Source: a bacterium
GTDB lineage: Bacteria; Patescibacteriota; Saccharimonadia; Saccharimonadales; UBA4665
Length of the DNA: 45,083 bases
Direction of reading: 5' to 3'
Assembly: GCA_021833065.1 (NCBI GenBank)
Contig: JAKBGO010000004.1
Location: 1 to 45,083 of the forward strand
The position numbers were made by a program, and so were the translations under genes. The notes under the pieces are model-generated. The model did no database searches. It saw only the letters and a list, made by a program, of their open reading frames with translations, and had not been told where the DNA came from. Positions 1 through 45,083 of this stretch are shown in pieces; within the stretch, counting starts at the first letter, position 1; the number at the start of each line of letters is the position of its first letter.

Positions 1-474
1 TTCTTTGATGTCTAGTTTTTCTAGTTCTTTTATTAGATTAAAGTCTTCTGGTGTTTCTAGGTCATCCATAAATATGTCATCTATTTCAATGCTAGAGAAA
101 CCTACGTCAGAAAGAAGGTCTTTATCAAAATCTGCGAGAAGGGAATAGTCCCATTCTCCGAGATTCTTATTTAACCTTAGGTTTAATTCTTTTTCCTTTT
201 CTATGTCGGGGATATTGATATAGACTACTGGTATTTCTTTGTAGCCAAGTTCTTTAGCTATTTTTAGTCTAAAGTGTCCTCCGATTACAATATTCTTTCT
301 TGAAGGGGAAGAGTTAACTAATATTGGATCGACTATTCCAAATTTGGACATACTCTCTTTTAGTTTGATTGAATTATCTTCACTCCAATGCCTTGGGTTA
401 TATTTAGATGCATTTAGTGAGGAGATTGGTTTGTATTCTACCTTTATACTTTCTTTTACTGCTACTTCGTTCAT
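1..474 (-). CDS. ParB-like N-terminal (nuclease/partition) domain protein, C-terminus cut by window edge
   Basis: Read by hand on the minus strand from ATG at 474: MNEVAVKESIKVEYKPISSLNASKYNPRHWSEDNSIKLKESMSKFGIVDPILVNSSPSRKNIVIGGHFRLKIAKELGYKEIPVVYINI...; the GGHxR-type motif is typical of the ParB/Srx fold. Absent from the ORF track because it has no stop in the window. Confidence 0.8.
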   Translation of the reverse strand, partial: MNEVAVKESIKVEYKPISSLNASKYNPRHWSEDNSIKLKESMSKFGIVDPILVNSSPSRKNIVIGGHFRLKIAKELGYKEIPVVYINIPDIEKEKELNLRLNKNLGEWDYSLLADFDKDLLSDVGFSSIEIDDIFMDDLETPEDFNLIKELEKLDIKE

Positions 475-646
475 TACTTTTGCTCTTTATTATTTGGTTA
501 TAATTGGAGTGTAACGAAGTGGATTAAAGTTTATCAACCTTAGCAGGTTTAGACTTTTAAAGTTATTTTTGTTTATTGATTTCTCCTTTTGGGTATTAAG
601 AATATTAAGATGTAAAATATTAGAGTATAGTGTCCGAGAATAAAAT

Positions 647-2233
647 ATGTTAAAAGATTTTAAAATAAATCATGAAGTTAAAAAGATTTTAATCTTGGAT
701 GTTATTTTTGTACTTCTTCTAACAGCAACGGTCAATATATTTTTATCGAATATATTGATATTTAAAAAAATACTCGCAAATGGTTTTATTTACTCGGACT
801 ATCTAACACTTTTAATAGCTATATCGACAATTTTAATTCCAATTTCACTTGAATTATGGAAGGAATTATTTCAGTCAAAAAATATTTCTATTAAATCTAA
901 AATTGATATGGCATGGGATAGAAAAATAAGAGAAGTGTATCTTATAAATCCTATATTAAATTTATCTATATTCGTTATATTAACAATATTTCTTCCTACA
1001 GTATTAAATCATCCGGTTCTATATTTTACAGATTTATTTTATGGGTTTTACGTTTTATTTAGTTTTTTTAAAATCTCATTTTTTATTAAAGCTCCCAACC
1101 TGTACGATTTACCTGAATTTTCAATTACAAGTGATAACGTACCGGATAAAGACATCATGTTAGAACTTCTAACTACAACACAGAGAATATACAATACTTC
1201 GGACAAAACAAATTTAGTCTATGTTGAACATAAATCGGGATTGCCAAAATGGAGCTTTCAAATAAATGAAGAATCTACTTTATTAAAAATCATTGATTGG
1301 GTAGATGGAACATTAAATATGGTAGAAGTGAAAGATAGAGTTTTTATAAGTACTTCTTGGATGATTTTCAATAATTATTTATCCCACTGTGATCAATCAA
1401 TAATATGGCAATCTGTTTATAATGGTGAATTAAAAACATTGTTATCTAATAAAAGTTTTTACACCAAAAATCAGGTTGGTCATATATCTCTTGCATTAAA
1501 GACTATTGTATCTAGAATGTTAGAAGATGAATCTACTATAGATGTAATAAAAAGTGTAATTGAGGTAATTCCTTTAAACGAAATTTCAGATGATGTAAAT
1601 CTATATAATCTATTCGAATCATCTATAACTAGAATATTCGAGAAAACTGATCTAAATTCATACTTCCTTCAGGATATTTTTCCGAAAGAAATACAAATCA
1701 CAAAATACAATGTAAATAAATTAAATAAATTACAGAATACAATAAAAAATATTTATCTAAATTGGATTAGAAATCTTCAAATATATACAGATAAACCCGA
1801 CGAACAATCAGTAATAAACGTTACAGAATTTTTATTTCCTGATGTAGAGACAATGTTATTTGGAAAATTTATTATATTTTATACAAATTCTTGGTTTATA
1901 CTGTTTGGCGATGATTCAATTTACGATTTTAAACCATCACTAGATAAATGGAAGTTATTTGGGAGAATGGGTAGAGTACAGACTAGCTGGTATAGCGAAT
2001 ATTCTGATGCTATTAATTCTAAAATAAACGAAACTATTTTAGATAACCAGGATACTGAAACCATAAAATTCGTTAAAAATTTGAATCTATTCTCAGAAAA
2101 CAAAAAAGATATAAACAATACACATAGAAAATTTATTACAATTATTGAAAAACTTTATGGGGATGACCAAGATTATGACAAGCAAAGCTGGTTATTTTTT
2201 GCTGAAAAGTTTAAAAAATTAGCAGATGAATAA
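647..2233 (+). CDS. Multi-pass membrane protein of unknown function, adjacent to type I RM operon
   Basis: 528-aa ORF; several hydrophobic segments in the N-terminal ~150 aa, then a long soluble region with no recognised motif. Confidence 0.75.
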   Translation: MLKDFKINHEVKKILILDVIFVLLLTATVNIFLSNILIFKKILANGFIYSDYLTLLIAISTILIPISLELWKELFQSKNISIKSKIDMAWDRKIREVYLINPILNLSIFVILTIFLPTVLNHPVLYFTDLFYGFYVLFSFFKISFFIKAPNLYDLPEFSITSDNVPDKDIMLELLTTTQRIYNTSDKTNLVYVEHKSGLPKWSFQINEESTLLKIIDWVDGTLNMVEVKDRVFISTSWMIFNNYLSHCDQSIIWQSVYNGELKTLLSNKSFYTKNQVGHISLALKTIVSRMLEDESTIDVIKSVIEVIPLNEISDDVNLYNLFESSITRIFEKTDLNSYFLQDIFPKEIQITKYNVNKLNKLQNTIKNIYLNWIRNLQIYTDKPDEQSVINVTEFLFPDVETMLFGKFIIFYTNSWFILFGDDSIYDFKPSLDKWKLFGRMGRVQTSWYSEYSDAINSKINETILDNQDTETIKFVKNLNLFSENKKDINNTHRKFITIIEKLYGDDQDYDKQSWLFFAEKFKKLADE

Positions 2234-2350
2234 CTTTATTAAATACTCATTAATTTACTAAATTTATGGTTTACATTGATATATAAAGCTTGATAATCTG
2301 TTTTAAAAAATTTGTGCTTAAATCTCTAATTTACTATAAAATGAAGATGT

Positions 2351-3919
2351 ATGGACACTAAAAAAGAACAAGAGAGATCTCAGTTGCATGCAACTATTTG
2401 GAGAATTGCTAATGACTTGAGAGGATCTGTCGACGGATGGGACTTTAAGCAATATGTCTTGGGCTTTCTTTTTTATCGATTTATTTCGGAAAACCTAACT
2501 AACTATATAAATAACGAGGAACGACGCACTGGAGCAAATGACTTTAACTACTCCAGCCTAAGTGATGATGCTGCCGAATTTGGACGTACCGAGACAGTAA
2601 AAGATAAAGGATTCTATATTCTACCTAGTGAGCTTTTTGAAAATGTTCGAAAAAAAGCTAAGAGTGATCAGAATCTTAACGAAACACTTAGTGGTATATT
2701 TCGTAATATTGAAGGCTCAGCTAAAGGGAGTGAAAGTGAAGAAGATATATCTGGATTATTCGACGATATAGATGTTAATAGCAATAAATTAGGTGCTACA
2801 GTTACTAAACGTAATGAATTACTAGTAAAGTTACTTGAAGCAATTGGTGATCTACCGCTTGGCAAATACGAAGACAATACCATCGATGCATTTGGTGATG
2901 CCTACGAATATCTCATGACAATGTACGCTAGTAATGCCGGTAAATCTGGTGGAGAATTCTTTACACCACAGGAAGTAAGTGAATTACTGACTAAGATCAC
3001 TATTGTTGGCAAAACTGAAGTTAATAAAGTATATGATCCAGCCGCTGGTTCAGGATCTTTACTGCTAAAATTCGCTAAAGTGCTGGGGAAGGAAAACGTA
3101 AGGCAAGGTTTTTACGGACAGGAAATAAATTTAACAACTTATAACCTTGCTCGTATTAACATGTTTCTTCATGATATTAATTACGAAAAATTTAATATTT
3201 CTCATGGTGATACATTATTAGACCCACAGCATTGGGATGATGAGCCATTTGATGCAATCGTATCTAATCCTCCCTACAGTATCAAATGGGATGGAGACAG
3301 TAACCCGATCCTTATAAACGATCCCAGATTTAGTCCAGCCGGAGTGCTAGCTCCAAAGTCCAAGGCCGATCTTGCATTTACCATGCATATGTTAAGTTGG
3401 CTTAGCACTACAGGTACTGCAGCCATAGTTGAATTTCCGGGCGTACTATATCGTGGCGGTGCAGAGCAGAAGATTCGTAAGTACCTGATCGACAACAACT
3501 TCGTCGATGCGGTGATTCAGCTGCCGCCGGACCTATTCTTTGGTACAAGTATTGCGACCTGTATTATCGTACTCAAAAAGAGTAAAAAAGTTAATGCGAC
3601 GCTGTTCATCGATGCCAGCGCCGAGTTCGTGCGCAGTGGCAACAAAAACAAGCTGAGTGAAGTAAATCGCACCAAGATTCTCGAAGCCTTCACCGCTCGT
3701 GAAGACGCCGAGCATTTTGCTAAACTCGTGCCAAACGAAGATATTGCCGGTAATGACTACAATATCGCCGTTAGTAGCTATATAGAAGCAGAAGACACTC
3801 GCGAAGTCGTGAATATTTCCGAGCTGAATGCTGATATCAAGCAGATCGTAGCCAAACAGTCGGAACTGCGTACTGCCATCGACGCTATCATTGCTGATAT
3901 CGAGGGTACTGATGAGTAA
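2351..3919 (+). CDS. hsdM: Type I restriction-modification system, DNA methyltransferase subunit
   Basis: SAM-binding 'DPAAGSGSLL' and N6-adenine MTase 'NPPYS' motifs; N-terminal HsdM domain; start of hsdM-hsdS-hsdR operon. Confidence 0.97.
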   Translation: MDTKKEQERSQLHATIWRIANDLRGSVDGWDFKQYVLGFLFYRFISENLTNYINNEERRTGANDFNYSSLSDDAAEFGRTETVKDKGFYILPSELFENVRKKAKSDQNLNETLSGIFRNIEGSAKGSESEEDISGLFDDIDVNSNKLGATVTKRNELLVKLLEAIGDLPLGKYEDNTIDAFGDAYEYLMTMYASNAGKSGGEFFTPQEVSELLTKITIVGKTEVNKVYDPAAGSGSLLLKFAKVLGKENVRQGFYGQEINLTTYNLARINMFLHDINYEKFNISHGDTLLDPQHWDDEPFDAIVSNPPYSIKWDGDSNPILINDPRFSPAGVLAPKSKADLAFTMHMLSWLSTTGTAAIVEFPGVLYRGGAEQKIRKYLIDNNFVDAVIQLPPDLFFGTSIATCIIVLKKSKKVNATLFIDASAEFVRSGNKNKLSEVNRTKILEAFTAREDAEHFAKLVPNEDIAGNDYNIAVSSYIEAEDTREVVNISELNADIKQIVAKQSELRTAIDAIIADIEGTDE

Positions 3920-5186
3920 AATCGATGAACTGATTGCCGAGTTTTGCCCAGATGGGGTTGGTTTTTTTAAACTTTCAGAAATTGCAGAAATCTCTGGCGC
4001 AGGTGTCGATAAGAAGATAGTTTCTGGTGAAAAGAGTGTCATCTTATTGAACTACATGGACGTCTACCGAAATCCAAAGTTAACCGTTGGCATTCCGACC
4101 ATGCAAGTGTCGGCGACTGATAAAAAAATGAACCAATGTAACGTCTTAAAAGGTGATGTTTTTATCACTCCCAGCTCAGAGGTTAAGAATGAGATTGGCT
4201 TTTCTGCCGTAGCGTTGGAAGACATGCCGGGAACAGTCTACTCCTACCACATCATGAGAGTGAGGTTGAACGAACCAGATTTTATGAAATCACAGTTCAT
4301 AAACTATCTCTTTCGATCCGATATATTGCAAAAGGAAATAAGCAAGCAAGCAAAAGGCTTGACGAGGTTCGGACTGACAAAAACGCAATGGGAGCAGCTA
4401 AGGATCCCCGTGCCGCCAATCGAAGTACAGCGCGAGATTGTGCGCTTACTAGACACATTTACGGAGCTAGAAGCAGAGCTAGAAGCAGAGCTAGAAGCAG
4501 AGCTGGATGCTAGAAAAAAACAATATGCATTTTACAGAAATCAGCTTTTTACATTTGACGAGTCGAGGCTGGCAACACGGACAACCATGTCTCATATCTC
4601 AAAAAGGATCTATTCAGGTGGAACTCCCAAAACAAATAAAACTGAATATTGGGAGAACGGTACAATCCCATGGATGAGCTCGGGTGAGGTAAATCTAGGA
4701 ACAGTGTATAAAACTGAAAAACTTATTTCTGAGATTGGATTTAAAAATAGTAGTGCAAAGTGGGTTCCAAAAAATTCTGTCGTTATTGCACTAGCAGGAC
4801 AAGGGAAAACTCGCGGAATGGTTGCTAGAACGAGAATAGATTTGACAACAAATCAGTCGCTGGCATCATTAACATTTGACAGAGAAAAGGTCAATGCCGA
4901 CTACGTATTTCATTTTCTTAAATCACAATATCAACAATTAAGACAAGTATCCTCTGGGGATGGAACTCGTGGTGGCTTGAATCTCCAGATGATCTCAAAT
5001 TATGGAATACCTATTCCATCAATAAATGAGCAAAATCGCATCGTTTCAATCCTAGATAAGTTTGATAAATTAACAACTGACATCTCAGAAGGCCTGCCTG
5101 CTGAGATAAATGCTCGCCGTAAACAATATGAGTACTACCGCAATAAACTACTGACATTCAAGGAGCTAGCTTGTGTCAAAGTATGA
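3912..5186 (+). CDS. hsdS: Type I restriction-modification system, specificity subunit
   Basis: Two target-recognition-like halves separated by conserved helices (ELEAELEAELEAELDARKKQYAFYRNQLFTF and LPAEINARRKQYEYYRNKLLTF). The ATG at 3912 overlaps the hsdM stop by 8 bp and is preferred over the upstream alternative start at 3891. Confidence 0.95.
   Translation: MSKIDELIAEFCPDGVGFFKLSEIAEISGAGVDKKIVSGEKSVILLNYMDVYRNPKLTVGIPTMQVSATDKKMNQCNVLKGDVFITPSSEVKNEIGFSAVALEDMPGTVYSYHIMRVRLNEPDFMKSQFINYLFRSDILQKEISKQAKGLTRFGLTKTQWEQLRIPVPPIEVQREIVRLLDTFTELEAELEAELEAELDARKKQYAFYRNQLFTFDESRLATRTTMSHISKRIYSGGTPKTNKTEYWENGTIPWMSSGEVNLGTVYKTEKLISEIGFKNSSAKWVPKNSVVIALAGQGKTRGMVARTRIDLTTNQSLASLTFDREKVNADYVFHFLKSQYQQLRQVSSGDGTRGGLNLQMISNYGIPIPSINEQNRIVSILDKFDKLTTDISEGLPAEINARRKQYEYYRNKLLTFKELACVKV
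4464..4511 (+). repeat. 12-bp in-frame tandem repeat (gagctagaagca x3 plus a degenerate fourth unit) encoding ELEA repeats in the HsdS spacer helix
   Basis: Units at 4464-4475, 4476-4487, 4488-4499 are identical; 4500-4511 is gagctggatgct. Confidence 0.97.
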
Positions 5187-8100
5187 TGTAGTAGCCGAGA
5201 ACCCTCATAGTACTGTCGTTGCAGAGTATGTCCCCGCCGTTCGCAGAGCTAGTGACTACCAAAGTGAGTCAGAGCTTGAACAGGCACTTATTAAACAACT
5301 TGAGAATCAAGCCTATGAATACATAAAGATCGATAGCGAAGAAAGCTTAATATCTAACTTGAGGAAGCAATTAGAGAAACTTAATAACTATCAGTTTAGT
5401 GATAAGGAGTGGCAAAGATTTAGTACTGAGTATCTTATTAATAAAGCAGATAACATTGAGGAAAAAACTAGCAAGATTCAAGAAGATAATCGCTACACGT
5501 TAAAACTTGATAATGGCACACCAAAAAACATAACAATAATAGATAAGGTCAACATTCATAACAATAGCCTACAAGTCATAAACCAATATGAGATTGAAGG
5601 AGTAAGAGCTAACCGTTATGACGTAACCATACTAGTTAATGGCTTGCCACTAGTTCACATTGAGCTTAAACGTAGAGGTGTTGACCTAAAAGAAGCTTTT
5701 AACCAGATAAATCGTTATCACCGAGATAGCTTCTGGGCGGGTAGCGGTTTATTTGAATATATACAACTATTTGTTATTAGTAACGGTACTCTCACAAAAT
5801 ATTACAGTAACACTACTCGCTCTAAACATGTCAAAGAAGCCGGTAACCTGAAGAGTAAAAGTAAGAAAACAAGCAACAGTTTTGAATTCACTAGCTGGTG
5901 GGCTGACGCAGATAATAAGCCTATTACTGAACTTATGGACTTTGCTCAAACCTTCTTCGCAAAACATTCACTTCTTAACATAATTACCAAGTACTGTGTA
6001 TTTAACGCAGATAAAGAACTGCTCGTAATGAGGCCTTACCAGATCGTAGCTACTGAGAGAATCTTAAATCGAATTGAAGTCAGCACTAATTATAAAAAGT
6101 TAGGCAGCATAGATGCTGGTGGCTTTATTTGGCATACAACTGGTTCGGGCAAAACATTAACTAGTTTCAAGACAGCACAAATCGCAAGCAAACTAGACTA
6201 CATAAACAAAGTCTTATTTGTAGTAGATAGAAAAGATCTCGACTACCAAACTATGAAAGAATATGACAAGTTTGAAAAAGGTGCCGCAAACAGCAATACC
6301 AGCACAGCTAAGCTAGCAAGACAATTAGAAGACCCTTCTGCTCGAATTATTATCACTACCATTCAGAAACTAGATAAATTCATTAAATCTAACCAAGGTC
6401 ATAAGATTTTTACCGACCATATAGTTTTAATATTTGATGAGTGTCATAGATCTCAATTCGGGGATATGCATCATTCAATTACGTCTGCATTTAAAAATTA
6501 CCACCTATTTGGTTTTACTGGCACTCCAATATTTGCAAAAAATATTTCAACTGGCGGTAGAGCTGACCTTAAAACCACCGAGCAGACTTTTGGAGATAAG
6601 TTACATACCTACACGATCGTTAATGCTATAACCGACAAAAATGTCTTGCCATTCCGTATTGATTATATTCGTACCGTTAAAGAAGCTGACAATATTGACG
6701 ATGAACAGGTTAGAGCCATTGATACTGAAGCCATTCTTAGCGCCCCCGAACGTATTACTAAGGTTGTTGAATATATACGGGATCACTTCGATCAAAAAAC
6801 TAAGAGGAATAATACCTATGAATTTAGGTCCACTCAAAATATAGGTGAAGTTGTTAATAGTAAAGATCGCTTAGCAATCGATGAGATAAAGGAAAGAGTA
6901 CGTCTCAGTGGCTTCAATTCAATCTTTGCCGTCAGCTCGATTGATACCGCCAAAAAATATTATCTTGAATTTAAGAACCAGCAAGCTAACGCACTGGAGA
7001 TCTCTAAACTTAAAGTAGCTACTATCTTTAGTTATGGAGTTAATGAGGACGAGGATTTACTCGATAACTTAGAGGATGAAAACTCAGACAGCACAGATCA
7101 ACTAGATATAGCATCCCGTGACTTTCTTGAAAATGCTATCAAGGACTACAATATACTATTTACAACTAACTACGACACCTCGGCAGATAAGTTCCAAAAC
7201 TACTATAAAGACGTAAGCCTGAGGATGAAAAATCGTGAGATCGATCTTCTAATTGTCGTTAATATGTTCCTTACTGGTTTTGACGCTACTACACTAAACA
7301 CATTATGGGTGGATAAAAAACTACGACTACACGGACTTCTTCAAGCCTATTCTAGAACTAACCGTATCCTTAATTCAGTAAAAACTTTTGGTAACATCGT
7401 TAGTTTTCGAAACCTTGAAAAAGCAACCAATGATGCTCTTGCCCTTTTCGGCGATAAAGAGGCAAGTGGAATAGTATTACTTAGGTCTTATTCTGAGTAT
7501 TACAACGGGTATGAAAGTGATGGGAAGCATATATTTGGCTACAAGGAAATTGTTGCTGAGCTACTAAATCGCTTTCCAATTGGACAACCAATAATCGGTG
7601 AGCAAAATCAGAAAAACTTTATAAAGCTTTACGGGGGAATCCTTCGTGGTAGGAATATCCTGTCTAGTTTCGATGAATTTGTCGGAAATGAAATCTTAAC
7701 ACCCAGGGATATACAAGATTATCACAGTGTTTACATAAACTTGTATAACGAGTTCCGAAATCAAAGCGACGGCGACAAGGAAAATGTTAACGATGATATA
7801 GTCTTTGAAATGGAACTTATTAAACAAGTGGAAATTAACATAGATTACATCATAGAGCTTATTCGTAAGTATCATGATAGTAACCAAGAGGACAAAGAAT
7901 TGCTTGTAGATATCAATAAAGCAATCGATTCTAGTATTGAACTTCGCAATAAAAAAGACCTAATCGAACAGTTTATAAGTTCACTTAATCCAACTTCATC
8001 CATCGATGATGACTGGCACACATTTGTCGATGCAAAAAAACTCGAGGAACTTGATAGAATCATAGCTGAGGAAAATCTTGATCATGACGAAACATATAAA

Positions 8101-8283
8101 TTTATAGAAAATGCATTCCGAGACGGGGCTGTTCAGTCAACTGGAACAGCAATAACAAAAATATTGCCTCCAGTTTCTCGATTCTCACAAAACAATGAAA
8201 GAGGAATTAAACGTGAATCAGTATTAGATAAACTCACTAATTTCTTTAACAGATTCTTTGATATTTCTAGCGGTAAATTATAA
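5173..8283 (+). CDS. hsdR: Type I restriction-modification system, restriction/translocase subunit
   Basis: Nuclease-domain 'HIELKRRG', Walker A 'TTGSGKT', helicase 'DECHRSQFG', 'FGFTGTP'; 14-bp overlap with hsdS. Confidence 0.97.
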   Translation: MSKYDVVAENPHSTVVAEYVPAVRRASDYQSESELEQALIKQLENQAYEYIKIDSEESLISNLRKQLEKLNNYQFSDKEWQRFSTEYLINKADNIEEKTSKIQEDNRYTLKLDNGTPKNITIIDKVNIHNNSLQVINQYEIEGVRANRYDVTILVNGLPLVHIELKRRGVDLKEAFNQINRYHRDSFWAGSGLFEYIQLFVISNGTLTKYYSNTTRSKHVKEAGNLKSKSKKTSNSFEFTSWWADADNKPITELMDFAQTFFAKHSLLNIITKYCVFNADKELLVMRPYQIVATERILNRIEVSTNYKKLGSIDAGGFIWHTTGSGKTLTSFKTAQIASKLDYINKVLFVVDRKDLDYQTMKEYDKFEKGAANSNTSTAKLARQLEDPSARIIITTIQKLDKFIKSNQGHKIFTDHIVLIFDECHRSQFGDMHHSITSAFKNYHLFGFTGTPIFAKNISTGGRADLKTTEQTFGDKLHTYTIVNAITDKNVLPFRIDYIRTVKEADNIDDEQVRAIDTEAILSAPERITKVVEYIRDHFDQKTKRNNTYEFRSTQNIGEVVNSKDRLAIDEIKERVRLSGFNSIFAVSSIDTAKKYYLEFKNQQANALEISKLKVATIFSYGVNEDEDLLDNLEDENSDSTDQLDIASRDFLENAIKDYNILFTTNYDTSADKFQNYYKDVSLRMKNREIDLLIVVNMFLTGFDATTLNTLWVDKKLRLHGLLQAYSRTNRILNSVKTFGNIVSFRNLEKATNDALALFGDKEASGIVLLRSYSEYYNGYESDGKHIFGYKEIVAELLNRFPIGQPIIGEQNQKNFIKLYGGILRGRNILSSFDEFVGNEILTPRDIQDYHSVYINLYNEFRNQSDGDKENVNDDIVFEMELIKQVEINIDYIIELIRKYHDSNQEDKELLVDINKAIDSSIELRNKKDLIEQFISSLNPTSSIDDDWHTFVDAKKLEELDRIIAEENLDHDETYKFIENAFRDGAVQSTGTAITKILPPVSRFSQNNERGIKRESVLDKLTNFFNRFFDISSGKL

Positions 8284-10137
8284 AGCCTTTTTGGATAATT
8301 TATAATCCTTCTTGCCAGATTTTTTAACTATTTTTTCAAGTTTGTTATTTCCAAGACTTAAATCAATTAGCTCTTTATTACCGCGATTATCAAACAGGTA
8401 ATATTTAACTTCTTTTTCTCTCTTATTAATTTTCACTTTTATATTTGAAGGTAATAATGCTTCTTGTACTGGTGTCTCTTCTTTATCATGCATCTTAGTT
8501 TCATTTAATATTGCGTCCTTAAGCTCTTTTGCCATAATAGACTTAAGTTTTGTTTGGGCTTGAGATTCGAAATTATCTATATGATTTAAAGACGCGAGTA
8601 GTCCAATTAAATGCCTTAAAACATTAGGGTAGTAACCTTGAATATTTGATGCATTATCAAATTTACCGTAAACTGCTTTATCAAATAAGCGTTCAAATAT
8701 CAGATCTTTGTATCTATCGTAAACTTGACTATTGGTACGATTAAGCAATAGGTACTCAACTAGCACTTGTCTCATATTTTCATCGGGTTCAGTTACATTC
8801 TCAAAAAGAATTGTTAGACTCTCTATTAACTCATAGACTTCTTGTGCTACCAAGCCAGTAAATGTATCTTGTTCAAAAATATTTTTTTTATTCTCAGCTT
8901 TAATTTCTTTGGTGTTATTCTTAAAACTATCAGGGTCACTATCCTTAAAAAAATCATTAATTATATTTAAATGGATTGTTCTGATTATATTAGCTTCAAC
9001 AGAATTTGTTATGTCGTCTGCGTATCGTCTTCTTGCTTTTCTATCCCCTGCAATTATACTGACTAAGCTACCTAGATCTCCCATCAGCACATCCAGGATA
9101 GCTCGTATATTCTGCAATACCTTATTATTTGGTTGTTTCTTGTAGCTCTCGATTATTGGCTGTAATAGTCTTGAAATCACATCTGCATAAGCATCAAGTG
9201 GAATATCGGTCTTGCTAACATACCAAGTGAGTTGGCTTGGAATTATAATTTGACGTCGAACAATATCATCATTCGCAAGCATATCGTATACGTTCGCAAC
9301 TCTAGCTATACCGTTATGTTTATCTTTTTCTGTGTATAGAAATGAATCTTGGTTGAGTACTAAATGCTTAACAATATTAGGGTATAAAACACGAGCTAAT
9401 TCACTCTGATATGCTTTTCCTAGCTTTACCTCTAGATCCGTTATTCTGTGCAAGAAGAATCTATTTTTGGTACATATATGTTTCATAACAGTTTCATCGG
9501 TAAGTATTCTATACAAAGTTTCAAATGTATAATTGGTACCGTTCGGCGACGGTGACTTTTTATCTTCCTGACCAGTCAAATTGTTTGGTAGGGCAGGATA
9601 GTACTTTAAAGCTGAGTATACCAAGGGTTTTAGATTAACGCGCGTTACCTCAACTACTTCTTGTATGTAGCCCCTAGCCAAAAACTCAGATGTTACATGC
9701 CAAAATTTTTCCGCAGATCGCGTAGTTGCAAGTCTCGTACGTTCAATCTGTAAATTCAATACCGTCCATTTGTTTTTTGGATATTTATTAAAATTAAATT
9801 TATAAATTGTTTTGTTTTTAATCAGATGACTGTAGTTAAAATGGGTGTATAAATACGCACCAATTAACAAGCCCAATGTAATAGCTATAAAACCTATGAC
9901 TTGTAAGAGATGATCTAGGGTTAATCCATCAAATACCGCGTGTTTAGTGTCGTGTATTAGTACTGAAGCTAACGGTAAAAAATACCCGATAGCCAGAAAA
10001 GATACGGCTGTATATTTTATAAATTTATTAGTTAAACTCCATACTAGCATATACCATGGCTTTATTAAGCCTATAACTGCAAGGATTAGACCAAAAAAAG
10101 TCAACATGTCACCAAGAGTCAAATATTGATACAACAT
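8278..10137 (-). CDS. Membrane-anchored protein of unknown function, convergent with hsdR
   Basis: 619-aa ORF with three hydrophobic N-terminal segments and a large soluble domain; tail-to-tail 6-bp overlap with hsdR; TATACT 6 nt upstream of ATG. Confidence 0.78.
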   Translation of the reverse strand: MLYQYLTLGDMLTFFGLILAVIGLIKPWYMLVWSLTNKFIKYTAVSFLAIGYFLPLASVLIHDTKHAVFDGLTLDHLLQVIGFIAITLGLLIGAYLYTHFNYSHLIKNKTIYKFNFNKYPKNKWTVLNLQIERTRLATTRSAEKFWHVTSEFLARGYIQEVVEVTRVNLKPLVYSALKYYPALPNNLTGQEDKKSPSPNGTNYTFETLYRILTDETVMKHICTKNRFFLHRITDLEVKLGKAYQSELARVLYPNIVKHLVLNQDSFLYTEKDKHNGIARVANVYDMLANDDIVRRQIIIPSQLTWYVSKTDIPLDAYADVISRLLQPIIESYKKQPNNKVLQNIRAILDVLMGDLGSLVSIIAGDRKARRRYADDITNSVEANIIRTIHLNIINDFFKDSDPDSFKNNTKEIKAENKKNIFEQDTFTGLVAQEVYELIESLTILFENVTEPDENMRQVLVEYLLLNRTNSQVYDRYKDLIFERLFDKAVYGKFDNASNIQGYYPNVLRHLIGLLASLNHIDNFESQAQTKLKSIMAKELKDAILNETKMHDKEETPVQEALLPSNIKVKINKREKEVKYYLFDNRGNKELIDLSLGNNKLEKIVKKSGKKDYKLSKKAL

Positions 10138-10438
10138 ACATAGAGTATACTACATCATATTTATAGTATTTAGCTAGTGCTTAAACTCTACGCAACTCAG
10201 TTATAAAATAGTTGTTTCGCGACACGTTCTCATTTTCGTAAATCATCAATTAAATCACATAATGGATATTAATGCCGAAAAACGCTAAAACAAGACACTG
10301 TTTGAAATTACTCGGGATTAGATGTAAAAAAAGTATAGTAATTCAACAATTTAATACTAATCAGTTTATTCCAAAAATGTAATATTCAAATTGTTATCAA
10401 TACGCTTCAAAGGACAAATATCCTAGTCTTCTTGTTTA

Positions 10439-10987
10439 TTAAGTTTTGGGTTTATTTAAGTGTTCTTTTCGTTTTTCTTGGTGTATGATTGTTTGGATAT
10501 TTGAGTTATCTTTGTGCGTGATGATGTAGGGGCCGTTTGGGATCTTTCTTGCTTTGATTTTACCTTGTCTTATTAGTTTTCTGATAGTTTGTATATGTAT
10601 ACCTGTTTTATAGGATAAGACTGAATCAGTCATATACTTTTTATGTTCATAGTCTCCACATAATGATCCTGGTATTTTCTTTTTATTGATAGCATCCTGA
10701 CAATTCATACATTTAAAACCCCATTTATCATAAAAGCCTTCTTCTGATATTGATTTGTTGCAGAGGGAACAGTTCCTACCATTGCCTCGCATTGAAAAGC
10801 CTTTAGGTTCTGATTTGAGTCTTCTTTTATATGATTGTTCTTCTTGGTCCATTTCCATCAGAATTTCAAAGAAACCTACTAGATTGTCGGCGGTGTCTCT
10901 TAGCTCTGAATTTGACTTATATTTTATTCCTTGTTTTTCTGATATTTCTTTATATTTTTTGTAGCTTTCATCACTTAACATAGACAT
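10439..10987 (-). CDS. Zinc-ribbon plus helix-turn-helix DNA-binding protein
   Basis: Two CxxC pairs (CSLCNKS... CMNCQD) followed by 'SVLSYKTGIHIQTIRKLIRQGKIKARKIPNGPYII', a MerR/excisionase-like HTH. Confidence 0.7.
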   Translation of the reverse strand: MSMLSDESYKKYKEISEKQGIKYKSNSELRDTADNLVGFFEILMEMDQEEQSYKRRLKSEPKGFSMRGNGRNCSLCNKSISEEGFYDKWGFKCMNCQDAINKKKIPGSLCGDYEHKKYMTDSVLSYKTGIHIQTIRKLIRQGKIKARKIPNGPYIITHKDNSNIQTIIHQEKRKEHLNKPKT

Positions 10988-11025
10988 ATTAGACTCCTTA
11001 TTTCGCTGATTTAATAATTACACCG

Positions 11026-11050
11026 TGAGAGGTGTCTCATTTGTCTCATT
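11026..11050. promoter_or_regulatory. Candidate operator: TGAGA-ggtg-TCTCA inverted repeat merging into a tandem TGTCTCATT x2
   Basis: Inverted repeat 11026-11039; direct 9-mers 11033-11041 and 11042-11050; between the minus-strand HTH gene and the plus-strand gene at 11180. Confidence 0.4.
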
Positions 11051-11179
11051 TTCATCTGTTGGAATGTTCAAGACCGGTAGGCGGAGCCATAAAAGAAGAA
11101 GAAATTTGTATTTTATATTTCGAGAATCATATAAATAAATTCAAGATTAAATATAGATAATTTGATATGATTGTCTGTA

Positions 11180-12022
11180 ATGAATATTGGGATTATAGGA
11201 CAAGGTTATGTCGGGAAAAATCTTGCGGATTTTTTTGAACACAATAACTACGATATTGTAAGATATTCGCTCGAAAAAGAGTATGTAGATAATCTTAAAC
11301 AAATCAGCAATTGCAGTATCGTTTTCATAGCTGTTCCTACTCCTACTATAAACAATGTCTGCGATTTAAGTATTGTAGAAGAAGCATTGATTTTACTAAA
11401 AGAAGGTACTACTGCTGTTATAAAATCTACTTTAATACCAAATTCTGTTACTAAATTACAGGTTAAATTTCCGAAAATTAAAATATTTTACTCACCAGAA
11501 TTCTTGCGCCAAAAAAAAGCTAAATATGATACATTACACCCAAAAAGGAATATCATTGGAATACCTATTAACTCTGATGAGTATTATGAATTAGCAAAAA
11601 AGATTATTAGTATATTGCCAAAATCTAAAACCGAAATAATAACGGATTCAACCTCAGCAGAACTAATTAAATACATCAGCAATTTTTATTTTGTTATGAA
11701 ATCGGTATACATGAACATATTTTATGATTTCAGTAAACTACATGATGGGAATTGGAACGATATTTTAGATGGAATTACCAGTGATCCAAGAATTGGAAAA
11801 AGTCACACAAAAATTTTTTCAGACAAAGGAAGGGGTGCGGGTGGTAATTGTTTGATCAAAGATTCGGAAGCATTAATCAGTTATCTGAAAGAAACAATGG
11901 ATAGCAATCATTTACTATTATTAGAATCAATAAAAAATTTGAATTTAGACTTTTTATACAACTCAAAAAAAGATTTAGATATATTGTCTAAAATATACGG
12001 CAAGAAAGAAAACTACAAATAA
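11180..12022 (+). CDS. UDP-glucose/GDP-mannose dehydrogenase family protein, short form lacking the C-terminal domain
   Basis: 'IGIIGQGYVGKNLA' Rossmann motif, 'VFIAVPTPT', 'YSPEFLR', catalytic-Cys-like 'GAGGNCLIKDSEAL'; ~280 aa. Confidence 0.85.
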   Translation: MNIGIIGQGYVGKNLADFFEHNNYDIVRYSLEKEYVDNLKQISNCSIVFIAVPTPTINNVCDLSIVEEALILLKEGTTAVIKSTLIPNSVTKLQVKFPKIKIFYSPEFLRQKKAKYDTLHPKRNIIGIPINSDEYYELAKKIISILPKSKTEIITDSTSAELIKYISNFYFVMKSVYMNIFYDFSKLHDGNWNDILDGITSDPRIGKSHTKIFSDKGRGAGGNCLIKDSEALISYLKETMDSNHLLLLESIKNLNLDFLYNSKKDLDILSKIYGKKENYK

Positions 12023-12058
12023 AAATTTTTATTTGGTTTTAAAAATCTACAGAAAGTT

Positions 12059-12805
12059 TTATTTAAGTTCATTTAAAGCATCAGTGATTTTAACTGAAGG
12101 ATTGAATTTGTATTCGACGCCTCTAATGAGCACTACCGGTTTATTGGTACCCCTTTGACCCATAATCAGGGCTGCAGATGCTGCGAGCATATCACATAGA
12201 GTTTCTTCGGACTTACTAAATTTTCCGTCATCTGAAACAGATTCAGAAACTCTTAAGGGGGGAACACCGTAGACACCAATTGCAAGCTGAGTAGCTCCTT
12301 TTTTGTCCACACGTCCATCACTATCTGTGATTATTACCCCAACATTAGTGCCGGTAACTGCGAGAATGTGTTGACCTATTCTTTTAGCACTTTCGTCTGG
12401 ATTTTCGGGTAATAGAATTACTGTATCCTCATCAATTTTATCTACCCCGGAACTCGTTAACTTTAGCCCATTTGGTAACCATCCACCAATATAACTACCG
12501 TTAATTTCAAGACGGCTGTCGTCATTTTTTCCTGTTTGATCTATTATTACCTGAATCGTTCGTGGATCTTTCCTCGCTAATTTTTCATGTATTTTTGTAG
12601 CCGTTTCAGAAACTTTTATAGTTGAAAGTTTCAGCTTCCTATTCTCTGTTATTGATACAACTTTAGATGCTACGCAAAGAATATCGTTTTCTTGGAGTAA
12701 AAGACCTGAACCGGTAATTGCCTCAGAAATAATTGACTCTAGATTATGCCCATTTTCAATATGAGGTATATTTTCAAGGCTTTCAATCGTAATTTTATGA
12801 TTCAT
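12059..12805 (-). CDS. CofE-like protein (coenzyme F420-0:L-glutamate ligase family)
   Basis: 'ILCVASKVVS', 'GTNVGVIITDSDGRVDKKGATQLAIGVYGVPPLR' and 'DMLAASAALIMGQ' resemble the CofE family. Confidence 0.82.
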   Translation of the reverse strand: MNHKITIESLENIPHIENGHNLESIISEAITGSGLLLQENDILCVASKVVSITENRKLKLSTIKVSETATKIHEKLARKDPRTIQVIIDQTGKNDDSRLEINGSYIGGWLPNGLKLTSSGVDKIDEDTVILLPENPDESAKRIGQHILAVTGTNVGVIITDSDGRVDKKGATQLAIGVYGVPPLRVSESVSDDGKFSKSEETLCDMLAASAALIMGQRGTNKPVVLIRGVEYKFNPSVKITDALNELK

Positions 12806-13659
12806 ACTTTAATTCCTTCACTATTTAATAATAACTTAGTAGCCATAATACTACGAGAGGACATCTCATATTTATTAATTTCTGCGTGAGTTTCCACTGT
12901 AAAAATAAGTTCATTTTTACTATATTTTAAAATTTTGTGTATTATTTTGCTATAATCAATTATTCCTTCTCCTACAGGTACGTATTTCTTTATACCATCA
13001 TCCAATGTATAGTCTTTTAAATGGATGTACATTAATCTTGGTGAGATTCTTTTGATAAAATTTGTAGTAAAATCACTGTTTAACTCAATTAAATTAGCGA
13101 CGTCAAACCAAAATTTTAAGCGGTTATGATTGTTTAGTTCAAACACTTTAACTATCTCAGTCGGGTTATTAACTATACACACAGGTTCATTTTCTAGTAA
13201 TAAGTCAATTTTAGCCTGATTTGCATAATCTAAGGCAAAATTAAGAAGGGGATCACTAACAAATATCTCAGCTGCATTTTTAGTTTTTCCTAAACCAGAA
13301 AATATTCTAATTTTTGAAACATTTAATTCATTTGCAATATCTATGGTTCGTTTGATGTAATCTTTTTTTTGATTTAGATCTAATCTTGGATTAAAACCAA
13401 AACTATCATGAGCAATTTCTGGATCATCGAAATTTCTATACCATTTAAAAAGCGGTGAGGCAATTGATACGATTCCGATACCGCTATTTTCAATCTTATA
13501 TTTGAATTTTTTAATTTCCTCCGGACTCCAAAACACAAAATTTTTGTTATTAAGTGTTCTTAATTCGCCGAAATATAAATTGTGTTCTTTCATGAATTTT
13601 ATAGAAATATCTACATTTGGAGAAATTTCATCAAAATTTATTCCAAGTTTATGATTCAT
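12802..13659 (-). CDS. Sugar phosphate isomerase/epimerase-like TIM barrel (AP endonuclease 2 family)
   Basis: 'LLLENEP', 'KFWFDVANL', 'YIHLKDY', 'VPVGEGIIDY' typical of the xylose isomerase-like TIM barrel superfamily; 4-bp overlap with the cofE-like gene. Confidence 0.82.
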   Translation of the reverse strand: MNHKLGINFDEISPNVDISIKFMKEHNLYFGELRTLNNKNFVFWSPEEIKKFKYKIENSGIGIVSIASPLFKWYRNFDDPEIAHDSFGFNPRLDLNQKKDYIKRTIDIANELNVSKIRIFSGLGKTKNAAEIFVSDPLLNFALDYANQAKIDLLLENEPVCIVNNPTEIVKVFELNNHNRLKFWFDVANLIELNSDFTTNFIKRISPRLMYIHLKDYTLDDGIKKYVPVGEGIIDYSKIIHKILKYSKNELIFTVETHAEINKYEMSSRSIMATKLLLNSEGIKV

Positions 13660-14491
13660 TGTTTAATTTCCTAGCTAGTTTCGTGTATATAATTTTAAGC
13701 TCATCCTGACTTGCATCAATTTTTATGTGATCGAGCCATATATTTAATGCAGCAATAGCCTGATAAATCATCATCCAAAGTCCATCAACGGTTTGTGCTC
13801 CATTTTTTGCAAAGTATTTCAGTAATACTGTATCTAAAGGCTTAAATACCACATCGAAATATATTTTATTAGTTAAATCTAAGCCATCCAATTCAGAAAT
13901 TTCAAAAGGACTTTCATCATTGTTTATCATTCCTGTAGAAGTAGCATTAATAATCAAATTAGATGAACTTACTAGCAATCTGACGTCTTCGTAAGCTTTA
14001 ACTGAAATACCTTTAAGATCCTTTAGATCACCATTTTTTCGAGACAGTACATAGATTTTTTTAGCTCCTAATTCCTTGGAGGCAAATACCGCTGACCTAG
14101 CAGCTCCACCTGAGCCAAAAATAGTTACTGTATCTATTTTATAATGTGGAAATAAAGATTTTATTGGATTAATAATTCCTTTCCAATCGGTATTATAGCC
14201 GACCATGCTGTCCCCGAATTTAATCGTATTTACTGCACCAACTTTTTTTGCAGTGTTGCTTATTTTTTCAACAAACTGCATTACTTCAACTTTGTATGGA
14301 TGCGTAATATTAATTCCAGAGAAGTTTAGTACGTTAAAAGCATTAAGAACCTCAGGTAATTCATCAGAATTTACATTAATTTTTAAATGTTTGTATTCTA
14401 TTTTCTCATCTACAAGCTTAATCAACTCCTCAAATAAAATATGCGAAACACTATAGTCAGTTGATTTTCCAATTAAAGCTGAGTAATACAT
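13649..14491 (-). CDS. aroE: Shikimate/quinate dehydrogenase family protein
   Basis: 'INITHPYK', 'VGAVNTI', 'GYNTDWKGI', 'GSGGAARSAVFA', 'INATSTGM', 'DGLWMMIYQA' - AroE catalytic Lys and Asp motifs preserved. Confidence 0.87.
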   Translation of the reverse strand: MYYSALIGKSTDYSVSHILFEELIKLVDEKIEYKHLKINVNSDELPEVLNAFNVLNFSGINITHPYKVEVMQFVEKISNTAKKVGAVNTIKFGDSMVGYNTDWKGIINPIKSLFPHYKIDTVTIFGSGGAARSAVFASKELGAKKIYVLSRKNGDLKDLKGISVKAYEDVRLLVSSSNLIINATSTGMINNDESPFEISELDGLDLTNKIYFDVVFKPLDTVLLKYFAKNGAQTVDGLWMMIYQAIAALNIWLDHIKIDASQDELKIIYTKLARKLNNES

Positions 14492-14494
14492 TAT

Positions 14495-14523
14495 TTGACT
14501 CTTGTAATTAATTATTATACAAT
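14495..14523 (+). promoter_or_regulatory. Sigma70-like promoter TTGACT-N17-TACAAT driving the plus-strand operon
   Basis: TTGACT 14495-14500, 17-nt spacer, TACAAT 14518-14523; AGGAG at 14534-14538 before the GTG at 14548. Confidence 0.6.
14514..14519 (-). promoter_or_regulatory. -10 box TATAAT for the divergent aroE-like operon, overlapping the plus-strand promoter
   Basis: Plus-strand ATTATA at 14514-14519; weak TTTACT -35 at ~17 nt. Confidence 0.45.
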
Positions 14524-14547
14524 AAACTATAGTAGGAGTAAAGACCA

Positions 14548-15615
14548 GTGCGGGTTCTAATTATCGGCTACGGGAAAATTGGAAGAATAAAAGCTTTTTT
14601 ATGGAAAAAGCTCGGATTTAAGGTCTACATATTTGATATTAATAATAACGCAGAGATTAGAGCGCTGAAAGATGGCTTCAAACTATTCGATGGAGTAATT
14701 GATAAAGACACCATTGTAGATATTTCAAGTTCATCTGGCCAACATTTCAATAGCTTAAAATGGTTAATTGATTATCCATTAACTAATTTACCAAAACTTA
14801 TTCTAATCGAAAAGCCCCTATTCTCATCTGACACAGAAAACAACCTGTACAAAAAACTATTAAAAACTAATAAACAAAAAAACTTGATGGATCGTATCTA
14901 TTTGAATGACTCATACTACGAATCAGAGGGATTAAAATTACTAGTTAATTCAATTGATTCTAAAATAAAAAAAATAATAATTGAGCTTTCAAAAAATAGA
15001 TTACATGACATCGAGAATGGAAGATTCTCAGACGAAGAATTGATGTCAATAGGTATTGAAGTCCCGCATATTTTAGCAGTTCTTCAAATATTAAATATAG
15101 ATTTAAAAAAAATAGGTGACATACAATCAAGAATTTTTAAAGATTCTGAAAAAGAACAGAACCAGGGAACAGTAATTAAGTTCAAAAATGAAGAAACTAC
15201 AATTGAAATTTCTTCATTTTTAGGTGATTTTAAAATTTCAGATGATACTATTGCATTTGCAAACAATGATGTAAGAAAAGTAATCATCGAAACAATAAAT
15301 AAAGACTTTTTACTTGAATTCGACCCAATAAAAGGATTACCAAGATATCATTCAAGATTATCAACCAATGATAAACAAAATAAAGTTAACAAAGTAGTTA
15401 CTATCCAAGACAACCATTTGGTTGCTCATATGAAAAAATTAATAGTTGGTGAGCAAAATAAGAAATTAACCGGATACGATAATGCAGAATTTTTAGCCAG
15501 ACTTCTTATAGATTTTAAAAACAGAAGCCACATACTAAAAATTAATTTTAAAAATATAGCCGGAAACAGCACATTATCTGTGTTGAATGAAAACGAGGGC
15601 GTGCAAAATGCGTAG
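14548..15615 (+). CDS. Gfo/Idh/MocA-like NAD(P)-binding oxidoreductase
   Basis: 'MRVLIIGYGKIGRIKAF' Rossmann motif and 'LILIEKPLF' (EKP motif typical of Gfo/Idh/MocA). Confidence 0.75.
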   Translation: MRVLIIGYGKIGRIKAFLWKKLGFKVYIFDINNNAEIRALKDGFKLFDGVIDKDTIVDISSSSGQHFNSLKWLIDYPLTNLPKLILIEKPLFSSDTENNLYKKLLKTNKQKNLMDRIYLNDSYYESEGLKLLVNSIDSKIKKIIIELSKNRLHDIENGRFSDEELMSIGIEVPHILAVLQILNIDLKKIGDIQSRIFKDSEKEQNQGTVIKFKNEETTIEISSFLGDFKISDDTIAFANNDVRKVIIETINKDFLLEFDPIKGLPRYHSRLSTNDKQNKVNKVVTIQDNHLVAHMKKLIVGEQNKKLTGYDNAEFLARLLIDFKNRSHILKINFKNIAGNSTLSVLNENEGVQNA

Positions 15616-16846
15616 TTTCGAGACCAGTTCAGATATTATTTTCCCCGATAAATTACCTACAGAAGTTGTCGAACGTAAGGGAATTGGCCATCCCGACACT
15701 CTTGCCGATGGGATTGCAGAGTCAACTGAAATCGCTTACGCCAATTATTGTCTAGAAAATTTTGGTATAATCCTACATCATAATCTAGATAAGGCTATGC
15801 TACTAGGAGGCCTTTGTCTGCAAAAATTTGGAGGCGAAGAATTTACCAAACCCATAAAACTGTTATTCATGGGTCGGGCCAGTAGATCGTTCGGATTTCA
15901 TGAAATTCCATTAGAGGATATCCAACGAACAAGCGCTCAGGACTATTTATCCCGTGTTATGCCTCATCTCGACACGAATAACAGTTCCATGTATGAAGCA
16001 ACTACATTAACAACAACAAACAGCACAAGACCCTATTGGTTTAATCCTAGAACTATCAGCGATCTGCCTGAATATACCGATAGTTCTCCGAAAGCAAATG
16101 ATACAGCAACTATGATTAGTTATTGGCCAATGACAAATACTGAAAAGTTAGTTTTAGACCTAGAGGGGTACTTTTATGAAAATAATGATGTTGGATTACC
16201 AGTACCGAGATTCGATTACATTGGTCAAGACATAAAAGTTATGGCAGTTAGAAATAATAATTTAATAAATGTAACTATTTCAATACCTCAAATAACCACA
16301 AATACTCAGAACGAAAAGATTTATTTTGAAAGGGAAAACTATATCCAAAACTTGTTACAAGATTATGCGGAAATGTTAGTTGATGATCGAATTGATGTAA
16401 GGGTTAACGTAAATCCTCAAACTAAAAACAATAACCCCCGACCGTACTTGGTAACCAGTGGCTCATGCATTGACTTCGGCGAGGAAGGGGCAGTAGGAAG
16501 AGGTAATAAAACTCACGGCATAATATCAAGTTTTAGACCGAATACCATGGAAGCTCCCCACGGAAAGAATCCAACATATTTTGTAGGAAAAATACTAGGA
16601 TACCAAGCGGATTTAATATCTAAGCAAATATATAATAGATTAGGTACCAGATGCCAAGTCGTTATGCAGGCCAACCTTGGAGATGATCTATTTGAGCCTT
16701 CTAAAATCATTGTTTCTACCGAAAATCAAATCGACAAATCTGTAATCGAAAATGTTGTCTTAAACTGTTTAGAGCTAGGAAGATTAACGACTAGTTTGAT
16801 TATTGAAGAGGAATATTTTCTACCAAGGACGAATGCCTGGAAATAA
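15608..16846 (+). CDS. Archaeal-type S-adenosylmethionine synthetase
   Basis: 'VERKGIGHPDTLADGIAE' and 'GSCIDFGEEGAVGRGNKTHGIISSFRPNTMEAPHGKNPTYFVGK' characteristic of the archaeal AdoMet synthetase family; ATG at 15608 overlaps the upstream stop. Confidence 0.93.
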   Translation: MRSFETSSDIIFPDKLPTEVVERKGIGHPDTLADGIAESTEIAYANYCLENFGIILHHNLDKAMLLGGLCLQKFGGEEFTKPIKLLFMGRASRSFGFHEIPLEDIQRTSAQDYLSRVMPHLDTNNSSMYEATTLTTTNSTRPYWFNPRTISDLPEYTDSSPKANDTATMISYWPMTNTEKLVLDLEGYFYENNDVGLPVPRFDYIGQDIKVMAVRNNNLINVTISIPQITTNTQNEKIYFERENYIQNLLQDYAEMLVDDRIDVRVNVNPQTKNNNPRPYLVTSGSCIDFGEEGAVGRGNKTHGIISSFRPNTMEAPHGKNPTYFVGKILGYQADLISKQIYNRLGTRCQVVMQANLGDDLFEPSKIIVSTENQIDKSVIENVVLNCLELGRLTTSLIIEEEYFLPRTNAWK

Positions 16847-16848
16847 TT

Positions 16849-17850
16849 ATGTCTTACGAAAATTTTGAATCCATTCAAAATAGGAATTTTAAATACAATA
16901 TCATTTTTAACGAAGTATCGATTAAAGTCGACAGTGAACATGAGTTCCAAGGAGGTAATCTTCTAGATTTTGCAAATGAGATTACTGGAGCAAAAATAAA
17001 TTTCGATAGCTCAGTTTTACCCGATGGAATAATCGAGTATCTAGTTTCTGATGATATTGGCATCGAATACGATAATAACGAAAAGAAATTAAAAATTATT
17101 GGGCCCGTAGATTTATTCGGAACTGGAAGAGCTATCTCTTACATCGCTCAATACATGGCAGAATGTTTTAGAGCAGAGAACTCGGGAAGACTACTTGTTC
17201 ACTCTGCCGCCGTGAAACATCCTGAGCAAGAGAAATCATATCTAATGTTTGGAGATAAGGGATCTGGAAAAACGACTATTGCATTAAGATTATGTCACCA
17301 ATTCGGTTACGATCTAATAGGTAATGATCAAGTAATTGTTGGAGAGAAAAACGGCACCCTTATTACGAGCATCGGTAATCAATGGTTCGACGTTAGGAAA
17401 ACTTCATTCAATTCAGACCCATATGTGAATAATCTCTTAAACTACTTAAAAATTGATGACCCTACCAAAGCCAATTGGAATACAAAATTTAGAATTTATC
17501 CGGATTCATTAGGAATTGAAGTCTCAGAAAAAGATCTACCGTTAAAAAAAATGTTTCATATTCGGATAGATGGCACTCAAAAAAAAATACATATTTCACC
17601 GTGGAAAGGGATTCAAAGAAACCTTATATTGCACGAATATTTTGGTAGACACATAACTGGACAATCCACTCCATTTCAAGATGACAGTGGAAATTATTTA
17701 GGATCATTACCTTTAATCAATACAGTTATGGCCCTAAAGACACGGGATAGGATAGTAAAAACAGTTATGGGCCAGGGAGTAACAGAAATATTCTCTCCTT
17801 CAAGTGAAGAGGCCGCAAAATATATAGCTGAGTCTGGAGATGAATTTTGA
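16849..17850 (+). CDS. HPr kinase-like P-loop ATP-binding protein
   Basis: 'LLVHSAAV' followed by Walker A 'FGDKGSGKTTIALRL' and 'LIGNDQVIV', as in HprK-related kinases. Confidence 0.75.
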   Translation: MSYENFESIQNRNFKYNIIFNEVSIKVDSEHEFQGGNLLDFANEITGAKINFDSSVLPDGIIEYLVSDDIGIEYDNNEKKLKIIGPVDLFGTGRAISYIAQYMAECFRAENSGRLLVHSAAVKHPEQEKSYLMFGDKGSGKTTIALRLCHQFGYDLIGNDQVIVGEKNGTLITSIGNQWFDVRKTSFNSDPYVNNLLNYLKIDDPTKANWNTKFRIYPDSLGIEVSEKDLPLKKMFHIRIDGTQKKIHISPWKGIQRNLILHEYFGRHITGQSTPFQDDSGNYLGSLPLINTVMALKTRDRIVKTVMGQGVTEIFSPSSEEAAKYIAESGDEF

Positions 17851-18938
17851 TGATTGCTATTGGCATACCCACACTTAATGAGGCAGACAATATTGCGAAA
17901 CTAGTAAAAAAGATTGAAAAAAGCGCAATTGAGCTTTCGATAAATATCATAATAATCAATTCTGATAGCTGCAGTGAAGACAACACATCAGCAATGTTTA
18001 AAAAAACGAAGACCAAATTTCAAAAAATATCCCTTAACTCTCAAAGAATTGGTAAAGGATATAACATTAAAAATATACTGGATTATATAGCCGCTCGGAA
18101 AGATATTTCGTATTGTTTACTTGTTGATGGTGACGTAAAATCATTCGAAACTGAATGGTTAAAAAAACATATTGATGCAAGCAACAATAAGGCTGATTTT
18201 GTCATCCCGAACTATTCAAGATACACAATTGAAGGTAATACCACAAACCACTTTGTTTACCCCTTGTTATTTTCACTCACTCTAGGAAATGCTCCCTACC
18301 AGGGTATTGCTGGAGATTTTGGCCTATCAATTAAATTTATAAAGCTTTTAGAAAACCTTAATTGGCCGGATTCTGCCTATGGATATGGAGTTGATATATT
18401 TTTAACATTACAAGCGATATTTAAGAAAATGAACGTCATGGAAGTGGAACTTGGTAAGAAAATACATAAACCAAGTTTTAATAAAATGATTAATATATTC
18501 AAAGAGGTAGCAACTAGTTATTATGATTTTAGAAAATCTGTTGATATAAAAATTTCAGACCAGTTTTTCGTGACAACTGTTAATAACATTAATTTATTAA
18601 AGTCTAAGCCCTTGATAAATCAAGACATTGAGGATAGAGAGAGAACTGCTATTAAGCTATTAAACCACAATATACGAAACGGTATTCAAATAATAAATTC
18701 ATCAACTTTAGATTATAGTATAGATATTAATACCTGGGTAAATATTATATTAAAACATGAGGAAAGTATCGATCACTATACTTCTGAAGAACTTTCTGAT
18801 TCAATTACTCCATACTATCTTTTAAGAGTAATAACTTTCTTAAAAGAAAAAAACGATCCACAAAAAACTGAAAAAATTATTAGGCAAACAGCACAAAGTC
18901 TATTAACTGGATTGGAGAAAAAATATGTTTACAGTTGA
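17850..18938 (+). CDS. Family 2-like glycosyltransferase, possibly related to glucosyl/mannosyl-3-phosphoglycerate synthases
   Basis: 'IGIPTLNEADNIAKLVKKI', 'LLVDGDVKSF' (DxD), 'GIAGDFGLS', 'YGYGVDIFLTLQA'. ATG overlaps the upstream TGA. Confidence 0.75.
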   Translation: MIAIGIPTLNEADNIAKLVKKIEKSAIELSINIIIINSDSCSEDNTSAMFKKTKTKFQKISLNSQRIGKGYNIKNILDYIAARKDISYCLLVDGDVKSFETEWLKKHIDASNNKADFVIPNYSRYTIEGNTTNHFVYPLLFSLTLGNAPYQGIAGDFGLSIKFIKLLENLNWPDSAYGYGVDIFLTLQAIFKKMNVMEVELGKKIHKPSFNKMINIFKEVATSYYDFRKSVDIKISDQFFVTTVNNINLLKSKPLINQDIEDRERTAIKLLNHNIRNGIQIINSSTLDYSIDINTWVNIILKHEESIDHYTSEELSDSITPYYLLRVITFLKEKNDPQKTEKIIRQTAQSLLTGLEKKYVYS

Positions 18939-19773
18939 TGAAAAATTAGCACTTGATGTTTTTAACAATGGTGCGGCGTCTTGCTTGAATTCTATTATTG
19001 ATTGCAAAACCTACCACTTTGTTAGACCAATCCTTAGAATAATAAACGCTGTTTCATCACCGTATTCTCATTTTGATTTTTACGAAAAAGTGATCACTCA
19101 ATCTTTCTCTTCAAAGAAAAACCCAAATATACTTATAAGCGGTGCAGCAGATTATTCGTGGATTATTAAAAACTCCCCATTACTGAGGGCTATCAATAAA
19201 TTTAATAATAAAAACATTAAAATTAAAATAATAGATGCCTGTATGACTCCTCTAATATTTAGTTTAAAGGCATCCAAATATTTAAATAACATCACAGTTA
19301 GCTTTGAGACCTTAGATATTCCGCATAAGACTCTCAATAATCAAAAATACGATATGATAATCACAGATGCGTTTTTAACGCAATTCAGGAGCAAAATTGA
19401 AAGATTAAAAATCTTAAAATCATGGAGAGAAATGCTGAGTGATACAGGAGTTGTGATTACAACGGCTCAAATATCCAGTGGATTATCTACTCGAAATTCA
19501 CATACAACAAATAAATTTATAGAGAATACAATGCAGCTTTTTGATTCTAGCGTATTTCCTGATTCTCTGAACATAAATCGTAGCGAATTCGAAAAAATTG
19601 TTTTAGAATATGCTACTCCAACTAAAAGCAGAGTCTACAAAAGTGAAGAAGAGCTGGTAAACGAAATATTGATTTCAGGTTTAAAAATTAAAAATATATA
19701 TAATAATAAAATATACTCTGAAAGTAGCAAAAAAACACTTGATTATAGAGAATTAGTTTTATCGATAAAATAA
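18925..19773 (+). CDS. SAM-dependent methyltransferase-like Rossmann protein
   Basis: 'PNILISGAADYSWI', 'IKIIDACMTPL', 'YDMIITDAFLTQF', 'WREMLSDTGVVITT' pattern; last gene of the coupled operon. Confidence 0.62.
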   Translation: MFTVDEKLALDVFNNGAASCLNSIIDCKTYHFVRPILRIINAVSSPYSHFDFYEKVITQSFSSKKNPNILISGAADYSWIIKNSPLLRAINKFNNKNIKIKIIDACMTPLIFSLKASKYLNNITVSFETLDIPHKTLNNQKYDMIITDAFLTQFRSKIERLKILKSWREMLSDTGVVITTAQISSGLSTRNSHTTNKFIENTMQLFDSSVFPDSLNINRSEFEKIVLEYATPTKSRVYKSEEELVNEILISGLKIKNIYNNKIYSESSKKTLDYRELVLSIK

Positions 19774-19836
19774 AATTTCTATTCTGAGTAATCAATTAAC
19801 TACAACACACCAGAATATATTAAACTAGATTTCTAA

Positions 19837-19932
19837 AAATTTTATCTTCATCTATTAGTTTTCTTATTTCTTTTATATCTATTAATATATCTTCGTTTAA
19901 GATTATATTAAGGAACTGCCTCTCGAGCCAGA
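19837..19932. repeat. Dispersed decayed repeat, copy R1
   Basis: 'atctattaatatatcttcgtttaagattatattaaggaactgcctctcgagccaga'; minus-strand reading WLERQFLNIILNEDILIDIKEIRKLIDEDKIFRNLV*. Confidence 0.65.
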
Positions 19933-19953
19933 CCAAGCAGTGAAAAAGGGTGG

Positions 19954-19978
19954 CCGGGTTCCTAGACCCGGTTTTTTT
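19954..19978 (+). terminator. Rho-independent terminator CCGGGT-tcctag-ACCCGG-TTTTTTT
   Basis: Perfect 6-bp GC-rich stem, 6-nt loop and 7 T's, downstream of the operon ending at 19773. Confidence 0.85.
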
Positions 19979-20207
19979 ATTATAATCAAAGTACCTCTTA
20001 TCTGTTAGACGGTTCGAATCCAGTTCCATTACTTTGAATTATGCCATGTTATCGATGAACCGAGAAATAAACCTGTATGTACTTGTTTGTCTCTATTGTT
20101 TGGTTCTAGGAATGACCGATTAGCCTTGATGATTGAACTGGTGAAAAAGCAAACGGGTTTCGCGAGCTATTATTCATTTATAGCGATAGTTTTAGCTTAA
20201 AAAGTTT

Positions 20208-20849
20208 CTATTTTAAATACGTCTTTGAGAATTTATTGCCATTAGTAATCTCTAATACTGAGCCGTCACCAAAACTACTACCGTCGGGAAACGTAGAGAA
20301 TGTATCTATACACCACACATTATGTTTAACTTCATGACAGGTTTTGGAAGGAGTGTGTCCAAATACCTGAGGTATATTTTTGTATGTCGTATTACTATTT
20401 GGTCGCGCCCAGATAGGACTTGAGTTATTCCATAACCCAATAACATCTTCTGAACCAGACCACTCATTAGTTATCCCAGCATGAGAATAAGATACGTCAT
20501 CGATTTTGATAATAACAGGTAGGCTAATCAACCACTCTTTGAGATCTTTATTTTCAGGTATATCGATTAAGATGTGAGTTGTTGGATTATAACCAGTCTG
20601 AAATGATGGTGTATCGTGAACATAAATATAATCATGGTTTCCCATAACGAGCTCAACCTTGCCCTGATTTTTAGCCTGCAAATTTTTTAGCGCCTTCCAA
20701 GTACTTATGGTATTTTGCGGACTGGCACTAAAGTCATCCGCATAATCGCCACAAAAAATTACCTTATCGTAGTCTTTGATAACATTTGTAATTTTATCGA
20801 TAAGCCAGATTTTGGTATGAACATCGCCAATTGCCAATACTTTCGCCAT
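20208..20849 (-). CDS. Calcineurin-like metallophosphoesterase
   Basis: 'AIGDVHTK', 'FCGDYADD', 'VMGNHDY', 'SHAG', 'FGHTP' metallophosphoesterase motifs; ATG at 20849 preferred over the annotated 20963. Confidence 0.9.
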   Translation of the reverse strand: MAKVLAIGDVHTKIWLIDKITNVIKDYDKVIFCGDYADDFSASPQNTISTWKALKNLQAKNQGKVELVMGNHDYIYVHDTPSFQTGYNPTTHILIDIPENKDLKEWLISLPVIIKIDDVSYSHAGITNEWSGSEDVIGLWNNSSPIWARPNSNTTYKNIPQVFGHTPSKTCHEVKHNVWCIDTFSTFPDGSSFGDGSVLEITNGNKFSKTYLK

Positions 20850-20850
20850 G

Positions 20851-21192
20851 CTAACCGCGCAATTTGCGTATGCGTTCCCGTACCGATTCCTGATACTGAG
20901 CAGGATCTTGCATCTGATGGTAGGCACGAACAGCAATAACCTCATAACGATCATCATCCACAAGATAAATAATTGCGACTTTGTGATTATTCATCTGCAC
21001 TTTTCGGACATCTGGATCTTCTTTAAACAATGCATTAGCACGGGGGAGGTTTTCTAAGTTAGCTACAGTTTCCATAGCTTCATCAAAAAACTTTGTGGCA
21101 GATTCTGCATCAACTAATTCTTCATAAAATGCCATTAGTTCAGCAATATCATTCTCGGCGTCTTCTGTAAGATTGACGCTATACTTTTGCAC
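20851..21192 (-). CDS. RelE/ParE-family toxin
   Basis: 'YSVNLTEDAENDIAELMAFYEE...VRKVQMNNHKVAIIYLVDDDRYEVIAVRAYHQMQDP'; GTG start at 21192 overlaps the antitoxin. Confidence 0.85.
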   Translation of the reverse strand: MQKYSVNLTEDAENDIAELMAFYEELVDAESATKFFDEAMETVANLENLPRANALFKEDPDVRKVQMNNHKVAIIYLVDDDRYEVIAVRAYHQMQDPAQYQESVRERIRKLRG

Positions 21193-21343
21193 CAGCAAGC
21201 TCCTGATATTTCTTTAGAATATCTTCCTTGGCTTGGATAAGTGGTATACGATTTTTAGGTTTTTTAGCTAATTTAATACGTCGATCCAACTCAAGTTGAA
21301 ACTCTTTACTGTTTTCATCGACGTTAATGACTTTGCTTCTCAT
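21179..21343 (-). CDS. Small antitoxin-like protein (54 aa), partner of the RelE/ParE toxin
   Basis: Translated by hand: MRSKVINVDENSKEFQLELDRRIKLAKKPKNRIPLIQAKEDILKKYQELAGAKV*; below the ORF-track length cut-off; TGATATAAT extended -10 directly upstream. Confidence 0.7.
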   Translation of the reverse strand: MRSKVINVDENSKEFQLELDRRIKLAKKPKNRIPLIQAKEDILKKYQELAGAKV

Positions 21344-21757
21344 AATTGTTTTATTATATCACATTTGTCTCAGTAAATATACTCAAAAACATCACAAATA
21401 ACGGATATAATCTAACCTAAAACAGGCTTAAAATTTAAGCGCTAATTAAGTTTGGTTCTAATCCAGTCCCCCGGAGAGATCTGGTGAGTCTGGGATTAGT
21501 TATTGTAAGGGTAATAGTCCCGGAGCTTTAGATATTTATACAAGAGGATCTTACCTCGATTTGACTAACGAGCGACTTGAATCAACAAGAGAAGAAATGC
21601 AAAGATTAGGTTTTAAACCATTATCTAAAGGCTTGGCCTCAATTCTTCACCCGATGCCCTAAATAAAACAGATATTTCTAGTCCCCATATTATGCTCAAG
21701 CTCTTACCCGATAAGAAGGATTTCAAATAGCTTCATCTAATGCTATAGTGGGAACAT

Positions 21758-22285
21758 ATGAACCTAATACTTTTGCCTGGCAATAGTAAAAGAAATAAAA
21801 CATGGATCGAAAATGTTGATGCGAGATTACAAAAATATTTCAAAACAACATACAGGCAAAACTATTCTCATTGGGATAAGGGTGAGCCTGAAATAGACCT
21901 TAGTTTTGAATTAGAAAAACTTAGTCAAAATGCATCTAATCTTAAACCTTATGTTGTCTTTGCCAAGTCAGTTGGTGTGATACTTGCTTTAAAAGCCATA
22001 TATGAAAATAAAATGGTAGTCTCATGGTGTCTGTTTGCAGGAATACCTCTTGAGTTAGTAAAAAATGAGAACATTGATCTCAAGAAGTGGTTAAATGCAA
22101 TTAGCTGTCCAATATATATAATCCAAAACGATTCAGACCCGGCTGGTACTTATAAAGATGTTAAGAGTTACATAAGTGATATTGATAGTCCCAGTATAAA
22201 TTTAATTGAAACACCGGGCGAGACTCATAATTATGATGACATAGATTTATTTGAAAGACTCGTAAAGGGCATTCTAAGTATCTAA
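21758..22285 (+). CDS. Alpha/beta hydrolase-like protein
   Basis: 'LILLPGNS', nucleophile-elbow-like 'VFAKSVGVILALKAI', 'PIYIIQNDSDPAG', 'ETHNYDD'. Confidence 0.7.
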   Translation: MNLILLPGNSKRNKTWIENVDARLQKYFKTTYRQNYSHWDKGEPEIDLSFELEKLSQNASNLKPYVVFAKSVGVILALKAIYENKMVVSWCLFAGIPLELVKNENIDLKKWLNAISCPIYIIQNDSDPAGTYKDVKSYISDIDSPSINLIETPGETHNYDDIDLFERLVKGILSI

Positions 22286-22310
22286 TAACCTATTAAAAGC
22301 GAACAACGTA

Positions 22311-22734
22311 ATGTACAAAATGGTGAATAAACATTCAGCCGGCGGGATAGTAATAAAAAAAGGGGAAAGTACTAACTATCTCCTGGACTACAAAAAACTA
22401 TATCGCCTTTCCTAAAGGAGGGGTTGAAGACGGTGAGACAAGTGAGCTTGCAGCCGTTAGGGAAGTTCTCGAAGAAACCGGATACAAAACCAGAATTATA
22501 GCACCTTTAGGTTCATGGACTTATGAGTTTGAGGAAAACGGTGAAGATTACAGAAAAACTGTCGACTACTATCTAATGGAAATATTAGACGACAAGTTGC
22601 CAATACCCAACAGACTTTCTACTGAGAGATTTGAAAATTTATGGCTTACTATTGAAGATGCTAGGTCAAAACTAACTTTTAACGATTCGAGGGAAGCTTT
22701 AGAGTTGGCGGTGAACAGAATTAAGAACAAATAA
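22311..22734 (+). pseudogene. NUDIX hydrolase interrupted by a frameshift near 22380
   Basis: Frame 1 gives MYKMVNKHSAGGIVIKKGESTNYL, then a shifted frame gives WTTKNYIAFPKGGVEDGETSELAAVREVLEETGYKTRIIAPLG...NRIKNK*; the Nudix box is intact but out of frame. Confidence 0.8.
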
Positions 22735-22915
22735 ATTAGCTAGGAAAAAAGAAGAAAAACCGGGTCTAAATTTAAACAACATAACAGTGGTAGTTATAAG
22801 CGAATATAAATATACATATAATGATAAAGCTAAACTGTAGGATGCTTACTAGTTTCAGATCTGTTTGCTAAGACATTTTATTTGCTTATACTTATCTATC
22901 ATCGATGATATAGAT

Positions 22916-23335
22916 TTAATTAAGTATCTTTTTTTCTGGAAAGACCCAGTATTTGTACCAGAGCCAACTCCAAAAGGTAAAAAATATACCGGATATGAAG
23001 AGACCGATATAAGGAGATATACCAATTTCTTTAAGTCCATAAATCATAAGGTAGTCGAGTATAAAACCGATACTTTCAATAAATACATACCTTCCAGCGT
23101 GTCGCATCTCGCTTAAATGGATCTGATCTGAAAATGCCCATAGCCTTTGTATGACATAATTCGTACTCCAACCAATTACATCGCCGAAAATCTTGGAAAG
23201 AAACCATCCCCAGTGAAATAAACTATAACCAACAGCAAATAGTCCATATCCAACCCAGAAATATATACTACCTCCTACCAAATACTTCAAAAATCGTTTA
23301 GTATCTTTGTGTTTTAATAATGACTTAAAAGGCAT
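22916..23335 (-). CDS. GtrA-like membrane protein, copy 1
   Basis: 'RFLKYLVGGSIYFWVGYGLFAVGY...KYWVFPEKK' GtrA family, four TM-like segments. Confidence 0.85.
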   Translation of the reverse strand: MPFKSLLKHKDTKRFLKYLVGGSIYFWVGYGLFAVGYSLFHWGWFLSKIFGDVIGWSTNYVIQRLWAFSDQIHLSEMRHAGRYVFIESIGFILDYLMIYGLKEIGISPYIGLFISGIFFTFWSWLWYKYWVFPEKKILN

Positions 23336-23364
23336 TTAATATACTATATACTACTTGAGGTTCC

Positions 23365-23452
23365 TTCTTTATCTATTCAACTTCTTAGCTCAATAATATC
23401 TACAAATAGTTCTTCGTTTACGATTATATTAATAAACTTTTCGTCTAGTCAG
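23365..23452. repeat. Dispersed decayed repeat, copy R2
   Basis: 'tctacaaatagttcttcgtttacgattatattaataaacttttcgtctagtcagg' aligns with R1. Confidence 0.65.
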
Positions 23453-23540
23453 GCAATATAATTTATAATGTTTTTGACATATTTTTAATAATGTATTAAA
23501 ACTTGTTGATTCCACCATCAAACGGTCTATAATGTTGATT

Positions 23541-25154
23541 ATGCTACAAGTAGAGAATGTAGGATATGAAATCGAAGGACATCGCATATTTCAAGACGTC
23601 ACATTTGCAATAAACAAAGGTGATAAGATTGGTTTAGTCGGCCCCAATGGTGCCGGTAAAACTACATTGCTTGAGATAATTGCTGGTCATATTCAACCTA
23701 CGGAAGGTAGCGTTATCAGAGGAGATTATGAAGTCGGGATTCTTCCTCAGGATTTAACTCAATGGCTAGGAAGAACCGTATACGAATTCGTGGAAGAGGT
23801 TACCGGAGTTACCCAGGTAAGGACTGATTATGAAGAAAGTTGCGCAAAAATTGAAACGGATTCAAGTAGCAAGAACTTAGAAGAATATGAATACGCTTTA
23901 GAAAAATACAATAAATACAATGTAGCAAATTTCGACAATACACTTGAACGAGCCCTTGCCTTGGCTGGAATTAAAAATATTGACGTACATCACGACTTAG
24001 ATTTATTTTCAGGTGGTCAAAAAACTCGTATTGCACTAGCAGCATTGTTTGCAGCTAATTATGATGTTGTACTGCTTGATGAACCGACAAATAACTTAGA
24101 TGATCAGGGAATAGTTATACTTGAGAAATTTATCAAAAACTCACGTTCAGCGTTTACAATGATTTCTCATGATCGACGTTTTTTAAGAAATGCTTCGTCT
24201 CGTATCATAGAACTCTTAGGAGGAGAAAAAGGAATTAATCAATATGGTCTTGGTTATGATGAATACGTTATTAGTCGAGAAAAAGAACGGGAAGCTTCGG
24301 CTAAAAGATACGACCAATATGAAACCGAAAGAAAAAGACTTCGAAAAGCTGCTATAAAAGCTAGCGGTCGCTCTGATTCAGCCTCAGGGCAGCGTTCCCG
24401 ATCGGATAATGATAAATTAAGTTCTAATTTTAGGGGCGAAAAAGCTGCATCAAGACACGCCCGTCAAGCCCAAGGAATTATATCTAGGTTAGAAAGGTTA
24501 GAACCCCCTGAGAGACCTGAAGATGAAATAGCTTTGCTTTTTTCGCTGAATGAAGTTGATCGAAAAAAAGTTAGACTCCTAACGGTTGACAGTTTGACTG
24601 TGAAATATGAAAACAGCGATAGAGTATTTGGTCCTCTTTCTTTAAATATAGTAAGCGGTGATAGAGTATCCATAACTGGAAACAATGGAGTAGGTAAAAC
24701 TACTCTACTAAAAGCAATCGTTGGAGAACAACCTATTTATAGCGGTTTTATAAAATTGGGAACGGAAACAGAGCTAATATACATGGATCAGCGTCAATCA
24801 GTTCCATTGCCAAACAGTAACGCAATCGAAAACCTTAGGAACCTTTCGCCAAGTATTGACCTCCATGAAGCGATTCGACTACTTATTCGATTTAATCTAA
24901 ATAGAGAAGTTATAGATACCGTACCAGCATATCAATTAAGTGGCGGTGAAAGAGCAAAAATAATTCTTGCATCCATGGCAGCAAACAAGGCAAACCTTTT
25001 GGTCATGGATGAACCAACAAATAATTTAGATATACCTACGATTGAAGGACTTGAAACTGCACTTAGAGGTTATAGAGGGAGCATTATAGTGGTTTCTCAT
25101 GATAGAGATTTTTTAAAAAACCTCAATATTAATCACAAAATACACATAAATTAA
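23541..25154 (+). CDS. ABC-F family ATP-binding protein (ribosome-associated / antibiotic-resistance type)
   Basis: Two ABC cassettes (GPNGAGKTT, FSGGQKTR, LLDEPTNNLD; GNNGVGKTT, LSGGERAK, VMDEPTNNLD) separated by an interdomain linker and no TM domain. Confidence 0.93.
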   Translation: MLQVENVGYEIEGHRIFQDVTFAINKGDKIGLVGPNGAGKTTLLEIIAGHIQPTEGSVIRGDYEVGILPQDLTQWLGRTVYEFVEEVTGVTQVRTDYEESCAKIETDSSSKNLEEYEYALEKYNKYNVANFDNTLERALALAGIKNIDVHHDLDLFSGGQKTRIALAALFAANYDVVLLDEPTNNLDDQGIVILEKFIKNSRSAFTMISHDRRFLRNASSRIIELLGGEKGINQYGLGYDEYVISREKEREASAKRYDQYETERKRLRKAAIKASGRSDSASGQRSRSDNDKLSSNFRGEKAASRHARQAQGIISRLERLEPPERPEDEIALLFSLNEVDRKKVRLLTVDSLTVKYENSDRVFGPLSLNIVSGDRVSITGNNGVGKTTLLKAIVGEQPIYSGFIKLGTETELIYMDQRQSVPLPNSNAIENLRNLSPSIDLHEAIRLLIRFNLNREVIDTVPAYQLSGGERAKIILASMAANKANLLVMDEPTNNLDIPTIEGLETALRGYRGSIIVVSHDRDFLKNLNINHKIHIN

Positions 25155-25244
25155 GTTATCCTATTGACTTTAGGTATATAATCGAATCAAGTACTGATGT
25201 GGTACGTTAAATAATTTAAATGTGTGATATATAGGAGGGGTACT

Positions 25245-25832
25245 ATGGGAGGAATAAATTGTAATATTCCACAGCCACCGAGTAATATAAAAATTAAAGA
25301 TTCTAAAGAATTCTACGATTCATACACAAATAATTTAGCAAATTACAGTAAAGCACTATTTCAAGGCATTGCAGATTTTTATAATTCTAATGTTCAAATA
25401 GAAATTGCCGTCTTAAGTAATGATAAAAACATCGATAATGCTCTTCAATCAATGCTAAAATGCGAGAAGAACTTCATATTAGCCCAATCGTTTCTTGGGA
25501 GCGTCTCGTCGATATGGAATCTGATTTCATTTGAACAAATTGATTTTGACAATCAGCTGGAAAATTTAGGTTTGGTTTTGCAATCATTGCCAAAGTCTAT
25601 CTCAGCAATAAAATCAATTATTGAATCCGATTCCGAATCAGTTCAGTCATATATATGGAGTAGATCCTACATAACAAAAGCGTTTACAGAAGTTGCCTCA
25701 AAGATTAATGATGCGTCTGATTGGCAGATTCATTTTGCCGAGGAGACAACTAAAATTAATTTATATAGCATAACTCAAGATATTGAAACTAATGTCAGTC
25801 AAAATTTAGCAAAATCATCTTTATCTATTTAA
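25245..25832 (+). CDS. Hypothetical protein beginning MGGINCNIPQPP, upstream of YcaO-like gene
   Basis: ORF with strong RBS (aggagggg) before ATG 25245; no recognised domain. Confidence 0.65.
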   Translation: MGGINCNIPQPPSNIKIKDSKEFYDSYTNNLANYSKALFQGIADFYNSNVQIEIAVLSNDKNIDNALQSMLKCEKNFILAQSFLGSVSSIWNLISFEQIDFDNQLENLGLVLQSLPKSISAIKSIIESDSESVQSYIWSRSYITKAFTEVASKINDASDWQIHFAEETTKINLYSITQDIETNVSQNLAKSSLSI

Positions 25833-25866
25833 AACTAAAGTATCCTAAGCATACTTAATACTTAAG

Positions 25867-26688
25867 ATGAAGTACATGAAAGTTGATACTCCTGCTATTG
25901 GTGTAGTTACGCTTCGATTGAATACGGATGAAAATTCATTTATGCCCGCAGCAACTGGTTTATCTGGAGATAAACTAGTCGAGTTAAGGGCGTCAATGGA
26001 AAAATTAGAAATTGAAGCTTCTGTAGATACAAAGCCGGGCTACATTTCTCGAGCAGCTGGTCCGAAAAAGAGTATGGCAATAAAAAATGCTAGATATGAG
26101 GCTATCGAAAGAATGTCTCTATCGTGTTGGTGGTCTATGGGTAAATCGACTCGTTGGAAAGTTAATACGAAAATTACCAAAAGACTTTTGAGAACTTATT
26201 TTCCTAGTGAAGATTTTCAACTTAATATTGGTTTTGTAGAACCTGTTTGTGGCACTGGTTATGTGGCCGTATCTTTACTACAAAATACAAAACTATTTCC
26301 TTATGCTGTGCTGGGGAGTTGCTACTCAAGTAGTCCAAAATCTGCTATGAAAAAAGCATTTTTTGAGTCTATCCAATCTTGGTGTGCAACAAATTGGTTG
26401 CGTAAAAACAACAAAAAACTAATGCCTTACTGGGATTTAGGTGAAATTCGTAGACGATCAGTAGAAATTTTATCCTCACCAGATCTAGATTTTGAAAATG
26501 AAACGAATTTTGATAATCAAAAATTACTTGAATTCATACCGATAAAAAATATTCAGGTTAAACCCCATTCAGGAAAATACGTGGCATGGGTTTATCTAGA
26601 TAAATCTATAGATTTGAATTTTGAAATAACAAAGTTAGTAAAAAGAAAAAAAGAGACTACCAAAATTTTTTCGGAATATAATTATTAA
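25867..26688 (+). CDS. YcaO-like protein (short)
   Basis: 'SRAAGPKKSMAIKNARYEAIERMSLSCWW' resembles the YcaO SxGKG..A..EAIER region; 'LGSCYSSSPKSAMKKAFFESIQSW' resembles the second YcaO helix. Confidence 0.6.
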   Translation: MKYMKVDTPAIGVVTLRLNTDENSFMPAATGLSGDKLVELRASMEKLEIEASVDTKPGYISRAAGPKKSMAIKNARYEAIERMSLSCWWSMGKSTRWKVNTKITKRLLRTYFPSEDFQLNIGFVEPVCGTGYVAVSLLQNTKLFPYAVLGSCYSSSPKSAMKKAFFESIQSWCATNWLRKNNKKLMPYWDLGEIRRRSVEILSSPDLDFENETNFDNQKLLEFIPIKNIQVKPHSGKYVAWVYLDKSIDLNFEITKLVKRKKETTKIFSEYNY

Positions 26689-26718
26689 ACAACTTATTGT
26701 CTATATAAAATAAATTAG

Positions 26719-26786
26719 TTATCTACTTTATATCAATTAACATATTTTCATTTAGGATTATATTAAGGAACTTCTCGTCGAGCCAA
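26719..26786. repeat. Dispersed decayed repeat, copy R3
   Basis: 'tatcaattaacatattttcatttaggattatattaaggaacttctcgtcgagcca' aligns with R1. Confidence 0.65.
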
Positions 26787-26864
26787 AATTCTTATGCTTA
26801 AATGACTTCTGTTAATAGTGATATCTTTATTACGTTTCGTTCATTCCAATGTTAAGCTAAGTGA

Positions 26865-27455
26865 GTGATAACAAAAACAATAATTGAAAACGTACTAATT
26901 ATTTCTGCTGAGGGATTCTGGCTGGTATCCAATTATTCTCAGCTACAGAAACTCATAAAGACCCGCAAACTTAAGGGTTTGTACGCCCCGAACCAGGTAC
27001 TGAATGCAGCAGGAAACATAGCATGGGCAACATATTTCTTTTCTCGACATTTGTACGTACCATTCATCACCAACCTAACCATGATGCTTATCACATTGAC
27101 TACTTTGTTTTATCTTCTTGGGAATAAAAAACAATTTACGAAGGGAATTATTGCCATCGCAGTCATAGGGCCACTAACAAGTTATCTTCTAGTTGCATAT
27201 CCATCTATGTCAGGCTGGGTCGGTGTTGTCTACAACGCAATTGCTTCCACACCTTGGTTCGTACACGTTCTTCGCACAAAACGAGTGAGTGGTATTTCCG
27301 AACGTTCAATTTATTTTTCATTATCCGCAATGCTCACAACACTATCATATGGAATACTTATTTCTTCGATACCTCTTATCACAGGTTGTGTAATAGGATT
27401 GACATTCAATTTGATAATAATGCGCTACTATTATCACTATCGATTGCATGATTGA
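26865..27455 (+). CDS. PQ-loop/SWEET-like membrane protein
   Basis: ~7 hydrophobic segments, 'SNYSQLQKLIKTRKLKGLYAP' and 'STPWFVHVLRTKRVSGISERS' PQ-loop-like repeats. Confidence 0.55.
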   Translation: MITKTIIENVLIISAEGFWLVSNYSQLQKLIKTRKLKGLYAPNQVLNAAGNIAWATYFFSRHLYVPFITNLTMMLITLTTLFYLLGNKKQFTKGIIAIAVIGPLTSYLLVAYPSMSGWVGVVYNAIASTPWFVHVLRTKRVSGISERSIYFSLSAMLTTLSYGILISSIPLITGCVIGLTFNLIIMRYYYHYRLHD

Positions 27456-27545
27456 TCAGGAAATACGTTTCAGAAGTTACAGATTCGTCCACTAGTAGGA
27501 GCCAAGCATAAGCACTTTGAAATAGGCACTTTATTATTTTGTTAA

Positions 27546-27719
27546 TATAAATATGTCACTAGATTTCTTATTCTGCACGGTACTGGCGGTTTACCAGACT
27601 CTAATTGGTTTACTTGGCTAAAGGACATACTAGTAAGCAGAGGATACGAAGTATGGCTTCCTCAACTCCCAAACTCAGAGAAACCAAATACAGAAACATA
27701 TACTAAATTCTTGTTATAA
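27546..27719 (+). pseudogene. Truncated RBBP9/YdeN-type alpha/beta hydrolase fragment
   Basis: Hand translation: YKYVTRFLILHGTGGLPDSNWFTWLKDILVSRGYEVWLPQLPNSEKPNTETYTKFLL*; HGTGG..NWF.WL...GYEVW.PQLPNSEKPN is the N-terminal signature of that family, with the rest missing. Confidence 0.75.
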
Positions 27720-27727
27720 TTACACAG

Positions 27728-28129
27728 ATGAAAGAAGTCGCAAAACTAATTCTAAGAGATCAAAATGGTCTCTATTTATTGCTCTACAGAAACGACCATC
27801 CTGCTTTTGGTCAAGACCCCGATTTACCCGGAGGAACAATAGAAGAGGGCGAAGATCCAATCAAGGCGCTAATACGCGAAGTAAAAGAAGAAATCGGGAT
27901 TACACTTAACAGCAAATCCATAAAAAAACTTCATGAAAGTAACGAATACGATAAGGGAAATATTTATTACTTATACGAAGCAATGCATAAAGAAACACCC
28001 GTCATTACTATAAGCTGGGAACATAGTAGGTACAGTTGGTTAAGTCTTAGCGATTTCGCTGCCATAACCAACACGGCTATCGATAGATACATGCATATGG
28101 TGCACGACTATTTAGCACAAAAACAATAA
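27728..28129 (+). CDS. NUDIX hydrolase
   Basis: Nudix box 'GGTIEEGEDPIKALIREVKEEIGI'. Confidence 0.92.
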   Translation: MKEVAKLILRDQNGLYLLLYRNDHPAFGQDPDLPGGTIEEGEDPIKALIREVKEEIGITLNSKSIKKLHESNEYDKGNIYYLYEAMHKETPVITISWEHSRYSWLSLSDFAAITNTAIDRYMHMVHDYLAQKQ

Positions 28130-28191
28130 AAATAATAATAACCAATCATTATCTGTACTTCAAAAAAAATATTCTTTGATACTATAGAATC

Positions 28192-28881
28192 ATGAGGTCA
28201 GTTGGAGTAATTGGAGGTTTAGGTCCGGAAACAACAGCCGAGTTTTACTTGGAAGTGATTTTTGGATGCCAAAAAATAGATGATAGTGAGAGACCTTTGA
28301 TTGTAATATCTAGCGTTCCTTTAATTACCGAAATTGAACGCGAACTTATTGCCACGAATAAAGGTAAAGAACGTTACATACCTTTTTTGATTAGCGAAGC
28401 TAAAAGATTAGAAAAATCTGGGGTAGATTTTCTTGTCATGCCTTGTAATTCTTTGCATGTTTTTATTGAAGAGATAAGAAATTCGGTCAAGATTCCCGTC
28501 CTTAGTATTGTAGACGAAACAATAGCCTATCTGAAAAAAAATAAATTTCAAGAGATTGGTCTTATTTCAACTTCGGCGACTGTTGAAAACAAAGTCTATG
28601 AAAATGCCTTAGCAAAAAACAATATAAAGTTCATCGCCCCAAACGGACTGCAACGTGCAAAAATTAATAAAATTATCCAGCGATTGATTGAAGGACAGCA
28701 TCTAAACAGCGATAGAAACATAATTGAGTCTGTTGTTAAGGATATGGTTGATTTAAAAGTTAACTGTGTCGCTTTGGCATGTACGGATTTACAACTGTTA
28801 CTTCCAAGTAGCAGTGAAGTAAATATTTTTGACACTATGAAAATACTTGCCGATGCAACTATCCGTGAAATATTTGCATGA
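28192..28881 (+). CDS. Aspartate/glutamate racemase family protein
   Basis: 'GVIGGLGPETTAEFY', 'FLVMPCNSLHVF', 'CVALACTDLQLLL' - both catalytic Cys regions. Confidence 0.92.
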   Translation: MRSVGVIGGLGPETTAEFYLEVIFGCQKIDDSERPLIVISSVPLITEIERELIATNKGKERYIPFLISEAKRLEKSGVDFLVMPCNSLHVFIEEIRNSVKIPVLSIVDETIAYLKKNKFQEIGLISTSATVENKVYENALAKNNIKFIAPNGLQRAKINKIIQRLIEGQHLNSDRNIIESVVKDMVDLKVNCVALACTDLQLLLPSSSEVNIFDTMKILADATIREIFA

Positions 28882-28922
28882 TCAATCTAATATTTATCTA
28901 TCATTGATGGTATAGATTTTAA

Positions 28923-29339
28923 TTAAGTATCTTTTTTTTCTGGAAAGACCCAATATTTGTACCAGAGCCAACTCCAAAAAGTAAAAAATATTCCGGATAT
29001 AAAGAGACCAATGTAGGGTGATATACCGATTTTTTTAAGTCCATAAATCATCAGATAATCAATAATAAAACCGATACTTTCAATAAATACATATCTTCCA
29101 GCGTGTCTCATCTCGCTTAAATGGATATGATCTGAAAATGCCCATAGTCTTTGTATAACATAATTCGAACTCCACCCAATAACATCACCGAAAATCTTTG
29201 ACGGAAACCATCCCCAGTGAAACAAGCTATAACCAACAGCAAATAGTCCGTATCCAACCCAGAAGTATATGCTTCCGCCAACCAAATATTTCAAAAATCG
29301 TTTAATATCTTTGTGTTTTAATAATGACTTAGTGGGCAT
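28923..29339 (-). CDS. GtrA-like membrane protein, copy 2
   Basis: Nearly identical to the 22916-23335 product (about 7 substitutions plus a different C-terminal tip). Confidence 0.85.
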   Translation of the reverse strand: MPTKSLLKHKDIKRFLKYLVGGSIYFWVGYGLFAVGYSLFHWGWFPSKIFGDVIGWSSNYVIQRLWAFSDHIHLSEMRHAGRYVFIESIGFIIDYLMIYGLKKIGISPYIGLFISGIFFTFWSWLWYKYWVFPEKKDT

Positions 29340-29368
29340 TCAATATACTATATACTACTTATGGCAAT

Positions 29369-29455
29369 ATCTTTATCTACTAGATTTATCATCTTTTTAA
29401 ATCTAAGAATATATCTCATCTGAAGATTATGAAAATGAACTATTTATCGAGCCAA
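29369..29455. repeat. Dispersed decayed repeat, copy R4
   Basis: 'aatctaagaatatatctcatctgaagattatgaaaatgaactatttatcgagccaa' aligns with R1-R3, more diverged. Confidence 0.5.
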
Positions 29456-29523
29456 TAAGATTAGAATTAAAAGCATCCTTCTGAATTCTTTTTGTTTTAC
29501 TTCTAATTTCGTATTATTAATAT

Positions 29524-29961
29524 ATGATCGACGAAGACTCTATAAGACAAAAAGCAATTGAGGATGGAGTAACACACTTTGCTACTGGAATTGCTGTCTT
29601 TAAAGATGGAAAACTACTCGTCGTACGTCGTGTAGCACATGATGACTTTCTAGCGGGTGAATGGGAACTACCAGGCGGTGGTGTCGATGCAGGAGAAACT
29701 ATAGAGCAGGGCGCTGTACGAGAATTAAAAGAAGAGACTAATCTGGTTACTGAAAAGATTCTAGGAACATTTGAAAGTTTTGATTACTCTACACCTAAAA
29801 AACACAAAGTACGCCAAATCAACTTTAGAGTAACTACCGAACCTGGCGAAATAGCCTTAACCGAGCACGATGCATTCAAATGGATTACCGCTGATGAGAT
29901 TTCAAGCTTGAAAACCAATCCCGTTATGCAGAATTGTCTAGAAAATGCCTTTAGTAGTTAA
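29524..29961 (+). CDS. NUDIX hydrolase
   Basis: Nudix box 'GGGVDAGETIEQGAVRELKEETNL'. Confidence 0.92.
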   Translation: MIDEDSIRQKAIEDGVTHFATGIAVFKDGKLLVVRRVAHDDFLAGEWELPGGGVDAGETIEQGAVRELKEETNLVTEKILGTFESFDYSTPKKHKVRQINFRVTTEPGEIALTEHDAFKWITADEISSLKTNPVMQNCLENAFSS

Positions 29962-30156
29962 TGAAAAACAATTAAATATCATTAGTTTTATATTTATCAA
30001 AAACAATATTTACTGTCCACAAATTGTCTACTAGTGTGCGCAATGACATATTTATAAATTACTTTATTTTAGAATAGGGCGCAATAAAACTTTGCGATTC
30101 ACCAAAGTTGTTTTTTATTATTGACCAATACGAAATGAATATTTAATATGTGATTA

Positions 30157-30759
30157 ATGGAAGAAGAAAAACTAGCAGCTTATATAGAATCTCTTCATGG
30201 ATTTAAATATAGTCAGGAAATCGATAGGTACGATCATATGGGTGCCGTTGTCGTTGACGGAATATTACAGGCAGGTCTTAATTACTACACAACCGTAAAA
30301 CCAAGAGTTGACTTAATTCTTCAAAAATACGGTGATAAAAAAACAACTAACGATTTTATTGAAATATGTGACGAGGTTGGAATAAATGCTCTTATAAACT
30401 TTAAAGGTAAAAGACCTAACTGGATTGTGGGTCTTTTAGGTTATTTGCAAGAAAACAACATTCAGACTACTGACGAATTAAGAATTTGGCTGAAAGAATC
30501 GGAAAATAAAAAAAGGTTTAAAAAATTAGACGGAATAAAGGACAAGACGGCGAACTATTTTCAAATACTGACTGGCGACGACGATGCAGTAAAAATAGAC
30601 GTGCATTTAAAAAGATTCCTTGAATCGGCGGGTTATTCAGCTGTAGCTAACAACGACGAACAATCTATAGATCTTATAAGAAAAACAGCAAAAATACTAC
30701 AGATTACTCCAGCCATACTTGATCACAGTATCTGGACCTATCAGTCAAATAAAAAATAG
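30157..30759 (+). CDS. HhH-GPD-like protein (base-excision glycosylase fold)
   Basis: 'LDGIKDKTANYFQILTGDDDAVKIDVHLKRFLESAGY' resembles a helix-hairpin-helix followed by the catalytic Asp region. Confidence 0.5.
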   Translation: MEEEKLAAYIESLHGFKYSQEIDRYDHMGAVVVDGILQAGLNYYTTVKPRVDLILQKYGDKKTTNDFIEICDEVGINALINFKGKRPNWIVGLLGYLQENNIQTTDELRIWLKESENKKRFKKLDGIKDKTANYFQILTGDDDAVKIDVHLKRFLESAGYSAVANNDEQSIDLIRKTAKILQITPAILDHSIWTYQSNKK

Positions 30760-30845
30760 CAATTTCCGCAAAAGGAGACCAAATCTATAGAAGAACAAAA
30801 ATCAGCAGCAGCCCGGCATCTACAAGGATGTTATACTAGACTAAT

Positions 30846-32777
30846 ATGAATGCACAGGATATTCGCGCGAGATATCTCGCGTTTTTTAAAAATCGTGGCC
30901 ACGCTGTAATCCCGCGAGCAAAACTCATCCCAGAAGAAGACCCAACTACTTTATTTACTGGATCAGGTATGCAGCCGCTTATCCGATACTTACTTGGTGA
31001 ATCCCACCCGGCAGGGACTAGACTGACAGACAGCCAAACTTGCTTACGTGCGCAGGATATTGATGAGATCGGCGACAACCGTCATACGACATTCTTTGAA
31101 ATGCTCGGTAACTGGAGTTTGGGTGACTATTCCAAACAAGACCAGATAAATTGGTTCTGGGAATTTATAACTAAAGAAATCGGGCTTGATCCCAAGCGGA
31201 TTTTTGTAAGCTGTTTTAGCGGAGATGAAACTGCCGGTATACCAAAAGATACCGAAAGTGCAGAAATATGGTCCTCGATTTTTAAATCAGTTAACATTGA
31301 TCCCAAGCAAGTAGACATTATCAGCGAAGAAAATGGAGCAAAAGTCGGCGATCAAGGTGGACGAATTTTCTTCTACGGCAAGAAAAATTGGTGGTGTCGG
31401 GCCGGAGATGCTAGTAAAATGCCGGTTGGCGAACCGGGTGGCCCGGATACGGAAATGTTTTATCTGTTTCCTGACGTTGCACATGACATCTCATACGGCG
31501 AACACTGTCATGTAAACTGTGACTGTGGCCGTTATATTGAGCTTGGTAACTCAGTTTTCATGGAATACATTAAAACTGATAATGGTTTTGAGAAATTACC
31601 CAAACAAAACGTCGATTATGGTGGCGGTTTAGAGAGAATTGCTGCGGCCGCTCTTAATAGTCCTGACGTATACAAAATCAGCGTCATGTGGCCAATCGTC
31701 CAAAAACTTGAAAAAATTTCCGATAAGACATACGAAACTCACACTACTAGCATGAGGGTAATTACCGACCATTTGCGCGCGGCAACCTTTTTAGCGGTTG
31801 ACGGAGTAACGCCAAGCAACAAAGAGCAAGGTTACGTAATGCGCCGATTACTACGTCGAGCAATCCGATTTGCCTTTGATCTTGGAGTAGAACAAAACTT
31901 CCTACAAGAAATTGTGCCGGTTATTGCTGATTTGTATGAAAACGATTTTCCGGAAGTAAAAGAACAACGAGAGCGTGTTATTGAGGTGCTCATAAAAGAA
32001 GAAAAAGTCTTCAGGCAGACACTACGTAAAGGATTAAGGGAGTTTGATAAATTTGCCAACTCTGCCAAAAGAACAAAAACTCCTGAAAGCGAAGGTATTG
32101 TAACGGGAATGTCCGGAAGTGATCTATTCACTCTTTATGACACGTACGGTTTTCCTCTTGAGCTATCTGCAGAAGAAGCGTTTAAACAAGGTGTCGAACT
32201 CTCCAAGACATGGCAAGAAGAATTTGACGCTAAAATGGCAGAGCAAAGAGCTAGAAGTCAAACCGCTACCAAAGGTACATTTAAAGGCGGACTCGGTGGA
32301 CAAACCATCCAACATAAGAAATACCACACGGCTACCCACTTAATGTATCAAGCACTCCGTGATGTACTGGGAAACCATGTGGTACAACATGGTAGTAATA
32401 TCACTGAAGAACGATTGCGTTTTGATTTTAGCCACCCGGAAAAGGTTACCCCGGAAGAACTTAAGCAAGTAGAGGACATAGTAAACGAACAAATTCAAAA
32501 AGATCTCAAAGTAAGTTTTGCCGAATATCCAACGGAAGAAGCCACAGGTCAATTAGGTGCGCTTGGACAGTTTGGCGACAGATACGGTGATACCGTAAAA
32601 GTATATAAAATGATTGCCGACGGTGCCGATAAACCATTTAGCTTCGAAATTTGCGGCGGACCGCATGTAGACCATACTCTACAGCTAGCTGAAGACAATA
32701 AACATTTCAAAATCATCAAAGAGGAATCTTCTAGCGCTGGCATCCGCCGAATAAAGGCGATACTCACAGCTGACTAA
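30846..32777 (+). CDS. alaS: Alanyl-tRNA synthetase, minimal form
   Basis: 'RYLAFFKNRGHAVIPRAKLIPEEDPTTLFTGSGMQP', 'FFEMLGNWSLGDY', editing-site 'HTATH' and 'CGGPHVDHT'; 643 aa, ends directly after the editing domain. Confidence 0.95.
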   Translation: MNAQDIRARYLAFFKNRGHAVIPRAKLIPEEDPTTLFTGSGMQPLIRYLLGESHPAGTRLTDSQTCLRAQDIDEIGDNRHTTFFEMLGNWSLGDYSKQDQINWFWEFITKEIGLDPKRIFVSCFSGDETAGIPKDTESAEIWSSIFKSVNIDPKQVDIISEENGAKVGDQGGRIFFYGKKNWWCRAGDASKMPVGEPGGPDTEMFYLFPDVAHDISYGEHCHVNCDCGRYIELGNSVFMEYIKTDNGFEKLPKQNVDYGGGLERIAAAALNSPDVYKISVMWPIVQKLEKISDKTYETHTTSMRVITDHLRAATFLAVDGVTPSNKEQGYVMRRLLRRAIRFAFDLGVEQNFLQEIVPVIADLYENDFPEVKEQRERVIEVLIKEEKVFRQTLRKGLREFDKFANSAKRTKTPESEGIVTGMSGSDLFTLYDTYGFPLELSAEEAFKQGVELSKTWQEEFDAKMAEQRARSQTATKGTFKGGLGGQTIQHKKYHTATHLMYQALRDVLGNHVVQHGSNITEERLRFDFSHPEKVTPEELKQVEDIVNEQIQKDLKVSFAEYPTEEATGQLGALGQFGDRYGDTVKVYKMIADGADKPFSFEICGGPHVDHTLQLAEDNKHFKIIKEESSSAGIRRIKAILTAD

Positions 32778-33079
32778 TATAAATCATTTGGTCAACGATC
32801 AGGACGTATTCTAGTCAAGACCTTGTAACCACTTAATCTAGTTTCTCTTCTTGTGTAAGCCAGCCCAAAGATTTATGTGGCAGAGATAATTCTGTTGGTA
32901 TGACAGATACCTGGTGATAGGAGTTTTCAGTTATCTTATTAGACCTATTGATGATTGCACGTTGACCACAACCAAAGTGTCTGGCTACTCCTCTCATGCA
33001 ATTATAATCTAGCACTAGAGCAGCGAAAAGATCGAAAGACTATCATCCCAATATAAATGTCTTTTCAGAAGAGAATTTC

Positions 33080-33379
33080 ATGGACACGGAACCTCGTCGT
33101 CTTGCTAAAAAATTATCTCTATACAAAAAACTTGCTGAAAGTGAAATTAGTGAAAAGACTATTACAGAAATTGAAAAACTGATTCTCTCATCCGTAAAAA
33201 AAGCCTACAAAACGTATATCGAAAAGGCTAAGGAATTAAGAGTCAGCGAATACGGCCATCAGTTAGTCAATTTTTCTAAAACTTACTACGGGGTCGAACC
33301 TGAACATTTTAAACCCAGAGTGATGCCACAACCAAATAGGGCGGCAAGACGTCAAGCTGCGAAAAGAAAAAATAACTAG
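33080..33379 (+). CDS. Small hypothetical protein with basic C-terminus
   Basis: 99-aa ORF, charged, ends RAARRQAAKRKNN. Confidence 0.5.
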   Translation: MDTEPRRLAKKLSLYKKLAESEISEKTITEIEKLILSSVKKAYKTYIEKAKELRVSEYGHQLVNFSKTYYGVEPEHFKPRVMPQPNRAARRQAAKRKNN

Positions 33380-33463
33380 ATGCTATACATACCTGTTTGG
33401 TTACACTAACTTATATAGGATAAATTTTTGACACAACTAAAGTTAGACTGGTATAAAAGTAGC

Positions 33464-34036
33464 ATGGTAGAAGCTATTATTTTTGATTGTTTCGATGTTC
33501 TGGTCACAAACGGACTACCGCTTTACTATGCCAATCATCTAGACAATAACCCCGATAAAATAGCACTAATTGAAAAACAGGTTGAGGTACTAAATAAAGG
33601 AAGAATTAACTATGAAATGTTTTTGGACAACGTCTCGCTGATTGGAAATGTACCAGTAGAAATTACCAGAGCAGAACTCGATGATAATATACCCGACGAA
33701 CAACTATTTGACTATATAAGGGATGAGCTAAAACCAAATTATAAGATAGGCATGCTGTCAAACGCTGGAGACGACTGGTTAGATGAGATGATAGGCCAAG
33801 ACAGAAGGTCTTTATTTGACACTATTGTTCTATCATATGCCGTAGGCTTAACTAAGCCAAATACTGATATCTACCATCTAACAGCCAAGAAACTAAATGT
33901 AAATCCAGAAAGTTGCATTATGATTGACGATAAAACCGTTTACTGCCAAGGAGCAGAAAAAGCAGGCATGAAATCGGTGAAGTATGAATCATTTACTCAA
34001 TTTAAAGTTTTACTTGAATCGATGTTATTAAAATAA
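33464..34036 (+). CDS. HAD-superfamily hydrolase
   Basis: 'IIFDCFDVLV', 'IGMLSNAGDDW', 'GLTKPNTDIY', 'CIMIDDK' HAD motifs. Confidence 0.85.
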   Translation: MVEAIIFDCFDVLVTNGLPLYYANHLDNNPDKIALIEKQVEVLNKGRINYEMFLDNVSLIGNVPVEITRAELDDNIPDEQLFDYIRDELKPNYKIGMLSNAGDDWLDEMIGQDRRSLFDTIVLSYAVGLTKPNTDIYHLTAKKLNVNPESCIMIDDKTVYCQGAEKAGMKSVKYESFTQFKVLLESMLLK

Positions 34037-34139
34037 AAGAGAAATAAATACAAATTCGAATAATAGCAGAGTGGCCAAATTAAATTAGTCATCGACATCT
34101 AGTGTAAACATCCTAGTGAGTGTAGTATCATTAATACTG

Positions 34140-34988
34140 ATGTCTGAGATACCAAGACTAGCTATTTTTGATGTAGATGGCACAATTGCTCAAAATGGCA
34201 AAGTACCCGAAGCAGTATTGAACGGATTGAAGAATTTGCAAAATAAAGGCTGCCTAACGACCGTCTCGACCGGAAGAGGCTACGTCAGACTAAGGGAAGC
34301 CCTGGGAGATAACTTCGACAACGTAATTTCCCAAAACGCCTTAATAATACTCGAACACGGTACTAAGATAGTAGATAATCACGGAAATGTAAAATTTGGA
34401 GAATTTTTTAACGATCGAGAGATTGATCATATAATCGATTTTACTCGCGCCAATATAGACTTGTTTAAGCTCCTTTGGTTTAATCCAGTTGAGATTGCCA
34501 AAACTAAGGTCCAAGTATGGTGTTCCGACCCGAAAGATATTCAGTTTGAAACAGAAAAAAGAGGACACTATGCCGACGTCTTTAGTTGCTCAATCGGTGA
34601 GCTGGAAGACATTTTACTCCAACAAAAACTTTCCAATGTCACCCTAAAACTTAAAGACTACGTTAAGGTAGAAAATCTTAAGCTCTCATTCACCAGAACG
34701 GATACCAATGTACTTTTTCAAGACGGAAACATGGAGTTTATAAAAAACAACACCAACAAAGCCCTGGCTATAAACTGGATGACTCATCACCTCAGAATCA
34801 AATCTGACGATATTTTGGTTGCCGGCAATGCCATAAACGACGTTGAAATGCTAGACATAGATTCTAAATATACCGTACTGGTTGGACCTCAAGAAATAAG
34901 GGATACAATAAAATCCTACATTTCAAAACAATCTATAGTTGAAGTAGACAGCCCCGCAAAACTTGGTGAATACTTAACCACACTTTAA
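34140..34988 (+). CDS. HAD-superfamily hydrolase (Cof-like)
   Basis: 'LAIFDVDGTIAQNG', 'TVSTGRGY', 'DILVAGNAINDVEML'. Confidence 0.88.
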   Translation: MSEIPRLAIFDVDGTIAQNGKVPEAVLNGLKNLQNKGCLTTVSTGRGYVRLREALGDNFDNVISQNALIILEHGTKIVDNHGNVKFGEFFNDREIDHIIDFTRANIDLFKLLWFNPVEIAKTKVQVWCSDPKDIQFETEKRGHYADVFSCSIGELEDILLQQKLSNVTLKLKDYVKVENLKLSFTRTDTNVLFQDGNMEFIKNNTNKALAINWMTHHLRIKSDDILVAGNAINDVEMLDIDSKYTVLVGPQEIRDTIKSYISKQSIVEVDSPAKLGEYLTTL

Positions 34989-35024
34989 AACAAGACCTTT
35001 TTGTTCTTTCGCAATTTAACAAGT

Positions 35025-35606
35025 TCAACTATTGTGGCTATGACTGTACCACTCTACAAAATCGTGCCAGACATCTCGTCGTCTTCTATAACGCTCAATG
35101 ACAGCTTCTTGGCCTAGTTCAAATACCTCGGCGATAGTTTTGCCATTATCTGCATCAAGCGCAGTAACGGACATATTAGGTGATTTTTTGTTATATCCTC
35201 TCGTTTCTTCGATAATTTTTCCCGGAATATCATTTCTAAATACTTTAACAACATCGACGTCCGTGAAAGCTAAATATTGATGAAGAATAACAGTTCTATC
35301 AACAATCCCATCCATCAATCTCAAAAAATCTTCCGGCGTAAACCAATGATTAATAGATTTCATATACGGACCGGGAAAACCGTTTAATGCCGGAATATTC
35401 CACGTATCGTCACTAACTACAAGCGGCATTTCAAGTTGAATATAGGCTCTTTTGGCTTTATCGCTAACGATTATCTCAGGATCTTCGCCTTGTATCTCAT
35501 CAACCGCTAAAGTAACAGGTTCGACAACAATCCCATCCTGCTCGCAGACAACTTTTGCGATCTCAATTTTCTCGGCATTTCCAGTCACAAAATGAATTTT
35601 CTCCAT
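35025..35606 (-). CDS. Non-canonical purine NTP pyrophosphatase (Ham1/ITPase-like)
   Basis: 'IHFVTGNAEKIEIAK', 'VSDDTWNIPALNGFPGPYMK'; start MEKIHF at 35606 supported by an upstream TATAAT. Confidence 0.82.
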   Translation of the reverse strand: MEKIHFVTGNAEKIEIAKVVCEQDGIVVEPVTLAVDEIQGEDPEIIVSDKAKRAYIQLEMPLVVSDDTWNIPALNGFPGPYMKSINHWFTPEDFLRLMDGIVDRTVILHQYLAFTDVDVVKVFRNDIPGKIIEETRGYNKKSPNMSVTALDADNGKTIAEVFELGQEAVIERYRRRRDVWHDFVEWYSHSHNS

Positions 35607-35736
35607 TAGCCTATTATACACGAGGTGTTAGCACCTGTTTTATATTACTGTCTTAAGACATTGATTGTGGCAGTAATCAAAATTCAACTTGTAAATGATA
35701 GATGAGTAAGTGGTATCATTATCTCGAAGTATAATT

Positions 35737-37548
35737 ATGGAAAAAGAAGAAAAAAAATCTAGGTATTCATTACCAAAAAACGTTCTACGAACTATGCGCC
35801 TATACTGGCAAATAGATAGAGATTCACTGCTGTTCAATCTTCTTCTGATTTTACTTCAAGTTTCGTCAAGTATTCTGACGATATATTACGGCAGCCGAAT
35901 AATCGGTCAGCTGACTAAAATCTATCAACATCAACACATTTCTTCGACACATGTCTATATTCTTCTAGCCGCCTTAACTATAGCCGGGACCGTGGAAAGA
36001 TTTTCTTGGCGTTGGATAACATTTTTACAAAGAAAAAACTGGATAAAATGGTACGTAGAAATTACAGTCGATTTTAATAAAGCGGTCTCATCGTTCGACA
36101 TGGAACAGCATCATGACCATGATTTCGAAAAAACCATTCAAAAAGTAGCCCAAAGTTATCAATACACACCACAAAATTTTGCTAACTACATTTTAGAATT
36201 AGTACATTCGGTAGCCCGACTGCTGTCTACGCTAATAGTAATAGCAACGTTCGCCCCTTGGCTTATCATTATTATGATAATTTCACTGTTACCAGGATAT
36301 TATACTGAAAAACGATTTAGTAAATTGAAGTGGAATCTCTGGGATGAAAGGGGCGACAAACCACTCTTAGCTTATCGGACGACTAATTTTTTATTGGACA
36401 AATACAAACTTCAGGAAACTAAAATTTTTCAGACCCGCAATCATCTGCTAAAACTCTTAAAAGGTCTCCACGGTGAATTTTATGGAAGGCAGCTGAAATA
36501 TCTGCGCGAAACCGAAAGACGCACAATCCTATCTCTTGCAAGCGAGGCAATTGTTGCCGCCGGAATTACATTTTGGTTAATCCAGAAAGTATTAAACCAG
36601 ACTCTTAGCTTGGCTAATTACAGCTTTTACAGCGGAATGATTTTACAGTTTGGCGGCTCTCTCAGTCTGATAACGTCTTCACTGAATTTTATCTACGATA
36701 ATAACGAGTACATGAGAGATTTTTATTGGCTGATGGATGTTAAGCCCAAGCTGCCGGTTGCCAAGAATACTGTAGAAATTAAAAATCACACAATACCAAC
36801 AATTACCTTTGAAAACGTCAGCTTTAAATACCCGGGCAGCAATCAAAATGCACTAAGTAATATTAATCTAACGATAAATCATGGCGACAGTTTGGCGCTC
36901 GTCGGCGAAAACGGATCAGGCAAAACCACCCTTATAAAATTACTACTTCGGTTTTATGATCCAAGCGAGGGAAGAATTCTAGTTAACGGAATAGACTTAC
37001 GACAAGTTGATTTGAAAAGCTATTACAATCAAATTGGAGTCTTATTCCAATCATTTAACGACTATCCGTTTTCAGTTCGCGACAATATAGCCTTGGGCAG
37101 AGTAGAGCACTTTGATGATGACAATAAAGTAATTCAGGCTGCCAAAACTGCCAATGCAGACCGGTTCATAAACAACTACCCAAATAAATACCGTCAAATA
37201 CTAGAGGTTGGTTTTAAAGACGGCATTGAACCTTCCGGCGGACAATGGCAAAGAATTGCCTTAGCTAGGGCGCTCTTTAGAAATTCCAACATCCTGATAC
37301 TCGACGAACCAACCGCATCAGTAGACGCCAAGAGCGAATATGAAATATTTAAAACCTTAGAAAAAGAAGGTAAAAATAAGAGTACGATTATCATATCTCA
37401 TCGTTTCAGTACCGTCAGACAGGCCAAAACAATCTATGTCTTAAATGAAGGCAGTATCGTCGAGAGAGGATCCCACTTAGATCTTATGAAAATATCTAAC
37501 GGCCTATACAAAGAAATGTTCGATAAACAGGCCGAGGGTTACAGATAA
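35737..37548 (+). CDS. ABC transporter, fused permease/ATPase
   Basis: TM region followed by 'LVGENGSGKTTLIKLLLRFY', 'PSGGQWQRIALARAL', 'LILDEPTASVD'. Confidence 0.93.
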   Translation: MEKEEKKSRYSLPKNVLRTMRLYWQIDRDSLLFNLLLILLQVSSSILTIYYGSRIIGQLTKIYQHQHISSTHVYILLAALTIAGTVERFSWRWITFLQRKNWIKWYVEITVDFNKAVSSFDMEQHHDHDFEKTIQKVAQSYQYTPQNFANYILELVHSVARLLSTLIVIATFAPWLIIIMIISLLPGYYTEKRFSKLKWNLWDERGDKPLLAYRTTNFLLDKYKLQETKIFQTRNHLLKLLKGLHGEFYGRQLKYLRETERRTILSLASEAIVAAGITFWLIQKVLNQTLSLANYSFYSGMILQFGGSLSLITSSLNFIYDNNEYMRDFYWLMDVKPKLPVAKNTVEIKNHTIPTITFENVSFKYPGSNQNALSNINLTINHGDSLALVGENGSGKTTLIKLLLRFYDPSEGRILVNGIDLRQVDLKSYYNQIGVLFQSFNDYPFSVRDNIALGRVEHFDDDNKVIQAAKTANADRFINNYPNKYRQILEVGFKDGIEPSGGQWQRIALARALFRNSNILILDEPTASVDAKSEYEIFKTLEKEGKNKSTIIISHRFSTVRQAKTIYVLNEGSIVERGSHLDLMKISNGLYKEMFDKQAEGYR

Positions 37549-38033
37549 TGCATATCGATATCGCCGACGAATTAATCAGAAGGTTTGAGATTGATCAAAC
37601 TATGAGAAAGAAATCTGTCGATAATGAAGCTCAGTTTGATACCAGAATAGATATCGAAAACACAGAGTTCATGAAAACGGTCATAGAAAATATAGGTTGG
37701 CCGTCAATCTCTAAAGTAGGCGAGAGAGCATCTTACTGCGGATGGTTATTGGTTCAGCATGCCGATAAGAGCCCTGATTTCCAGAAAAAGTGTCTGAAAC
37801 TTATGAAATCACTGCCTGACGGTGATATAGATATTTCCAATATCGCTTATTTAGAAGACCGGGTTTTAGTAGCTGACAAAAAACCACAAATCTATGGCAC
37901 CCAATTCTATAAAGACGGAGATGTCTGGAAACCAAATAAAATTGAAGACATAGCTAATTTAGACTCCAGACGCCAAGCCATGGGCCTAATGCCATTCAAA
38001 GAATACGAAAAAATAATTAATTCGAGACTATAA
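37548..38033 (+). CDS. DUF6624-like hypothetical protein
   Basis: 'FMKTVIENIGWPSISKVGERASYCGWLLVQHAD' and 'DRVLVADKKPQIYGTQF'; ATG overlaps the ABC gene stop (TAATG). Confidence 0.65.
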   Translation: MHIDIADELIRRFEIDQTMRKKSVDNEAQFDTRIDIENTEFMKTVIENIGWPSISKVGERASYCGWLLVQHADKSPDFQKKCLKLMKSLPDGDIDISNIAYLEDRVLVADKKPQIYGTQFYKDGDVWKPNKIEDIANLDSRRQAMGLMPFKEYEKIINSRL

Positions 38034-38039
38034 ACTAAA

Positions 38040-39233
38040 CTATCTAGTTACAAAAGTCAGAGCATAGCCGATTTTACCAGCCCGGCCGGCTCGCCCGATT
38101 CTATGAACGTAATCATCGTAAGAGTTAGGGGTAGAATAATTGATTACGTGAGTAACGTCGGATATATCGATACCTCGTGCAGCGACATCAGTGGCGACTA
38201 ATACATTCAGCTCATTTTGCTTGAATTTATGAAGAGACCTTTGTCTTTGGGCCTGACTTTTACCACCATGAATAGAATCGGTTTTAAAGCCTCTTGATAT
38301 AAGTTCGTTAGACAGCTTCTCAACGCTTCTTTGAGTGTCGTCGAAGATTATGACTTTGCTGATATTCCCATCAACTAGAAGGGTATGAAGTTTATCAATT
38401 TTTTCAGACGTATGATTAACATAAACAACATCCTGATGAACGTTGTCGCTGGTGTCGCCGGTTTTAATGGAGACGGTTACCGGCTCAACCGAAAAACTTT
38501 CAATTAATTTCTTAACCCTTTCATCCATTGTAGCAGAGAAGAACAATGATCTTCTGTCGTCTTTCAGTTTGCTTAAAATTAACTGCATGTCATTAATAAA
38601 ACCCATATCAAGCATTCGATCAACTTCGTCCAGTACCACGAAATTAAATTTAGACAAATCGAGACTGCCTCGTTCCAGATGATCCTTAATACGACCGGGA
38701 GTACCTATTACAATCTGCGGATTATTCCTTAAATCCCTGAGCTGTACACCCATACTAGAACCACCGATAAGTATAGCGGCACTCAAATTACTGCCCCTAG
38801 CAATCGTCCTAAACTCTGAGTCGATTTGCTGAGCTAATTCCCGGGTTGGTGCGACAACCAAAGCGAAAGTATCGCTCATCATGGCGGCGTTAAGAAGAGG
38901 TATCGCAAAAGCAGCCGTTTTACCGGTGCCGGTGTTGGCAATGCCGATAACGTCTCGACCGGATAATACTAATGGGATAGTCTTGTCCTGAATCGGTGAT
39001 GGTGTCTGATAACCCTTGTTTTTTAAGTTCTGCTTGATTAAATCATTAACCTCAAAATCATCGAAGCTATACTGAGCCTCATACGATTCATGAGCAATCG
39101 GTTTAGCTTGTTTTATAAACTTGCTGGGGTGAATGTAGTCTTTTTTAGGACCGCGTCGATTATTGGATTTTGGCCGAAAAGAGCGTTTATTAAAATTTCT
39201 GTTATTTGAAAAGTTTTTAGTTTTATAAGGCAT
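38040..39233 (-). CDS. DEAD-box RNA helicase
   Basis: 'ANTGTGKTAAF', 'PTRELAQQ', 'LDEVDRMLDMGF', 'FSATM', 'HRIGRAGRAG' (a DEVD variant of DEAD). Confidence 0.95.
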   Translation of the reverse strand: MPYKTKNFSNNRNFNKRSFRPKSNNRRGPKKDYIHPSKFIKQAKPIAHESYEAQYSFDDFEVNDLIKQNLKNKGYQTPSPIQDKTIPLVLSGRDVIGIANTGTGKTAAFAIPLLNAAMMSDTFALVVAPTRELAQQIDSEFRTIARGSNLSAAILIGGSSMGVQLRDLRNNPQIVIGTPGRIKDHLERGSLDLSKFNFVVLDEVDRMLDMGFINDMQLILSKLKDDRRSLFFSATMDERVKKLIESFSVEPVTVSIKTGDTSDNVHQDVVYVNHTSEKIDKLHTLLVDGNISKVIIFDDTQRSVEKLSNELISRGFKTDSIHGGKSQAQRQRSLHKFKQNELNVLVATDVAARGIDISDVTHVINYSTPNSYDDYVHRIGRAGRAGKIGYALTFVTR

Positions 39234-39240
39234 AAAAATA

Positions 39241-39309
39241 GAATCCTTGCTGTTAGTTAATTAAATTTTGCGATTGAAAAATCGAGCAAAATGTTAACTA
39301 ACCCGGATT
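39241..39309 (-). promoter_or_regulatory. Large imperfect hairpin in the 5' leader of the DEAD-box helicase gene, overlapping its SD-like sequence
   Basis: Nested inverted repeats: gaatcc/ggattc (39241-39246/39304-39309), ttagttaa/ttaactaa (39253-39260/39294-39301), attttgc/gcaaaat (39265-39271/39286-39292). Confidence 0.7.
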
Positions 39310-39379
39310 CTCAAATACAATTTAGACATTATAGCAGAAAAACCATAACCTGACAAATAAGACTCCAAAAACAGGGAAA

Positions 39380-39832
39380 TTAAGACTGAAGAGACTTCAA
39401 ATCGCTTATTATTTCTTCGGCATGATCCTTCGAATCAACCCCAATAAATTCCTTAACAATTTTACCGTCAGGGTTAATTATAAAAGTATTTCGATTGGTG
39501 CCTAAATACTCCTTACCCATAAACTTCTTCGGTTTCCAGGAGTCATAAGCTTCTATCACTTCGTGAGAAGGATCGCTTAATAAAGTAAAGTTCAGATGGT
39601 ACTTATCGGAAAACTTTTTATGAGAAGATACGGAATCTTTACTGATACCTACAACCGCAGCCAATTGTTCAATATCGGCTCGGGCGTCTCGGAAATTACA
39701 GGCTTCCTTAGTGCATCCCGGAGTATCGTCTTTGGGATAAAAATATAGGACTAACCACTTTCCTCGGTAATCCTTCAAGCTATGATATTCTCCGTTTTGG
39801 TCTTGCAAATTAAAATCTGGAGCGTCTTTCAT
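39380..39832 (-). CDS. bcp: Thioredoxin-dependent peroxiredoxin (Bcp-like)
   Basis: 'GKWLVLYFYPKDDTPGCTKEACNFRD'; start MKDAPDF at 39832 preferred because TATAAT sits 7 nt upstream. Confidence 0.93.
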   Translation of the reverse strand: MKDAPDFNLQDQNGEYHSLKDYRGKWLVLYFYPKDDTPGCTKEACNFRDARADIEQLAAVVGISKDSVSSHKKFSDKYHLNFTLLSDPSHEVIEAYDSWKPKKFMGKEYLGTNRNTFIINPDGKIVKEFIGVDSKDHAEEIISDLKSLQS

Positions 39833-39898
39833 ATTCATTATTATAACTTTTAAAGCTAATTTTTCGTATTTAATTTAGCTACTTGTTAAAATTTAAGA

Positions 39899-40462
39899 AT
39901 GAACTTGGCATACAATAAATCAATTAGTCGCTTAAAGCGGTTATACGTAGATTTTCCAGACATTTCTCATGATTGGGAACACTCAAAAAGAGTCGCACGA
40001 ATCAGCGTTGCCATAGCTAGAAATATAGGCTACCAAGACATCGATTTTATCAAACTTGCAGCTCTCTGGCACGACAGTGCTAGGACTCAAGGCTTTGAAG
40101 CTGAACACGAAAAAGAGGGGGCGCAGCTTGCTAAAAACGACTTATTAAACCATGGTCTAGATAATTTGACGGCCGATAAACTTTATCAGGCGATCAGATT
40201 TCATAATATTTCTGACAAACCTGAGGCTATCGAGGGTAAAATAGTTCAGGATGCAGACATACTGGATCTATTTAACATTTCGAGATGGAAAAAATGTCGA
40301 AAATCCGGTTGGAATAATTCATATCAAACGACTTTCGAAGACGCTTACAATTTGTTAGAAAATTACCCAGAAAGATTTAACTTTGACTATTCAAAAAAAA
40401 TTTTTAATAAAATAAAGACCGAATTTCAACACTATTTTGTTCGACAGAATCAAAATTTCTAA
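39899..40462 (+). CDS. HD-domain phosphohydrolase
   Basis: 'SHDWEHSKRVARI', 'ALWHDSART', 'AIRFHN', 'VQDADILD'. Confidence 0.88.
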   Translation: MNLAYNKSISRLKRLYVDFPDISHDWEHSKRVARISVAIARNIGYQDIDFIKLAALWHDSARTQGFEAEHEKEGAQLAKNDLLNHGLDNLTADKLYQAIRFHNISDKPEAIEGKIVQDADILDLFNISRWKKCRKSGWNNSYQTTFEDAYNLLENYPERFNFDYSKKIFNKIKTEFQHYFVRQNQNF

Positions 40463-40468
40463 AATACA

Positions 40469-41200
40469 CTAATTTACATCTATTCTCATAAAAGCTTCGG
40501 CGTATTTGTAACCGCTTTTTTCACCCAGAACCGACGACCATTGCTTGATCATCTTTTCGACGCCGTCTAAATCAGGGACCTGGCTGACATGTTCTCTTAA
40601 AGCGGCAACTTTCTTATCGATTGTATCTGATATATCAACAAAGTAATTATGCTGCTCAAAATTTGTCAGAAGTACGGTTTTTACCTTATGGGGGAGATAG
40701 CCTTCGCTGAATAATTGTGGAAATGCCATGTGATCTCTGGCTAAAGGAAATACGGCATCAAGAGCAATTTGGCCGGCGGCCCGGTGATCGGGATGATTAA
40801 TAAAACCCCTGAGCGGAGAATAGAGAACTGAAGGATCCATTGTCACTACCACATCCGGCCTAACCGTGCGAATGACTTTTACGACGTCTTTTTTGGCATC
40901 CATTGTAATCTGAAGCGCGCCGTCAGGATAACCTAAAAATGTTACATTTTCTTCTTTAGAACCAAGCGCTTTTAGTGCAGACCGTTGCTCGGCCTCTCTA
41001 GTCTTGGCCAGTTCCAGAGGAGAAGCGTTGTAGTCAGAAGATCCTTGACTGCCGTCGGTCATTATTAAGTAATGGATTTCAGCGCCTTGACTAGCAAACT
41101 TAGCCATCGTGCCAGATGAACTGAAATCCAAGTCATCTGGATGAGCCGCTATTCCTAAAACTATTTTTGGTGTTAATTCATCGAATTGTTTATTATCCAT
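40469..41200 (-). CDS. PIG-L/LmbE-type N-acetylglucosaminyl deacetylase family protein
   Basis: 'GIAAHPDDLDFSSSGTMAKFASQGAEIHYLIMTDG', 'NHPDHRAAGQIALDAV'. Confidence 0.93.
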   Translation of the reverse strand: MDNKQFDELTPKIVLGIAAHPDDLDFSSSGTMAKFASQGAEIHYLIMTDGSQGSSDYNASPLELAKTREAEQRSALKALGSKEENVTFLGYPDGALQITMDAKKDVVKVIRTVRPDVVVTMDPSVLYSPLRGFINHPDHRAAGQIALDAVFPLARDHMAFPQLFSEGYLPHKVKTVLLTNFEQHNYFVDISDTIDKKVAALREHVSQVPDLDGVEKMIKQWSSVLGEKSGYKYAEAFMRIDVN

Positions 41201-41307
41201 TAGACTATTCTATCATTAAAAACATCTAGCTTAAGAACCAAAAAGTTTAGATAAAAAATTTAGTAGACGGCATATATTCTGAATATTTTGAGGAGTATAA
41301 TTAGAGT

Positions 41308-41709
41308 ATGAAAAAAATTTTTAATCACATGTGGCAGTCTTATACTTTTTTTATAATCTTAGTGGCAGTCATCGGACTTTTCATATTTTATTTAGGAGAT
41401 TACTTTGCTCTTAGCAGAATGACCATAGTCCAAGTAACGCCCAGTCAACTTTCAAGCGCAATGGACAATGACGACTTTTTCTCAAAGTTCCGATATGACA
41501 CAGTAGTTTTCGATGGTTTGGTAACCAGCGTCTACAAATACGGTAACACTCAAGTTGCAGGTATTTACACTAATACAAAGTTTAAATTAAATTGCCAGAT
41601 CACTCTAAACCAAGTAGCGGTCGGCCGGACATACCATTTTATGTCTGAAGCTTACAGAGCTAGCCGACAAACAAATGGCGTCTTGCTTCATAACTGTATG
41701 TCATTCTAG
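41308..41709 (+). CDS. Small membrane-anchored hypothetical protein
   Basis: 133-aa ORF, single N-terminal TM-like segment; TATAAT 6 nt upstream of ATG. Confidence 0.6.
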   Translation: MKKIFNHMWQSYTFFIILVAVIGLFIFYLGDYFALSRMTIVQVTPSQLSSAMDNDDFFSKFRYDTVVFDGLVTSVYKYGNTQVAGIYTNTKFKLNCQITLNQVAVGRTYHFMSEAYRASRQTNGVLLHNCMSF

Positions 41710-42237
41710 ATGAAATACGAGATTGAAATAAAAGCCAAGCCCTATCACTTAAACGGGTTCAACATTGTCAGAATCCCTGGAGAATACAGCAACAAATTCT
41801 CATCAAGAGGGCAAGTTATGGTAGAAGGATTAATAAATAACATGCCTTTTAAATCTCCTCTTGAGCCAGACGGTAATTTTGGTCATTGGTTTGATCTTAA
41901 TAAAGTAGGCTTTAAGATCGAAGATTTTTCCAAGCCAGTAGAGATTAAACTAAATCAGATTAAAGATTGGATCGAACCGACATTGCCACTGGATATCGAA
42001 AAAAGTTTAAAATCGGAAAAAGATCTTTTCAGCCTGTGGAAAACATTCACTCCAATGGCCAGGTGGGAGTGGATTAGATGGATTAATTCGACTGGAAATT
42101 CTGAAACCAGAACTAAACGCATAAAGGTCGCTATCGACAAAATGTACAAGGGTGAAAGAAGACCTTGTTGCTGGAATAGGAACCTTTGCAGCGAACCACT
42201 AGTCTCAAAAAACGGCATATTAATAACGGCCGAATAG
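41710..42237 (+). CDS. DUF1905 / YdeI-like protein
   Basis: 'FSSRGQVMVEGLINNMPFKSPLEPDGNFGHWF' and 'FTPMARWEWIRWINSTGNSETRTKRI'. Confidence 0.75.
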   Translation: MKYEIEIKAKPYHLNGFNIVRIPGEYSNKFSSRGQVMVEGLINNMPFKSPLEPDGNFGHWFDLNKVGFKIEDFSKPVEIKLNQIKDWIEPTLPLDIEKSLKSEKDLFSLWKTFTPMARWEWIRWINSTGNSETRTKRIKVAIDKMYKGERRPCCWNRNLCSEPLVSKNGILITAE

Positions 42238-42327
42238 CCTTTGTTTTTTGTCTTGATTTTGATTGTTTCGTGGTAGTACAATTCAGTTATAAGTATAAGT
42301 GGGTGGGAGAAATAAGGAGTAAAACTT

Positions 42328-42774
42328 ATGCCTAGCCCAACGGAAGAAACAAAATTAAATCCAAAGGTATTTTTATGGCCAATTGGATATTTAGTAGTGT
42401 TAGTTATTCTAGCATTGCTTTACGGTGCTAACTACAGTAGTATGCCATCATATATTAGAGAGCCTCTTGGCACAATGCCATTGTCAGTAGTTTGGTTTGG
42501 AGCATTAGGTGGAGTTATGATTAGCCTCCACGGTATATTCAATAAGGAAGGCTCCTCGTCATGGCACGCCTTCAGTGGAGTCATGGGAGCTGTCTTTGGC
42601 GTAGTCAGCTATCTAGCTTTAGTTCTAATAATTAAGGCTTCCACTAACTCGTCATCAGTTGCGCTAAACACAGTTACGTTTGATCTAATCGCATTTGTCG
42701 CCGGTTTCGGGCAGAAACAATTTCAAATTGTTCTGAAGAAATTGTCCGGACTGCTTTTCAGTCAAAACGACTAA
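42328..42774 (+). CDS. Membrane protein of unknown function
   Basis: 148-aa ORF with ~3-4 hydrophobic segments; SD aaggag upstream. Confidence 0.65.
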   Translation: MPSPTEETKLNPKVFLWPIGYLVVLVILALLYGANYSSMPSYIREPLGTMPLSVVWFGALGGVMISLHGIFNKEGSSSWHAFSGVMGAVFGVVSYLALVLIIKASTNSSSVALNTVTFDLIAFVAGFGQKQFQIVLKKLSGLLFSQND

Positions 42775-42792
42775 AATAAAACTAATCAAAAT

Positions 42793-42824
42793 AAGAACTA
42801 ACAGATAATCGTCTGTTAGTTCTT
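42793..42824. terminator. Bidirectional hairpin terminator between convergent genes
   Basis: Perfect 13-bp stem aagaactaacaga-taatcg-tctgttagttctt. Confidence 0.75.
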
Positions 42825-42829
42825 TAAAT

Positions 42830-43828
42830 TTAACGGGTCAAAGCTCTGTCAACCAATTTCTGTCCCGTCTGAATCAGAAGATCTAAATCCTCTAAGAGAT
42901 CGATATCGCTTGGCATATCAATGTCTCCATGTAGCATTACTGACATCCCGCCAACTATCGAGGCCACACTGTCGGTATCGCCTCCAAAATTGACAGCCTC
43001 AAAAATATTTTCCGAAAATTTATCATTATTATTAAAAACTCCGTAAGCTAAAACCAAGGTCTCAGGCGCAAAAAAACCACCTTTTGGCGCCAACTTATTA
43101 ATAACCGTTTGATTGATATTTTTATACTTTGACAGGCTAGCCAGGCTTTGTGACGTAATATTTTTCGCTTCCGGATACTGTTTTTCATAATATTTTGCCT
43201 TACTAGAAGCAAAATCTATAACTTCACCTGATTTGATTCTATCCTCTATTAAAGCCACTAAAACATCGCGATGTACCAGTGAAGTGACAACTGCCAAATC
43301 ACTGTCATGAGTCATTCTAGTTAGTATCTCTATAGTATTTCTGTCATTTGAACTAAACGTTAGAAACTGCCAAAAAGCTAGCGGAGCTAATTTCATTAAA
43401 ACTCCGTTGCCGGCTCTACTCTTATCACCACTGTTATATGGGCTATGACTTTTTGTTTTTAACCTGTTAACGCTTTGCCATGTTGATTTACCCCAACCAC
43501 GGGGAATAACTTCATTATTATGAGTAATCAAGGGAGTAGACTCTAAAGCTTTGACATGTTCATTAGCGATTGAATCTATATTAAATTCACCCGATAAAAT
43601 CAAAGAATTAGCAATCGCTAAAGACAGCTGGGTATCGTCGCTCCAGGTCCCGGCTTTGGACTTATCAAAATAAGGGTTGTCTATGTCGAGCAAATGATCG
43701 ACACTTCCGTACTGCTTCTTTATTTCTTGAGCTGTTTTAGTTTCTACAGCTAACCCAGCAGAATCACCGTAAGCGATGGCAACCAATAAATTCTTACCAA
43801 TTTTTTGAACTTTTGATATCGTGTTCAC
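42830..43828 (-). CDS. ADP-ribosylglycohydrolase family protein
   Basis: 'AIAYGDSAGLAVE', 'GTWSDDTQLSLAIANSL', 'AVNFGGDTDSVASIVGGM'. Confidence 0.92.
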   Translation of the reverse strand: MNTISKVQKIGKNLLVAIAYGDSAGLAVETKTAQEIKKQYGSVDHLLDIDNPYFDKSKAGTWSDDTQLSLAIANSLILSGEFNIDSIANEHVKALESTPLITHNNEVIPRGWGKSTWQSVNRLKTKSHSPYNSGDKSRAGNGVLMKLAPLAFWQFLTFSSNDRNTIEILTRMTHDSDLAVVTSLVHRDVLVALIEDRIKSGEVIDFASSKAKYYEKQYPEAKNITSQSLASLSKYKNINQTVINKLAPKGGFFAPETLVLAYGVFNNNDKFSENIFEAVNFGGDTDSVASIVGGMSVMLHGDIDMPSDIDLLEDLDLLIQTGQKLVDRALTR

Positions 43829-43933
43829 TCAACATATATAACAATTAAAAGCTAGAATTTCAATTAATACAGTATGATCTTTACAGCAAAATTTAAGATA
43901 TTTACTGTTATTATAGAGAAGATAGGAGCATTA

Positions 43934-44506
43934 ATGAACCAATGGCATCACCACCATCACTTTTCTTATAACGAAGAAGAGCGCAGGAGAAATCAAAACC
44001 CTGAAAAGATATTATTAGAAGCCGGGCTGAAAGAAGGTATGGTTTTTGCCGATATCGGCTGCAATGATGGTTTTTTCTCGATTCCAGCCAGTAGAATAGT
44101 CGGTAAAAATGGTAAGGTTATCGCAAATGACGTCAATGATGAGGCGCTTGAGAGTTTAAGACAAAAATTCATCAATGAGGGTTTTTCCAGTTATGAAATT
44201 ATTGTCGGTCCAGCTGAAAATTTAAAATTAGAAGCAAACTCGATTGATTTTATTTTTTTCGGCATAGTTTTGCATGATTTCAACAATCCACTAAAAGTAT
44301 TAGACATATCCAAATCTGCACTCACAGATAATGGCATTGTATATGACTTTGATTGGCGTAAGGATTCTCAGAAAAACGGACCGCCAACAAACATCAGACT
44401 TAGTATAGAAGATGTCAAGAATATGTCAGAGACTCAAGGGCTCAAAGTATTATCGTCAAAGAATCTAGACGAGAATTTTTACCAAGTGATTATTTCCAAA
44501 AACTGA
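43934..44506 (+). CDS. Class I SAM-dependent methyltransferase
   Basis: 'MVFADIGCNDGFFSIPASRIVGKNGKVIANDVNDEAL', 'IDFIFFGIVLHDF'; ATG at 43934 with upstream ataggag. Confidence 0.88.
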   Translation: MNQWHHHHHFSYNEEERRRNQNPEKILLEAGLKEGMVFADIGCNDGFFSIPASRIVGKNGKVIANDVNDEALESLRQKFINEGFSSYEIIVGPAENLKLEANSIDFIFFGIVLHDFNNPLKVLDISKSALTDNGIVYDFDWRKDSQKNGPPTNIRLSIEDVKNMSETQGLKVLSSKNLDENFYQVIISKN

Positions 44507-45083
44507 TTAAAGTCCGAAGTGCGTAGGAGAAGGCTTACTATTTGGCGTTTTTGAAGTAGGGGAAGCTTCGGCAATCGGAGCGCCCGTTCCAGTGCTTGAA
44601 CCAGCAACCCAACCGGTTCCATCGGGGTTAGTGTTACTTGCTTGTGGATTGCTAGATACAACCACACCCCCATTACCCGGACCTGCTGTCGCATCTACAT
44701 GATGCATTATATTAGCGGAGTAGCTTGAGCCAGAAGGAAAAGGAGGACGACCGTGAATAGAACCAGCCTCTTTAGGAGTAACACTATTTATAGTTGGATC
44801 ATACACTAGTGGGCGTCCGCTATATGGATTTAAGTTTTTAGGTAAGATATTATTAACGTCTGTTGTGGTCGGAGAAGTTGATCCGGCCGAAGGTGTTGAA
44901 TCAGAAGTTGGTGAAGTTGTACCAACAGCACCGATTGTTGGTGGTGTCGGAGTAAAGGTCGGAGAAGTTGATCCGGCCGAAGGTGTTGAATCAGAAGTTG
45001 GTGAAGTTGTACCAACAGCACCGATTGTTGGTGGTGTCGGAGTAAAGGTCGGAGAAGTTGATCCGGCCGAAGGTGTTGAATCA
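44507..45083 (-). CDS. C-terminal part of a Pro/Thr/Ser-rich repeat protein, N-terminus cut by window edge
   Basis: Minus-strand frame is open from the window edge: (DSTPSAGSTSPTFTPTPPTIGAVGTTSPTS)n...TTTDVNNILPKNLNPYSGRPLVYDPTINSV...SPTHFGL*. The track's 44507..44806 ORF is only its tail. Confidence 0.85.
   Translation of the reverse strand, partial: DSTPSAGSTSPTFTPTPPTIGAVGTTSPTSDSTPSAGSTSPTFTPTPPTIGAVGTTSPTSDSTPSAGSTSPTTTDVNNILPKNLNPYSGRPLVYDPTINSVTPKEAGSIHGRPPFPSGSSYSANIMHHVDATAGPGNGGVVVSSNPQASNTNPDGTGWVAGSSTGTGAPIAEASPTSKTPNSKPSPTHFGL
44867..45083. repeat. 90-bp tandem repeat (about 2.4 units visible) encoding a 30-aa repeat
   Basis: Unit starts at 44867, 44957 and 45047 are identical as far as visible. 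Confidence 0.97.

Follow-up and report, generated by a model that had tools for sequence, protein, structure and literature searches.

A conserved gene cluster with a second SAM synthetase in Saccharimonadales, possibly dedicated to a glycosylated and glutamate-linked small molecule

Introduction

The locus described here joins enzymes whose closest known counterparts belong to separate systems. Glutamate tails of the type added by CofE, the F420-0:L-glutamate ligase, mark cofactors such as F420 (PMC8498797). Mannosylglycerate synthase (MGS) and GpgS are soluble GT-A enzymes that glycosylate small hydroxy-acids; HPr kinase, PEPCK and the HprK-related kinases, among them kinase B of the GAK system, share a P-loop and a fold; 5-ketofructose reductase belongs to the same fold as the shikimate dehydrogenase AroE; and the archaeal-type methionine adenosyltransferases (MAT) are SAM synthetases. 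Relatives of all of these stand side by side in the window, by which we mean the whole stretch of DNA analysed (45,083 nucleotides; contig JAKBGO010000004.1 of assembly GCA_021833065.1, Saccharimonadales, family UBA4665). They differ from their counterparts in the company they keep: the glycosyltransferase (GT) is remote and embedded with CofE, AroE and MAT, the kinase has CofE and MAT as partners, the AroE is isolated from any shikimate pathway, and the MAT is a second SAM synthetase within a biosynthetic operon.

The biosynthetic abilities of small Patescibacteria are regarded as very limited. The window's lineage nonetheless maintains a pathway of 8-9 kb that is under purifying selection and includes a second SAM synthetase and an isolated AroE, and a search of the open-licence literature found no published description of such an operon. 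We tentatively favour, at a little less than an even chance, a dedicated small-molecule biosynthetic operon whose product would be soluble and hydroxy-acid-based, phosphorylated, glycosylated, glutamate-linked and sometimes methylated. Our comparisons show that the operon stands apart from its host's MetK, shikimate and F420 pathways.

Results and Discussion

Gene organization

The block begins with a short UDP-sugar dehydrogenase-like gene (UGDH; 11171-12022, plus strand), followed on the minus strand by genes for a CofE-like GTP-dependent glutamate ligase (12059-12805), a xylose-isomerase-like TIM barrel (12802-13659) and an AroE-like oxidoreductase of the shikimate-dehydrogenase family (13649-14491), with overlaps of 4 nt between CofE and the TIM barrel and 11 nt between the TIM barrel and AroE. 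Across a divergent intergenic region of 56 bp (14492-14547), the plus strand encodes a Gfo/Idh/MocA-type oxidoreductase (14548-15615), the archaeal-type MAT (15587-16846), an HprK/PEPCK-superfamily P-loop kinase (16849-17850), a GT-A glycosyltransferase related to MGS and GpgS (17847-18938) and a class-I SAM-methyltransferase-like protein (MT; 18925-19773). Gfo/Idh and MAT overlap by 29 nt, or by about 8 nt if translation of MAT begins at the ATG at 15608, the start seen in genome G039; a gap of 2 nt separates MAT from the kinase, and overlaps of 4 and 14 nt follow at the kinase/GT and GT/MT junctions. A sequence-only reading of this DNA had placed the nine open reading frames, both minus-strand overlaps and the 2-nt gap exactly so. 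Pfam cut-offs were reached by UGDH, CofE, the TIM barrel, AroE, MAT and GT (GT2), and were missed by Gfo/Idh, the kinase and MT. Comparison of two same-genus copies gave dN/dS values of 0.06-0.29 across all nine genes, which are under purifying selection.

One promoter-like site per strand lies between AroE and Gfo/Idh (14495-14523, plus; 14542-14514, minus), each with 10 of 12 matches, and the promoter scan gave no excess of sites in the region (48 versus 47.6 in shuffles). The terminator said by the earlier reading to end the plus operon corresponds to a terminator-like hairpin with a 9-bp stem and a T run (19952-19973, plus), 179 bp after the last stop codon and the best among five candidates (shuffle mean 4.4). 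A degenerate 89-bp repeat (19842-19930), with further copies elsewhere in the window, forms the right edge of the block held in common with G039; on the left, the block can be followed as far as the end of G039's contig.

Recurrence in other genomes

Conservation of the neighbourhood in relatives had been set beforehand as the refutation test, and we found eight of the genes in the same order (AroE, TIM barrel, CofE, Gfo/Idh, MAT, kinase, GT, MT) in six genomes from four genera of the family, that is, in 6 of its 93 genomes. A wider core (TIM barrel, MAT, kinase, GT and CofE, in most cases accompanied by AroE and Gfo/Idh) reappears in distant Patescibacteria and in Moorena, Nocardia, Sphaerimonospora, three plasmids of Streptomyces and one of Halorussus (loci L032-L034, L042, L043, L046, L056, L057, L009, L012, L155 and L156). 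In Streptomyces sp. NBC_01304 (L155, 7312-13763) it takes the form of an operon of seven genes. The core is thus not confined to Patescibacteria but extends to plasmids of Streptomyces and to one cyanobacterium and one haloarchaeon. The full-length kinase occurs in six of 380 genomes of the phylum, all of them among the 11 in which MAT is matched (P about 1e-10, hypergeometric test), although only the absence of the kinase elsewhere counts as independent evidence, five of the six having first come to light next to a MAT.

Because gene order is conserved across genera and distant phyla, the grouping goes beyond chance, and it is nearly certain that the operon is real and not a chance neighbourhood. 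The best explanation of its distribution is patchy spread through gene transfer. Phage cargo was rejected, as phage records gave no match, and so was a defence island (0 of 9 proteins match PADLOC families at E 1e-4). The proposal of a genuine and apparently undescribed biosynthetic cluster was therefore borne out by this conserved set, whereas its extent as a nine-gene unit was not: the short UGDH occurs only in two same-genus genomes, and a phosphatase gene of the relatives is missing here. Since the same core is found on Streptomyces plasmids, hosts that can be cultured and engineered are available for a search for its product; the chemistry of a lineage not yet in culture thereby becomes directly testable, and may reveal what such cells exchange with their neighbours.

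The CofE-like ligase and F420

The core ligase (PF01996, 159 bits; PDB CofE 2phn by profile, E 1e-55) shares fold and sequence with the F420 tail enzyme and, judging from this likeness, would probably form a GTP-dependent glutamate amide bond on a hydroxy-acid carboxylate. In contrast to that enzyme, it scores under the equivalog cut-offs for F420 synthesis (149.5 versus 180.65 bits for TIGR01916; 155.3 versus 274 for NF009809), and canonical CofD was not found in its genome, which is 84% complete and gave only a partial match of 25 bits against a cut-off of 257. With no canonical CofD and CofE below cut-off, F420 synthesis was rejected. CofE adjoins other cluster genes in most homologous clusters; as a cluster-specific marker it was rejected, because genes of the CofE family occur in 22 of the family's 93 genomes, in many cases on their own. 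In the pathway that we favour, it would ligate L-glutamate to a carboxylate, by analogy with the lactyl carboxylate of F420-0.

The product might instead be a compatible solute or cofactor-like molecule for the cell's own use, a glycosyl-glycerate or a compound with an F420-like glutamate tail, and not a signalling or antagonistic one. The kinship of GT to mannosylglycerate and glucosylglycerate enzymes, the link of CofE-type tails to cofactors (PMC8498797) and an operon without an internal transporter all agree with this, yet an essential cofactor would hardly be expected to occur so patchily (6 of 93 family genomes) or to be encoded on plasmids, and no dependent enzyme was identified, which leaves this option rather unlikely.

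AroE, TIM barrel and Gfo/Idh

The core AroE (PF08501) is full-length and resembles shikimate dehydrogenase and 5-ketofructose reductase in its catalytic Lys and Asp and its SxS motif; SxS, T63, K67, N88, D102 and Q244 are invariant in the alignment. It departs from them at F216, which replaces the usual Tyr in 8 of 8 main-type members aligned, whereas both Streptomyces members keep Tyr. We take this Tyr to bind the shikimate carboxylate, and assume the roles of the other AroE residues likewise. An ordinary shikimate pathway was rejected: chorismate synthase (PF01264) is absent from the window's own genome and dehydroquinate synthase (PF01761) from 11 of 11 cluster genomes, so that AroE is stranded outside such a pathway. 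In the Streptomyces clusters the AroE proteins reach 245 and 293 bits, above the cut-off of 235 for genuine shikimate dehydrogenases. Because shikimate dehydrogenases seem to have been recruited to the cluster at least twice, we favour a shikimate- or cyclitol-type ring acid as substrate; against this, the change of Tyr to Phe and the fold shared with 5-ketofructose reductase mean that the enzyme may act on something other than a ring acid.

The core TIM barrel (PF01261) has invariant E156, D186, H213, K215 and E256, and its nearest PDB entries are AsbF, UlaE and IolI. Relative to AsbF, a 3-dehydroshikimate dehydratase, the metal-type E, D, H and E are conserved, while two His of AsbF, presumably catalytic, align to Glu and Asn. 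A dehydroshikimate-dehydratase-type barrel, as suggested previously, is accordingly doubtful; from the alignment, the two invariant glutamates would suit a keto-sugar epimerase or isomerase at least as well. Gfo/Idh, a core protein assigned by profile search of the PDB, has an EKP motif and an invariant H174. In Moorena and Shapirobacteria one fused gene encodes it together with the TIM barrel, and the Gfo/Idh proteins of the Actinobacteria and Moorena clusters have only remote similarity to the window's. Together, these three enzymes would reshape a small polyhydroxy acid by oxidation, epimerisation or isomerisation, and reduction.

Kinase, glycosyltransferase and accessory genes

The core kinase has an invariant P-loop (GxxxxGKT), and its AF2 model (pLDDT 86.7) matches PEPCK in Foldseek (E 1e-9, TM-score about 0.5); by Walker A motif, profile and predicted fold, it is a member of the HprK/PEPCK P-loop superfamily. 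It differs from described members in falling below every curated cut-off (28 versus 200 bits for the HPr kinase/HprK-related kinase family TIGR04355). It may phosphorylate an intermediate, and the phosphate could later be removed by a partner phosphatase, a gene of FIG or HAD type in relatives' clusters; such a partner is a further likeness to MGS/GpgS. The host genome (84% complete) contains no gene of the inositol-phosphatase family.

GT, also core, matches 2bo4 (E 2e-13) and 4y6n (E 4e-12) by PDB profile and misses the NCBIfam cut-off; like MGS/GpgS it has a GT-A domain, a DxD motif and, at acceptor positions in the alignment, a conserved Arg, Thr and His (DxD, R125, T133 and H207 are invariant). 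An MGS-like enzyme of this kind would add a sugar to the hydroxy-acid. The modified surface glycan put forward earlier is weakened by this kinship, and we consider cell-surface glycan or glycolipid modification improbable: the transferase does have a GT2 fold and a UDP-sugar dehydrogenase adjoins the cluster in four family genomes, but the clusters inspected contain no flippase, polymerase, ligase, undecaprenyl-phosphate transferase or lipid-carrier enzyme, GT is nearest to soluble enzymes, the distant clusters are without UGDH, and CofE and MAT are unusual in glycan pathways. The short UGDH itself (283 aa; dN/dS 0.12) retains the N-terminal and central domains and the GGNCLIKD motif without the C-terminal domain; missing from distant clusters, it was rejected as a core gene and is a lineage-specific accessory.

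SAM synthetase and methyltransferase

The core MAT (PF01941, 264 bits) has all the main motifs of the archaeal-type enzymes (ERKGxGHPD, HHNxDK, GxxGRGN and GKNP) and scores slightly below the NF003362 cut-off (446.6 versus 481 bits). In the tree, MATs from the clusters are set apart in a supported clade, within which the window's protein is 34-43% identical to members outside the family. A separate, ordinary MetK is encoded on contig C27, so the host has two SAM synthetases and a role for MAT as its sole one was rejected; Shapirobacteria have two MATs, 6 kb apart. MT belongs to no sequence family, and from its AF2 model (pLDDT 85.5; Foldseek E 7e-11 to methyltransferases) we are confident of a class-I SAM-methyltransferase-like fold, the activity being predicted. 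Its homologues are found in the family's clusters only. In the hydroxy-acid pathway that we favour, the extra SAM synthetase would feed methylation, here by the last gene, or another SAM-using step, and the resulting conjugate would be soluble, with glycosyl and glutamyl groups and, in the window's clade, a methyl group as well. The glycosyl transfer, glutamyl ligation, phosphorylation and dedicated SAM supply proposed from the sequence are supported by the assignments of GT, CofE, kinase and MAT.

Several clusters have MAT but no MT, so methylation is not evidently what SAM serves for in all of them. MAT might alternatively be the first committed step towards a SAM- or nucleoside-derived metabolite, with Gfo/Idh and the TIM barrel first altering SAM in its ribose or amino-acid moiety and glycosylation and glutamylation following. 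MAT does belong to the core even in clusters without a methyltransferase (L009, L043, L056, L057 and L155); its motifs, however, are those of ordinary SAM synthetases, several clusters do contain methyltransferases, and AroE is left unexplained, so that we judge this route unlikely. Less credible still would be a new metabolite or cofactor class, whose parts would be a SAM-derived building block from the archaeal-type synthetase, a ring acid of the shikimate type, a sugar and a tail of glutamate; on that SAM-building-block reading, episymbionts could have exchanged the pathway with actinobacterial partners.

A second type of cluster (L011, L048-L050 and L013), in Streptomyces, Actinomadura and Ca. 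Megaera, speaks for the SAM-derived route in that it likewise joins an archaeal-type MAT, a TIM barrel and Gfo/Idh. The TIM barrel, GT and kinase of the two types gave no cross-match in tblastn, and on this comparison the second type is non-orthologous to the window cluster. Most of its members also have a P-loop kinase and a glycosyltransferase (GT2), with carbamoyltransferase and NUDIX genes in place of CofE and AroE, these four in varying combination.

Gene content and conservation of the cluster

An ORF and spacing check of the cluster (11171-19773) bore out the nine ORFs, strands and overlaps claimed by the sequence-only reading, and the terminator it had placed after the plus operon matches a terminator-like hairpin at 19952-19973. 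The family assignments held by different routes: the UDP-sugar dehydrogenase (UGDH, which by Pfam is without its C-terminal domain), CofE, TIM barrel, AroE, archaeal-type SAM synthetase (MAT) and GT2 glycosyltransferase (GT) scored above the Pfam cut-off. The other three products of the window cluster missed it; Gfo/Idh was identified by a PDB profile search, and AlphaFold with Foldseek showed the kinase to have a PEPCK/HprK-type fold and the product of the last gene (MT) a class-I methyltransferase fold.

MAT was present in 7 of 93 family genomes. Six of these, from four genera, have the same arrangement, AroE-TIM-CofE divergent from Gfo-MAT-kinase-GT-MT, so that the conservation in relatives on which the cluster interpretation had been made to depend was observed; in the seventh (G064) the MAT is a distant one and its gene context is unrelated. 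The proposed nine-gene unit was reduced to the eight genes from CofE to MT, as among the six family clusters the short UGDH is restricted to the two same-genus genomes; a full-length UGDH adjoins MT in two other family genomes. An inositol-phosphatase-type gene lies between GT and MT in four of the six clusters, the exceptions being those of the window and its same-genus relative, and none was found elsewhere in the window genome. The only long block common to the two same-genus genomes is 11084-19930 (92.8% identity; its left edge is determined by a contig end), and dN/dS between them was 0.06-0.29 across all nine genes.

Related clusters and the lineage of the SAM synthetase

Distant Patescibacteria (L032, L033, L034 and L046) carry CofE, MAT, kinase and GT as a group, and in two of these clusters a SpoT/MESH1-type HD hydrolase gene adjoins the kinase (L034 7804-8400; L046 12196-12744). 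AroE, MAT, kinase, CofE and a TIM::Gfo/Idh fusion protein are found in Shapirobacteria, together with a GT, and in Moorena, on whose contig a GT was not seen. The order TIM, Gfo/Idh, MAT, kinase, GT, CofE recurs on three Streptomyces plasmids, where two of the clusters terminate in a shikimate dehydrogenase, and also in Nocardia wallacei and Sphaerimonospora. Halorussus salilacus has TIM, Gfo/Idh, AroE, MAT, GT, methyltransferase and kinase inside ~13 kb, with other genes intervening between some members. Among 380 phylum genomes, full-length kinases were confined to MAT-bearing genomes (6/6), and three weak relatives outside these lie in different contexts. Apparently decayed copies were seen on the plasmids of Streptomyces sp. 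Mut1 (L158 7131-8506, a GT fragment and CofE) and S. clavuligerus (pSCL3, L157 ~7001-7162, a GT scrap). A search limited to open-licence papers found no description of the gene set, and such silence is a weak sign of novelty.

A quickly built tree, in which several branches are long, gathered 17 of 19 cluster MATs into a single set (SH-aLRT 99) that excludes the archaeal housekeeping MATs and those of a second cluster type; the remaining two, from MAT-HAD phosphatase-kinase clusters, fell just outside it. A role for MAT as the host's sole SAM synthetase was rejected because the window genome has its own bacterial MetK. The Shapirobacteria contig (L042) likewise has a bacterial-type MetK and an archaeal-type MAT ~6 kb apart (9079-10236 with 2288-3517), with a BpsA-like gene nearby (574-1527).

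The second cluster type (L011 8976-16117; also L048, L049, L050 and L013), which is actinobacterial but also present, incompletely, on a Rickettsiales plasmid, joins an archaeal-type MAT to a TIM barrel and Gfo/Idh in Streptomyces, Actinomadura and Acrocarpospora, usually with a GT2, a thymidylate-kinase-like protein, a carbamoyltransferase and a NUDIX protein; in Ca. Megaera the association is looser. No orthology to the first type was detected by tblastn. The MAT-TIM-Gfo/Idh theme is common to two unrelated sets, which leaves room for the less likely alternative of a product built in part from SAM itself.

Predicted chemistry of the pathway

By sequence, the P-loop of the kinase is intact, and the TIM barrel has HxKD besides metal-type E, D, H, E; also retained are Lys, Asp and SxS in AroE, DxD with conserved Arg, Thr and His in GT, and the MAT motifs. 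By profile, GT is nearest to mannosylglycerate synthase/GpgS; the Arg and Thr of mannosylglycerate synthase that align with those of GT bind the acceptor carboxylate in that enzyme. The nearest relative of CofE is F420-0 ligase, which adds glutamates via GTP-dependent carboxylate activation (PMC8498797). AroE, Gfo/Idh and TIM would adjust the redox state and isomer of a small polyhydroxy acid, which the kinase may phosphorylate and the phosphatase dephosphorylate at a later step; GT would glycosylate, CofE would glutamylate and, in the window's clade, MT with its dedicated SAM would methylate.

The Streptomyces cluster AroE belongs to a different lineage and scores above the curated shikimate-dehydrogenase cut-off; the AroEs of Patescibacteria, Moorena and Halorussus are of the other type, with Tyr changed to Phe. 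The same activity was apparently recruited independently, which points to shikimate-type chemistry within the pathway and favours a ring acid as substrate. However, 5-ketofructose reductase has a fold in common with AroE, which counts against a ring acid, and the small genomes would have to import one.

An ordinary shikimate pathway was rejected for AroE, as chorismate synthase is absent from the window genome and DHQ synthase from all 11 cluster genomes, of which eight are 90% complete or more. F420 synthesis was likewise rejected, CofD having given nothing past one partial weak match. Neither a defence nor a phage signal was found for the cluster.

Other features of the window

Degenerate ~89-bp repeats, 70-80% alike, are sited between gene blocks (window 19842-19930, 23363-23451, 26697-26785 and 29368-29454; L015 5277-5375 and 6751-6840), mostly with GAGCCA at the end, and one marks where the block shared with the same-genus genome stops on the right. 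On the minus strand they read as remnants of one peptide (WLDEKFLNIILNED...), and a mobile or cassette-like element may have left them behind. A copy adjoins each of a pair of small membrane-protein genes that by eye look GtrA-like (22916-23335 and 28923-29339); these lie 6 kb apart and are near-identical, with 90% DNA identity across 300 nt. A possible peptide-modification locus is marked by a weakly matching YcaO/TOMM cyclodehydratase-like ORF (25867-26688; PF02624 E 0.003, TIGR03604 E 3e-4), which adjoins a small ORF and has downstream a 196-aa ORF, perhaps for a membrane protein. Upstream of the cluster is an apparent type I restriction-modification operon (HsdM, HsdS, HsdR; 2351-8283, by eye), and an exact 90-bp tandem repeat at 44867-45083, likely a repetitive coding region, continues past the window end.
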